Notes under the pieces: generated by a model
What the model was told of the DNA's origin: nothing
The model's database searches: none
Seen by the model: only the letters and a program-made list of their open reading frames with translations
Made by a program: the position numbers and the translations under genes
Assembly: GCA_036365455.1 (NCBI GenBank)
Contig: JAWQUS010000017.1
Location: 7,254,001 to 7,318,000 of the forward strand
Direction of reading: 5' to 3'
Origin: Macrosoma leucophasiata
Lineage: Eukaryota; Arthropoda; Insecta; Lepidoptera; Hedylidae
DNA length: 64,000 nt
In this document: positions 1 to 64,000 of the stretch, in pieces
Layout of the letters: every line of letters begins with the position of its first letter
Position numbering within the stretch: position 1 is the stretch's first letter

Positions 1-224
1 AAAAAAAATATTTTGAAAATAAACCAGGCTTTATGAGTTAATACTCTTACACTATGGAATCAAGTTCTTTCGTAGAAGTTGTCTACGCTATTCGTAGCGT
101 CACTGCTACGGCACTGCGCTACGACATCAGAACTGTGCATCGACTTCGGTGTAGTACTGAAGCATACCATCCTTCGCCATACCATGCCCATCACTGGGTA
201 ACGGCCCTTAATCAAGTACTGCGG

Positions 225-507
225 TTTTTAATGTAATGGAAATGGCGAACAAGCATGCAGTTCACATTGATGTTAAGTGATGATTGCAGCCTATAGACAC
301 CTACACAAAGACCAGGGTCAAAATACAGATGCGTTACCACTCCTAAGGCCTAAGGTGTTATGCCTTTGTGCCGGAAATTATAGGGCTGTACATCACCACC
401 TGACCGGAACACGATAGTGCTGACCTCTACTACTTAGCGGCAAGTATATTGAGTAATGCAGTAGTGCCTACGCCTGCGAGCTCCGTCCTTGGAGCTCTAC
501 CACCAGT
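225..507 (-). repeat. Family A retroposon, near full length
   Basis: Reads on the minus strand from ACTGGTGGTAGAGCTCC (right end) to a TGGCAAACAAGCATGC-type tail and a short T run (left end). It carries the conserved internal blocks: GTGTTCCGGTCAGG, AGGCATAACACCTTAGGCC, and the CTATAGGCTGCAGTCATCACTT complement. Other family A copies in this window align along its whole length. Confidence 0.85.
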
Positions 508-526
508 AAAGTGTAAGCTGTAACCC

Positions 527-560
527 AGGCAAAGAACTGCCTTAAGGCAGTTCTTTGCCT
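527..560. repeat. Perfect 34-bp palindrome
   Basis: Two exact 17-base inverted arms (AGGCAAAGAACTGCCTT and its complement) meet with no spacer at 543/544. It lies between two family A copies. No protein or known site explains it. Confidence 0.9.
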
Positions 561-653
561 TTGCAGTGTCTATATACGCACGGACATACAGACAGACAGA
601 CGGTCATGGCGAAACTATGAGGGTTCCTTGGTCCTAGGGTTCCTTGCCTTTAC
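561..653 (+). repeat. Fragment of GACA-rich interspersed repeat
   Basis: Contains a short CAGACAGACAGAC run, then CATGGCGAAACTATGAGGGTTCC. The same order (GACA run, ATGGCGAAAC, AAGGGTTCCTTG) recurs at 21180-21310, so this is a tail fragment of the same dispersed element. Confidence 0.6.
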
Positions 654-945
654 TTTTTTTTTTTTTTTATGTAATGGAAGTGGCAAACAAGCGTGCAGTT
701 CACGTTGGTGTTAAGTGATAACTGCAGCCTATAAACACTTACACAAAGACCAAGGTCAAAATGCAGATGCGTTACCACTCCTGAGGCCTAAGATGTTATG
801 CCTCTGTGCCGGAAATTACAGGGCCGTACATTACCACCTGACCGGAACACGATAGTGCTGAACACTACCATTTAGCGGCAAGTATATTAGGTAATGCGGT
901 GGTGCCTACGCCCGCGAGCTCCGTCACTGGAGCTCTACCACCAGT
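654..945 (-). repeat. Family A retroposon, full length with poly(A)
   Basis: A run of about 15 T (the poly-A of the minus-strand copy) precedes ATGTAATGGAAGTGG, and the copy ends at CTACCACCAGT. It is one of the best preserved copies, about 100 bp from the copy at 225-507 and in the same orientation. Confidence 0.88.
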
Positions 946-1502
946 GAAACGGAACAACGGAACCTTAAACAAAATACCGTCTCATACGAACATCCGGAAG
1001 AAATATTTTTAATTAAAAAACAAATTAGCTGCAGTGCCACAGTGAAGGCCACATTTCTGTATTTAGTGCTTTTTCACTTTACACAGCTGCTTGCGATGTT
1101 TTTTTAAAGAATAAGAAATTGTAGCAATTCCTGTGTGTATAAATGGACTCGATTAGTTACTTCATTTTGAAACTGACACACTTTTACTGCTTAAAGTTGT
1201 AATTCCCTAAAAGTGAAACTTTCCACTCTTACCAGACTTCATCTTATTTTATATGGTAATTTATTTATTTTATTCTTTTATGTTTCTATCTTGTACATAG
1301 AGTAGACTTAATGTGACTAGGCATTCTTTTATTTGAGTATTACAGTTTTTCTATTGCAGTCAAAACTTTGTAGGTATATATGTAGGTAAATTTATCTATA
1401 GTTTTAGGAATGCCTCAGGTACAAGTTATTGTTTCTTTCTCACTTTATATCTATTGTTTTATTAGTGTAACCTATTTTTTTGCATTTTTATGGTCAATGA
1501 AG
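946..1502. other. AT-rich sequence, no gene seen
   Basis: No open frame with coding character and no repeat shared with the rest of the window was recognised. Confidence 0.5.
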
Positions 1503-1697
1503 TTTTATCCCTACTAATATTATAAATGCGAAAGTAACTCTGTCTGTCTGTCTGTTACCTTTTCACGTCCAAACGACTGAACCGATTCTAATGAAATTTG
1601 GTACAGAGCTAGAGCTGACTTTGAGAAAGAATATAGGCTTAGACTTAGTTATTTATAAAATGACATCCACGCGGGTGAAGCCGCGGGCAACAGCTAG
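1503..1697. repeat. Family F (RTE-like) tail fragment
   Basis: Begins CTACTAATATTATAAATGCG, then a CTGTCTGTCTGTCTG run, ACGTCCAAACGACTGAACCG, AATGAAATTTGGTACAGAG, and ends CGCGGGCAACAGCTAGT. The same blocks in the opposite orientation occur at 10222-10397 and 59911-60097. This layout is typical of RTE-type LINE tails in Lepidoptera (from memory). Confidence 0.7.
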
Positions 1698-2690
1698 TAC
1701 TTTATAAACACGATTGAAATAAAAAACGTCTATTAATAATGGCATAATATTTTGAAAAAAAAAGACTTCAAACACGATAAAATGCAGAATGCTGGTAATA
1801 TTTTCAGCTTAAACCATTTTATTATTCAATTTAAAATTTCTCCAACGGCACCCCCGACACATATCGAGGATTTAAACAAAGTGCTATAACAGAGCAATTC
1901 TGTAGCCTAATGGGTCTCGACAGGTGCATTGTGCCGGGAAGATAATGATTACTACTACGGAACCCTATTCAGCGTGCATCGAGTACACATGTTGATTCTA
2001 TGGAAGTGTCAATCTTTTTACATAAAGCGTACTTCGGAGAAAGTACTTACTAAACATACAAAAAATAAGTTGTCCTCCATTTGTACAAACAGTATGCAAA
2101 ACACTCTAGTAGTGAGATTCATTTTACTATATTTTGCTTAAATTATTGTTTATAATAAAATGCACGTCTCAACGAATTCATTCAACTTGCTGAGACTAGC
2201 ATTTTATTTTGAATATATGTTAGTCTCATTTCCATTTGTATTGAGTGTTTACCAAAAGAGTAACCATAATTCCCTTTATTGTAATTAATTTTGGGACAAA
2301 TGATTACCTTTATTAAAAATACCTTAAAACGATTCAGTTATCGATTCTGAACAAACTAGTTTCGGGTTGTACATTTAATCCTGTTACACGTTGTATATAT
2401 ATAAAGTGATTCTGTAAGTGTTCTTCATACATAATTTTTTTTTATATTTCGAAATGCATACCTCCTATTTCTTTTTCTACTTCCTCGACTTACTCAAATA
2501 CAAAATTTCATCTTTCTAAGTCAACGTTAACCCGTTCCGACAGAGCTGTGAATATTTTGGAAATTGCTTTTTTTGATCGTTGCCGTTAAATAGCTTAATC
2601 AATTGAAATATTATCATTTTTATGAAATATTTATTTAAAGAATATAAAATTACAGATCAGGCATGATATTTTCTTTTGAGTGTCTCTTTT
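1698..2690. other. AT-rich sequence, no gene seen
   Basis: Only one short open frame (70 codons from 1929) is present. It has no recognisable domain and no splice-consistent context. Nothing else was supported. Confidence 0.5.
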
Positions 2691-3798
2691 TTACAGTCTG
2701 GATATAGATTTCTGTGCTCCTGAAACACAGCGCAGCAAACATTGCTTTTGCTCTTCCTTTGCAGTGATCAAACCATGAAAATCTTGTACAAGTTTTACAG
2801 CTCTTTCAGCTGTATCATTAACTGCCCTTAAAGAAAGCACTTTCCTTTTCGCCTCTGAATAGGCAACATCTTCATTCCATGTAAAAACGGGCCTCTGGAG
2901 GAAATTGTTATCAATTTTCAATCGAGAAAATAAATTTGTACTCTTGCCAGAAACAAAATCACTTAACGATTTTCCTGCAACAATAAACAAGGCAGTATTA
3001 TTAATAATTTGTTGAAAACAGTATAAAAAATAGTTCTATTCATTGTATTCCTACTTACTATACAAATAATCAGACATATCTTCTAGAGATGGAATGTATC
3101 TCTTCCCAGAATCAAACAAACTCTCTCTTTGGAAATTCACTACAATGTTTGTTTTGGTTTGTTCATTAACTTCGTCATCAAAGAGCGATAAAACTAAAAA
3201 AATTTATTCTGACAAGTACCAAAGATGTTGACTAAACTTGCTCAGGGCTGCTTTGGAGATCAATTTGTCAACAGTTTCATATTCCTCAAACTTCTATAAA
3301 AAACACAAATCTTGATTTGGTGCTTTCACCGCCAGACTACATCCAAACCATGGTTTTACATATAAAACCGCAATGAACAAACAGACCTCTTGAAGTGCTC
3401 GTGCCTAAAAATATTTTATCTTCAATTTTCATCCGTTCCAAGTCATCAGCATGTGCTATATCAAATAAATTATCTAAATTGTTCTTAAAGTCCTCCTCAC
3501 GGCGCTTGTAAATATCTTGTATTTTTTTGCAACTCCCTACAAGCATGGTGAAGATCCACAAGTTTTTTACACAGTTAGTTATCGCTCTGGTAGGGATCCT
3601 AGCTTTTTCCCAAAATATAATACACTCCCTAATGACGAGATTAGCGCTTTCACTAACAGTCAATTTAACTTCGCGAATGTTGAAAAAAAGTGCTGCAGGA
3701 ACTCGACGATTAGAGGGTTACTTTGCGCCTGTTATTTGATAATTTACGTCATCAACTAAGAAAATACTTTTTTTATTGCTTCTTAATTCCACTGCCAT
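2691..3798 (-). pseudogene. Decayed intron-containing gene, arthropod multicopy family
   Basis: On the minus strand an ATG at 3798 opens a frame with a TAA at 3718-3720 (codon 27), then continues without stops to 3337 (blocks ESANLVIREC, FWEKARIPTRAIT, DNLFDIAHADDLERMKIE). Near 3410 the recognisable reading moves to another frame (CLFIAVLYVKPWFGCSLAVKA) and continues around 3295-3205 (KFEEYETVDKLISKAALSKF..LWYLSE). A further stop interrupts it before DDEVNEQTK..RESLFDSGKRYIPSLEDMSDYLY. A GTAAGT donor near 3063 and a TTGTTGCAG acceptor near 2982 bracket a short intron. The last segment is KSLSDFVSGKS...AVNDTAERAVKL...KQCLL, ending at 2691. I recognise the blocks as an uncharacterised family repeated in many arthropod genomes, possibly mobile; function is unknown. 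At least two stops and one frameshift make it a pseudogene. Confidence 0.65.
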
Positions 3799-4035
3799 CT
3801 TTTAAATGTAAAACAATACCTGTTCATCGCGAGAATAATTGAGAACAAATGACAAATGCCGTGAGTGCGCACCGCTACTGCTGCGCAACATATAAGAACA
3901 TGATTCGATGCAAGTCGGCACGGGTTATCGTACTCCAATTAAGGTAAAAATTTATTTCCGAGTGTTTTAGAGGCAAATGAATAAAACTAAGACTTATGCG
4001 TTACAAATTTCAAACTTTGAAAAATAAGGGACACC

Positions 4036-4074
<39 letters not shown>

Positions 4075-5307
4075 TCTTTCTTTAAATATAAAGCGCTTCT
4101 TGCCTAGATCCATTGTCGCAGTCACTTCAGTAAACCGCCACACTTTTAATTATGAATCATAATAATACATCACACGAACACTGTTGACATTATGTATTAT
4201 TATTTACCTTATTTCTCGCCTAACGTATAATATTCATATGTTTGTACGTCATATGAAGAACAATATTTGTAGGAATTATCATCATAGTTCATATATTGTG
4301 TTTATAATAATAATATAAATGGTGGAAAATGTAGATACATTTATACAATACATTTTCTTGATACCTACTACCAATTTCTGTTTATGTATATATGTATCTT
4401 AACAACAAGTCCCTTAAGGGATAGGCAGAGATTTATTAGATGATATCTCTATTTGCCCTTAAATTTCGCATGCATGGGAACACTAATAAGTAAGTGCATA
4501 TTATTATTAGTAGTCTGCCGTACACACACCTTTAATTATTATAAAAGTTTTTTATACTGGTAGTAAATACATAAACATCAACTTAGTGCTCACTGTTCTT
4601 TGCAGGTGCAAACAGTGCACAAACACAGGCAATCAAATACAGTGATAGCTTTTCTAGTTTAGTGTTCAATATCTTTGTAAACAACGGAACTCTATTCAGA
4701 CTAGCTTTCTTCCAAAAGTGGCTTGTTAGTCATAATACGATGATATTATCTCTGAATTTCCCTTCTCATGTGATTTTTGCTTTCAGAGCTTACAGGGACC
4801 TAATATCATGAGCACCTCACTCGTAAACTTCAGTTGAAGCAATTTATTTAATACAGAGAAAACTTGCCTTTTTATTATGATGTCATCTGAAAATCGATGA
4901 AGTATTTTGTGTTTTAGTGTTCCGTCCAATAAAAAACGGAAGCATGTCCGTCGCTAACAAATTTTCTTCTAAATTACTAGGTTGATTGAGTTAGGCCTAT
5001 TGGTACATATATGCAACATAGTAATATTAAATTCAGTTTAATGTACAGTGTGACCTAAACCCGCACGATACGCACGTTTTTTTTTTTGTGACAGAAGTTG
5101 TGAATTTTTGATCGGTGCGTAAATTCATAGACTAACTTCACTTCACTCATACATAAACAAAATAATTTATGTGATATAATGATGAATTGCTCAGTCATAT
5201 TAACGTGCACAACCAAAAACAAGTGTGAAAAGAGACGAAAATGGTTGTTAAACTTTTTAATAAAATATAATAATTCAATAAACAAATTACAACACTTTTA
5301 TAATAAT
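3799..5307. other. AT-rich sequence, no gene seen
   Basis: Apart from an (AT)n run, nothing is recognised. Two short overlapping open frames at 5055-5364 lie on opposite strands, lack domains, and look like chance. Confidence 0.5.
4039..4072. repeat. (AT)17 microsatellite
   Basis: Uninterrupted AT dinucleotides for 34 bases. Confidence 0.97.
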
Positions 5308-5400
5308 AATTTGGCCCACTTGGGCTTGTACTTTGACAGAGGGGAAAGCCTGCATAATGGCTAGTCCCCTCCGGTCTGCCGCGGCCGGTGACCCGTGTTT
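5308..5400. repeat. Dispersed GC-rich repeat fragment
   Basis: GGCTTGTACTTTGACAGAGGGG, then AAAGCCTGCATAATGGCT, CCCCTCCGGTCTGCCGCGG and GACCCGTGTT. The same blocks form the arms of the foldback at 56915-57232. Confidence 0.65.
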
Positions 5401-6788
5401 GTTCTATAGATACTACTTATAGACTTTATGGATCTTTCTTATTCTTTTTACATCACAGATAACTTTATAATTTTGAATAACCTACAGAAAATAAAGGAAA
5501 ATTCTGCAGTGCATTTAAATCAAAAGTATAAGAATAATGTAAACGTAACGTAAACTCATGCAAATCCGAAGCAGTTCGCTAGTAATGCATAAACCTTAAA
5601 GGCGCTAACTTCAACGCTCATGCTGTCTTCCTTAACGCGTCTATCTCGACTTGGCACAAAACATGGACTCGTAATGAATACACATGCATGAAACGCGCAC
5701 GGTATGTTTGTGTTCATATCCGAATATGTTGCAGGGCTACTAGAGAAATTGGATTTTGAGTTGCCAAGATTCTTTCAGAAATTTTCGTCCCGAGACGAAG
5801 TGTTTTGTGCACAGAAATATGAATAGAAAGACGACAAAAGTGCTATGAGCGCATAATATTGTCTTCAAATATGTGACTCCCATATTTCCAAATACGCGCT
5901 CTGTCTCTCATATCGTTGCTTCTGAACATGCAGCTTCAAAGGTGTGCGGAAACCATAAGATGGATATATAAGCGATATCCAAAAAGAAGCTGACCCCCTT
6001 TGGCCTAGAAGGGCACAAGACCGCTCGGTATGGAAAAGCCTCGAGGAAGCCTTTGCGTCTGCTGATGCACTAGAAATATAATGATGAAGAAAGTGACCGA
6101 TATGCTATTTGTTTTTCTAATGTTACTTAACTATGTAAAAATTTCTAATTAATAAAGGCTTAATAACAATAAAATATACTGATAGTAAATCATTTCTGAA
6201 AGTATTTTTGAGCCTAGGATGATTGAGAAATTTACAGCCAGATGAGCAATCGATTCAAAATGCTCATAAGAACCCGTCTTGATTAGGCATTTACAAATTA
6301 TCCTAATTCAACCTAAAGAACTACAACGCACACGTTGGAACAATACATGTAGTTTCTAGCCTAAATGTATGACATTATCAGGAAAATAATTTTGAATGCT
6401 ATCCCGTGGTGAGAACCAGTACATTGTTGAGACTAATTAAATGTACTTACTTACGTACAACGTCTACACTAATATTCTTATTTGTTTGTGTGTTATTTCA
6501 AGGTTTAATATGAATTTGGTGTTGTTTTATTAGCATTAAACACAATTTATTATTTAACATAAAAATTAGGTTTGCAGCATTTCTGGATGAACGAAATGAT
6601 TCTGCGGTGGGATCCTAACCTATGGCATTATTGCTTAGCCTTGAGTTCTGCGCTCGTCGATTGCCCGGTGAAGTACACTAGTGCCATCTTGAGACGAGCC
6701 GCCTTCCCGACGAAGCACTAAAATACTTTTTATTTTAAATTAATTTATTAAGTAACACAAACTAATTTTGTTAGTAAAGTTATATTTA
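5401..6788. other. AT-rich sequence, mostly unrecognised
   Basis: No gene is seen. A segment near 6574-6630 (GCAGCATTTCTGGATGAACG, TTCTGCGGTGGGATCCTAACC) recurs in diverged form at 42224-42275, so at least part is old interspersed repeat. Confidence 0.45.
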
Positions 6789-6957
6789 CTGGTAGTAGAG
6801 CTCCACGACTCCAGACGGAGCATCGTGTTCCGGTCAGCTAATGTATGGCCCTGTAATTTTCGGCACAGAGGCATAACACCTTAGGCCTCAGGAGTGGTAA
6901 CGCATCTGTATTTTGACCTTGGACTTTGTGTAGGTGTCGATAAACAAAAAAAAAAAA
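6789..6957 (+). repeat. Family A retroposon, internally deleted
   Basis: The head GGTAGTAGAGCTCC jumps to ATCGTGTTCCGGTCAG, losing about 75 bases of the usual 5' part. It then runs through GGCATAACACCTTAGGCCTC to TAGGTGTC and an A run, missing the usual 3' block. Confidence 0.75.
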
Positions 6958-7339
6958 GAACTATGTTAGTTATAATCCATATTGTTCGATCACATTAATC
7001 ACCTATATGATAAATATTCATTAAATTTTAGTGACATATTCAATATCATTCCACTTGATGACACAGCAATAAAACTGCAGCATAAGAATTTCCTACCCAT
7101 CCCCTAAGTCCATCCACTTAAATTGACCCTATACATAAAACAAAGTAAGACAAGTTTCAAGTACATAAAATGTCAGTACCGACGCTGGAACATAATTAAT
7201 CTTGGTTTCCTCGATAAACCGTGTTTAAAAGGGCCTGATGCTCTGACGGACGCCGCATCAATCTAGTCGACCCTGGATTTATGTTGACGTCAGGTTTAGC
7301 CTAAAATAATGGGAGATTAAAATCTAGACGCTAAGTAGA

Positions 7340-7534
7340 CGTAATATATCTTAATATATATAAATCTCGTGTCACAATGTTTGTCCTCAATGGACTCCTA
7401 AACCACTTAACCGATTATAATAAAATTCGCACACCATGTGCAGTTTGATCCAACTTGAGAGATAGGATAGCTTACATTACGCTATGACTAATAGGAGCAG
7501 AGCAGCGCGGGCGAAGCCGGGGCGGGCCGCTAGT
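7340..7534. repeat. Family F-like (RTE) tail fragment
   Basis: TATATAAATCTCGTGTCAC, TCCTAAACCACTTAACCGAT and AGCGCGGGCGAAGCCGGGGCGG..CTAGTATATA give the same order as other RTE-like tails, with a different subfamily sequence. Confidence 0.6.
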
Positions 7535-7542
7535 ATATATAT

Positions 7543-7789
7543 ATTTTTTTTTATGTTATGGAAGTGGCAAACAAGCATGCAGTTCACATTGCACATGCAG
7601 TCAAAATGCAGATGCGTTGCCACTCCTGAGGCCTAAGGTGTTATGCCTCTGTGCCAGAAATTACAGGTCCGTACATTACCACCTGACCGGAACACGATAG
7701 TGCTGAACACTACCATTTAGCGGCAAGTATATTAGGTAATGCGGTGGTGCCTACGCCCGCGAGCTCCGTCACTGGAGCTCTGCCACCAG
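7543..7789 (-). repeat. Family A retroposon, internal deletion
   Basis: Starts with a T run and ATGTTATGGAAGTGGCAAAC and ends CTCTGCCACCAG. About 50 bases are missing after TTCACATTGCACATG, where other copies have the TTAAGTGATGACTGCAGCC block. Confidence 0.82.
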
Positions 7790-8937
7790 GAAAACAAAAT
7801 ATCTTGAGAAATTATGAATTTTCAGAGACTAAGAAGCTGTAATTTGGGGCGAATATAGTAAAGTAAGAATATGGTTATAGTCATAGTTTTATCATGGATT
7901 AATTATACAATAAAGTTGAAAAGTTAAACCATGAAAAATCTCCCCTACATGTGAAATGAAGATGTCTCCTTTTTTTTCGCCTACCCTATATTGGGGGATT
8001 TCATTGTATATTATGATCTTTAAAAATACTTTAAGGATACTGATATAAAGAAATAAAGGAAAATTTATCACATGTAAGTATTGACGACTTTTGATCTATT
8101 ATCTTGTAAATCTATTAAAGGTTTTTAACTTTAAAAAATATTTCTATGGATATTTTTTCCTCATCATTTTCGTTGTAGATACATAATTCTGTCACCAAGA
8201 CTGTACCAAAGTTGGTACAAATTACGTATTATTTATTGTACCTTTGTTCTGAATAACAATAACTCGCTACTCTATAATTATTATAAATTTTAATAAAATG
8301 TCATCGTTAAGATATTATCGCTAAGCTAAGCTAGAATGCATTTTAAAAATAGTGAAATAAATGTCGAAGTTATATTTATTTTTTATTGAAACAAATAAAC
8401 ATTACCTATTATGTAAACGAATAGCGTAGGCAAAATTATACCTCATAAATGTATACGATAATATAATGATTACAAGGCATATACTCATTTTATGCAAAAT
8501 AAACTTAAATTAAAAACATAACTCAAACTTTCCGCAGAAATTATTCCAGGTACCGAAAATCGCGCAAAATTAGAAAAGGTACATTTACCAAATACGGATT
8601 CCGTTTACAAAGTAAACAACTCATCAGGCATTACAAACAAAGAGTCTTGTGGATAGTTGAGAAGACAAGGCACTTTGAATTTTAAGATCCATTTCCGATA
8701 TCGATTGCAAAGAATAAAGTGGAATTGCATTGAACGGAGATTTAATGTACCTTCTTTTTATTAATGTACCTAATGATTAGTTGTTATTAGCAAAAAGGAT
8801 AAAAAATGTTATCAAATTATTTTGTTCATTCAATATTTGTAAAACAAAACCAGATTTTTGTGTGATTGCATTTGAAACATATACCTACAATACCTAGTTA
8901 TATTATGATTGCAATTCTATGAACACTGTTCAGTTAA
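7790..8937. other. AT-rich sequence, no gene seen
   Basis: No coding frame, splice-consistent exon or shared repeat was recognised. Confidence 0.5.
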
Positions 8938-9062
8938 CTGCCTCAGTAGCCTAGTGGTGTCAGGCCACTACTACTACGATGGGGTCCTGGATTCGATCTC
9001 CGGAATGGAAGTGTCCGAAATAAAGGTGTACTAGCGACCCGCCCTGGCTAGCATTTATTATA
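8938..9062 (+). repeat. Family B SINE, tRNA-like head only
   Basis: CTCAGTAGCCTAGTGG (box A-like) and GGATTCGATCTCCGG (box B-like) sit about 50 bases apart. The usual B body is replaced by GTCCGAAATAAAGGTG and CTAGCGACCCGCCCTGGCTAG. Confidence 0.65.
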
Positions 9063-9173
9063 TTTTGGGGACGCGTCCGACTTCTTTGACAAAATCCATG
9101 TCTCGGTAAACATAAGTATGATATTGATAAATTATAAATATATATCCTCCTCAGCTATATAAAACTCTTTTTG

Positions 9174-9429
9174 CACCACCGCATTACCTAATATACTTGC
9201 CGCTAAATGGTAGTGTTTAGCACTAACGTGTTCCGGTCAGGTGGTAATGTACGGCCTTGTAATTTCCGACACAGAGGCTTAACACCTAATGCCTCAGGAG
9301 TGGCAGCGCATCTGCATTTTGACCTCTGGTCATTGTGTGGGTGTCTATAGGCTGCAGTCATCACTTAACATCAATGTGAACTGCATGCTTGTTTGCCACT
9401 ATTATAACATAAAAAAAAAAAAAAAAAAA
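9174..9429 (+). repeat. Family A retroposon, 5'-truncated
   Basis: Begins at CACCACCGCATTACC, about 40 bases inside the usual head, and runs through all later blocks to TTATAACAT plus about 17 A. Confidence 0.85.
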
Positions 9430-9524
9430 GGAACAAAATCTGTTCAAAACATTCCGAGATAAGCGCATTCATACAGACAGAGAAAATAGGGGGACTTTAC
9501 TAAGTTGGAGGTAAGTACAATCCC

Positions 9525-9682
9525 GGAGAACCGGAGATGTCAATTGGCTCACCACCTGTTATATGGGCAAAAACGGAACCGGTAAATCGTGGGTGTTTGC
9601 ATGTCATTGTACGAGTATGCCTGAATGAATATTTACCTCTGCATACTCCTTCGGGGACTACGAATGTGAAGTTACGTTTTGA
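9525..9682 (+). repeat. Family B SINE, 3' part
   Basis: GGAGATGTCAATTGGCTCACC, ACCTGTTATATGGGC, AATCGTGGGTGTTTGCATG, CCTTCGGGGACTACGAATG and GAAGTTACGTTTT match the tail of full-length B copies, with point differences. Short open frames on both strands here are by-products. Confidence 0.75.
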
Positions 9683-9774
9683 ACAGTATTTCATAAATTA
9701 TAATAATTACTTTTCATCAGGTGTATTTAAGTTGCAATGTTTTTTTTATGTACTAAAATAGACCTGATCAAAAG

Positions 9775-9868
9775 CAGCACGGGAGGTGTGTCAGGGCAGG
9801 ATATCTGACGCTCTATTCCCTCTGCTAACCCTCTAAGGGACTTGGCGTGACGATACAAACATACATTT
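9775..9868 (+). repeat. Family G LINE tail
   Basis: GCACGGGAGGTGTGTCAGG, GATATCTGACGCTC, TAAGGGACTTGGCGTGACGA and ACATACAT are shared with 14067-14195, 29167-29314, 59732-59835 and the complement of 19476-19795. The last of these encodes a LINE C-terminus. Confidence 0.75.
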
Positions 9869-10221
9869 TAGTACTTGATCTACCCGTTAGCCGAATATAA
9901 CGCTCTGAATTACCGAGTTTCTTGGACCAATATTCAATTTAAGTTATTTAAGCTCTAAACATTTTCCCGAAATCAGAAAACTGAATCGTCATGCTATAAT
10001 TGAAAAAACGATGTCTATCGATTGTATAGGAGTAAAAAGCGGCAACGTCTTGTGCAATTAACCGTGAAATGGGATCACGTCAAGCCAGTGTGACATTGAA
10101 GTATTGAAGACTATAGGGATACGATGAGTATACCCTTAGAAACATTATCTTTTTGCTAAAACAATTTTCGCTTGGGGTACGTTGGTATATTTCTTATTTT
10201 GAAACATAGAATACTAACTGT
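9869..10221. other. Unrecognised intergenic sequence
   Basis: No gene or shared repeat was seen. Confidence 0.45.
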
Positions 10222-10397
10222 TTCCCGCGGCTTCGCCCGCGTGGATGTCGTTATATAAATTACTATGTAACCTATGTTCTTTCTAAAAGTCAGCTCTATC
10301 TCTGTACCAAATTTCATTAAAATCGCTTCAGTCGTTGGACGTGAAAAGGTAACAGACAGACAGAGTTACTTTCGCATTTATAATATTAAGTAGGGAT
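10222..10397. repeat. Family F (RTE-like) tail fragment
   Basis: CCCGCGGCTTCGCCCGCGTGG, ATGTTCTTTCTAAAAGTCAG, CCAAATTTCATTAAAATCG, a CAGACAGACAG run, and CGCATTTATAATATTAAGTAGGG. It is the inverse orientation of the 1503-1697 copy. Confidence 0.75.
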
Positions 10398-10894
10398 AAT
10401 CTTCTTTATTGTGCACCAGATAGTTATATCAGTTTTAGATTCGGTACAAAATGACTGAAATCTACATAGCAAATAGGCAATACTACAAAAGGTCTTATTG
10501 CTGAAATCGATCTCTTCCATACTACATGTAGGGGACGGAGAATAGTGTGTACTGATTTGTTACAGCAATGATTTACAACTTAAAGTCCACGAACAAATGA
10601 TTCTATAGATTATTATGTCGTGCTTTTGTATGAGAGTTTCTGGTTGTGTATTTATATTGAGGAATTGTCCTTTCTAACTGTGATCAGCTTAATTGAACTC
10701 ACATTCATATTATAATTTAAACTAATATTCCATACTTATAAATAAGATACATATTAGTAGCATTTTTGAGTAATGATTGAGATTTAGTACTGTATGGTGT
10801 TACCCAATGAAATAGCGCGGTTGAAGTATTTTGTATACCCATCGACCAAACATGTTTTTATATAACGTTTTCGTAGGTTTTCGCGAGCTTCATA
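10398..10894. other. AT-rich sequence, no gene seen
   Basis: Nothing was recognised except the short GTAGGTTTTCGCGAGCTTCAT leading into the inverted repeat that follows. That leader is also shared with the repeat copies at 34632 and 34988. Confidence 0.45.
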
Positions 10895-11048
10895 CATTGT
10901 AGAAATTAAACCTTGCGGATTTTCTCGCGTATACAACACTCCCAAACTTCTTACACCCAAGTATAAGAAGAAGTTTGTTGAAGAAGGGTGTAAGAAGTTT
11001 GGGAGTGTTGTATACGCGAGAAAATCCGCAAGTTTAATTTCTACAATG
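10895..11048. repeat. Large inverted repeat, 63-64-bp arms
   Basis: The arms 10895-10958 and 10986-11048 are almost exact complements (TTCTCGCGTATACAACACTCCC against GGGAGTGTTGTATACGCG). They are separated by about 27 bases that include AAGTATAAGAAGAAG. Single, unpaired copies of the right arm occur at 34632-34720 and 34988-35076. Confidence 0.9.
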
Positions 11049-11754
11049 TTTTTATATCATCATAAATCGGTCGTATTGTCCTGATTGACATTTATAATTT
11101 TAAATAGTCAATATTGGATAATAATATCGGAAACAAAAACTACAAACCATAAATTAAATAAAAAGATAATAAATTAAACAATTTAACATTTATTTATACG
11201 TATATAAAAGAAACACATTTTAAACGCAGTAAAATCTTAAGCCAATTTCATAACATATTCCACAACAATTCACCAACTGTCAAATCTCAAATATCACAAG
11301 TTGGAGAAGTTTGGCGAAATTTAATTTAAATATTTACCGAAGTGCCGTTCCGCTCTAATACATACGTATATCAACGTCGTACTCCCCATTACACTACTAA
11401 TCGTGCAGGATTCTGCGCTGATGCTTCTAATTAATAGCTTATGTAACGTCCCTACATAATCGTCTGTGGCGTATCAAATCTGTAGGCGCTCGTCTTACGA
11501 CGTGGACATCTACACTTGGAAGAGATGTAATTAATCAGGCGATTTTGTGATCAAAACTATGGAGACCAAAGTGTTTATGTTTTAGGTTTACTGTTCAAAA
11601 TATCATTTTTTTTTTTTTTTTCAAAGAATTCCTCTGATGTTGCGGTCAGAGACTTTATCTAGTGGTTTATTGTTAATGATCTATGTTTTCATTTTACCTT
11701 GAGAACATTGAGCCTGGGTTGCAATACAATATTTGTTAAAGTTAAGGTTAGTGT
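11049..11754. other. Unrecognised intergenic sequence
   Basis: No coding or repeat signal was seen beyond simple A/T runs (for example a T run near 11608). Confidence 0.45.
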
Positions 11755-11818
11755 AACATTTCCCATCCTTCTCTAACTTATAGAAATCTGTTGAAGTTAG
11801 AGAAGGATAAGAAATGTG
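11755..11818. repeat. Hairpin, about 24-bp arms
   Basis: CCATCCTTCTCTAACTT (left arm 11755-11779) and AAGTTAGAGAAGGAT (right arm 11793-11818) pair with two mismatches around a 13-base loop. Confidence 0.75.
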
Positions 11819-11934
11819 ACAAGCCAATATAGGCTAAGCAACACAGGCTAAGCCAATATAACGGTTAACTGATAAAAAAATAGGGATTAATAATAACTGA
11901 TATGGATTTAACTTGATCTTAACATGAAATGAAA

Positions 11935-12285
11935 TAGAAGCGCGCATGGCCCAGCGGCTGGTGTAGATCGTAAGCGATCTGCTCGGTTAAGCACTACGGG
12001 CGCGGTCGGGTAGTGTGATGGGTGACCGCTAGTGGCAAATTAAATGCGCGTTTCCGTGCTTCGGAGGGCACGTTAAGCCGTCGGTCCCGGTTGCCATCGA
12101 TGGATAGCAGTCGTTAAACCTTGTCGGAGGCCTTATGGGAGGTTTGAAAACATCCGACAGTGGGTTGGCCACTAACCCACCTCCACCAATCCGCATTGGA
12201 GCAGCGTGGTGGAGTAAGCTCCAGGCCTCCCCCCAAAGGGGAGAGACTCGTGCCCAGCAGTGGGACGTATAATGGGTTGCCATTA
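11935..12285 (+). repeat. Family E: 5S rRNA-derived SINE
   Basis: The head (about 11945-12035) follows eukaryotic 5S rRNA. GGTTAAGCACTACGGGCGCGG matches the 5S box A/intermediate element, and GATGGGTGACCGC matches the 5S box C. The body then carries TAAGCCGTCGGTCCCGG, TCGGAGGCCTTATGGG and CACTAACCCACC. The tail GAGAGACTCGTGCCCAGCAG, TGGGACGTATAATGGG resembles lepidopteran LINE ends. TTAACATGAAAT flanks both sides (11919-11930 and 12286-12297), consistent with a target-site duplication. A minus-strand open frame of 91 codons inside it is a by-product. Confidence 0.8.
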
Positions 12286-12404
12286 TTAACATGAAATAGT
12301 GCAAAATTTAATAAGCCGGCTGATATACGTAAGCAAATAATTTATCAATATGGGATATAGAACTACCATCGACACTCTAAGTTGCTATTAATATTAATGG
12401 AGAT

Positions 12405-12860
12405 AAAAATTACTACGTTAAGAAAAACCGACTTCAAATCTAAAAAGTAAAAAATAATACAGATTTAATATGAATTATATACTACCTATTATTTTTATGT
12501 GTTATTTACTAATAGGATTGAAGTCGCTGCTAAGCCTTAATCAAATAATTATATTTGAATCACTTAAATATGAATACAAGCAAATTAATACAATGAACAA
12601 TACGTAACCGGCGAATCGTGGGTGTTTGCATGTATGCTTGAATGCATGCCTCTGCCTACCCTTTCGGGGATTACAGGCATGAAGTTACGTTTTAATACAA
12701 TGAAATGCCTACTTTATTGATTTTCTCTTGGCACCGACTTCAATCCTATTAGTAAATAACACATATAAATAATAGGTAGTATATAATTAATATTAAATCT
12801 GTATTATTTTTTACTTTTTAGATTTGAAGTCGGTTTTTCTTAACGTAGTTATTTTTATTT
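12405..12860. repeat. Foldback element with long inverted arms
   Basis: The left arm 12405-12534 (ACGTTAAGAAAAACCGAC ... AATAGGATTGAAGTCG) is the complement of the right arm 12734-12860 (CGACTTCAATCCTATT ... GTCGGTTTTTCTTAACG), with few differences over about 125 bases. The loop of about 200 bases holds a family B SINE tail at 12601-12694. Confidence 0.85.
12601..12694 (+). repeat. Family B SINE tail inside foldback loop
   Basis: ACGTAACCGGCGAATCGTGG, TGCATGTATGCTTGAATGC, CCCTTTCGGGGATTACAGGC and GAAGTTACGTTTT match the last 90 bases of full-length B copies. Confidence 0.8.
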
Positions 12861-14066
12861 AATACTTTTTAGTTTATTGATGCATTGTCTATAAGATTAA
12901 TGTTCACATCTGTTAAATTTGTAAATTCTGACTCTTTTAACTTCGTGACAATAAGATAGGTACATAATTTAAACCGTTTAGATGTGTCGATACAAAATTA
13001 TTACACGGCTATACGAAATCAATGAAAATTTTATATTGATATTTGGGGAAAGTAATCATGGACTGTTAACTCTATGCATTTATCCACGAAGGAATAAATA
13101 AGCTGTGTTGTGCCGTCGATGAGTAAATATGTCATTGTCACTTGTTATCATGCGCATTAGGACTATCTAAGACGTCAGTGGATTCAACGCATTGTTATGA
13201 AAACACGCTGTCTAATCTTATATTCATATTCCTTTAGTTTGAGGTGAAAGTAAGTAAAAAATGCTCATAAAATAAAAACTAATGGGCCTACCTGAATAAA
13301 ATTTTTATGGGACCAATTCGAAACTATTCCGCATCAAACACAATAAGAATTACGTAAATCGGTTTAAAAATCTCGGCGATATTGACGTACATACATAAAA
13401 AAAATATATATACCGGCCGAATTTTAACCGAGTTCAAAAAAATGAAAAGGTTGAAAACCTTCTCGTTTTTTTGAACTCGGTTAAAAAAAGAAGTGCGCAA
13501 ACTTTTTTCAGTTACAGGCTGATACTACAAAGATAAAAACTGCAATTTTTCCTACAACATTATTAGTGATTTGTGAACAACGCCATCTGTTCCAACAAAG
13601 CTGAATCGAGTGAAAGCGACGGAAAACTTTGCTGTATAAATTAACCTCTAGGTAAAACTTGTATGAACCATTCCAGCTTATCATTTCAGCTCTCGTTCTA
13701 ATTCCACGAATAGAACATAGATGTCATCTGGTAAAAAATATTGAATCAGTTCTAAAAATAAAATCATTTTTATAATATTGCACTATGTAGTCGTGTACAT
13801 AATAATATTTTAATCCGCCATATTTGTTAATGCTTTTTATTTGCATGAATATTTTTAGACAAATTGGAAATGGGCAAAAATAGCAACATATTGGACCTCG
13901 GATGCTTGGCGCTGTCGAGGTTAACCTCGAAAACGCTGGCGAAACGATTTCGATAGCTTTGAACCTAATGGGCTCGAAGTTACAAAAGATCGTGAAAGGT
14001 GGAAGAAAATAGAGAAAGCTTTTGCCCCGCGGTGGAACAGTTAAAGCTATAAAAAAACAGTAAAAT
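12861..14066. other. AT-rich sequence, no gene seen
   Basis: Apart from one hairpin (13424-13483), nothing was recognised. A 148-codon minus-strand open frame (13724-14170) begins inside a LINE tail read backwards and has no domain, so it is treated as chance. Confidence 0.45.
13424..13483. repeat. Hairpin, about 29-bp arms
   Basis: TAACCGAGTTCAAAAAAATG and AAAAGGTT are mirrored by AACCTTCTCGTTTTTTTGAACTCGGTTA with only a few loop bases between them. The same AACCGA(G/C)TTCAAAAAA motif occurs at 55765. Confidence 0.8.
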
Positions 14067-14195
14067 ATACATGAAGATAATGATGAATGTAAAAGAAGCG
14101 CGGAAGGTGTATCAGGACTGGAATATCTGGCGCTCCACACTCTCTGCCTACCCCCTATGGGTCTTGGCATGTAGATACATACATACTCGTACGTA
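14067..14195 (+). repeat. Family G LINE tail
   Basis: ATGAAGATAATGATGAATGT, GAAGCGCGGAAGGTGTATC, CTGGAATATCTGGCGCTCC, CTCTGCCTACCCCCTATGGG and TAGATACATACAT. It encodes a decayed form of the same C-terminal peptide seen at 19476-19795. Confidence 0.75.
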
Positions 14196-16649
14196 CATAA
14201 GAATGAGGATATAATTTAATTTTAAGCCAGAAAATAATGGTTGTATAAAATATTTAAGCTGTTTGTTGAAAAAATATATTACGCGAAAATAAAAAACAAA
14301 TAATTGCTGTTAATGACATTTACTAATTTATAAGTCACCTAATAGTTCCTCTATGTTGTTTATATTATATATATTTTTTTATATCACATTTTAATTTAAT
14401 GTGTTATGAACGAGTAGTCTAGCTTTTCATAATTTTCAACCTGTAATACAAATAGTTCGTTCCAAATAAAAAAAACATTATTTTTTGTTTTCTTAGTCAA
14501 TGAATGAAATTTAGTAAGTCTGAATTCAATGTTAATCAGTCGCAACTAGTTTAATTATTCCAATTCAAAATGAAGCGAATTCTCTTCATTCATGAATTTC
14601 ACCTTCATCCATTGAAAACCGGGCCGACCTTCGTACCAATGTCATATTGATATCGGGTCCAGGCATGCGCAGTAGATTCAACGCATGCGCTTTATCAAAT
14701 CTCAATGTTGTGTACAATCAGTAGTTGTGTGCTATAAAATCTGTCAACCTTAATAATAGGTCTAGATTAACTCTAAGATAAGCATTATCATCACTTAAAA
14801 AGTTTATAAAGTCGTATTCACACTCGTTCTTGTAGTTCAAATAGTGTTTGTGTACATTGACGACGTGGTAATATTCGCACGCTTCCCGATTTTTCCATTT
14901 TCTCATTGTTAGTTGATTGATACAGTTTCATATTTAAGTGCAAGTGTCTACCTCGTGATCCAGCGTTATATATCAACAAGTAGGTATTCTGTTTACTTAT
15001 AGTCATCTGATAACGAATATAGGTATAGAGATGTGGGCGTTACTCCAGACGATCTGCGTGGGTGGAGCGTTTTGCCCTCGTAGACGGTGCGTTGGTAAAT
15101 ACATACTTGGGTTCAAAAACATTTTATGTTCTAGAGGGTCTGAATATTAGAACAAAACTGACGAGATGTTTCGTACATCACAGTTGAGCTGCTGTGTAAT
15201 TTACGTATCAATTGATTTTTCTTTTGTTACTATGCGAATATGTTACCTTGCGAAGTCCGTTTTCTAGTAAGCATTTGTTCCTCTTGGGATAATTTACGCA
15301 GATCCGATTGATTTTAGTGGTATAATAACTTACTTTTATTAATTAAAGCTTAACTTTTTCATTACTGTATATATATGTGAGACCAAGTACTTTTTTCGTG
15401 CGTTTTCGTGTACCACGAGATAATTTATGGTCGCTCTATACTTTTTATCACTTCTTAGACTACTGACTTAATTTTTATTAAAATGAATTGAGATTGTTAT
15501 TGATAGAACAAAGAATGATATTTGTTAATTATAAATATTTAAGAAAGAAGCCACAAAAGGTCTTAGATCAAGGTTGCGCTTACACACCTAAGTAAGACGA
15601 ATAACGGGAGTTTGCTTATGTCTATTGTAACATTAAATTCAAATTATAGCTAAAAGGTTTATATAATAAAATCTGTGGATTTGTTTATAAGATTACCTCA
15701 ACTAAAAACACTAAGAACCCCAATTTCTGCTTACTCTTGAATATAAATTAATCAGTAAGGGGCTAGTGACCTCTGACTAACAACTTTTTCCATCATATCA
15801 AGTAACTACGAAATTTAAATAACGCAAAATTTATCGATTTCATCATAGGCTGTACTTAATAACATATTGTTTCATTAAAAAGCTACTAACTGTCAGCTTA
15901 ACTAGCCTTAACTATTTAACAGCTTAATATAATAAATATTTCTTGCTTTATCTTTATTTATGAATAAAGGATGTTAACGTAATTAACAATTCATCGTGTT
16001 AAAACAAAGAAGTAGCCAAATGTTTGCCACCGAGTTCATTTAACTGTCGGAAAAGCACAAAATCGATATTGGCTATTGAGTAACGTTTTCAGGTCGGTGC
16101 CCATGTCCTATATTACGAGAGAGGGATGTTAATGAATGACGTGTGGACGCATGTTGATGTTCGTTTAAAACGTGTTTTGTTTCGCTCTTCATGCCAATTT
16201 TGTACACTTTTGTTTGTTCGGGTTGTAATTATATATTTAAATATAAAAACATGCAGTATATACCTTATAAATTATATAAATTTGTCTAGGATAATGAAAA
16301 ACAATATTAATATAGTAGTGGAATCTATTATTGTAATCTGCATTTATTAGATTTATAAGTATAATTAATTACTTTTTCCTTTGATAATTAAAAGGACAAG
16401 GTGTGCTCATAAATTACAAAAACAACAAAACATCTGCTAAATAGGAAGTATGAGCGCAAAAATAAAAATTAAACTATTAAAAATAATTAACAAACAATTC
16501 AAACTATTCTAATAACCTTATGGCGTCTCACTAATTTGAATTCAATATTTATAGGAAAGACAGAGCCAACATTTTTCGGGATCAGCTTATGATAATAGAG
16601 ACTAGTCAATATTATACCTATGTATTTCCATTCTATTTCTATGTCTATT
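14196..16649. other. AT-rich sequence, no gene seen
   Basis: The longest open frames are 62-84 codons, with no recognisable domain and no conserved splice context. No repeat shared elsewhere in the window was recognised. Confidence 0.45.
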
Positions 16650-16836
16650 TTCCATTTCTTTGGAAGTTTCCCAATGTTACCTTCGGGATGACAACAAGTT
16701 CGGCACCTGATACAACGGTCAAAACGCAACCTGCAAATCATGGGTATTTGCATATTATTATATCTATATTATTATTAGGCTTGAATGTATGCATTTACCT
16801 CTGCCTACCGTTTTGATGAAATTGGGCATAAAATGA
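16650..16836 (+). repeat. Diverged family B SINE tail
   Basis: TTTGGAAGTTTCCCAATG, ATCATGGGTATTTGCAT, GCTTGAATGTATGCATTTACC and TCTGCCTACCG are in family B order, with an ATT-rich insertion in the middle. Clearly an old copy. Confidence 0.6.
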
Positions 16837-18107
16837 CATTAGGTACTATATAAATCACCTTCTATAAAAATTGGTGATTCCCAAGATCATCATAGCACAT
16901 TAATTGTATAAATAACTATCGTATATAATAATGTTTCATTAGTAATATAATTCTTGTCGTGTGCACACACTCGAAAATCATATTTCACGCAAGAATTATT
17001 CTCTCGCATTTTAATATGAAGCTCCAAAGTACGTATGGGTTTCACTCACGATGTTCGACGTCCGCTTTGAGTGGAATTTTATGGGCACAAAGAGCATCGT
17101 ACCACACGACGCCATTTATGCTCTGCAGCCCCGACGACAGTTTTTTTTACTCTTTATTCAATCAATGCATTCTAACCATAAGTTTTTTTTTTATAAACGT
17201 ATTATTTATTTTAAAAATGTCCGTTGCATCCGTCTATCAAACCTGACAATTTCAAGTACGCCGTTCAAACGATCAGAAATTATCTGCTAGAGCGAAGAAA
17301 TAAGTAGGTAATTGCAAAAAAGTATGCCACTTAGATGTTGGGACGTGCACATTAGTGGAATTTTTATAATTAATACTTCTGCTAGTGCAATGTTTGAACT
17401 TTGCCAGCGTACTTATGGCATATTCTCCCCTAATGAGGCACAATTCTGTTGTAAACATCTTTGGGGAAGGCTTTGTCCAGCGGTGGACGTATTTTTTTTT
17501 TGACCAGATTTGTTCTGGCTATCAGGCAGGAACTGAAAAATGTAATTTATGCTTATTTACAACAAAATATTTCACAGAATCAAATTTCTAATGACATAAA
17601 TATACAATTTTATCAATGACTGTAAAATAGATGTAAGAAAATATTGACATTGTATTAAGTAGGTTGACTGGATTCAAAATTGCTGTAACATCTTTTATGA
17701 CATTTAATTTAAAATTGATATTATTAAAAAGATATAACTTTTGTACTGAGGAGATTAACTTGTATTTGTATTAGTTAACGAGATTGTACATACCCGTAAT
17801 TTCAAATACAATATAAAAATTGTTATTGAATAAATTATTGAATGAAATAACGGACTTCATCAAAATAGAGTGCAGTACATTTTGTTCCAAAAACAGCAAA
17901 ATTCGAGCAGTGCTAAGCTGATGTCACGTTCAGCCTTCGCTTTCATCAGAAAGACTGTGCGTTATTATTGTATGAGCACAGTGCAGCACACTTGTAATAT
18001 ACTAAGCAGGATTTTATTTGTACAAGTGAAAACATGCGATGTCCCCTGCTTGCATTGTGTGCACAGTTCAACGAACTGGCATGGATAGAACAAACAATAA
18101 TGTAGAC
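16837..18107. other. AT-rich sequence, no gene seen
   Basis: The only recognised trace is TTTGGGGAAGGCTTTGTCC, AGCGGTGGACGT near 17460-17490. This resembles the GGAGGCCTTTGCCCAGCAGTGGGACGT ending of lepidopteran LINEs. Confidence 0.45.
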
Positions 18108-18298
18108 CAGTGATTCCCAAAGTGGTCCATATAGACCCCCTGGGGTCTATGGGAGACTCGATGGGGTCTACGTATACGCGTATGCGTAAATAAAAATGGG
18201 ATATATGGGAAAGTGATATAAATGTTAGCAAGGGGGTCCACCGAAACCAGAAAAAAATTGAAAGGGGTCTACAATAAAAAATAGTTTGGGAACCTCTG
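18108..18298. mobile_element. Non-autonomous hAT element (MITE), 191 bp
   Basis: The left end CAGTGATTCCCAAAGTGG and the right end AATAGTTTGGGAACCTCTG are imperfect inverted repeats with the hAT-type CAG..G.TTCCCAAA pattern. ATGTAGAC is present immediately on both sides (18100-18107 and 18299-18306), an exact 8-bp target-site duplication as hAT transposases make. The interior has no transposase. Confidence 0.92.
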
Positions 18299-18834
18299 AT
18301 GTAGACGAATTGAAGCTTAGGCCAATAATTTACGGCCAAATGAATTACGACCAAAAAGTTTTGCCGATTCAAAGAGCACCTCTTAAATAAGGTTTGTGTG
18401 ATATTTTCTTAAAGATTAGGTGTATCTACCCACACATACGAAAGCTTAGTAAGCAGTCACTGTCAGGATCGGGGACGTTGTACCGAACATTACCTGAGAT
18501 CTTATTTATATTAGTGGGCGAGTAAGAAAACCTCGGGGTTTTAAGGAGTAGGAGTCTCATACTACCTACCATTGTAGTGTAAAAGGTCTAAACAGACAAA
18601 CGCCCTTTTTTGATATTTTTTTTTTCAACGAAAAGAACATTATTTGATACGGACTGTAGTTTTCAAGCCCTTCATTTTGCGAGTAACGCCGGGAAGGTGA
18701 AAATATTTATAAAGAGGTGACACAACGCATCTTCAGAATAATAATTAGGGTAACATGAAATGATAAAATCTGTTTTTGGCTGTTTTTAGAGATCTATAAT
18801 GATATTTTCTCAACAAATAATTTCATTTTTCTAT

Positions 18835-18958
18835 GTAATGTAGGTAAGTGGCAAACAAGCTTGCAGTTCACATGTAATTTGGATGTCTATAGGCTGCAGT
18901 CATCACTTAACATCAATGTGAACTGCATGCTTCATTGCCACTTCCATTACATAAAAAA
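18835..18958. repeat. Snapback copy of family A 3' end
   Basis: A minus-oriented A tail (ATGTAATGTAGGTAAGTGG, CAAACAAGCTTGCAGTTCAC) is followed within about 10 bases by a plus-oriented A tail (CTATAGGCTGCAGTCATCAC ... GCCACTTCCATTACAT, then A7). The two halves are inverted partial duplicates. Confidence 0.85.
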
Positions 18959-18959
18959 A

Positions 18960-19167
18960 GAGTATTTTTGGATGTTTGTCCGTCAAAACTACTCAACGAA
19001 TTTTGATGAAATTTGTTACACCGATAGGGTATTTAGCTGACTTAGATTATAAGAAACTTTTTATCCCAAAAAAATGTTTCTGTGGGATGGTATGGGATGA
19101 TTTGATGAGTTTACACGGGTTACACGAAAAGTGATCTACACGCGGGCGGAGCCGCGAGCAACAGCTA
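18960..19167. repeat. Family F-like (RTE) tail fragment
   Basis: TTTGTCCGTCAAAACTACTC, AATTTTGATGAAATTTGTTAC and CGCGGGCGGAGCCGCG, ending AGCAACAGCTAGTT. It directly abuts the snapback family A copy. Confidence 0.7.
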
Positions 19168-19434
19168 GTTAGATTATAAACTAGATTTTTTAAATAAAAT
19201 ATTCATATCTATAGTAAAATAGAAAAGTGCTTAGGTAGGTGAGTATTAATATGAAAACATATCTGAAGCAAGAGCTGTCCGAAATCTCGGTTAAGTTAGT
19301 TTATGAGATAATTTTTCCTGCAAATTATATGATCTCATTGCAATTCTAGCAATCTAAGTTCATAAAGTGAAGCGGAATTTATTTTTAACTAGGTGATTCA
19401 TGAAAACTCTAGACTGGTTATATTATAACGAAGT

Positions 19435-19836
19435 ATATAACATTAATTTGAGTTTATAATGTTAAAATGGAAGTTTTTTTTTTTTGTATCTTCACGCCAG
19501 TTCCCTAACGGGGTAGGCAGAGAGTGTAGAGCGCCGGATATCCCGGTTCTGACAAATCTCTCGTGCCTCGTCTACCTTCATCATTCTCTTCATACATGCA
19601 CGCCGATTCCGAAGACTTTTGACCCCACCATCAGACAGAACTCGACCTATTTGGTCATGGTAGGTCAGTCTTGATCTTCCTGGGCCTCTGCAACCATTCA
19701 CATTCGAATTGTATATCTGTTTAGTCATTCGCTCATTCGACATTCTTTCTATATGCCCGAACCATCGGAGCATGCCTTTTTTCATTTTTACACCGATATA
19801 ACATTAATTTGAGTTTATAATGTTAAAATGGAAGTT
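19435..19836 (-). mobile_element. 5'-truncated LINE insertion with 41-bp duplication
   Basis: The insert at 19476-19795 (320 bp, minus) encodes the last ~97 residues of a non-LTR retrotransposon ORF2-type protein (LRWFGHIERM, GPGRSRLTYHDQIG, RNRRACMKRMMKVDEAREIC), ending at a stop near 19492. A T run at its left end is the poly(A) of the minus copy. An identical 41-base sequence (starts ATATAACATTAATTTG, ends AAATGGAAGTT) lies at 19435-19475 and again at 19796-19836, marking the target-site duplication. The identity of the two flanks suggests a young insertion. The element corresponds to family G tails elsewhere in the window. Confidence 0.92.
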
Positions 19837-20032
19837 ACTGATTCCTTATTTAGAATTTGTATGTCTACTTAGTAAACACGCAAAAAAAAAGACGCTTGGA
19901 AACAGAAAATAATAATCCTACAGCTTAAATTATGATTTTTTTAAGTGTATATTATATCGATATTATATTTCTCTTGAATTTCAGTAATAAACAAAAATAA
20001 CAAATAAAGTCATACATTTTATTATCATTAGA

Positions 20033-20275
20033 TATAGGTCGCGCCACGTAAAAAGAACGCTGGAAGAAAGTAGAAGGGATGTGTTCGCGCGTCGGTACAC
20101 TCGCGCACGAAAGTACTAGCCCTATTGGTTTATTTTTGATCTAGCTTTCGCTTGCGGTTTCGTGTGTTGGTAGGCAGATTGAAAACTATATTACATAGAA
20201 TAAAATAAAATGAAATAAAAACACATGACGCGCAGCTTGACCGCCAGCGTTCTTTTTACCTGGCGCGACCTATAT
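20033..20275. mobile_element. MITE, about 240 bp, 28-bp terminal inverted repeats
   Basis: The left end AGGTCGCGCCACGTAAAAAG, AACGCTGG and the complement of the right end (AGGTCGCGCCAGGTAAAAAG, AACGCTGG) differ at one position in 28. TATA lies next to both ends. There is no coding sequence inside. The superfamily was not assigned. Confidence 0.88.
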
Positions 20276-20486
20276 CAGTGCTATGAAATTTATTAATTGT
20301 GTTGTATGAATAAACTCCGATATTCACAGTCAGCAACATGATGCCCCAAATCATTTACTGACTGACATTGAATTAACTGTCTACAACATTCTTAGTATAT
20401 CGAAAGACAAGCAATTCGTTAGTCCTAATTATTGGCCTTGTACCTACGTCTTAGAAAATTACGAGCGCAAGCTTAGTACTTTTTTG

Positions 20487-21310
20487 AGGTTCCATACCTT
20501 GAAATAAAAACCGGTCAAGTGCGTGTTGGGCTACGCGCAGTGTAGGGTACCGTAGTCTTTAGGTTTGAATAAAGTAATTAAAAAAAAAGTATTTTTTCTA
20601 TGAAGTTCTTCAAAATATTCGAGTAAAATTACTAATTGTCGACTATTACTCGCAAACTTGTAAAGCCAACTTAAGTGTGATAGTTTTCCTTTTAATTTCA
20701 TTATATGTAGCTACTATTTCCGTAACGTTTGAATTTCTAACAACAGCCGTTTAATTGATAGAGGGGAAGGACACTTGACTCTAACGAAAATTAACATTAA
20801 GTTTAAAGCTCGCTTAGTCACGAAATGTTAACTAAATCGAAAAATGTTATTAACACATCACTAACATCTTTAAAAGACATATCCAACGATATCTTACACT
20901 TTATTGAAAACGAAAAAAAAAAAAAATATCCGCTCGCTACATGTACCAAAACTTTTTTTTTTCATGTTTTATATTCTACTAGTTTGTCGGCGTGATAAAG
21001 GTGTATACTTTTGCTGAATTTCAACCCCCTTATTCATAAACGTACATAAGATACATTTTAGTTTTAGAATGCGTTGTCTTTGTCAGTTGCATTGTCAAAT
21101 GTGCAGGATAGAAAAAGACAAAGAAGATATTAGCAACACTAGCTAAAATACGTTTATGAATAAGGGGGCAAGTCTCTAGTACCAAATAGTTTTTGCGCTA
21201 CACCGCGGACGGACAGACAGACAGACAGACAGATGGACATGGCGAAACCTTTAGTTTCGTCATGACCGTGCTAAACTATAAGGGTTCCTTGTTTACTACG
21301 GAACCCTATA
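20487..21310 (+). repeat. GACA-tailed interspersed element, interrupted
   Basis: AAACCGGTCAAGTGCGTGTT, GTAGGGTACCGTAG at the left and GGACAGACAGACAGACAGAC, ATGGCGAAAC, AAGGGTTCCTTG at the right give the layout of a common lepidopteran repeat (from memory). A 144-bp MITE (21025-21168) is inserted inside. The fragment at 561-653 is the same element. Confidence 0.6.
21025..21168. mobile_element. MITE, 144 bp
   Basis: CCCCCTTATTCATAAACG at the left and CGTTTATGAATAAGGGGG at the right are exact complements. The interior has imperfect internal pairing (TTAGTTTTAGAATGCG against ACACTAGCTAAAATACG) and no coding frame. Confidence 0.9.
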
Positions 21311-21699
21311 AAACGTGACTCTTGTGCGATACGTGTGTGTCCATCTAGCACAGCTTATTTGTTCCAAAAGTACTCGGCCAATATATTTAATTTTATCTTA
21401 GTAATATTCTTGACTATACATATATATATTATGATCTTGTTTGACATGTATATCAATTGTTATTCACTTTAATTTATTTTGTTTGTTTTTGAGGTGCCTG
21501 TCACCCTGATTGAATAAATGAGTTTATGATTCTGATTCTGATACACTGTAAATCACTACATTGCACTACCACATTGAGTTTTGTACACAACCTTAAGGTT
21601 GACAGGTAGAGAATTATACGCATTAAGTCCACCTCATTTACCTACTATTATTGTGCTTAGAAAATGAAATTTTTATTGCGATTTTTTTTATTGAAATTT

Positions 21700-21813
21700 T
21701 TATTTTTGAACCTACGACCTCATGATATCCAGTCCAGCCGCTTTACCCTAAGGTTCCGCAGCCCACACAGCTTAGCTAAGAGGCTGAACTGGTTATGCTG
21801 AGGTCGCATGTGT
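21700..21813. repeat. Snapback copy of family C tRNA-like SINE head
   Basis: The left arm (about 21711-21751) reads the C head on the minus strand (CCTACGACCTCATGATATCC, AGTCCAGCCGCTTTACC). The right arm (about 21770-21812) reads it on the plus strand (CTTAGCTAAGAGGCTGAAC, TGGTTATGCTGAGGTCGC). The same inverted arrangement occurs at 28084-28232. Confidence 0.75.
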
Positions 21814-21859
21814 CATTGTAAAAAAATATATACGTCAATTTCCTTTTTTTAAAATTTTA

Positions 21860-22054
21860 TCTCAACTATGTGATTCGTTTATTAATCCCGCCCGCCTATA
21901 ACTTTTGGGCCCGCCGCCATACGCTTTGCGTGAAGTCACGCGTCTCTTTCATTTCCCCTTGTCGACAGTCTGCGTCCGAATTTCGTACAAAGCAGTCGTG
22001 GTTTCAGCGACTTTTAATTAAATTATTCACTGGAACGTTTTATTCGGAACAAAC
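21860..22054 (+). promoter_or_regulatory. Probable promoter-proximal region and 5' UTR of gprs
   Basis: A GC-richer island in AT-rich surroundings (CCCGCCCGCC, GGGCCCGCCGCC, GTCACGCGTCTC) directly precedes the inferred start codon at 22055. No TATA box was identified, and the transcription start cannot be fixed by eye. Confidence 0.4.
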
Positions 22055-22093
22055 ATGGATATCACGATTACAAGACATTTCAGTTTAGACGAA
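22055..22093 (+). CDS. gprs: gprs exon 1 (inferred 13-codon N-terminal exon)
   Basis: ATG in a good context (AAAC before, G after) opens 13 codons (MDITITRHFSLDE), ending GACGAA|GTGAGT, a strong donor. Joining in phase 0 to 22985 reads SSMRSGALAAM without a stop. Not confirmed by transcripts. If wrong, the start is within exon 2. Confidence 0.6.
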
Positions 22094-25000
22094 GTGAGTT
22101 TTTTAATTATGTGTGTTGGGTGGAATTTTATTTCATTCAATGAAAAGAAAAGTATTTTGTAACTATCATACTAGGAAAAAAAGCGAAGATAGTGATTTTT
22201 TGAGAATATTAAATTATATTTGAATTTAAATTTTAAAATAAAACATTCACTGTGTCATTACAAAAAATATGACGATGACGATTTCGAAATTTCAAAAAGT
22301 CTAACATTTTTAAAATATTATTTATTGAACTCCAAAAACATATCCTGGTATTTGAAACATTTTTAACACTCCGGAATAAAACGTTTAAAATTGAAGTTTA
22401 GTTAGTATGAAGTGTATCTATTGACCAAGACCGACCATTTGTATGCCGGTGAATCAAAAATATTTTAATTGCCAAAGAATGTTTCTAAGGTTCCCTAGAT
22501 AATATTTAAAAGCTAATTTACCTTGATTTTTTTTTTTCAATTTTTGTGTACCCTTTCATAAAGAAATTGTCATGATTCTTTGACTTGATAATAATATAAT
22601 GATATTATACCAATAAAGAAATAATAACTAAGCAATAGTAACGAGAATATAAAAATAATAATAATGTTATAAAACGTAAATAACAAAATCAAACAAAGAA
22701 ATAAATTATCAGCCATTGTCAAAAGTATAAAATAATTCAAATAAATCATGCGTGCGACAGGAGAACCAAATTGCATGATCAAGTTACAAGATTACCGTAC
22801 TAGTACCGCTATAAGAATAATTTATGACAGTGATAACTACATTCCAAAACTGATACAGGATCATCAATTTTTCATTGGCATTTACGATATCATATTTAAG
22901 GCCATTGCGGTCAACATAATCTGAAATTGTGACTGAAATATCTTGACAATACGATCAAATTTTCTAATTGGCATCAAATTTCAGTCGTCAATGCGCAGTG
23001 GGGCGTTAGCGGCAATGGAGGCGGAGCCAGACCTCAGCACTTTTGAGAATAAATCCGGACTGGCTGAGGACATGAAGTTCCTCGCTTCGATGCCGGAGCT
23101 GTGTGACGTCACTTTCCTCGTGGGAGACACCAGGGAACCTGTGTGTGCGGTCAAAGCTGTGCTGGCTGCTCGAAGCAGGTAATTGACGATTTTTTTTTAA
23201 GTAATTGTCTAGTGGTAGGTTGCCACTACTACAACGTTGGGGTCCTGGGTTCGATTGCCGGTTCTGGAACTATGAGACGTACACCGCTGAACCAACGGGG
23301 TCATCATAACGGTGTAAAAATCTTTTTTAACTGGTTCTATCGGGATTTCTTCATTTTCTGGAAGTTTCCCAGTACTGCGGAGTTTGGTGATGTGCGCGGA
23401 GATGTCAACAGACTCGCCATCTGTACATGAGTAACAGATGAAAAAAACAAAAAACAAAAATTAAGGCTTTCATGTTTCAATATTTGATACAAATTATAAG
23501 AGTCCTTATAACCTGAAACCAACTGCTTTAAAATTTTAAATTAATTCTCTTAATAAATAAAAGCTTAGAAACACCTTTTGGAAACTAGGTGTTCATTTGA
23601 TAAAATTTCAAAAATCGCCCAGTACTTAAAACCTGGATTAATTTAAACAAGTCTGTGCCCTTGAAAAACATTGAATTCTCGAATGCCAACTAATAATTAA
23701 GTCGAGATTATTTCTATTAGGACAAGCATTCAAATTATTTTATATCTAAATGCCTTAGTTTAGCTCATAATTACTTCACCGTGATATTCACAAACGAAGA
23801 ACATAATTTCTGTTGGGTTGGAAAAAACCCAACAGAAGTGATCTTCTTTTTAAAGAATGCCTCTTTGAACTAATTTAAATCTTTGAAATATTCAAACTGA
23901 AAAGCGCTTTAAAATAAATGTAGAAATCTTTATACTTTTTTTTAGCGTAATGGTGCACCCACACTACAATTCTTTAACTTTTGTGGACTAAAACTGTACA
24001 ACATGGTATTATATCTTGTTATTATTTGGAAGATGTTTCCGCATATGGCCAACAACATAAATTAACCACACTGCTGCACGCTGCTACCATAAAGCAATGC
24101 AATAGATGTGAACGAAAGATTTGACAAATCGGGCAGGGCTTCAGTAGCTCAATTGGAAGATCGGCTGGACTAGATTCCCAGTAGGTCGCGAGTTCGAGCC
24201 TCGCCTGAAGTCAAATTTTTCTTTCCATTTTTCTTTAAAAATAAAACATAAATTAGCAAAGATAATAAAAACAATTCATAAACAGTAATTTTTTGCAACG
24301 CACATGTTTACATGTTTTCAAAGTTGGTAAACTTTATCAATTGTTACCACGTGATGACTATTTTGAAATACTTTCACTGGTGGTAGAGCTCCAGTGACGG
24401 AACTCGCGGGCGTAGGCTCCACCGCATTACCTAATAAACTTGCCGCTAAATGGTAGTGTTCAGCACTATCGTGTTCCGGTCAGGTGGTAATGTACGGCCC
24501 TGTAATTTCCGGTACAGAGGCATAACACCTTCAGCCTCAGAAGTGGTAGCGCATCTGCATTTTGACCTTGGTCTTTGTGTGGGTGTCTATAGGCTGCAGT
24601 CATCACTTAAGATCAATGTGAACTGCATGCTAGTTTGCCACTTCCATTACATAAAAAAAAAACTTGGAAAAGTTCTACAAAAGGGAAATTTGGTGGGGAT
24701 GCTCCATAATGTACCTAGTAAATATCAAAAATAGGAATAAAATGAAATGCCGTTTTCACAGAGTATTCCAGAAAATGCTTTATCAAGCGCCTAGCCCGCA
24801 AAGAAAGAAAGAACCAGCGCCGAGAGAAAATAAACTGAGATTATTTCTCAAGAGATCTTCAGAACCACTTCTCAACCTCCAGAATGCCGCACAGCAGGTA
24901 AATCTATTTTGAAACTGTACCAATTAATCAATACAAAGATTGTGTATACATTTGGCTAAACATCAGCCGTCTATGTATTGATAGTTAAGAGATTATTTGT

Positions 25001-28000
25001 CCGTGAAATTCATTTGTTTTCATAATAGTAACAGATGAACGCGTTAATGAAACTAGGGGCATATTGGCTTGACATTAATATAGTTTCATTAGGCCTTTCT
25101 GATTCAGTAATAGATATATTGAATCATTCTTTTTTAACAGCAAAATATAAATTATGTCTGATTACCGCGATATTCGGCCAAAATAGCACTGTACATTAAC
25201 AACTTAATTCCTTCAAATGAACAATGAAGATCCTATACTTTGAAACATGATTACAGGATCTATAGCTTTGTCCGTGTACGTCACGACTTTCCAATATCCA
25301 CCGGGAATTGTAACATCCTTACTTTATTTTTCTTTACTAACTCCAGCAGTCTTTAGGAGAATACTTTCCTTTCTAAAGCGCAATGCTTTGTTTCTTGGCG
25401 CTTAATTAGATTATTTCGCAGCGTATAAACGTATCTTTAGTAGATTACAGAGACATAGATAACAAAAGTCGCGATATACCGATAAATAATATTTACTTGT
25501 TCACTACAGAGGTCGACATTCGCGCAGCAATTGGCACCAATACAAGAGGTAAAAATCAAAATTGACGATGTTGTAGGTGAACTCGTTACGTCGGTTGGAA
25601 TATTCGGTGTTACTTTTATGCAATTTTTTGAAACTTTTTCCACACTTAGTACTTACGTAGAACATTTTGGATAACGTAAAGCAAATTACAGTTTATTTTG
25701 TACAGGTTTTGTATTTAAAATAATAATCTGCATGAACTAAGTATTTTCTTCAACATTTTTCAGATGCTACACTCAATTTTAATAATTTCATTAATTGTTG
25801 TTATTTAACTAATATTTTTACTTGACAAAACTTTTGTAAATATGTTTAATTCATATAAATACACTAAAGCATGCAATTTAACCATTGTGCTTTTTTATAA
25901 TTTCGGCACATTAATATCAACATTAATTTTATCTTCTACTGTTTTTGCAGCTTTGTTAATTGCTCCTACTTTTTTATTCATATTTTTATAAGTAATATTT
26001 ACAAGATAAAACATTTCAAATAATTACATTATTGACGTGTAATCTATCTAAATATTTTCTTCGACATTTAGCTGTTTATTTAAATTAAGCATGATATATA
26101 ATTGATTAAATTGTATCATAAAAATATAATTACTTAAAATCAAATGCCTTAATTTTAAATGCAGACATTGTTTAAATGCAATTCATTTGAAAGGATAAAC
26201 ATCTTTCAGTTTTAATGTGTATCATAACAATATTTAATACTTCTTATTATAATCAGCAACTTATATTCGATTTAGTCTATTTCAATGACTGCAAACGTAA
26301 ACATACCTGGTAATACTCATTTACGTATTGCAATTTATTTTGTGGCAGCCATCTTCACAACAGCACCAGACCTTGATTATCGAAGAATTTGAACCCGACG
26401 TATTCCGCCAGTTGATCGAGTATATCCACACTGGCTGCGTCACACTTCAGCCTCGTACGTTGCTCGGTAAGTCAGACATTTTGTGACTTATGAAACATAT
26501 TTTTGGTCGTGCCATTTTTCAATTCTAGTGTCATCGCAAAACAGTTAATAATAATGACGACTGTTATTAATATGTAATTTATACCTATGTTATGAAATAT
26601 TTTCATTTCGCTTATAAAGTCATATAAAAGCCTCGAAAGCTAAGGGGTGGTAAGCCATTAATTTTAAGCTCAAGGTCCCGAGAAAAATCTCCGGATTTCC
26701 GGGTCGGGGATGAAGTGATATTGATTTTGAACTTTTTTCTCAATTAAATAGATTCTCAATGGAATATCGGCTCTAGTAAATGTGACTCAAAACAAAAGTG
26801 GTGCACGAATGCAATAGATATTATTATTGTTGTAAACTTCGTAGCGCATATTAATACAATATGTCTTCCAGGTCGATGAACATCAGACGAGCGAATGCTC
26901 ATTCTATCCCCACTATATCAAATTCTTTTAGTGTAAACAGGCGTAGAGTATTATTTCGTTGTTCTTAGTGTATTCGCAAAGATTCTATGGATTGTTATTG
27001 GTGGTAGAGCTCCAGTGAGCTTGCTCGCGTAGGCACCACCGTGTTACTTAATATACTTGCCGCTAAATGGTAGTGTTTAGCACTGTCGTGTTCCGGTCAG
27101 GTGTTAATGTACGGCTCTGTAATTTCACCTTAGGCCTCAGTAGTGGTAACACTAATGTTTATAGGCTGCAGTCATCATCTCACATCAATGTGAACTGTAT
27201 GCATGTTTACCACTTCCATTACATAAAAAAAAATATTCTATTTTACTCGCTCAATGTAAACGGCGCTAAAGCGCGCGAACCGTCGCTTAGAGCGTTTTCT
27301 TGCGTGTTCGGACGTGCTCGCGCCCCTGAGCGGTCTCTTCAAAGCGTTCTTGTTCGAGCGAGTGTATACATATCTTATCGATTAAATTATGGATTGGTCT
27401 CAAGAAAAACGTTAATTAATGATAGAAGCCAACCAAAATTGAACACAAAGAGCCCAACACGAATGAGCAAAGAATATTCGTTCAGATGATCTAGCTTTCG
27501 TTTACACTAAAAGATCACGAAAGAATGCTCTTGTTCTAGCTCTAGCTCTGCATTCGTTTGATATAAATCGACCTTTGAATGTATGCAAATAAAAGCATGT
27601 AATAATAATAAAATGTAAGCATGAGCCTATTGACTTCTCCGGGCACATCATTTACTCAAACACTGTAAATGGCACTGGGAAACATCTGAATATTGGAAAG
27701 TCCCAATAGCACTTACCTTTCCATTCCGGGATCGAACTCAGGACCTAGCATCATAGTAGCAGCCTGCTACTATTAGGACTATTGAGGCAGTTATATGAAT
27801 GCTTATTAGCAGGTTGTTCACAGCCCTCTAAAATACTCGAAGAAGGCAATGGCTTGCTTGCAAAGGCAATGACATGCGTCATACTCGTGAACGGGTGCGG
27901 ATTGTGGTTACTATTCTATTCTAGTTTTTGCTAATTTTACTTTCCATTGTTAATCCGCCTGTATACATACACGAAACTACACAGTAATGTGTTGATAGAT

Positions 28001-31000
28001 AATAGGCAATCGTAATGACTGTGTTTTTTTTCAAAAATTGTATTAGTGTTGTCAGTATGTTATTTTTCCTTAAGGAACTTAATCTGAAATTAAATAGAAA
28101 ACAGAAATAAAATTTTAACTTCGGGCAGGAATCGATCCTGCGACCTCCGGATAACCAGTCTAGCCGCTTTATCTTATCCTGAGGTCGCAGATTCGATTCC
28201 GACCCGATGTCAAAATTTTCTTTCCGTTTTCTCTTTAATATCTGAAGTTCACTCGCATGTATTATTGTGAAAAATAAATAGTACAACTTAATCTGAGTTT
28301 GCTTATTAGCTTCTTCTCAGAAGTGACTGCACATAGAACTCTGCTTAGTGAATAATTTTGTCTTGACGAACAAATTGTGTATATACCTGAAAAGGTATTT
28401 AGTTTGCAGTTAATATACATCTCAAGCAATGCTTCTAAAATAATAAATCATTTCAAGCTACATGAAAATATAATTAAACAACTTTATAGCGGTAAATATT
28501 ACAATCTTTAAAATCGATGCTAATTATGTAACATCCATTTATGGTAATATTCCAATTACGTCACAATTCTCATCAAATGTAATCGTAGGATAAGCATCTT
28601 AGGATTTTGATAAGCTTCAAGTATTGATTTTGAGCTTCTTCATTTTTAGAGAGATTCCAATTCCTTAATCTATTTGAGAATAAATTTAATAAGATCACAG
28701 AATGATTAATCTCCCGATGAACTCTTTAAGAGACCAGAATTTTCTTTGTGAATCAATTTATGCTATCGACGCACTTTCCGTTTCTAAGTGTTCTATAATG
28801 AAATTTATTCGGCTATTCGAGGAATGTTAAAAAAGCGGGACCAAGGATTCAATTTCCGTTAACGACAATAAGGGAAGCGAACCGTGAAAAAGGAATTATA
28901 GATACATTGTGCGGCAAAGATGGAAAGTTCAAAGGCTTCAGTGATATGAAAACCAATATACAAATTTCTTAATGTGGAATTCCGGTGTTTCTTATTAAAA
29001 GTACAATTTTTTATACATCTCAAGCCATCTCTGCTATAATGGGTATGTGTTTTGTATAAGACACTACACAAAATTTTTTTTATTTACTTGGAAGTGCGTT
29101 TTCTATTTAAACTATAAAAGTTGCTTCTAAAACGATTGCCAAATTATTGTTCAACATTTATTTTGTAGGGTCAAAGTCTTAGGAATCGGCGTGCGTGTAT
29201 GAAGAGAATGATGAAGGTAGATGAGGCACGGGAGGTGTGTCAGGACCGGAATATCTGGCGCTCCACACTATCGGCCTACTCCGTTAGGGACCTGGCGTGA
29301 AGATACATACACATATTTATTTTGTGCTGTAAGAGGTCAAATTGGTCGGTAGACACTTTTATAAGACAATGTCAGGTTTTTTTAAATTTATGCACGATTA
29401 TTTTAATCTGTGGGTACATACGAGTATCTTTATACCAAATCCCAAACGGGAGTCAACAAAGCTATTACACACTTATCTTGTTTTTGAAAGGTAGGTACTA
29501 ATGTGCTTTTCAAAAACAAGATTAATCCTATGCCACTGAGGTGACATTTTTGTATCTATTCTACTGAGTAGGAGTCTAATAGACGTATATTCATGACACC
29601 ATTATTTTCAAAATGAAACTGTCAAAGGTAGGTACTAATGTGCTTTTCAAAAACAAGATTAATCCTCTGCCACTGAGGTGACATTTTTGTATCTATTCTA
29701 CTGAGTAGGAGTCTAATAGACGTATATTCATGACACCATTATTTTCAAAATGAAACTGTAAATAGAGTAATGTTTATATTTATAATGATTATCTTCATTA
29801 TAATGTAGTACTTAGAGACATCAAAGATAATAAAAGTATTTTTTTATCAAAATAGTAGGTACTTATTAATAAACACTCATATCAAGAAAATTTAACACAG
29901 CCGCACTTAAAAATTCCCAAAAAATTAAATTACTTAAAATCAACAAAATAAACTTATTTTTTTACTTTTTCATACATTAACTAATTAAAACACAAAAAAT
30001 ATAAAAAATCGTTAGAGTAACTTTAGAGATTTTCAGTCTTGAAATTCATGTTTGCAATCTTCACATATTTGGCTTGAGATGGGTTTTTACAGCAAGCAAA
30101 TCTTGTTTGTTGTTTCAATTTACTGGGGCGAACACGACACAGTTTCCTCGAAGATGATGCTTGAGGCTCATTTGGAGGAGCAGGTGGCATGTCACGTCCT
30201 AAGGCACGTCGTAAAGTTAGGCGCAACTCCCTTGGTAATTTTTCTTTTCTTTCTTTCTTTCTTTCTATCTGTGATAGTTATTACGGGGCCATATATTACC
30301 ATCTTACCGGAACATGATAGTGCTGAACACTACCATTTGGCGGCAGATAGAGGTAATGCGGTGGTGCATACGCCCGCGAGTTCCGTTACTAGAGCTCTAC
30401 CACCAGTAAAAGATGCCGGCGCTGTGGTGGCACGTTGAAATGAGGATCACCGCTTTATCTTTTTTAAGTACAAAAGACAATAATGTCGTATCTCTTGTAA
30501 AACTATAGAGTGAGATTTCGACCACTCTATTTTTGTGTGGCTGGAACTCTCGCGTATTTCCAGGAGCAATTTCGTTTCTCAAACTCAAACTCAAAAATTC
30601 ATTTATTCACTTGGAAATAATAGAATTTACTTGTGATTGGTCAAATTACAAATACAAAATTAAAGCGAAAAACAACTGATACGTTGATTAATATGTCAAA
30701 GTAAACAAAATAAAATAAATAATAGTCCAAAATACTTGATGATAAAAATAGGTATCAACAGAATGTTCCATACTTTCTTTTGTAAACTGCAAGATAAGAC
30801 TAAACAAAGTTAAGTTCTGTGAAGGTGATACCATCTAAAATAAAAAAAAACGTTAAACTGGGGTATTTCTGTAAAACTTAATCCAGTATTATTATTTTAC
30901 TGAAGTAACGGTAAAGATGCACTATGAATATAATTTATTTTATGACGTGACGTATGTGAGACAGTATGTGGCTATAAATATTAGGTTGGGGAAAAAGTTT

Positions 31001-34000
31001 CTTCGCATTTTTAAGATAATTAAAAACAATTTTTTAATATAGTTTATTTAAATTTACCTAAAGTATGTATGTACCATTTTGTTCGATAACCTTTTGCCAT
31101 CTTGTAGGTAGGGACATGATCCCATTGCTATAAAAATTTTGGGACTTCTTATCAAAATACCGCGACAAGTGGACTTGGCAGTCCTCTCGTGATGTTAACC
31201 TAACATTGCATAAAGAATTCTGAAGAGACCGAAACAGGTGTAAATCTGAAGGTGCAAGGTCAGGACTATACGGCGGATGCATTAACACCTCCCAGCCAAT
31301 CTCTCTTAATTTATGCTGAGTGGCTATAGATGTGTGAGATCTAGCGTTATCATGATGAAACACCACACCCCTTCTGTTGATCAATTCCGGCCGCTTTCTC
31401 TCAACTTCTTGCTTTAATCTCATCAGTTGTTCGCAGTACAGTTCAGAATCGATAGTCCTGCCTGGTGGTAATAGCTCATAATGAATGCCCTTAATAATGC
31501 CCTTCCAATCCCACACAACATCACCTTATTGCGAGTTAACCCGGGTTTCGCCACAGTCTGTGAAGCCTGACCGGCCTTTGACCACGACCGAAAAACGCAC
31601 GTTCTTGTCGTACGTGATCCACTTTTCATCACCAGTTATCAGCTTCTTCAAAAATGATTCGGTTTCATTACGTCGTAATAAAGAATCACAAATGAGTACA
31701 CGGTTCATTAGGTTTCTTTCAATGAGCTCGTGAGGTACCCAAATATCGAGCTTTTTTTTGTACCCAGCTTTTTTCAATAGCGCCAAAACTGTTTTGTGAT
31801 CAATTCTCAGTTCTTCAGCTACGTCGTAACTACTGATATGTCGATCTTGCTCCACTTTTTCAAAAATGACATCCATTTTATCCGTAATAGGGCGACCAGA
31901 GCGAGGTGCATCTTTGACATCAAATTTTCCGGATTGAAAACGCTTAAACCAAATTTGTGCTACTCTCACGGACATTGCACTAGGTCCATAAACATCGCAA
32001 ATTTTTTTCGCGGCTTGCGTTGCATTTTTACCTTTTTTATAGTAAAACCTTTAAATGTATTGAATTTCTTCATTAGATTCACTCATCTTGACAATACGAA
32101 AAGAAATGAAAATCACACATTTGCCTAATTTGAATTTGGAATTACGTTCTTTAAAATGTTAACTTTCAATGATATCAAAACCAGCCAGATACAAATACTA
32201 CAGCCAAAGAGATTTTATTACAAGTTCATACATACTATAATGCGAAAAGACTTTTTCCCCAACCTATTACAATAGTGACCACACGTCTATCAGATACATC
32301 ATTAATTACTGACCATACGTCCTGTAGACACCTCACTGTGATATCTCCTCATGTGTGAACGTTGGGGCTGCCTTCGCCGCACTAACGAAAGCCGGGTGCT
32401 CGCCACTGCTCGCGCCGGAAGGTACTGAGCACGGCAGAACGGTACACGGCCACCAGGCAGAGAGGCAACAACGCATTAGTTTTGGGTAGTCTGTTAGACG
32501 TAACGTCAGTTGCAGAGGGTTATTTAAGATATATTTTGTTCCAACCAAAACTCAAGTGTCTTTTTTTCATTGTCATTTTTCATTGACGACCCGGTTAGTC
32601 CAGCGGTGTGAAACCATCGTTTGATTCGAAGGGTCGCGGGTTCGATCCTCGCACTGGGACAAATATTTGTATGGCCTACAGATATCTGTTTCGGGTCTGG
32701 GTGTTTGTGTATGTGTTGTATGTGTACAACGGCACCCATGACACAGGTTTATACCTACTGTGGGGCTGTGAGTGTAAGCGTATTTAAAAATATATATATA
32801 TTATGTTTTGAAACACGCTTCTTATTGGATTGACGGTACATGATAAATTCGTATTTCTTTCTTTTGCAAAATCAACCTAATATTGATTTGTTCCACCCAA
32901 AATATATTTATCTCCGAATAGGTTGTCATGTACGTTCACATCTGATTTGAAAGGCTCTACCTAGGTCATTGAGTTTTAATTTTAAGCGATATTCCACGAG
33001 CATTTTTATCCCAAAATGAAGGCCGAACTCTCACCTAAAATACACCTACAACTTAAATTTTAAAACAAACCTTTTTTAAAAATAATTTGTATCAATATTC
33101 TGTTAAACTTTTGTAATTGGCCAGTGTCAAATATTTAACATTTTTGGCAACTTTATTACGAGTACATTAAAAAAAATCATAACCTACGTGAAATATAAAA
33201 TATCTGCAACGTAGTTGGCGTCTGCCGTCGCTAAAACGAATTATCGGCTTTCAATCTGCACTCCATAAATTGACATTTTATTAATTGCTTATCGATAGAG
33301 TGGCTTTTATAGCTTTTATATTTTTAATGTGGAAAAGATGTTGTTTTTGACATAGTTGAAATGAAATATTACTCAAGGTTGCCACGTTTCTAAATAAACT
33401 TCTTTTCACCTCATTATTTTAAAGTTTACTTTGGAAATGGTAGCCGGACACACTTTGTTATTGTTTGAAAAAGCATTTTCAAGGATTTGTCTTAATATAA
33501 ATATTAAGTATTCATGCGCCTAGTGAATCTATCGTAGCACTAAAGCTAGCAATGAAGCTTTGAATACGCAAAAAAGCGACAAAAACACATTCAACATTTT
33601 GAAAATAATTCACAAGACAGTTATTACATACTAGCGGAGCGGCCCGCCCTTTCTTCCCGCGGTTGCAATATTACCTACCCTCTCTTATTCATCTTAGCGT
33701 GATGTTATATAGCCTAAATAAATGAGCCTTCCTCAATGAATGAGCTATCGACATTGAAAGAATTTTTCAAATCGGACCAGTAGTTCCTGAGATTAGCGCG
33801 TTCAAGCAAACAAACAAACTCTTCAGCTTTATAATATGTATAGATTAAAATTTATCAGTGTATGTCATCACTTCGAACCTTAAAATTCATAATAATATAT
33901 TTGGCAACAAAATATGTTTAACAAGCTTTTCGCCGTGACTTCGTCCGCGCCGTCCGAAGTATCTCTTACTTATACCTAGTACCTCTAAAATGTGTTTTCA

Positions 34001-37000
34001 AAGTTTCATGATGATTGGTCAAGTAGTTTTTTCGTGAAAGTGTACTTACAAACAAACTTACATTCGTATTTAAAATATTAGTAGGGATTAAAGAATCACA
34101 GATCCAATTATAAATATCATTATGCTTTTCGCGAAATGTTTTTAAATGTTATTGCAAGACTGTTGATCAGCTCTGTCCCTGTTTCATTTCAATTATCCGA
34201 TTGACGTCAGTGTAATTAATTACAGCGGTGCTCACAATGATTTCCCTCGTATGGTAATTAAGATCATGTTACATAAGGGGCGTTGGAGGCCGCCTAACTC
34301 TCTGGTTAGTACTTTTATGTGAGTACAATTTTCTAATTACAACAAAATATAAGCAAAACACCTGAGCTTGAAACTTCAGATTAAATTAGCTTTAGAAAAT
34401 ACTAAACAGCGGCCGTACCATGACCTTTTTCTCAACCTAAACTGAAATACTTTTTAGCTATGTCTGGTTTTTTCATACGCGCTGTCATATAAGACAAATG
34501 AATCAATATTTTGGCAGCACCTAAACTGTTTTTTTTTATGTCGTGAAAGTGGCAAACAAGCATGCAGTTATTAGGTAATGCGGTGGTGCCTATGCCCGTG
34601 ACCACGGTAGCTGGAAAGTGACCGAAACGGATATAAGATGAAGTTTGGGAGTGTTGTATACGCGAGAAAATCCGCAAATTTAACTTCTACAATATATGAA
34701 GCTCGCGAAAACGTCATAAAAACAAAGTGGGTTAACCTACATTGAATGTTAAATCTAGATGTCATATCATCCCAATTTTATATTGTGTCGATTTGTTAAA
34801 CGAAACGTTTTAATTTATTAAATATTCGAATCCTAATAATATCACAAATGTAAGATGTAATACTATTATTAATTGTGAGTAGGTATGAATGTTTGTTACT
34901 TTTTCACAAAAAACTACTGAACGGGTTTCGATGAAACTTGGTCACGGACTGACTGGTAGCTGGAAAGCGACCGAAACGTCGGGTGTATGAAGAAATTTGG
35001 GAGTGTTGTATACGCGAGAAAATCCGCAAGTTTAATTTCTACAATGTATGAAGCTCGCGAAAACCTACGAAAACGTTGAAACTTTACTGTTATATACGTT
35101 AAACATTGGATGGCATGCAGGCTACAATTTGTGTTTTTTTATGTTATGGAAGTGGCAAACAAGCTTTCAGTTCACATTTATGTTAAGTGATGACTGCAGC
35201 CTATAGACACCCACACAAAGACTAAGGTCAAAATGCAGATGCGTTACCACTCCCGAGGCTTAAGGTGTTATGCCTCTGTGCCGGAAATTACAGGTCCTTA
35301 CATTACCAGTTGACCGGAACACAATAATAGTGCTGAATACTACCATTTAGCGGCAAGTTTATAGGTAATGCGGTGGTGCCTACGCCCGCGAGCTCCGTCA
35401 CTGGAGCTCTACCACCAGTAAAGTGATGATTTAAAGTAGGTACACGCGGACGACGTCGCGGGCAATACCTAGTTATACATAAATTAACAACATAAATATG
35501 AATCCAGACCGTCAATATTCATAAATAGAATGATCTACCCTCTGAATTTAATGAAAAATAAACAAATATAATTGCGATTGCGTTTGAATCTTAACAATAA
35601 GGAAATACGAACGAAGTTTGCTTGAACGAAATTAACGTTTTCAATGTTTCTTATGTACTTAATATCTTCATTATCGAGCTTGGTAGAACGTTCGCTCGTT
35701 TGATCGGAAATTGATTTTGAGACTTCGGTATCGTGATAAATTTTTGTTTTTCAAACTTATCGGAATTGGTGCTATATAAATATTATTTTGAGAGGAACTG
35801 CTGTGTTTGCAGTGAGGCAGAGTTTGGTGAATGTTTAGTTTTGTTTATGTTTCCTGATAGTAAACCAATAAATCGAATTCTGTAAATAGAAATAAGTTGA
35901 GATGCCGCACTTGTGTATAGGCATTACTCATTCATGTAAGTTATTACTTTTTAATAAAAACTGCCTCAGTAGCCTAGTGGTAGCAGGCCACTACTACTGC
36001 GCTGGAGGTCCTGGGTTCGATGCCCGGGTCGAGGGTTATCAGAGATAACGGTTTAACATCATTTATCTCTGGTTCTATTGGGGTTTTCCATTTTCTGGAA
36101 GTTTCCTAATACCTCGGAGTTTGGAAATGTGCCCGGAGATGGTAACAGGCTCGCCACCTGTTACATGGGTCAAAAACGTAACCGGCGAATCGTGGGTGTT
36201 TGCATGTATGCTTAAATGCATGCATTTACCTCAGCCTACCCCTTCGGGGATTACAAGCATGAAGTTACGTTTTATAAAAAGTCCGTCCGTTTGTCTGTCC
36301 GTAGCTATGCTCGGAATCTTTGAATAGTAGAATATCAGAAACAACGACGAAGTGGTGCATAAAATAATTAAAAAAAATTGTAGGAGTATCGATCGACTTT
36401 ATAGCGAAGTATTTTGTTAGATTCTACCGCCAAAGTATTTCAATACTTTGGGGTTTTTATCGCTGGTCCCGTAGTTTGAACGGTTAAAATTAATAAGTGA
36501 ACCGATGACCAGTTCAAATTCAATTTCATATTCATCTTTCCAGTTTGTTCAGGCTAATTTCACAGGCTGTTTAAAAATATACCCACTACATATGCACGAG
36601 GTACCAAAGATAAAAGAAATGTAAGATATTCAATAAAAACTTTATCGTAACTTTTTTATTGTAGAATATAAGATAAAATACAAAATGGGTTGTATCCAAA
36701 ATGTTAAAACAAACTCATGCAAATTAATATGTATGAAGTTTGAAAGTAATTTTGTTTTTATTGAACAAAGAACGTGGGTTCGAAATTTTCTCACGAATCC
36801 AGGGACTTCATTTAATTATGAAGTTCCTAAGTTCGAATAAAGAATTTTTATAACATTATTGTTGGCGCAACGAAAGTATCCCAATCTTAAAAATAATTTA
36901 AGAAATATTTTGTAAGATATCTTTTACTTTTAACTTGTGGTAGAGCTGCAGTGACGGAACTCGAGGGCGTAGACGTCATTACCCAATCTACTTGCCGTTA

Positions 37001-40000
37001 AACTGTACTGTAGTCTTTAAATATCCACATAAATACCAGAAACACCAGGAGTGGCAACGCATTGAATAATAAAATCGATGATTTTAAGTTTTGCTCATCG
37101 TTTTTCATCACCTACGGTTTTCACGAGTTTAGGTGGCGTCTTACTGTTATGTATTTACTTTATTTAATTGATTATGTGAAATTCGATGTCTTTTGTAGCA
37201 TCTGTTTTTGCAATTCTTTATTAATTTATTATTCGTATTCTTTTCGTTCGTTCTGTTGTAGTTTTTAACATGGATTTTTCAATTTCAACCTCTTAATTTC
37301 AAACCTCTGATAGTTTCGATCAGTAAAAACTATGCATATCGATATATATTTCTTCAAACTACTGTCAGATAAATGTCACCTTAGTCTGCCCGGGATGATG
37401 GACATTGAAGAGCGACCAAAACTCCGGGTCGATTAATAAAATAATTTCGTATTTTTAAATCCATGTTATAAACTACTACAGATGAACCTCTGATAGTTTA
37501 TCATAAATTAAGATTAAAAAAATATATGGAGGATACATATCGATGGAGCTAGCTACATATATTTTTTTCGAACTGCTGTTTGACAAATGTCACCTTAATC
37601 CGAAACGTCAAGTTTTTTTTTTATTTTGGCATCGCTTGTTATGCATATAGCCAGTGTCAAGTAAAAAGATATTTCGTATTCGTAAAAAGCAACGTAGAAG
37701 TCAGCGTCAGTCAGCCAATTTATCAGTCCGTCTGTCAGAGTTACAGTAATTCGAGTAAAGCGATGGCTACTTTACCAGAAAATTTACAATGAAGTTTTGA
37801 AGGCAACCCGAAAGATCGTGTTTTCGCACTGTTATTCTATTTCACTATACACAAGCACTGTAATAAGCCTATATCAAACAAAATGCCACCAACTTTATCT
37901 AATATAACTCAAAAATACACCAAGAAAATTAAATTAAATAAGAGCACCATACGCCTCTTTCAAGGTTCCCGCCAAAACCCCCGAAACGTCAAGTTGATTT
38001 TAAAAATAATTAAACACGAGATAAATCCTTAAAAATACTTTTATTTCAATGAGTGCAGCTTGTAAAAACATTAGAACACATCACGTTAAAATCTAGTTAG
38101 TTAATAATATTAAAAATGTAATTCTCTTTGAATGTACGAAACATAGACTAACATTTAACGTCCTTCCACTAACAATGTTAGCTTGCATAGGCGGAAGCGG
38201 TAACAAATATTAGGTACATGTAACTTCATTAGCCAGCCAGCTTGGAAGGCTGTGTACTAGGCCCATGTTTTCAGTGGCAACAAATATAGTTGCAGCTTTA
38301 GTATCAACTTCAACGTTATTAGAATAAGAGACATGTTACATGGAATATATTTACGTTTCATGATATTTTAGGCATGTCTAGTGAACAAAAAATCCATGCA
38401 CGTAATGTGTGGTGGATCTGATTTGATCCTCGGGGTCAGCACAAAGTATTATCAGTAAATAACATAGCAATCCCAAATTTTCTTGCTTATTCTTTAATCG
38501 TCAATTCAAAATTCATTTAATCACTCGGTAATAATATTTTTTCACGTGACAGGTCCAATTACAAATTGAAAATTCATTAAAAAAATAACTGATTGGTTGA
38601 TTAATAGGTCAAAGTAAACCTTAAAAATAAAATTAATACCTAATGGTCGAAAAATACTTAATAATTAAAATAACAGACAGTGTCATCAACAGAATGTTCC
38701 ATACTTTCTTTTACAAACGGCAAAATAAGACTAAACGAACAGAATATGACACATTCTTTGTCATTCACTGGCAGAGAATTTTTGAAAACCTCTGATGATT
38801 GATGAAGAAAAATCATGGTTTCACATAGTAATTGCAGAATTTTACATTTATTTCTAGCTCACACGTATATAAATTTTATACTTATCTGATTATTCGTGTG
38901 TTCCTTTCAGTTCTGTTCATTTTGACACCTGAAATCTCAACGCTAATTAGGTTTCAGTGGCAAATCATTAATTAACATCAATTAGTGATACCATATTATA
39001 TAATACATTGGGTTATCTATCGCTAAGTAGTTGTATCCTAGCGTATTCAGGAATGCAAACTAAACATAATAATATATCTTTACCTTTGTTTGCATACCTA
39101 AGCGAATTCCAGTAGAATGCTAGTATTCATCTTTGTAATCACAAGCACAAACATATAGGTCCCATGCCACAATATTAGCTACTCAATTACACTGAGAACT
39201 TGTTTTTGGTGAAAATGTCTATAGGATGCTTTATTTAGCCACCTACAATGCTAACTGAATACTTGTTTCTTTCTTTCATGATATAAACATTGAATGAATC
39301 ACTACTTCAATAAATCACATCGTTACTCTTATTCATATAAAAACCTACCCCTTCTGTATAACGAACTCGGGTAGCGAGTCTGAGAGTGCATATTTTAAGT
39401 AGGCCCCTATTCTCCCATATTTACTTATCACTTATATTTCTTGATTGGGTTGGGTAGGTTTACTGGTGGTAGAGCTCCAGTTATGGAGCTCGCGGGCGTA
39501 GGCACCACCGCATTACCTAATATACTTGCCGCTAAATGGTAGTGTTCAGTACTATCGTGTTCCGGTCAGGTGGTAATGTACGGCCCTGTAATTTCCGGCA
39601 CAGAGGCATAACACCTCAAGCCTCAGGAGTGGCAACGCATCTGCATTTTGACCTCTGCTCTTTGTGTAAGTGCCTATAGGCTGCAGTCATCACTTAACAT
39701 CAGTGTGAACTGCATGCTTGTTTGCCACTTCCATAACATGTATCATGAAATACTCGTATATTATGCCATCAAAAACATTACTTGTAAAAAATCCTTCAGT
39801 CTCTGCTTAAGATCGGTATTAAGTTGTTACATTAATACTTAGGTGAGACAAAGCATCTTATTTTTTTTTAATAAATTTATAAAGTGTGTACTATTTATTT
39901 TTCGCAATAACACATGTGAACTTAGATATTAAATAAAAAACGGAAAGAAACATTTTATTTCGGACAGGAATCGAACCTACGACCTCAGGATAACCAGTCC

Positions 40001-43000
40001 AGCCGCTTTACCACTAAGCTACCGAAGTACCACTCTTTGACTTTTTTAAAATCTTTTATGTTTTAAATAAAAACTAGACTTGAGCGATCAGAGCCTCATA
40101 TTAATTTATAGAGAGAAAATGGCTTTCGTTACTAAATTTTTTTACGAATAAAATAATCATAGCAATGCGAGTCTTGTTCCATTAAAATTACATTTTATTT
40201 TTCTTTCTTTTCAAAAACGAACAGTTTAATAACAAACGAGTTATTTAAGCATAGAATTGAGTCTTATTGTAGTAAAATAGCGTTTATTTTCTTTATTTTT
40301 AATTATATTAAATGTACATATGTACTGGTACACTGATTTATTACAAAATTATTTATGCTGTGTCTAAAAAACCGGCTCGAAATTACAAAATGCATTAGTT
40401 TTTCCTTGATTTATACACTTAACACTAATTGAGTTCTAAATTTAAATCTTCTATGTCTGCTAGTGATATTGCAGTCAGTTGAGTGAGAGAGTGATAACAT
40501 TTTACTGGTGGTAGAGCTCCAGTGAAAGAGCGCGAGGGCGTAGGCACCACCGCATTACCTAATATACTTGCCGCTAAATGGTAGTGTTCAGCACTATCGT
40601 GTTCCGGTCAGGTGGTAATGTACGGCTCTGTAATTTCCGGCACAGAGGCATAACACCTAATGCCTCAGGAGTGGCAGCGCATCTGCATTTTGACGTCTGG
40701 TCATTATGTGGGTGTCTATAGGCTGCAGTCATCACTTAACATCAATGTGAACTGCATGCTTGTTTGCCATATTTATTACATTAAAAAAAAAAAAAAAATT
40801 ATGAAACGTTGACTAGTTATAATTCTTACTGATTCAAATTGAATGAAATTAAAAATATACTGTGCATATAAAATGCCTGCTTGGTTTCTGCTCGATTTGG
40901 CGGGCCACTGCCGTACCCCCAGATACTCTCTTCCGTATATTAACGATGGAATAAGTACAGGATTACGAAGAGTGAATCAGATCCGCTCTCTTAGTCAATG
41001 GCATATTGGTTGAGTTATTATTATGAAGTCTTATCAAAAGCTTTATTCATATTATTTACGCTTTTGCTCCTATTTGAACTTGAGTTATAGCAACGCTCGT
41101 ATGAGAAGCACACATATAAGATAAATGTTTTTTCGTCTTGGTCCAACACTACATTGTTTTTTAGTTTTTTAATATTAGATACCTTCAGGTGGAAGATTTC
41201 CAGTGTGGGGAGGGACTCGAGAACGTTGGCATCATCGCATTACCTAACTTAATCGTAGTGTTCAGCACTATCGTGTTCCGGTTAGATGGTAATGTATGGT
41301 CCCCGTCATAACTATCATAGCGACTTAACCACCAAGGTCTCAGGGGTGGCAACGAATCTGCATTTAGACCTCTAGTTTTTGAGTAGATGTCTATAGGCTG
41401 CAGTCATATTAGCATACATATTGCTGCAGGTTATTTACCATCTACGTTATATAAAAAAAAAGTATTATAATCGTCCTTAACTACTTTGTCTACTATCAAA
41501 TCGAACATTTGTTCCAATTCATATTAAATGTGCACACGTTTAAGCATCAATTCTGCATTATTACCTACGCATCTTCGACGAACGACACGAACTTCTGGCC
41601 AAATACTCAAACGTTACTAAAATCTAAGTGGGACTTAAAAGTTTTCTGTCTTTGTAAAACCCGTTCAAAAGATAGAAATAGCGCACATTTGAGGGTTGCT
41701 TAAAATTGAGTGACGTTTGACTATTCGGCCATCAGTTTCGTTTTTGAACGACTTAAAAATTTAAATGATAAATTTTCTGGATGGTCGTTTTTAATTACTT
41801 TAATGTAGCGGCGGAAAATAATTTTCAATTGATGCAATTATTTTGCACATCCAATACTTTAATCGGTTTGTTGTGAACCATGAAATATATTTTGCTGAAG
41901 ATACTATTCATGAAAGAAATTATGAATTTAGTTCGGTTCAATAATCAGTCGTAAGCTTTTGCTTACTGAAATAAAACTATTTTTAGGATCTATCTCGCGC
42001 ATATTAAAAAAAATATGTCGGGGCAGCCAAATGCGTAATGGCAGCCGTGATTTTTCAGTCTTTATACATATTACCGTGAAGTGGACAATATTTTATTTAA
42101 AAAACCAAGTTAAAAAAAAAACTTTTCAAAAAAAAAATTAAATAAATATTTGCGGTCATTTTTGAATAGGCAACCTAGTGGATATAATATATTCTCAAGA
42201 AATATGCGTTAAAATTTGATTTGCAGCATATCTGGATGAATGAAATTATTCTGAAGTGGGATTCTAACCTTATATTCTTAGTAATGTTCAGACTAGGTAC
42301 GTAGAAAACCCGTATTATTAGGTTGGGGAAAAAGTCACTTCGCATTTTTTAAGATAATTCAAAACATTTTTTAATGTAGTTTATTTAAATTTAACTAAAG
42401 TATGTATGTACCATTTTGTTCGATAACCTTTTTCCATCTTGTAGGTAGGGACATGATCCCATTGCTATAAAAATTTTGGGACTTCTCATCAAAATACCGC
42501 GACAAGTGGATTTGGCAGTCCTCTCGTGATGTTAACCTAACATTGCATAAAAAATTCTGAAGAGACCGAAATAGGTGGAAATCTGAAGGTGCAAGGTCAG
42601 GACTATACGGCGGATGCATTAACACCTCCCAGCCAAACTCTCTTAATTTTTGCTGAGTGGCTATAGATGTGTGAGGTCTAGCGTTATCATGATGAAACAC
42701 CACACCCCTTCTGTTGATCAATTCCGGCCGCTTTCTCTCAACTTCTTGCTTTAATCTCATCAGTTGTTCGCAGTACAGTTCAGAATCGATAGTCCTGCCT
42801 GGTGGTAATAGCTCATAATGAATAATGCCCTTCCAATCCCACCACACACACACACAACATCACCTTATTGCGAGTTAACCCGGGTTTCGCCACTGTCTGT
42901 GAAGCCTGACCGGCCTTTGACCACGACCTTTTTCGCACGTTCTTGTCGTACGTGATCCACTTTTCATCACCAGTTATCAGCTACTTCAAAAATGATTCGG

Positions 43001-46000
43001 TTTCATTACATCGTAATAAAGAATCACAAATGAATACACGGTTCATTAGGTTTCTTTCAGTGAGCTCGTGAGGTACCCAAATATCAAGCTTTTTTTTGTA
43101 CCCAGCTGTTTTCAAATGCGCCATAACTGTTTTGTGATCAATTCTCAGTTCTTCAGCTACGTCCTAACTACTGATATGTCGATCTTGCTCCACTTTTTCA
43201 AAAATGGCAGAGATTTTATTACATGTTCATACATACTATAATGCGAAAAGACTTTTTCCCTATTATAAACAAACTCTGAAACTTCAGGATAGCATAAGCA
43301 TAGTGTAAGTAGTAAGCATAGTGGTAGTAGGCCATAATTACTACGCTGGGTTCCTGGGCTCGACTCCCAGGTCAGGGCTATCAGAGATAAGGGTGTTAAG
43401 TTTATCTCTGGTTCTATTGGGATTTTTCCATTTTATGGCAGTTTCCCAATACCTCGGTGTTTATGGTAATGTGCCCGGAGATGTCAACAGCCTCGCCACC
43501 TGTAACATAGGCCAAAACGTAACCGGCGAATCGTGAGTGTTTGCATGTATGCTTGAATGCATGCATTTATTACTGGCTTCCCCTTCGCGGATAACAGGCG
43601 TGAAGTCACGGTTACGTTTTAACTCTGAAATACTGTCTAAAATCTCTTGAATTTAATATTCTCTCCATAATGTAGAAACATGAAAATGCAACTAAGTTTC
43701 TTTACTCGTTCCTTCGAATCGTGCTTGAAACTGTATAAGGTCCTTCAAGCGTTTGAAGGGTTTCGGATCGCAAAAATGTTTTAAGGTATATTTGCGCAGC
43801 TTTATATTTTATTTTATAACCCTTTTCTTGAGTGTAAGATTAAGGCTTATAAAGGTTCTTTCAGTTAGCCCCTTTTTTGGGGATTATGTGGGCTTAAACG
43901 GCGAGATAATATTTGGATACTTTTATTTAACAGTAGATCATTCTGGGTCAATGTTGATGGGTGATTATTTTTTTTGTAGCCGTAGTGGCAAACAAGCATG
44001 CAGTTCACATTGTTGTTAAGTGATGACTGCAGCCTATAAACACCCACACACAGACCAAGGCAGCAGCACAGATCAAAAAGCAGATGTGTTACCACTCCTG
44101 AGGCCTTAGGTGTTATGCCTCTGTGCCGGAAATTACAGGGCCGTACATTACCACCTGACCGGAACACGGTAGTGCTGAACACTACCATTTAGCGGCATGT
44201 ATATTAGGTAATACGGTGGTGCCTACAACCGCGAGCTCCATCACTGGAGCTGCTCTACCACCAGTGATGATGTAGTGATTTTTAGCTAATGTGCTATCTA
44301 CGCTGTAAAGTTTTATTAGCGCTGGTTAGGCCTAGGGTGGATTTGGGGTTCACCTTCGAAAATTGATAAGAGTTAAGCTTCAAACTTCTGGTGTCGGGAC
44401 GTGACGACCCTTTCGCCTACTAGCGGAAAAAAAATCTTCTTCTGGAAGAGAATTCTTCTACTAATGCTAGCAGTCAACCAAACAATGGCGGCCAAACCAT
44501 AGGGCGATCATAAGTGCAATAACGCAATATGGGCAGCAGCATCCTGTGATAAAACTACTGCCACTAAGATTGCCAATCCGCATGCCATTCCGTAATTGCC
44601 GTAGCATCCGTTTAGCCCCGTATACCGAAATGTAGGAAGGAGAGGTGGTGGTATAAAATCCGCATGCCAAACTTGGCGATTATGGCTGGCATATCCCCCT
44701 TATGGGGAGGCTTTGGTCCAACTGGACATCTTTTGGCTTAAATGAAAATGACTAAGCTTCAACGCGTATAATATTCTGAATGGTTGAAAAGGCTCGTTCA
44801 TAGCTTTTGAACGTCTTCAGAAGTTGTCTTTGAAAATAACTATGTTTTGACTTTCATAGACTTTGACGCAATTTCTACAGTGTTTTGTGTTTAGTGGTAT
44901 ATTTATGATTGCCTATGCGTGGTTTTATAAAACGATATCTCAGGAAAACTGGTGAAATGTGATCTAAGTTAAACGCGTTCAATTCCAAGTTTTAAACTTA
45001 GTTCACAGAGCAAAACGGTGAAATAGTTTAATAATAGCATTTCGTAGGTTCGCTTCATTTTAAGTTTCATAATATTACGACTTATTTTATTGTAAAAATA
45101 AAATATATTTGATAACATAAGATAGTACAAAGTATTAACCGTACGACTAATAATAGTTAATCTTATACGGCACAGTATGTATTCTTTCATAATATAATCC
45201 GATTCGACCTTTTTTGCGTTCTGTCCAGCCCCCCAGTCCTAATAGTGAAAGATTATAGGGGTTTTAATATAGCTGGCGAGATTATTGCCATTCATCCCGA
45301 CCACGAAGTAACACATAAACCTAAGGAATGAGATTTTGGCTTATTTCGGGCTTGTAGAGGGTTATCTCTTTCACACCTTGACTATGTGACGTTTGTCGAC
45401 CATTTTGATCAAGTTTTCAGCAACACCGGACCATAATTGCTTACGTAGGCAGTGTGCAGCAGAGATAACGCTCTACAAAGTCGAAACTAGCCGATTGTAC
45501 CTTTCGTAGACTCGATGTACAATATTTCTTGCTGGGTACTTCTGTTACTTACCGTTAAAATGTAGTTTTCAGCACTATCTTGATCCGATTCGATGGTAAC
45601 GTACGGCCCATGTGCTCGTTTTAGAGAACAGGCCTATAACAGAGACATAAGAGAAAAGGCCTGAAGAGCATCGCATCTACATAGCCTAGTGGTAGCAGGC
45701 CACTACTACTACGCTGAGGTCCTGGGTTCGATCCCCGTGTCGAGGGATATCAGAGATAAAGGTTTAAAATCCTTTATCTCTGGTTCTATTGGGGTTTTAC
45801 GATTTTCTGGCAGTTTCTCAGTACCTTGGAGTTTGGTAATGTGCTCGAGGATTCAAGCATACATAATGTAAACAAGCTCGTTACCTCTTACATGGGCCAA
45901 AACGTAAGCGGAAAATTGTGGATGTTTGCATGTATGCTTGAATGCATTTACCTCTGCCTACCCCTACGGGGATTACAGGTGCGAGTCGTTTTAATTTAAT

Positions 46001-49000
46001 GTAAATTTTGATGGTAGGTATTCACTTACCACCATTGTGATGCTTGTGTCGAGTTTCCTGACACAAAATAAGCATTAGCGATCTAGTTCAGGTTAAATAA
46101 TCCTATGTGCCCTGGTATGTTTTCGCTTGTCGTAGTATTGTATTTATACATACTGAACATAAGTTTATAGAATGTGAACTAAACTAGGACACTAGTGTAC
46201 ATCTCGTACTATGTAGCGAATATCTCAGTATTGTTACTTACTGTCCAAACTTTGACCATGTAGACACATAACTTTAATGAGTATAGTAAAGGAAGAAGGA
46301 AACTACAATCTAATTACTTATTTATGTCTTTGGTAGGCTTCTGATCGAGTAATGAAAACTTAGGCTAGTTTGTATTATATAACTTCCGTAATTACAGTGT
46401 TGAGGTATATAATAATAATAATGGCAACCCATTTTACTGGTGGTAGAGCTCCAGTGACGGAGCTCGCGGGCGTAGGCACCACCGCATTACCTGATTTACT
46501 TGCCGCTAAATGGTAGTGTTCAGCACTATCGTGTTCCGGTCAGGTGGTAATGTACGGCCCTGTAATTTCCGGCACAGAGGGATAACACCTTAGGCCTCAG
46601 GAGTGGTAACGCATTTGCATTTTGACCTTGGTCTTTGTGTGGGTGTCTATAGGCTGCAGTCATCACTTAACATCAATGTGAACTGCATGCTTGTTTGCCA
46701 CTTCAATTACATAAAAAAAAAAAAAAATATACGTCCCACTGCTGGGCACGAGTCTCTCCCCTTTTTGGAGGGAGGCCTGGAGCTTACTCCACCACGCTGC
46801 TCCAATGCGGATTGGTGGAGGTGGGTGGGTTAGTGGCCAACCCGCTGTCGGATGTTTTCAAACCACCCATAAGGCCTCCGACAAGGTTTAACGACTGCTA
46901 TCTATCGATAGCAACCGGGACCGACGGCTTAACGTGCCCTCCGAAGCACGGAAACGCGCATTTAATTTGCCACTAGCGGTCACCCATCACACTACCCGAC
47001 CGCGCCCGTAGTGCTTAACCGAGCAGATCGCTTACGATCTACACCAGCCGCTGGGCCATGCGCGCTTCGTTAAGGTATAGGTTAAACAAAAATATTGTTG
47101 CACCATTTGAAAATGATTACATGACGTCATAACTTTAGCAATAACTGAATCCGTCCAAGCGCTAGATAAAGATTGTCTGCCAGATATGTATTTATCTTAA
47201 TACTCAATAGGTACTCATTGGACATAATTTATTACATTCCATAATGTACCTACATTTCTGACTTAGGGCGGCCACACAAAAAAGCTCGCAGATATTTGTA
47301 TGCGATGCGAATTCGCAATTTTGTGTGGGATGAGCCCTAAGGTGGTAGTGAGTCTTATATGTATCAATTATAGACCCTATAGTAAGTATTAAGATATATA
47401 GATCTATTTACGTATTTTATCTGTTTCTTACAATTCTAAGAAAGGTTTATTATATTGCACATGATCTTGCAACCCTGTAATGCGTTTTGCAGTCGCTGAT
47501 AAAGATTCATTGTAAATTTCGCAAGAAATTATTTTTATCATTACTGGCATGCAACCGAATGGGGATTTTAACATTGATTTTGGGCCCAAAATATTGCAAA
47601 AGATAAATCCTATAGTTATACATGCTCATAAACGGCATGCTTATTAGCATGCTTGAAACAAGTATGCTAATGCGCGAAGAAGTAAGCGTGCTTATTATTA
47701 GCATTGTCTCGACACACATAGTAGTATTTTTTAAATCCGGGTAGAATGTCCGGGACCACGAAAGCTGAAAAGCGACCGAAACTTTGGATTGATTATTAAA
47801 ATAAATTTAGTTTAATATACGCCAGATAAATCCGTAAAAATAGTTTTATTTCAATCTTATACAACCTAGTTATCCTACCATTCCAGGTGTGATGAATGCA
47901 GCAGACTACTACGGGCTGGACGAGTTAAGGCGCGCATGCGCGGGCTTTGTTCAATGCTGCATCACTGTGGATACTGTTTGCGCTTTGCTGGCTTCTGCTG
48001 AACGATACATCCAGTACAAGTGCACCAAGTCATTGGTGCAGAAGGTATGTCCAGTATTTCACCTATCAAAATCAGTACTATAGACTTTTGAATAAAAGTA
48101 CTGATAATACTGATTAAATAATGACTGTCCATCACTATGGTGTTTCGGTTGGATGGTATTGTATGGACGTTTACCTTTTTTTTTATCATAACATGAATGT
48201 TATGCATATTGCCTGTGTCGAGTAAAACGATATTTCGTATTCTTATGCAGCGTAAAAGTCAGAATTCGTCAGTAAATTATCAGTCAGTCAGTCAAAGTCT
48301 GTCAGAGTAACAGTCAGTAATTTGAGTAAAGCGATGGCTAACCAGATGATTTACAATGAAGTTTTGGAGGCAACGTTTTGAAAAACCTTGTTTTAGCACT
48401 GTTATTCTATTTCACTATACACGGGCACTGTAATAAACCTATATCAAAATAAATGGCACTAACTTTAGTATAACTCTAAAATGCACCAAGAAAATGAAAT
48501 AAAATAAGAGCACCATACGCTTCGTTCAAGTTACGCCAAAAACTCTTGTATGAACCTATATTAATTAAATATTATTTATCATAGAGGCATAACAACTAAG
48601 ATCTCAGGGAAGGCAACGTTTCTGCATTTTAACCTCAGGTTTTTGTAAAGATGTTTATAAGCTGCAGTCAACACGTAACATCCATGTGCTGTATGCATTT
48701 TTGCCACATTCGTTACATGAAAAACCTTGCTCTAACTGTGTTCAAGGCAGTAGAAAACTCACAGAAACTTCAGAAAAGTGCAGAAATTTGTCGGGATTTA
48801 CGTGATAAATTTGGACATATTTACTTTAAAATGTTTGTCGACAAGACGTAACGAGGATTAAACATATATGGCTATTTTTGTTTTTCCAGGTTTTAGAATT
48901 TGTTGACGAGCATGGGAATGATGTTTTGAACTTGGGTTCATTCACTCTACTTCCTCAGCATGTGGTCCGGCTGATACTTGCTCGGGATGAACTACGTGCT

Positions 49001-51043
49001 GACGAATTCACCAAATTCCAGGTATGCTTTAAAGCAAGCGTAGTGTTCACGGTAACCAATTTCGTCATAGCAGCAACTTGCAGATACAAAAATAATTTTG
49101 AAAAAACTACTATAACTAGATTTACATCATATAAAAAACATGCTTTTCTGAAAATTAATCCTTTAGTTCTTCTGCCAGTATGATTCTCTATATATCTACA
49201 CTAATGAGTCTTCGGGTTGCTCAGACGAATGGCACTTAGTTAACCGAAGCCGTCACAATAACGGCAGCCGTCAACGCGTCGACGGCACGCCAAAGACAGC
49301 TGTTAACAAAATGCCACACGTCAACGAGTTGACGGCAGCGTCGATTCGCCGACAGTAACGGCGAGACTCGTCGACAGCACGCCAAAGGTAGCTGTCAACA
49401 AAATGCCACACGTCAACGCGTCGACGGCAGCGTTGATTCGCCGACAGTAAGGGCGAGATTCACAGACCGCACTGCAACTTCACTTTGACTCAGGGTGAGA
49501 TTCACAGACCGCACTACGACGCTACTTTCAGAAAATAAAGCTCATAAAATAAACATTGTAAGATCGACTCGAAATTATAGTAAAGTCGTAGTACGGTACG
49601 TGCATCTCATATCAAAATGACAACGACGTCGATAGGCTAGCAGCTGCCTGCCTTGGCCTCCTCGTGCGTCGCACAATTTTTTTTTATTGGCGCTGACGTA
49701 CTTTTGATTGATCAATATAATATATTAAAAGTACTTTTTTAGGGTTAGGAGCCAGTAGATTTTGTATTCTCATAAGTCAAATTTATCTAAAATGTTACTA
49801 ACGAAATTTTAATATTCATCTGATATAATAATAATGACCGAAATATTTGGCCCTCTACACTCTCTACCTGCCCTATATTCCTTATAGGGTAGACAGAGTG
49901 TGGAGCTCCAGGCTTGGCGTGACATTCGTATAATAATATATAAATTTTCATAACCAATAAGGAATATTCATTTTTTTTTCGTCTTAAGTTAATCATTTAC
50001 TTATATATATCGTAGAGAAATTATAAATAGGCCAGAAAATATTATAGTTATTTTTCAAAGTAAAATTTAAAACATTGAGTAAATTTGAGCTCTTCAAACG
50101 CCGTCATTTTGACGACGTGTGTTGTGACGTCACAACACACGTCGAGCGTTTTTTACTCTAAACTTTTGTGTTACTTCATACGTATTTTCAATTTTAATTG
50201 CTCTACAAATCATGGAAGAAGCAAAAATAGTATTAGAAAAACACCAGATAAAGTGTTATTTCGTCTCGACCAATGGCTGCGCGTTTTGGAAGTTTGAATT
50301 TCGTTCCCTTAGTTTGCACTATTTGCATAATATTTAATGGCATTCAATAATTAGTTAATAAAAAAAAACTTTGTAATTATTATATGACGTTGATAAGTAT
50401 TCGAGAAAAAAATATTTGAGACAATTTTAAATTTTATGCATATTCCCTATTGTTTTTTTCAGGCAGCACTGATGTGGAGCAAGAAGTACTGTGATACGAA
50501 CCCAAACATATCATTGAAGGATGTGATTGGCAACTTTCTGGAGTACATTCAGTTTCACAAGATTCCAGCCAATGTGCTGATGAGAGAAGTTCATCCATTA
50601 GGCCTAGTGCCGTATTCCATCATCATGAATGCTCTTGCGTATCAGGTACGACTTCGTTTCATAATTTATAATAAGTGACACTTACAATAAATAATTGTTT
50701 AGTAGGTAAAGTAAACGAGTTTTATTCATGCTTCATAAGTTTGCTCAGGCTTGCAAATATTAGTAACTAGTTTTATTTAATCATATTAAATAGAACATTT
50801 TCGGGCAAGAATATTAGCCATTAGATGACTTAAAATTAAGGTTCACTAAGTGCAGTGCTGAAAACACTAATGTTGCAGGCAGACCCGGCCAGCGTAGATC
50901 CAGGCAAGCTGTCCCCGGCACGAGTGCGGCGAGCCGGCCGCTCTATGTCCGTACAATCTTCTCTCGACCCCTACGGCTCCAATACCACACTTTCTTCGAC
51001 CGGCTCGAGCGATGTTCCGTCTTCGGACTCTCGGCACAACTAA
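22055..51043 (+). CDS. gprs: Serine-enriched protein (BTB-BACK), spliced, 8 coding exons
   Basis: Exons: 22055-22093, 22985-23178, 24762-24897, 26349-26466, 47887-48044, 48890-49021, 50463-50645, 50879-51043. All introns are GT-AG and phases agree at every junction, giving 374 residues. The BTB/POZ fold starts near residue 40 (LCDVTFLVGD at 52-61, VLAARSRVFQKML at 72-84). An inserted basic linker, partly its own exon, follows (about 85-128). The BTB then resumes (FEPDVFRQLIEYIHTG). BACK follows (AADYYGLDELRRAC from 167, LLASAERYIQYKC, VVRLILARDELRADEF, ALMWSKKYC, IPANVLMREVHPL). The tail is serine-rich (SMSVQSSLDPYGSNTTL). I recognise the sequence as insect Serine-enriched protein, Drosophila gprs. 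BTB-BACK proteins often act as CUL3 adaptors, but a Kelch-type partner domain is absent and the role here is unknown. The TAA at 51041 may be read through (see 51041-51892). Exon 1 is inferred; starts at 22991 or 23015 are alternatives. Confidence 0.9.
22094..22984 (+). other. gprs intron 1
   Basis: 891 bp, from GTGAGT to AAATTTCAG, AT-rich. A 70-codon minus-strand open frame in it has no domain and is treated as chance. Confidence 0.6.
22985..23178 (+). CDS. gprs: gprs exon 2: start of BTB domain
   Basis: The acceptor is AAATTTCAG and the donor is AGCAG|GTAATT. It encodes residues 14-77 and two bases of R78: SSMRSGALAAMEAE, then DMKFLASMPELCDVTFLVGD and AVKAVLAARS. This is the classic BTB strand and the first helix region. 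Confidence 0.93.
23205..23431 (+). repeat. Family B SINE, 3'-truncated, in intron 2
   Basis: TCTAGTGGTAGGTTGCC (box A), GGGTTCGATTGCCGG (box B), then GGTTCTATCGGGATTTCTTC, TTCTGGAAGTTTCCCAG and GAGATGTCAACAGACTCGCC. The copy stops before the usual tail. It starts only about 27 bases after the exon 2 donor. Confidence 0.8.
23810..23839. repeat. Short hairpin in intron 2
   Basis: TTCTGTTGGGTT and AACCCAACAGAA are exact complements around a 6-base loop. Confidence 0.8.
24137..24212 (+). repeat. tRNA-like sequence (family C head), probably a pseudo-tRNA
   Basis: 76 nt with a 7-bp acceptor stem (GGCTTCA/TGAAGTC, one G-T pair), a perfect box A (TAGCTCAATTGG), and a perfect T stem (GCGAG/CTCGC) around TTCGAGC. 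The D stem has a mismatch and the anticodon loop is 9 bases (ACTAGATTC), so it is unlikely to be a functional tRNA. It is followed by CAAATTTTTCTTTCC, the body sequence also seen after other family C heads. Confidence 0.7.
24376..24662 (+). repeat. Family A retroposon, full length, in intron 2
   Basis: ACTGGTGGTAGAGCTCCAG through to CCATTACATAAAAAAAAAA. It ends only about 100 bases before the exon 3 acceptor. The 94-codon open frame inside recurs in other A copies and is not a gene. Confidence 0.9.
24762..24897 (+). CDS. gprs: gprs exon 3: BTB helix plus basic linker
   Basis: The acceptor is CGTTTTCACAG. It contributes the last base of R78 and residues 79-123 (VFQKMLYQAPSPQRKKEPAP, then KLRLFLKRSSEPLLNLQ, NAAQQ). 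The donor is CAG|GTAAAT. The KRKKEP/FLKRSS stretch is a basic insertion inside the BTB fold. From memory, it is close to identical in the Drosophila protein. Confidence 0.93.
24898..26348 (+). other. gprs intron 3
   Basis: 1451 bp of AT-rich sequence from GTAAAT to ATTTTGTGGCAG. No repeat shared elsewhere and no coding frame was recognised. Confidence 0.6.
26349..26466 (+). CDS. gprs: gprs exon 4: second half of BTB
   Basis: Phase 0 entry. It encodes residues 124-162 plus one base of G163: PSSQQHQTLIIEEFEPDVF, RQLIEYIHTGCVTLQPRTLL. The donor is CTCG|GTAAGT. FRQLIEYIHTG is the conserved BTB helix before the BACK domain. Confidence 0.93.
26880..27560. repeat. Possible diverged inverted repeat around a family A copy
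   Basis: GCGAATGCTCATTCTAT ... CTTTTAGTGTAAACAGGCG (26892-26944) resembles the complement of CGTTTACACTAAAAGATCAC ... GAATGCTCTTG (27498-27533). The interior includes a GC-rich CpG-dense stretch (27245-27370) and a nested family A copy. The pairing is imperfect. Confidence 0.4.
26996..27233 (+). repeat. Family A retroposon with internal deletions
   Basis: GGTGGTAGAGCTCCAGTGAG to CCATTACATAAAAAAAAA. It lacks the CACAGAGGCATAAC block and the GCATCTGCATTTTGACC block. Confidence 0.85.
27630..27793 (-). repeat. Family B SINE, diverged and truncated
   Basis: The complement reads AACTGCCTCAATAGTCC, GGTCCTGAGTTCGATCCCGG, then TGGGACTTTCC and ATGTGCCCGGAGAAGTCAA. Box A and box B order are kept. Confidence 0.7.
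28084..28232. repeat. Snapback copy of family C tRNA-like SINE
   Basis: The left arm 28121-28153 (TCGGGCAGGAATCGATCC, TGCGACCTCCGGATA) is the complement of the right arm 28175-28207 (TATCCTGAGGTCGCAG, ATTCGATTCCGACCCGA). The flanks AAATTTTAACT and GTCAAAATTTTC extend the inverted symmetry into the SINE body. Confidence 0.82.
29156..29325 (+). mobile_element. Short LINE (family G) tail insertion
   Basis: The insert at 29167-29314 reads AATCGGCGTGCGTGTATG, AAGAGAATGATGAAGGTAG, GCACGGGAGGTGTGTCAGG, CTCCACACTATCGGCC and GGCGTGAAGATACATAC. ATTTATTTTGT occurs on both sides (29156-29166 and 29315-29325), consistent with a target-site duplication. Confidence 0.78.
29472..29523. repeat. Hairpin at start of tandem duplication
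   Basis: ATCTTGTTTTTGAAAG and CTTTTCAAAAACAAGAT pair around GTAGGTACTAATGTG. Confidence 0.75.
29488..29761. repeat. Tandem duplication, two 137-bp units
   Basis: GTAGGTACTAATGTGC recurs exactly 137 bases later (29491 and 29628). The two units, through CATGACACCATTATTTTC, are almost identical (ATCCTATGCC against ATCCTCTGCC). Recent by appearance. Confidence 0.93.
30281..30407 (-). repeat. Family A fragment, 5' half
   Basis: The complement reads ACTGGTGGTAGAGCTCTAGT, CGGGCGTATGCACCACCGC, TGTTCAGCACTATCATG. It stops near CCGTAATAAC, next to a TTTC-rich run. Confidence 0.75.
30578..30812. repeat. Dispersed repeat, copy 1
   Basis: AAAAATTCATTTATTCACTT, GTTGATTAATATGTCAAAG, TCAACAGAATGTTCCATAC and TTTCTTTTGTAAACTGC align with 38500-38745 throughout. 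It looks like a LINE 3' untranslated tail, but no coding part is present. Confidence 0.7.
30981..32267 (-). mobile_element. mariner element, 1287 bp
   Basis: The left end TTAGGTTGGGGAAAAAGT and the complement of the right end (AATAGGTTGGGGAAAAAGT) are terminal inverted repeats next to TA on both sides (30979-30980 and 32268-32269), as mariner integrates at TA. The length fits a full-size mariner. The transposase inside is broken. It lies in gprs intron 4, antisense to the gene. Confidence 0.93.
31058..32086 (-). pseudogene. mariner transposase, broken
   Basis: Starts with ATG at 32086 (MSESNEEIQYI), hits a TAA at 32051-32053, then continues in frame through VYGPSAMSVRVAQIWFKRF, a helix-turn-helix region, WVPHEL, and TGDEKWITYD with the first catalytic Asp. 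A frameshift near 31520 lies in a GTGTG/CACAC run that is longer in the second copy. The next frame holds HHDNAR (second Asp) and YSPDLAPSD. There are 34 residues between the two, so it is a D,D34D transposase. The C-terminus LPTRWQKVIEQNGTYIL ends at 31058. At least one stop and one frameshift make it inactive. Confidence 0.92.
32310..32545. other. GC-rich segment of unknown nature
   Basis: GGGGCTGCCTTCGCCGCAC, GCCGGGTGCTCGCCACTGC and CGGCCACCAGGCAGAGAGGC form a CpG-rich block between the mariner and a family D SINE. It could be an LTR or promoter fragment of a retroelement, but no paired copy is seen in the window. Confidence 0.3.
32587..32810 (+). repeat. Family D tRNA-headed SINE
   Basis: CCCGGTTAGTCCAGCGGTG (box A), GCGGGTTCGATCCTCGC (box B), then the body TTCGGGTCTGGGTGTTTGTG, ACAACGGCACCCATGAC and GGGGCTGTGAGTGTAAGCG. 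It aligns along its whole length with 57830-58045. Confidence 0.88.
33630..33846. repeat. Family F-like (RTE) tail fragment
   Basis: CTAGCGGAGCGGCCCGCCC, GCGGTTGCAATATTACC, CAAATCGGACCAGTAGTTCC and TTCAGCTTTATAATATGTATA. Confidence 0.6.
33930..34087. repeat. Family F-like (RTE) tail fragment
   Basis: CCGTGACTTCGTCCGCGCC, TTTCATGATGATTGGTC and ATTAGTAGGGATTA, in the same order as other RTE-type tails. Confidence 0.65.
34531..34610 (-). repeat. Family A remnant with large internal deletion
   Basis: A T run, ATGTCGTGAAAGTGGC, AAACAAGCATGCAGTTATT jumps directly to AGGTAATGCGGTGGTGCC, so nearly the whole middle is missing. Confidence 0.75.
34632..34720. repeat. Unpaired arm of the 10895-11048 inverted repeat
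   Basis: GAAGTTTGGGAGTGTTGTAT, ACGCGAGAAAATCCGC and TCTACAATATATGAAGCTCGCG. The preceding GTAGCTGGAAAGTGACCGAAA is also shared with the next copy. Confidence 0.8.
34958..35076. repeat. Unpaired arm of the 10895-11048 inverted repeat
   Basis: GTAGCTGGAAAGCGACCGAAA, TTTGGGAGTGTTGTATACGC, GAGAAAATCCGCAAGTTTAA and GAAGCTCGCGAAAACC. Confidence 0.82.
35134..35419 (-). repeat. Family A retroposon, full length
   Basis: T run, ATGTTATGGAAGTGGC to CTCTACCACCAGT, with all internal blocks present. Confidence 0.88.
35961..36275 (+). repeat. Family B SINE, full length
   Basis: CTGCCTCAGTAGCCTAGTGG (box A), GGGTTCGATGCCCGGG (box B), TATCAGAGATAACGG, TTCTATTGGGGTTTTCC, TTCTGGAAGTTTCC, CGCCACCTGTTACATGG, AATCGTGGGTGTTTGCATG and CTTCGGGGATTACAAGC to GAAGTTACG. 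One of the best copies in the window. Confidence 0.9.
36937..37063 (+). repeat. Family A fragment, diverged
   Basis: TTGTGGTAGAGCTGCAGTGA, ACTTGCCGTTAAACTG and ACACCAGGAGTGGCAACGC, with the middle mostly deleted. Confidence 0.7.
37606..37980. repeat. Unclassified dispersed repeat, copy 1 (about 370 bp)
   Basis: Aligns along its length with 48176-48545: CGTATTCGTAAAAAGCAACG, GAGTAAAGCGATGGCTAC, TTTACAATGAAGTTTTG, CTGTTATTCTATTTCACTAT and AATAAGAGCACCATACGC. A run of GTCAGTCAG/GTCTGTCAG words lies near its 5' side. No poly(A), tRNA head or coding frame. Confidence 0.7.
38500..38745. repeat. Dispersed repeat, copy 2 of 30578-30812
   Basis: AAAATTCATTTAATCACTCG, GGTTGATTAATAGGTCAAAG, CAACAGAATGTTCCATAC and GGCAAAATAAGACTAAACG. 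Confidence 0.7.
39462..39740 (+). repeat. Family A retroposon, full length, no poly(A)
   Basis: ACTGGTGGTAGAGCTCCAGT to CCACTTCCATAACATG. It joins unique sequence without the usual A run. Confidence 0.88.
39957..40028 (-). repeat. Family C tRNA-like SINE head
   Basis: The complement reads ACTTCGGTAGCTTAGTGG (box A), GGCTGGACTGGTTATCC and GGTTCGATTCCTGTCCG (box B). The 7-base ends pair with one mismatch. It is followed on that strand by AAATGTTTCTTTCCG, the family C body. Confidence 0.72.
40504..40798 (+). repeat. Family A retroposon, full length with A16 tail
   Basis: ACTGGTGGTAGAGCTCCAG to TTTATTACATT and a long A run. Confidence 0.9.
41186..41461 (+). repeat. Family A retroposon, diverged
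   Basis: CAGGTGGAAGATTTCCAGTG, AGCACTATCGTGTTCCGGTT, GGTCTCAGGGGTGGCAACG and TCTATAGGCTGCAGTCAT to TATATAAAAAAAAA. Substantially older than the neighbouring copies. Confidence 0.8.
42318..43266 (-). mobile_element. mariner element, second copy, internally deleted
   Basis: The left end TTAGGTTGGGGAAAAAGTC sits next to TA (42316-42317). At 43206 the sequence jumps from AAAAATGGC to AGAGATTTTATTAC, skipping about 335 bp present in the first copy (roughly 31870-32205). That removes the N-terminal transposase region. The right terminal repeat is also damaged (GACTTTTTCCC then TATTA). Confidence 0.9.
42395..43200 (-). pseudogene. mariner transposase fragment
   Basis: The C-terminal 150 residues are open (WWDWKGIIHYELLPPGRTID, HHDNARPHTSIATQ, YSPDLAPSDFHLF, LPTRWKKVIEQNG). 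Upstream (42854-43200) the rest of the catalytic half is recognisable but out of frame, after a CACACACACA expansion at 42842-42854. The DNA-binding N-terminus is deleted. Confidence 0.9.
43317..43620 (+). repeat. Family B SINE, nearly full length
   Basis: ATAGTGGTAGTAGGCC, CCTGGGCTCGACTCCCAGG (box B), TTCTATTGGGATTTTTCC, CGCCACCTGTAACATAGG, ACCGGCGAATCGTGAGTG and GGCGTGAAGTCACGG. Box A is damaged. Confidence 0.85.
43968..44265 (-). repeat. Family A retroposon, full length
   Basis: T run, CCGTAGTGGCAAACAAGC to GCTCTACCACCAGT. It carries a small CAGCAG insertion before GATCAAAAAGC and an extra GCT in the head. Confidence 0.86.
44330..44745. other. Unclassified segment with LINE-like end
   Basis: Contains a 67-codon minus-strand open frame (44467-44670), cysteine-rich at its end, without a recognised domain. 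The right end CCCCCTTATGGGGAGGC, TTTGGTCCAACTGGAC resembles lepidopteran LINE endings (GGAGGCCTTTGCCCAGCAGTGGGAC). Possibly a LINE tail. Confidence 0.35.
45346..45492. repeat. MITE-like inverted repeat, about 145 bp
   Basis: TTTCGGGCTTGTAGAGGGTT, ATCTCT near 45346-45375 pairs with AGAGATAACGCTCTACAAAG, TCGAAA near 45462-45490 with a few mismatches. There is no coding frame inside. Confidence 0.6.
45546..45679 (+). repeat. Family A fragment, diverged, broken by a SINE
   Basis: CTTACCGTTAAAATGTAGTT, TTCAGCACTATCTTGATCCG, GATGGTAACGTACGGCCC and GAGCATCGCATCTACAT. It ends exactly where the following family B SINE begins. Confidence 0.6.
45680..45994 (+). repeat. Family B SINE, full length
   Basis: ATAGCCTAGTGGTAGCAGGCC (box A), GGGTTCGATCCCCGTG (box B), TATCAGAGATAAAGG, TTCTATTGGGGTTTTACG, TGTTTGCATGTATGCTTGAA and GGGGATTACAGGTGCG. 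It contains a short insertion (CAAGCATACATAATGTAAA) near 45853. Confidence 0.87.
46411..47079 (-). repeat. Family E 5S-derived SINE, split by a family A insertion
   Basis: On the minus strand the head 47068-46970 carries GGTTAAGCACTACGGGCGCGG and GATGGGTGACCGC, matching 5S rRNA internal promoter elements. The body follows, up to GCAGTGGGACGTAT near 46729. The last ~20 bases of the SINE (AATGGGTTGCCATTATTAT) are displaced to 46411-46434. A complete family A copy (46436-46727) sits between. AGGTATA flanks both outer ends (46403-46409 and 47073-47079). Confidence 0.85.
46436..46727 (+). repeat. Family A retroposon nested in the 5S-derived SINE
   Basis: ACTGGTGGTAGAGCTCCAG to CAATTACAT plus A15, full length. 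The surrounding family E sequence resumes directly after the A run. Confidence 0.92.
47262..47342. repeat. Small MITE-like element, about 80 bp
   Basis: TTAGGGCGGCCACACAAAA at the left and TTTTGTGTGGGATGAGCCCTAA at the right are imperfect complements. The inside includes CGATGCGAATTCGC, itself palindromic. Confidence 0.6.
47887..48044 (+). CDS. gprs: gprs exon 5: start of BACK domain
   Basis: The acceptor is TACCATTCCAG. It completes G163 and encodes 164-215: VMNAADYYGLDELRRACAG, FVQCCITVDTVCALLASAE, RYIQYKCTKSLVQK. The donor is AAG|GTATGT. After a 21-kb intron the phase still matches. Confidence 0.94.
48176..48545. repeat. Unclassified dispersed repeat, copy 2 (about 370 bp)
   Basis: GATATTTCGTATTCTTATGC, GAGTAAAGCGATGGCTAA, TTTACAATGAAGTTTTGG, CTGTTATTCTATTTCACT and AATAAGAGCACCATACGC align with 37606-37980. 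It lies in intron 5. Confidence 0.7.
48581..48725 (+). repeat. Family A 3' fragment, diverged
   Basis: ATAGAGGCATAACAACTAAG, CTCAGGGAAGGCAACG, TTTATAAGCTGCAGTCAAC and GCCACATTCGTTACATG. It directly follows the unclassified repeat. Confidence 0.75.
48890..49021 (+). CDS. gprs: gprs exon 6: BACK domain
   Basis: Polypyrimidine tract and acceptor TGTTTTTCCAG. Residues 216-259: VLEFVDEHGNDVLNLGSF, TLLPQHVVRLILARDELRAD, EFTKFQ. The donor is CAG|GTATGC. The ILARDEL segment is the typical BACK helix pair. Confidence 0.94.
49277..49520. repeat. CpG-rich tandem repeat in intron 6
   Basis: Two 92-bp units (49277-49368, 49369-49460), each with CGTCGACGGCACGCCAAAG-type starts, AACAAAATGCCACACGTCAA and GATTCGCCGACAGTAA. 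A second period of about 43 bp follows (GAGATTCACAGACCGCACT at about 49453 and 49496). The units contain many self-complementary words (CGTCGACG, GTCAACGCGTCGAC). Confidence 0.85.
49851..49906. repeat. Snapback of a LINE-tail motif
   Basis: CTCTACACTCTCTACCTGCC, CTATA pairs with TATAGGGTAGACAGAGTGTGGAG around TTCCT. The right arm continues into CTCCAGGCTTGGCGTGAC, the family G ending. Confidence 0.7.
50113..50144. repeat. Perfect 32-bp palindrome centred on TGACGTCA
   Basis: CGACGTGTGTTGTGAC and GTCACAACACACGTCG are exact complements with no spacer. The centre TGACGTCA equals the consensus cAMP-response element. It lies in intron 6, 319 bases before exon 7. No binding evidence. Confidence 0.9.
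50463..50645 (+). CDS. gprs: gprs exon 7: end of BACK and conserved C-terminal block
   Basis: The acceptor is GTTTTTTTCAG. Residues 260-320: AALMWSKKYCDTNPNISLKD, VIGNFLEYIQFHKIPANVL, MREVHPLGLVPYSIIMNALA, YQ. The donor is CAG|GTACGA. All in phase 0. Confidence 0.94.
50879..51043 (+). CDS. gprs: gprs exon 8 up to the first stop
   Basis: The acceptor is AATGTTGCAG. Residues 321-374: ADPASVDPGKLSPARVRRAG, RSMSVQSSLDPYGSNTTLS, STGSSDVPSSDSRHN, then TAA at 51041-51043. The frame stays open beyond the TAA. Confidence 0.9.
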   Translation, partial: ADPASVDPGKLSPARVRRAGRSMSVQSSLDPYGSNTTLSSTGSSDVPSSDSRHN

Positions 51044-51892
51044 CGCGAGGGGAACATCCCCCATCCCGCGCCTGATCCCGTCCCCGGACCCTCCACTGCA
51101 CCCACCGCTCCTCTTCCTGCCACGGATAAACCACCAGAGAAACTCGGCCTGTTCTCCTCCATTAAACGTGCGGCTAGCAAAAAGTTCGGTGACCGACGTT
51201 CTCCCACGCCCAAGACGAGGGAGCCTCGGTCTAAATCCGACAGTATCAGACATGCAGCGCTTACGAGACAGGTCTCAGAAACGGTGGCAGCGTCAGAAGA
51301 CCCAACTTTCGAGCGCTGTCGGCCGCGGAAGCGCGACAGCGAGACCGAGTTTCCAGTGAGAAAGTCCACATCTGAAATTTCTGAAAGCTTCCCGTTCGTA
51401 AGACGTGCACTAGCCGAAATCGAAAACGGGCTAAATTATTTTAGAAGATCTATAACTTCCGATGCTACTGAGCAAAAAGCGCCGTTAGCGCGGGCTGAAC
51501 CTGTTGTTGTAGTTGCTGCTGCCGAAGACGAAACGCCGGCGTCTTCACCACCCCCTATGGGTTTAAAGGAGCGACGTGGCTCGCGAGGTTCCCCATGTGC
51601 TAATCTTCCACCATTAATGCTACCACCTAGCACACCAGATCCATCTCCGGGTCGTTTATCACCAAATCGTTTATCGCCACTGCGTCCAAAAGAGCCATCT
51701 TCAGCGCCTGTGATCGGTAATCCTCCTCGGCGATCTAGAACACGTTCAGAAATGCCACCAGACCCTCCACCTCGTTCACCGCCTACGCCACGCCCGGCGT
51801 CAGTCTCTCCTAAGCATACTTTTGCTTTTAAGATAGTGCTGAAAAAGGTAGAGAGCACACCAAACACCTCATTCGATAGACCAGACCAATGA
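51041..51892 (+). CDS. gprs: Candidate stop-codon readthrough extension of gprs
   Basis: The frame of exon 8 continues after the TAA for 282 sense codons to TGA at 51890-51892, which would make a 657-residue product. It is proline/serine/arginine-rich, with ordered-looking islands: KLGLFSSIKRAASKKFGDRR just after the junction, FPFVRRALAEIENGLNYFRR in the middle, and KHTFAFKIVLKK near the end. The base after TAA is C, a weak termination context. CGCG-A-GGGG-AACAT-CCCC-CATCC-CGCG (51044-51070) can fold directly downstream, similar in placement to the stem-loop described for Drosophila headcase readthrough. Alternatives are a C-to-T sequence change or allele (CAA to TAA), or an unseen splice form bypassing the stop. 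An AAG|GTAGAG donor-like site near 51848 could also end the exon there. Confidence 0.6.
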
Positions 51893-52684
51893 GAGTACCT
51901 CCTCTAAGCGCGGCCGCAGAGCAGCGGTGGGGTACTCGAGGACAAAACGCGCTTTTCTCCGTTTTCTAGTAAAAGCTAGTCTAGATTAGTTAGTGACGAA
52001 CAGAATGTTCGTCAAAAAATATCTAATGCAAAATGGTCTGTGAGCATCTTCAAATTCTTATGAGACTTAGGGGCCGGACCTCTGTCTAACTATGATGTTT
52101 TGATGTTATTGATTAAAAATAAATGTTAAAATGAAAAAGGAATTATAACTAAGTATTAGCACTTGCATTGTGTTACACCTATATGTGACTTGAATGGTGA
52201 TTATAATAATGTTTGAAAAATGTTCAATCTACTCATTTAGCATGTAAGATTTATATTTTCACTAAGTTGTTATGCTATTTTATAAGGGTCACTGTATTTA
52301 ATGACCCGTTTCACCTTTCTTTATATAAGTCTTTGATGTTTTTAAACACTTTCTATGAATCGATCTTCACTTTTCGATATTGGATGTGCCTGTAAATTAT
52401 GACGCTCGTTTTCTATGTAACGCTAACGTATATACGTCACTAAGTGTAATCCGAATCCAAATCAAGTAGTTGTTATTAAATTTTGTACGATCACTACTTG
52501 GATGGGGTTAGCAAATGTATTTTTGATGTTATACAAATGTCAAAAGTTAAAATATTTTTGTAAATTTGTATATAATATTTGACTCATACAAATGAGAACG
52601 TGTGGAAATTTGATTACAGTTTACGTATACAAAGTGTTTGTTCTAAAATCATAGTGAAGATGTTTAAATATTATTGTCCTAAAT
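51893..52684 (+). other. Probable gprs 3' UTR and flank
   Basis: Starts with a GC-rich stretch (AAGCGCGGCCGCAGAGCAGC) and becomes AT-rich. An AATAAA at 52118-52123 is a candidate poly(A) signal. Confidence 0.45.
52118..52123 (+). terminator. Candidate polyadenylation signal AATAAA
   Basis: First AATAAA downstream of the TGA at 51892, about 230 bases away. A second lies at 53234-53239. Neither cleavage site can be confirmed from sequence. Confidence 0.4.
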
Positions 52685-52845
52685 GTAATATAAAAAAAAT
52701 CTCGTATTACAGCGTATGTAACCAAACGCCTCCGAAATGGTTTGACCGATTTTATGATTTTTGGTAGGTCTAAGAATTAGTCAAAAATATTTTTTTTATT
52801 CCGCTAAGGCGATACGAAGTTCGACGGGACAGCTAATAAAAACAC
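52685..52845. repeat. Family F-like (RTE) tail fragment
   Basis: AATCTCGTATTACAGCG, AACCAAACGCCTCCG, TTTGACCGATTTTATGATTT and CGATACGAAGTTCGACGGGA, CAGCTAAT. Confidence 0.6.
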
Positions 52846-53553
52846 TTTGCCACTGCTGACTCTGAGACTATGTGACTAAGAGATAGGCAAGGCGACTGGT
52901 AGTTGAAAGCTGAGATTTGGTAGTTTTATGAGCATTAAGGGTGAATTTTCCTAAAATCCAACAGCTATTCCTGTTGGATAAGAATAAGATATCCCTAGTC
53001 TCATTGCTTACCTAATCAAAAATTAAGTAAACTGTAATCAAATTTAATCCAAACCCAATTTCCAAACCACAATGGCTGTTGTAACTGTGGTGTGAATATG
53101 TGTTGTCTAATGGTTGTTTTATAAATTTAAGTATTAATATATTAATATTTATTTATTTTAAGATTTCACATATTTTTATTTCAATTAAACTGTCTCTGGA
53201 TTTGAAGAGTATGTTATTTTTTATATATGATTCAATAAAATGTATTTATATATAGAATAACAATTCATTATTAAACAGTCTGAACAAAATGTAACTAACA
53301 TACGTAATGTACATGCCAAGCATGTAGTGTGACGGAATTACGAGTATGCTTAAAAATAACTATTTTTCTTCACCTGCTTTAATAAATATAACGTATCTTT
53401 ATTTATATTGGGGCCCGTTTTGATCGGATAGTATTCAATGGCAAAGATGATTTACCTAAGAATCTCAATGCAACTGATTTTTTTAAATACAACGTCGTAT
53501 AAATTATCCCTACCTCGAGTGAGTTTTGTAATAGACATCAGTCTATAAGTTGA
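52846..53553. other. AT-rich sequence; possible distal 3' UTR
   Basis: No gene is seen. It contains AATAAA at 53234-53239 and a small hairpin TCCAACAG..CTGTTGGA near 52958. Confidence 0.4.
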
Positions 53554-53816
53554 ACTGGTGGTAGAGCTCCAGTGACAGAGCTCGCGGGCGTAGGCACCAT
53601 CGCATTATCTAATATACTTGCCGCTAAATGGTTGTGTTCAGCACTATCGTGTTCCCTGTAATTTCCGGCACAGAGGTATACCACCTTAGGCGTCAGGAGT
53701 GGCAACGCATCTGCATTTTGATCTTAGTCTTTGTGTGGGTGTCTATAGGCTGCAATCATCACTTAACATCAATGTGAACTGCATGCTTGTTTGCCACTTT
53801 CATTACATAAAAAAAA
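53554..53816 (+). repeat. Family A retroposon with a short deletion
   Basis: ACTGGTGGTAGAGCTCCAGT to TTTCATTACATAAAAAAAA. The GGTCAGGTGGTAATGTACGG block is missing between GTGTTCC and CTGTAATTTCC. Confidence 0.88.
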
Positions 53817-54221
53817 TATCATGAAATACTGAAAACAAATACATTTTAGTAAGCAGTTATTACTTCGTTTTGGTCAGACTGCTTCGTTTATTTATCACAA
53901 TAAGAAATACAATGTGCGTTACGTATCGTAACTATTTTTTAATGTTATATTGGTGATAAATGTTTGTATGAGTATATCAATTAAATTTGAATTTTGAAAC
54001 ATGTAAAATGTTAGACGTTATTGAGTAAGCTATTGGATGTATCGGTGTCACTGATTACTGGAATATACCATGAAGTATTCGTTGTATTGTTTTTTTTTTC
54101 AAATACGATATGTAAATAAACGTGATCATGGATTTAATTTTTTTTTATTAAAATAAAATATAATCTTCTGATGTACAAAATTATCGTGGAGCAGTGTCTT
54201 TCACCAAAGCCCTCAGAAATG
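53817..54221. other. AT-rich sequence, no gene seen
   Basis: Nothing was recognised between the family A copy and the LINE. Confidence 0.45.
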
Positions 54222-55697
54222 GCATGGTCGATTTTTTTTTGTACTTTGTTTTACTAATAATCATCATCCCTCCCTCCGCACGTGAAGCGTAACAGAGGAA
54301 GGGGATGGTTCGGGGGTCAAGGTGCAACCCTCCTTCCCCGGGCGTATCTGCTCCCGAAGCGTCGGGGGCGTGGTCGAATTGGGGGGATGGTGGCATGCAG
54401 GGAAAACTCGCTGAGGGGAGCCTATTTTTTTTTCTTTTTTGTAATAATGTTATCTGTTTTTTTTTAAACATTTTTTTTTCTTTTTACTTTAATTTTTTTT
54501 TAAATTTTGTGTAATTTTTTTTCCTTATTATTTTCTTTCTCTTTTTTTATGGGCATATTCTTTTCATCCCCTCAGCTATTCCCCCGCATACCACTTACAA
54601 TTGGTTGAATAAATGTAAATTCCCTATTGTCAGAGGCCACACGTCCGCGCCATCACTCTGGTCTAAGCCGGGCGGCGCGGTCGCGATCCCGGACGACAAC
54701 TCCGGTCCTCGACCGGGGCATGATCCCAATCGGTGGTTGGGGCTCGAACCCTCCCAGTAATGTTTTGGTGGGTGTGGCCTGTCAGACTGGGCGTGTATGT
54801 CAGTGTAGATGTGTGTGTCTGTGTATATGTACGTCTGTGCGGCTCTCACCGTGAACCGAGGAATCGGGGCCACCGGGGGGATGGGGTGAGCGACATCGGA
54901 TCGACGTGCTCCCGGTGATGCAGGAGGGAGGATCTCGCGCGGCAACGGACGACCCTCGGGTCGACGGCTGTGGAGAGGGGCGAATCCGCGGAGATGTTCG
55001 TGGGGTCCATTGTCCGCGCGGTCGAACATTCGACGCGCTAGACGGACCACAAATTCCTCCACGGACTCAACCCCTAGGTCCCGGGCGATGACGTCGTTGC
55101 GCACGTACCTCCCCGCGCCCGTGATCAGCCGGAGAGACAAGTTCTGCTGAGCCTGAAGCCGACGTCGCTGCGCAGCGGAGCATAAAGCATACCATGCAGG
55201 TGCAGCGTACGTCAGCCTCGAGCGGACATAGGTTTTGTATAGCCAGATTTTGGTCCGGAGCGGCAGTCGTGATTGCAATACCGGGCGCAGCATTGAGCGC
55301 GCAGCAGCCGCCTGCTGCACCACATGATTCACTGTGGGCACCATGCGGAGCGCGCGGTCAATGCTACACCCCAGGTATTTAACCGAAGACTGCCAGGCTA
55401 TGTCCTGGCCTCGCAGCCGGAGCGGCTGTGGCATGCGGCGGACTCGGTTACGAATGCGGCCGTCTTGTCTACGTTGACGGCCATCCGCCGCTTATCCAGC
55501 CACTCCGGCAGCAGGTCCAGCAGGTGCTGCATTTTAGCGATTGCCAAGTGCAACCGAGACGATGTCGCTATATAGGCGCTGTCGTCGGCAAACAAGGACA
55601 GCATGACGTCCCTCTCTCTATCACGCAGTTGGTCGCGCAAGGTGGGAACGTCGTCTGTGTACGCCGCATAGAGACATGGCGACAGACAGCGGCCTTT
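54222..55697 (-). mobile_element. 5'-truncated Jockey-like LINE
   Basis: On the minus strand the reverse transcriptase begins in mid-domain at about 55697 (CLSPCLYAAYTDDVPTLRDQ), then LSLFADDSAYIATS, the FADD catalytic motif, and VDKTAAFVTESAA. A frameshift near 55434 moves the reading to SVKYLGCSIDRALRM, RTKIWLYKTYVRSRLTYAAP, AWYALCSAAQ, QNLSLRLITGAGRYVRN. The C-terminal frame stays open to 54595. GC-rich 3' sequence follows (54270-54430), with T-rich runs at the left end (54222 onward) that would be the poly(A) side. The endonuclease and first half of the RT are absent. The exact 3' end is uncertain. Confidence 0.85.
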
Positions 55698-55875
55698 AAT
55701 TTAATATACGTGAGATAAATCGGAAAACTAGTTTTATTTCAATGATCGCAAACTATTTTTAACCGACTTCAAAAAAGGTAGAGATTCTCAATTCATCGGA
55801 ATCTTTTTTTTATATACTGCTTTAAGGCAATGAAAAGTCCACCAAGCCAATTAGTGACTATAAATGTTATCAAAA
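55698..55875. repeat. Fragments of other dispersed repeats
   Basis: AATATACGTGAGATAAATCGG, TAGTTTTATTTCAATG matches 47815-47855 and 38020-38055. AACCGACTTCAAAAAAGGTA, GAGATTCTCAATTC is a word set common in lepidopteran repeats. Confidence 0.5.
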
Positions 55876-56040
55876 CTGCAAAGAAGTTTACAGTTCACAT
55901 TGATGGTAAGTGAATACTGCAACCTATAAACATCTAAATAAAAACCAAGATTTCAATGTAGATGCGTTGTTATTTCTGAGGCCGTGACGCCGTGCCATTG
56001 TTCCATCTGATCGGAGCGGTAAAGAGATATGAAGATGCCA
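55876..56040 (-). repeat. Family A fragment, strongly diverged
   Basis: TTTACAGTTCACATTGATGG, GTGAATACTGCAACCTATAA and GTAGATGCGTTGTTATTTC, GAGGCCGTGACGCCG follow family A order. Confidence 0.6.
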
Positions 56041-56618
56041 TCTAATGATGGCATCTTTGGGAAATGCAGGAAAATCCTCAAAAATTGTATTGACATAGGG
56101 CTTTCGATGTGTTTTTTTCGTTGTGTGTCTGCATTTGAAGATCATAATTTCATGCTATTGAACACACGTTAGAACCCGCAGGACACTTCAAGTCCTCAAT
56201 CGTTAGGTATTGTCAGATATTACTCTGCAATGTTTGCATAGGTGTAAGTTACTTATCGACATTATCTCAAAAAATAAAAAAAATACTAGTTTTTCAATAA
56301 AAAACTAACTTAAAAAACCATATAGGTAATTGTAACACTAAAACGTCAAAATTAACAGAATATAGATTCTATCTAAAAGAATTCACAATAATAAAAAAAT
56401 GACAATTCTTGTTTTTTTTTACCTATACTATAAATAAACAGGAATAGATTTCAACTTCGTAAATTCACCTCTATAAGGGAAAAAATAAATAAATGCATTC
56501 AGGCATTCAAACATTTTCAACAACCACATATCAAACTGGGAGAGTAGCACTAAAAATTTCCCGAAAAATAAAAAAAAAAAACCATAGCACTAATCGAACA
56601 AATCGATAGTGGAATACA
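56041..56618. other. AT-rich sequence, no gene seen
   Basis: No repeat or coding frame was recognised. Confidence 0.45.
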
Positions 56619-56884
56619 TTTTTTTAATGCAATTAAAGTGGCAAACAAGCATGCAGTTCACATTGATATTAAGTGATGACTGCAGCCTATAGACACCCAC
56701 ACAAAGACCAAGGTCAAAGTGCAGAAGCGTTACCACTCCTGAGACCTGAGGTGTTACGCCTCTGTGCCGGAAATCACAGGGCCGTACACTATAATGCTGA
56801 ACGATACCATTTAGCGGCAAGTATATTAGATAATGCGGTGGTGCCTACGCCAGCGAGCTCCTTCACTGGAGCTCTACCACCAGT
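56619..56884 (-). repeat. Family A retroposon, near full length
   Basis: TTTTTTTAATGCAATTAAAG, TGGCAAACAAGCATGC to CTCTACCACCAGT. The ACCACCTGACCGGAACAC block is lost. Confidence 0.87.
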
Positions 56885-56914
56885 AAAAATAAACATTATA
56901 TATGGGACATATAT

Positions 56915-57232
56915 CTAGGACCAAAGTGCAACACGGGCCACCGGTTGCGGCGGACCGGAGGGGAGAAGCCATATGCAGGCTTTCCCCTCTGTCAAAGTAC
57001 AAGCCGAAATAGTCTTACACCTGTCGCTCAGATGTTTAAGTGTGTGCATGAAATTGTATTTTGTTAAAGTCAAGGTGTGAGTTTCGCAGTATAAGACGAT
57101 TTTTGTAGTGTGTGCGTGTATCACACGAAGTTCCCCCCACAAAAAATGACAGACTGTTTTGCATTGTAATAAGCGCTATGGCTACTCCCCGCCGGTCCGC
57201 TGCGGTGGCCCGTGTTGCTCTATGTCTAGGAC
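56915..57232. repeat. Foldback element, about 318 bp
   Basis: The left arm 56915-56970 (CTAGGACCAAAGTGCAACAC, GGGCCACCGG, GGCGGACCGGAGGGGAG) pairs with the right arm 57177-57232 (CTCCCCGCCGGTCCGC, GGTGGCCCGTGTTGC, GTCTAGGA). The inner side carries GGCTTTCCCCTCTGTCAAAG, shared with 5308-5400. Confidence 0.75.
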
Positions 57233-57339
57233 ATGATTTAGGTCCTAGAAAATATTTCAAAACTTCAGCTTTATTTCAATTTTTTTTAATATATATATCA
57301 GTATAACTTGTCTCACCGTAACTCAAACAGTGAACAAAG

Positions 57340-57512
57340 AAAAAAATCCATACCAATAATAATCCCGTCTGTGTTTCATCAAATTCTCTTTCATAAAGAT
57401 CTCGTTTTATGGCCCATGCGCGCGATTCTCGTCCCTCTGCTAACTTTAATAGGGTGGATGATCGCGTTATAGCTACTACAGATGTTATTTCTACTTCATG
57501 AAATGAGGATTG
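57340..57512. repeat. Dispersed repeat, copy 1
   Basis: TCCATACCAATAATAATCCC, AAAGATCTCGTTTTATGGCC, GATGATCGCGTTATAGC and ATGAAATGAGGATTGA align with 58513-58705 in the same orientation. Confidence 0.6.
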
Positions 57513-57829
57513 ACATAAACGGGAAATATAACAGTAATGTAACCCCGCTTTTCGTTTATATTGTCGAAAATCCAGTTTCCAACAAATTTTTGCACACAAA
57601 AAAAATTGTTTCTTTCCCAAATACGTGGCTAGACATACTTACCTACGAGAAGTATGACCATGAAGTACTTTGTAGTCTCAGGTCATACAATTGTATGACT
57701 TCTATTCTTATTTGCTAACCATCAACGTCCACTATATAACCACAGTATAAGTACTTAAGAACATGTTCGTTTTCTTTAGACTGTGATATAACTTTGAAAA
57801 CACTCGCATTTAACATTCATCACAAACAC

Positions 57830-58045
57830 GACCCGGTTAGTTCAGCGGTATGAAACGACTGTTTGATTCGAAGGGTCGCGGTTTCGATCCCCGCACCGGG
57901 ACAAATATTTGTACGGCCTACAGATATTTGTTTCGGGTCTGGGTGTTTGTGTTTGTGTATGTGTGATATGTGAACAACGGCACCCACGACATAGGTTTTA
58001 CCTAATGTGGGGCTGTGAGTGAAAGCGTATTTAATTTTAATAATT
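57830..58045 (+). repeat. Family D tRNA-headed SINE
   Basis: CCCGGTTAGTTCAGCGG (box A), GGTCGCGGTTTCGATCCC (box B), GTTTCGGGTCTGGGTGTTTG, ACAACGGCACCCACGAC, GGGGCTGTGAGTGAAAGCG and an AT-rich end. Confidence 0.88.
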
Positions 58046-58071
58046 TAAATTTTAAAACCGAATCGTTACGC

Positions 58072-58118
58072 GATACTATTTTTGATTAAAAAAATATTTT
58101 TTAATCAAAAATAGTATC
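58072..58118. repeat. Near-perfect hairpin, 47 bp
   Basis: GATACTATTTTTGATTAAAA and TTTTAATCAAAAATAGTATC pair around an AAATATT loop. It lies just after the family D SINE. Confidence 0.85.
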
Positions 58119-58178
58119 TAATCAACCAGTCTAACTGCGACCACGGCTCGTGCATTATATTATATGATTGCCACTTTT

Positions 58179-58490
58179 ACGTAACTTCACGCCTGTAATC
58201 CCCGAAGGGGTAGGCAGAGGTAAATGCATGCATTCAAGCATACATACAAACACCCACGATTCGCCGGTTACGTTTTGGCCCATGTAACAGGTGGCGAGCC
58301 TGTTGACATCTCCGGGCACATTACCAAACTTCGAGGTACTGGGAAATTTCCAGAACATGGAAAAATCCCAGTAGAACCAGAGATAAAGGACTTTACACCA
58401 TTATCTCTGATAACCCCCTACCCGGGAATCGAACCCGGGACCTCAGCGTAGTAGTAGTGGCCTGCTACCACTAGGCTACCGAGGCAGTTA
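58179..58490 (-). repeat. Family B SINE, full length
   Basis: The complement reads AACTGCCTCGGTAGCCTAG, GGTTCGATTCCCGGG, TATCAGAGATAATGG, GTTCTACTGGGATTTTTCC, CGCCACCTGTTACATGG and CCTTCGGGGATTACAGGC, GTGAAGTTACGT. Confidence 0.9.
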
Positions 58491-58512
58491 CATGCCACTT
58501 TTAGAACATAAA

Positions 58513-58705
58513 AAACGTAATGAAAAAATACCAATCCTTACAACTATAAATTCGTCTGTGTCATTAAATTTTCTTTCCTTAAGAGATCTTTTTATGGCTC
58601 ATTCCCGCAATTTTCATTTCTCGTACAACAGGATGATGATCGCGCTATAGTCATGACAGATGTTGGTAGGTACAAATGAATGTTGCTTTAAGGAATGAGG
58701 ATTGA
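58513..58705. repeat. Dispersed repeat, copy 2 of 57340-57512
   Basis: AATACCAATCCTTACAAC, AGAGATCTTTTTATGGCTC, GATGATCGCGCTATAGTC and GGAATGAGGATTGA. Confidence 0.6.
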
Positions 58706-59214
58706 AAGAAATTAGCGTCTTAGAATACAATACTGCTTTACCTTTTCATGTCACTATGTTGGCAATGGCTTAGGCAAATGAAATTATTACAATGTTCCCA
58801 TGTGCTACCTCAAAAATATTGGGTGAACTTAGTAAGAAAATTATTTATTGAGGCTTCCGAGTTTTAGAAATCCTTTTGAAGACAAATACATAATAATAAA
58901 GTGCGAGAGTGAGAGATAGATAGGTATAACTGTTATGTGTTTTTAAATAATAATTATGTATAGCATTCATGATCAGTCATTTCTCATCAGTCGATCAGGC
59001 TTATGAATAGTATTGGTAAATAGACAGCCCTTAAGATGCATCAATGACCTTGAACGTCATGTATTTTCGATACAACTCAAATTTTCAATTCTTGCTATTT
59101 TGTCGAACGTTAATAAACCTTATAAATCGACTATATTATAAGTGAGGCGAGTATAGAATGGCGAATGATACTGTCTACGTATTATAAATAAGAATATATT
59201 ATTCAGAAAATCTG

Positions 59215-59300
59215 AGGGCACGGCAGTGCCCCCGCCAAATCGAGCATAAAAGCGGCACAGCCGTACCATCTTCGACCGCCAATAACTACATTGTGGATCA
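59215..59300. repeat. GC-rich dispersed fragment
   Basis: GAGGGCACGGCAGTGCCCCC, GCCAAATCGAGCATAAAAGC and CCGTACCATCTTCGACCG. A shorter inverse copy (TGCTCGATTTGGCGGGCC, ACTGCCGTACCCCC) lies at 40890-40925. Family unknown. Confidence 0.55.
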
Positions 59301-59731
59301 GAGGTATCGACTACAAAACACAGCGATCAGAGGTTACTAAATAGAATTTAGAAGAATGACATTTCTTGATTTTTAATCTACCCTCGTCGAGTGATAGACT
59401 GGAAGAAAACTCTTTTGTGATTTGAGAATACGTCAAGGACATGTCAAAACATGAATTTGATTACATTTTTTTTACCAATTGTTTTGCCAATTGTGATGCC
59501 ATCATGGGGAAAAACTCCCGAGAAAAATGATGTGACAAATAATTTATGCGTTCAGAAGATCTACTTAATCTTTTGGAAAAAGGTATTAAGAATTGCTAAT
59601 TTACACAATTAGACGTATACTATTTAAACTACGGGTAGAGTGTTAAGCTCGAGGATGTAGGCTATCTATATACTATGAAAACAAAAAAAGGGTAAGAGGC
59701 AACTGTGATCGAGTCTTAAAAATCGACGTGC
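59301..59731. other. Unrecognised intergenic sequence
   Basis: No gene or shared repeat was seen. Confidence 0.45.
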
Positions 59732-59835
59732 ATGAAAAGAATAATGAATGTAGAAGAAGCACGGTGCAGCAGGTGTGTAAGGACTGGGATACTATACTCT
59801 CTGCCTACCCCTGACTTGGAGTGAAGCTACATACG
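59732..59835 (+). repeat. Family G LINE tail, diverged
   Basis: ATGAAAAGAATAATGAATGT, GAAGAAGCACGGTGCAGCAG, GTGTGTAAGGACTGGG and CTCTGCCTACCCC. Confidence 0.65.
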
Positions 59836-59851
59836 AACTATATCTGTTAGT

Positions 59852-59908
59852 GAAGAGGGGAGAGACTCGTGGCCAGCAGTGGGGCGTATAATGGGTTGCC
59901 ATTATTAT
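59852..59908 (+). repeat. Family E SINE 3' end
   Basis: GGGGAGAGACTCGTGGCCAG, CAGTGGGGCGTATAATGGG and TTGCCATTATTATA match the tail of the 11935-12285 copy. Confidence 0.75.
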
Positions 59909-59910
59909 AT

Positions 59911-60097
59911 ACTAGCTGTTGCTCGCGGCTTCGCCCGCGTGGATGTCGAAAAGCCTAGTCTAGCTTATGTTCTTTCTCAAAGTCAGCTTTATCTCTGTAC
60001 CAAATTTCATTAAAATCGGTTCAATTGTTTGGACGTGAAAAAGTAATAAATAGACAGACAGAGTTACTTTCGCATTTATAATATTAGTAGGGATAAA
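59911..60097. repeat. Family F (RTE-like) tail fragment
   Basis: ACTAGCTGTTGCTCGCGGC, TTCGCCCGCGTGG, TCTTTCTCAAAGTCAGCTTT, CCAAATTTCATTAAAATCGG, an ACAGACAGAG run and ATTATAATATTAGTAGGG-type ending. Confidence 0.8.
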
Positions 60098-60586
60098 AGG
60101 GAAGTAGGGATATCTGTTAGATATTATAGATATAGTACGCATAGCCTTGTAGGTGTTTTGATCAAATCGCCTTTCTTTTTATAATTTTAATGTTGATGAA
60201 TGTTAATCCAATTTAAGGCAAAATCGTTTTTGAGCTCATCTTTCTTAGCTTTCTCCCTAACTATATATAAAATTGCGTATCTAATGTATCACATCGTTTT
60301 ATTACTGCATAAACTTAAAAACTTATAAACAAGCATTTTAAACGACTGTAAAACCGTTAAATCTTTTACTACCCATATCCACGGAACCCATTAACTCGTA
60401 AATCAATATAGTGAACACAAGTTTCTACTCTGTATTTTACTAGCAAATTTTGTTGGCATGTAAATTTTATATAGCTGCAATTTTATGATGAATTGAAACG
60501 TATGCCAATAACATGCAATTCATTTGACAATATTTTTGGAGAACTTTGTAGATAAACGTATCTAATAATACACACTTACTTATCAA
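60098..60586. other. AT-rich sequence, no gene seen
   Basis: Nothing was recognised. Confidence 0.45.
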
Positions 60587-61126
60587 ATGTTAAAGTAACT
60601 GTCTATCTATGAAAGATAATTGTAATCCTGAAAGAACATAGTCTACTTTTTGCGCTAGATACTAATATCTTGTAGCTCGTTTTCCACTTTCATAACATAC
60701 AAAAAATCTACGCACCAAACAAAATGAAATGAATAGAACTGAGAGGCAGGACGTGGCAGGAACTTTCGCAAAAATCATTAAATATGCATAGTATTAGGTA
60801 CCTTCCTAACTATAAACACGCGTACATGACCTGCGCATGATCTTTAATTTTTTTATGTTAAAGTAACTGTCTATCTATGAAAGATAATTGTAATCCTGAA
60901 GAAAGAACATAGTCTACTTTTTGTGCTAGATACTAATATCTTGTAGCTCCTTCTATTTCCATAACATAAAAAAAAATCTACGCATCAAACAAAATGAAAT
61001 GAATAGAACTGAGAGGCAGGACGTGGCAGGAACTTTCGCAAAAATCATTAAATATGCAAAGTATTAGGCACCTACCTAACTATAAACACGCGTACATGAC
61101 CTGCGCATGATCTTTAATTTTTTTAT
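60587..61126. repeat. Tandem duplication, two 268-bp units
   Basis: ATGTTAAAGTAACTGTC recurs at 60587 and 60855. The two units share GAAAGATAATTGTAATCC, GAACTGAGAGGCAGGACG and ACACGCGTACATGACC, with only a handful of differences. Both units contain the last few bases of a family A end (TTTCCATAACATAAAAA-like). Confidence 0.93.
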
Positions 61127-61255
61127 GTAATGGAAGTGGTTAACAAGCATGCAGTTCACATTGATGTTAAGTGATGACTGCAGCCTATAAACACCCACAT
61201 AAAGACCAACGTCAAAATGCAGATGCGTTACCACTCCTGAGGCCTAAGGTGTTAA
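61118..61255 (-). repeat. Family A fragment, 3' half
   Basis: T run, ATGTAATGGAAGTGGTTAAC to GGCCTAAGGTGTTA, then an abrupt change to other sequence. Confidence 0.85.
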
Positions 61256-61504
61256 ACTAGTTCCCAGTGTTCAGCAAGTGCATCACATCATAATGTGATA
61301 GGTGTGAAAGGTGTTCGGTGTGGTACCATCCATTACGGAGGGACCGTAAAACAATATCCGCTACATGTCACTCAGGAAGCTCAATATATTGCCTGTGACG
61401 CGTATTTTGGACGTACAGATATGTTTTGCAAAAAAAAATATTCACATACAGTTCACATTGATGGTAAGTAAACCCATAGAAATCCATACAAATAAATAAA
61501 ATTG
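61256..61504. other. Unrecognised sequence with a tiny family A trace
   Basis: ACATACAGTTCACATTGATGG, TAAGTAAACCCATAG at 61444-61480 is a family A-like scrap. The rest is unassigned. Confidence 0.4.
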
Positions 61505-61775
61505 GAGTGTCTGTTTGTAATATAAAAATAACCGCTTTTTACTAAATGCATATGTATACACGGTACATAATTTACAATTTTTGTCTGTCTGTCTGTCTGT
61601 TTGTTCCGGCTAATCTCGGGAACGGCTAGATTTCGACGAGACTTTCACTGGCAGATAGCTTATGTAATAAGGAGTAACATAGGCTACGTTTACGCTCGCT
61701 GCGCCCACGACTTCGTCCGGGTAGGTACTGAAAAATCATAAATTCTCACGGGGACGAAGTCGCGGGCACAGTTAG
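61505..61775. repeat. Family F-like (RTE) tail fragment
   Basis: A CTGTCTGTCTGTCTGTTTG run, GGCTAATCTCGGGAACGGC, GGCGCGCCCACGACTTCGTCC-type words near 61695-61720 and ACGAAGTCGCGGGCACAG. Confidence 0.65.
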
Positions 61776-62221
61776 TATCAACATAAAAATCTGAGATTTT
61801 AGTTACTACCGTGTAGTACAATATATCCCCTCCACCTCACATTCCCTTTCCTACCATTCGGTATACGAGGCTAAACATAGGATCAATAAACGCATAGAAA
61901 CGTCTGCTGCATATTGCGTTTAATTTGTCCTTATTACTACTCCTCCCCAAATGGGATGTATAACAACAAAAACACCCAGTGGAGTATGGTGCGGTATGCT
62001 CGCGCTGGGATTGATAAAGAACTAGACTTTCCTCTCATTTTACTCAGCAGCTCAATTCAGTAACTTTCTGACGTTGTGCCAACGATATGTTAAAGTGCGC
62101 AGCAACTGTAGTACATTTCTTTTTTAAAGAAAAAATTCACAAGCATGTGTTAATGCGAAATAATAAAACAACTGTAGTACATTTATTAAGAATTGAACCG
62201 CCTTGTGTTAAACATTTATTT

Positions 62222-62460
62222 AAAACTAGCTGTTGCCCGCGGCTCCGCCCGCGTATAAGTCGCTTTTTGCGTAACCTCATCAAATCATCCCATAGTATCC
62301 CACAATAACATTTTTCGGGATAAAACTGTCCTTTGTGTTAATCCAGGTTACCTTTTTTGTGTTTGACAAATGTCATGAAAATCGGTTCAGCAGTATTTGC
62401 GTGAAGGAGTAACTAACAATAAAACATACAAACATTCGCATTTATAATATTGATGATTTA
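62222..62460. repeat. Family F-like (RTE) tail fragment
   Basis: AACTAGCTGTTGCCCGCGGC, TCCGCCCGCGTATAAGTCG, ATGAAAATCGGTTCAGCAG and ATTCGCATTTATAATATTGA. Confidence 0.78.
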
Positions 62461-63109
62461 AAATGAGCTTGATGATCCGTCCCCTGTATTAATTATGTTT
62501 TCTTGGCAGTGGGTTTGCAAATACGCGTCCAATACATATGATACCTATACACATCTACCACATGGAAGGCTATACGGTCGATATACAGGCTTTTAAGAAC
62601 TTACGACACGAAATAAAAACATAACTATTTACTTTCATATCTGTATTATGTTTCAGAGCTTCGTTCGACGCATTTTATTGTTAACCTACATGTTGTAGTC
62701 ATGCCTCCACGCTTCAGTTTAGCACGGATTTTTAAAGGTAAGGTCCATTGTCAGAGAATAATATGAAATAATAATTCATATAGAATGGACATTTCGACGT
62801 CCCGCCCGATTTCCCCGCCTCACCCAACTTCCTCCCCTCTTAAGGGCGAAGTTTGGTATTCTCTACGTGCTACGCACACAGGTGCACGTGTAAATACACG
62901 TCACTGATTGATGTCTGTGTAATAGAGACCAAATTAAGCGTTTGTATGGAATTTTGGCGGAGTGTCCGCGGTGTGCCATTGCGTTACTTTTTTTTCAACG
63001 GGTTTCAAAAACATACCTATAAATAAAAAAAATGTATTTTAATTTCTGTATTTTTTAAAAAATTATTCGGCGTGACTTCTCAGAAAGTATTCGCAAGATA
63101 CTTGTTTGA
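62461..63109. other. Unrecognised intergenic sequence
   Basis: Contains a moderately GC-rich part (62790-62930) without an open coding frame. No gene is supported. Confidence 0.4.
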
Positions 63110-63150
63110 ACTGGAGCTCTACCACCATTTACTGGTGGTAGAGCTCTAGT
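63110..63150. repeat. Head-to-head family A heads (snapback)
   Basis: CTGGAGCTCTACCACCA (minus-oriented head) and TGGTGGTAGAGCTCTAGT (plus-oriented head) are separated by TTTAC only. Confidence 0.85.
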
Positions 63151-63420
63151 GACGGAGCTCGCGGGCGTAGGCACTACCGCATTACCTAATATACTTGCCG
63201 TTAAATGGTAGTGTTCAGCACTATCGTGTTCCGGTCAGGTGGTAATGTGTGGCTTTGTTATTCACAGAGGCATAACACCTTAGGCCTCAGGAGTGGTAAC
63301 GCATTGGCATTTTGACCTCGGTCTTTGTGTGGGTGTCTATAGGCTGCAGTCATCACTTAACATAAATGTGAACTGCATGCTTGTTTGCCACTTTCATTAC
63401 ATACGAGTAAGAAAAAAAAA
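63131..63420 (+). repeat. Family A retroposon, full length
   Basis: ACTGGTGGTAGAGCTCTAGT to CTTTCATTACATACG, GTAAG and an A run. GGCTTTGTTATTCACAGAGG marks a short deletion. Confidence 0.88.
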
Positions 63421-63601
63421 CTTGTGTTGGAATTCCTCGCTCCTACACCGCGATCAATACGGAGTGAATTACATTATTAAAACCTTTTTTTATCTATTGG
63501 TTAAATAAAAAAAAAGAATAGTGCATGGCATACTAAGCTCAGCGTAAATGCGAGTTTAGAAGCAAAAATAATGTAGTATGGGAATACTAAAATATTAAGT
63601 G

Positions 63602-63690
63602 TTGGGTGTTTGCATGTATGCTTGAATGCATGCATTTACCACTGCCTACCCCTTCGGGGATTACAGGCGTGAAGTTACGTTGTTTTTTTT
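63602..63690 (+). repeat. Family B SINE 3' end
   Basis: GTTGGGTGTTTGCATGTATG, CTTGAATGCATGCATTTACC, CCCTTCGGGGATTACAGGCG and TGAAGTTACGTTG, then a T run. Confidence 0.82.
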
Positions 63691-63736
63691 TAATTTTAAA
63701 AACTTGTAGAGCTAATGTTTTTGGGATTGATGTAGA

Positions 63737-63976
63737 GAGGCTGCCTGTAAGAGGTGATGCGCTAATTTAAAATAACCCTATATAAACAGAGATTTCAGTG
63801 TAAATACTTTGCCACTCCGCAAGACTTACTTGATAAGCCTCTGAGCCAAGAATTACAGGGTCATACATACCACCTGACCAGAATACGATAGCACTACCAT
63901 CTAGCGGCAAGTAGATTAGGTAATGCAGTGGTATCTAGGTCCGTGAGTTGCGTCACTGGAGCTCTACCACCAGTTA
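63737..63976 (-). repeat. Family A retroposon, diverged
   Basis: The complement runs from ACTGGTGGTAGAGCTCCAGT, ACCACTGCATTACCTAATC, ACTTGCCGCTAGATGG to a decayed 3' half. It lies at the window edge. Confidence 0.78.
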
Positions 63977-64000
63977 AAACACAACAAAGGCAATTTTGAA

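Follow-up and report, generated by a model that had tools for sequence, protein, structure and literature searches.

Functional readthrough of the gprs stop codon is, judging from sequence comparisons, the likeliest explanation for a conserved protein tail encoded directly behind this stop in Macrosoma leucophasiata, and we consider it probable. Readthrough had been proposed in a preliminary description of the same window (the whole 64,000-nucleotide stretch analysed here). The proposal is upheld in that conserved protein lies behind the stop, relatives share this stop, and no other single reading explains the data as well as readthrough, whereas its stem-loop argument proved weak.

The gprs gene and the open frame behind its stop

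The gene gprs encodes a serine-enriched protein (BTB-BACK), with 374 sense codons and an in-frame TAA across eight joined exons (Table 1). Beyond the TAA, 282 sense codons continue in the same frame; both counts reproduced those reported earlier, and the C directly 3' of the TAA (+4) was also seen. The tail frame represents the longest plus-strand open stretch in the 64-kb window, and a 298-codon open stretch is located on the minus strand (54598-55491). The remaining two plus-strand frames of the tail region contain 13 and 18 stops. An open run of 282 codons was found in none of 5,000 first-order Markov sequences with the tail's own composition (mean 28). Additionally, the codon-position asymmetry of the tail was 0.043, a value reached by 0 of 2,000 Markov sequences and matched by 0 of 72 segments of equal length elsewhere.

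Table 1. Features of gprs and of the region following its stop codon (window coordinates).
Feature	Position	Strand	Remark
gprs coding exon 1 (MDITITRHFSLDE)	22055..22093	+	matches P0027-type protein N-terminus
gprs exon 2	22985..23178	+	
gprs exon 3	24762..24897	+	
gprs exon 4	26349..26466	+	
gprs exon 5	47887..48044	+	
gprs exon 6	48890..49021	+	
gprs exon 7	50463..50645	+	ends ...NALAYQ; donor same as in AYQ|GN models
gprs last exon, coding part including TAA (51041-51043)	50879..51043	+	DSRHN terminus in 6/6 named tail-less lepidopteran models
Hairpin directly 3' of TAA	51044..51070	+	role doubtful
First AG 3' of stop, candidate alternative splice acceptor	51048..51049	+	exon from 51050, in phase
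gprs second ORF, in frame, conserved tail	51044..51892	+	282 codons and TGA (51890-51892)

Conservation of the tail and of the stop

Conservation was judged at the amino-acid level, from protein matches and database models, and at this level the conservation anticipated after the stop was present. The gprs tail is matched by 26 database proteins; 13 full-length lepidopteran models (containing both parts) reach up to 93% identity to it, and block identities are mostly 0.8-1.0. Conservation starts at the third codon 3' of the TAA (GN.P.PAP), and a very conserved block, PASVSPKHTFAFKIVLKKVESTPNTSF, was observed at the C-terminal end. Two patches previously picked out as protein-like are both conserved in relatives. 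By these comparisons, the tail is a real, conserved protein in other moths and butterflies.

Every one of the six named lepidopteran models that lack the tail terminates in ...DSRHN, so the gprs TAA, as read from these models, is no private error. Orthologues with a sense codon in place of the TAA were looked for, and a residue at the stop position was found in none of the 13 lepidopteran models having both the gprs part and the tail. These long models skip the stop by ten different joins, several of which lose residues conserved elsewhere. Such differing joins are the pattern expected if gene predictors invent introns around a real stop.

Probable readthrough of the TAA

In the proposed mechanism, most ribosomes would terminate at the TAA and yield the 374-residue BTB-BACK protein, while some would decode it as an amino acid and translate another 282 codons without a change of frame. 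The long product would comprise approximately 657 residues (about 75% longer), with a Pro/Ser/Arg-rich, probably disordered tail ending in PASVSPKHTFAFKIVLKKVESTPNTSF. What we infer is that the tail is reached by readthrough instead of splicing, along with the level and control of readthrough and a possible function for the tail.

Readthrough is favoured by the conservation of the tail as protein from its third codon on, by the stop shared among relatives with no residue there in the long models, and by the low score of the only usable splice acceptor (see below). It is also favoured by the C at +4 and by the description of readthrough as abundant in most insects tested (PMC5100048).

The stem-loop invoked as a further argument can form: alone, the hairpin folds with -10.4 kcal/mol (z -1.97), with 7 of 200 shuffles equally good. 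However, folding of the 100 nt from the stop was no better than that of shuffled sequences, of which 133 of 200 did equally well (z +0.41). The hairpin begins at +4, whereas the stem-loop of dfr, at about +9 to +59, lies farther from the stop. As the cause of a leaky gprs stop, it is not convincing. UAA generally leaks least of all stops, and in a Drosophila reporter it was the stop least read through. This counts against readthrough, as do the lack of unusual RNA structure in the 100-nt context and the AYQ|GN join described next.

Alternative explanations

As conservation starts at the third codon, splicing could account for the tail only via a single AG (51048-51049), to which the exon 7 donor (after 50645) would sometimes be joined. 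Such a splice would remove ADPASV...SRHN and the stop, giving AYQ|GNIPHPAP... without readthrough. We regard it as rather unlikely but as the main rival to readthrough: within the window, an exon starting after this AG would be in phase, and the AYQ|GN join is present in 3 of the 13 long models, from widely separated Lepidoptera (Eumeta, Papilio xuthus and Epargyreus). The Epargyreus model is a RefSeq isoform (X4) that may rest on RNA reads, and the tail also starts at GN in three further models, from other donors. Furthermore, of the models retrieved for other insects, ten end in AYQT..., which fits a 4-nt shift and points to alternative acceptor use at the last gprs exon. Against this, the other 10 long models use other joins, and use of this AG by the GN models is read from their proteins. 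The AG has G at -3 and 6/14 pyrimidines, a pyrimidine count equal to that at the true acceptor of the last exon. With a small matrix of seven gprs sites, it scores -4.5, below all seven true gprs acceptors (-2.7 to 10.4, leave-one-out), and lies at the 29th percentile among all AGs in the window.

A tail expressed independently of gprs and unjoined to it, from a separate message or start (as a second cistron, by internal initiation or from a separate overlapping gene), would agree with the annotation of its second half as a distinct gene in Plodia and Amyelois (P0024, P0025). It is very improbable, however: the earliest ATG of the tail ORF, at tail residue 172, would leave the conserved LGLFSSIKRAASKKF part untranslated, and the tail frame is exactly that of gprs, beginning at its stop.

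A sequencing error or private nonsense allele interrupting one long gene is scarcely conceivable, a bare possibility for which nothing further was found, given the empty stop position in the long models and the termination of all named tail-less models at the same residue.

Conserved in-frame extension downstream of gprs

The gprs gene is located on the + strand of the window; its relatives go by the name of serine-enriched protein or gprs. Its eight joined exons yielded 374 sense codons followed by a TAA stop (51041–51043), after which the same frame remained open for 282 codons up to a TGA (51890–51892). Both counts, as well as the C directly following the TAA, agree with the preliminary description. 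This second ORF, hereafter the tail, represents the longest open stretch on the + strand of the window, and the other two + frames contain 13 and 18 stops across it. None of 5,000 Markov sequences stayed open for as long, and the codon-position asymmetry of the tail exceeded that of all 2,000 Markov sequences and all 72 windows taken elsewhere; on these two tests, a chance ORF was rejected. The G+C content was 0.54 in the tail versus 0.32 in the 1,308 nt past the TGA. The tail is overlapped by two antisense ORFs (131 and 155 aa), but it is the translated + strand to which the database relatives correspond.

The earlier impression that the post-stop translation resembles conserved protein was borne out at the amino-acid level, the level at which conservation was assessed here. 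A query with the tail alone retrieved 26 proteins (E ≤ 0.001, 51–88% identical), of which the database protein P0026 was the most distant (51%), while a search scoring the tail among full-length proteins returned 13, with identity of up to 93% (Epargyreus clarus). The named sources include Leptidea, Spodoptera, Eumeta, Plodia, Amyelois, Epargyreus, Iphiclides, two species of Papilio, Pararge, Leptosia, Heliothinae, Danaus, Arctia, and Chilo. Scans of viral and prokaryote contigs yielded no relatives. Conservation of this second ORF, in the gprs frame, begins just past the stop. In ten-residue blocks calculated from 35 sequences (P0026 omitted), identity ranged from 0.53 (residues 141–150) to 1.00 (251–260), with values of 0.96–1.00 throughout residues 251–280 and 0.87 for the final two residues. 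The first block reached 0.76, with at most seven sequences present and none covering the first two residues. Among 1,034 substitutions, 417 were BLOSUM62 positive and 440 negative, so the changes are not strikingly conservative.

The tail is rich in Pro (51), Ser (34), and Arg (31 of the 282 residues). No Pfam family or PDB chain matched it at E up to 1, and AlphaFold2 modeling from 29 sequences gave no confident fold (mean pLDDT 54.9, pTM 0.15). gprs is a BTB-BACK protein, and proteins of this class are often Cullin-3 ligase adaptors. For the long form, a tail that is conserved, disordered, and constant at its end could provide an additional binding site.

The stop codon in relatives and its treatment in gene models

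As judged from proteins, the stop is shared by relatives. The six named tail-less lepidopteran models (database proteins P0027, P0028, P0030, P0032, P0034, and P0133) all terminate in -SSDSRHN; they stand as representatives through which clusters of 67, 13, 43, 6, 18, and 7 listed members, respectively, were read. Asn is the last residue in 71 of 91 fetched tail-less proteins, these six included, a set with ends within 115 residues of AYQADP that was taken from the best 120 of 309 matches and is hence a sample. A sense residue in place of the TAA, named beforehand as an observation that would speak against readthrough, occurred in none of the 13 database models that contain both gprs and the tail (long models, proteins). 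A sequencing error or private nonsense allele was rejected, given the stop position common to the six tail-less lepidopteran models. The protein searches depended on shared five-residue words and on fixed ranges of length. Isoforms of great length or strong divergence would therefore escape them; Drosophila gprs presumably has a longer isoform.

The 13 long models bypass the stop by ten kinds of join, listed below, and several of them lose residues conserved elsewhere. In addition, P0024 (Plodia, annotated as “Proline-rich protein 2-like”) and P0025 (Amyelois, uncharacterised) are made up largely of the tail's second half and are probably false separate genes of these two pyralid moths. The varied joins and separate tail genes suggest the behavior of gene predictors confronted with a coding signal that lies beyond a true stop codon. 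Genes of this kind can thus be hidden by automated annotation, which splits one signal among many joins or presents part of a tail as a separate gene.

Joins by which the long gprs models pass the stop (a slash marks the junction)
Join	Source	Long models
AYQ/GN	Eumeta, Papilio xuthus, Epargyreus	3
SPAR/GN	Iphiclides	
RSMS/GN	Pararge	
SSD/GN	Papilio machaon	
SSD/RAASKKF	Leptosia, Heliothinae	2
SSD/ASKKF	Danaus	
DPYG/KKF	Arctia	
VPS/RSPT, and one intron-derived join	Spodoptera exigua	2
VPS/QVSETV	Chilo	

Probable readthrough and possible alternative splicing

In our judgement, the tail is probably delivered by stop-codon readthrough. Alternative splicing past the stop, which we likewise weigh by judgement and consider rather unlikely, would join the exon 7 donor to an acceptor beyond the TAA. 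Since conservation of the tail starts two codons past the TAA, the only in-phase AG able to supply the whole tail is the first one after the stop (51048–51049), with the sequence TAACGCGAG/GGG. This candidate acceptor carries a G at position -3 and pyrimidines at 6 of 14 positions. Its score of -4.5 falls below all seven gprs acceptors (leave-one-out -2.7 to 10.4) and at the 29th percentile among all AGs of the window, on a crude matrix built from those seven acceptors, with the microexon acceptor absent. The low score is not decisive against the site, because the true last-exon acceptor of gprs is no richer in pyrimidines (6 of 14), and the scores of two true acceptors are as low as -2.4 and -2.7. 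The main evidence for genuine splicing comes from the three AYQ/GN models among the 13, above all the Epargyreus RefSeq isoform X4, whose basis may be either RNA reads or an aligned protein. According to passages of PMC5100048, a readthrough candidate was generally dropped if a 3′ splice site was predicted in it with a maximum-entropy score of at least 4 and the region preceding that site was unconserved.

A splice within the last gprs exon appears unlikely in the window, where none of the seven GT sites before the TAA reads GTRAG; the joins of three models (SPAR/, RSMS/, and SSD/) fit three GTs of this exon. A second cistron was rejected as the main source of the tail, whose first in-frame ATG in the window appears only at residue 172 of 282. 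Selenoprotein recoding was rejected as well, as it requires UGA and the codon is TAA; Rfam detected no SECIS element in the window, the sole match at gathering score being a tRNA.

Two further variations in gprs exon structure were observed. The last exon begins at a tandem acceptor (GCAG/GCAG/ACC, 50877–50883) with AGs 4 nt apart. In the window, splicing to the second AG would yield AYQTRPA followed by a stop, and ten fetched models from other insects (P0112, P0121, P0122, P0124, P0128, P0130, P0131, P0139, P0143, and P0145) have AYQT- ends that fit this choice. Relatives have gprs isoforms both with and without a 39-nt microexon, RSTFAQQLAPIQE, which lies at 25510–25548 in the window.

Stop context and the downstream hairpin

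The preliminary description had also proposed a stem-loop immediately after the stop. Folded alone, the 27-nt hairpin had z -1.97, but z was +0.41 for the 100 nt that begin at the stop and +1.30 for the 100 nt that begin at +10. The hairpin starts at +4, where a ribosome paused at the stop codon should still cover the RNA. In passages of PMC13170385, the stem-loop of dfr lies at about +9 to +59, its readthrough was lowered by 3, 6, or 9 nt inserted before the stem-loop (downstream shifts), and UAA was the least read-through stop in a Drosophila reporter. A potential hairpin closely trails the gprs stop as in Drosophila headcase and drifter/vvl (PMC13170385, in part; headcase also in PMC5100048, in part), whereas, unlike in dfr, the gprs hairpin comprises only 27 nt from +4 and the 100-nt region is not unusually structured. 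A stable stem-loop at a set distance of about +9, as in dfr, was not found after the gprs stop, and the hairpin was given no weight as support for readthrough.

Comparison with known readthrough genes and with Hymenoptera

As in the Drosophila and Anopheles readthrough genes described in parts of Jungreis et al. 2016 (PMC5100048), gprs has a conserved first stop followed by C, and a second ORF in frame whose conservation as protein extends to the second stop. It differs from those genes in being a lepidopteran case, in its UAA stop, and in having a possible acceptor 6 nt past that stop. Most annotated fly extensions span 8–300 residues, a range in which the 282-codon tail lies near the top, and File S5 is given as holding 328 FlyBase readthrough genes (PMC4528330, as excerpted). 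Readthrough was abundant in most insects tested, except Tribolium and Apis (PMC5100048, in part). The main texts of PMC5100048 and PMC13170385 contain no mention of gprs, and passages of PMC1352350 name gprs, Drosophila, and CG18471 without readthrough. In the open-licence literature, no work was found linking Drosophila gprs with stop codon readthrough, or “serine-enriched protein” with Lepidoptera, the name alone occurring for yeast. The authors of a 2024 moth genome were, in an excerpt of PMC10917498, unaware of the frequency of readthrough having been documented in Lepidoptera.

If readthrough does operate, gprs would represent a lepidopteran case of considerable length and strong conservation, located at UAA, usually the hardest stop to read through. 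Whether by readthrough or splicing, a conserved isoform is missing from the normal-length gprs annotation.

Two hymenopteran gprs models, from Osmia (P0083) and Prorops (P0068), also run past the stop position into a long tail. They share the BTB-BACK protein and the presence of a long tail with Lepidoptera, but the tail sequence is different. Where relatives have HSGSN and a stop, Osmia reads HSGKN-G and Prorops HSALN-Q, as if the stop had turned into a sense codon, judging from these residues. Their C-terminal ends resemble the lepidopteran end weakly: for Osmia, 10 (against P0026) and 44 (against P0080) of 5,000 shuffles were as good, and for Prorops 77 and 1,191, respectively, with the best Prorops alignments missing the C-terminal block. 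A profile comparison including both Hymenoptera aligned almost solely BTB-BACK, because long rows dominate the alignment (A2), and is silent on the tails. Splicing could also lie behind these two long models. It is conceivable, albeit improbable, that the gprs stop is an old holometabolan readthrough stop, with an in-frame coding tail that would predate the split of Hymenoptera and Lepidoptera and then have diverged, the stop becoming a sense codon in some Hymenoptera (G in Osmia, Q in Prorops) and the long form permanent.

Other features of the window

The window also contains two broken transposase copies, a tRNA gene, and a 298-codon open stretch, which we take to resemble a retrotransposon reverse transcriptase in its C-terminal portion; no Pfam match to this stretch was obtained at E ≤ 0.001.

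Further features located in the window
Feature	Position	Strand	Match
Broken mariner/Mos1-like transposase copy	31061–32050	-	Pfam Transposase_1, DDE_3, HTH_48
Broken mariner/Mos1-like transposase copy	42398–42859	-	Pfam Transposase_1, DDE_3
298-codon open stretch	54598–55491	-	
tRNA-Thr (anticodon ggt)	39955–40029	-	ARAGORN and Rfam tRNA match
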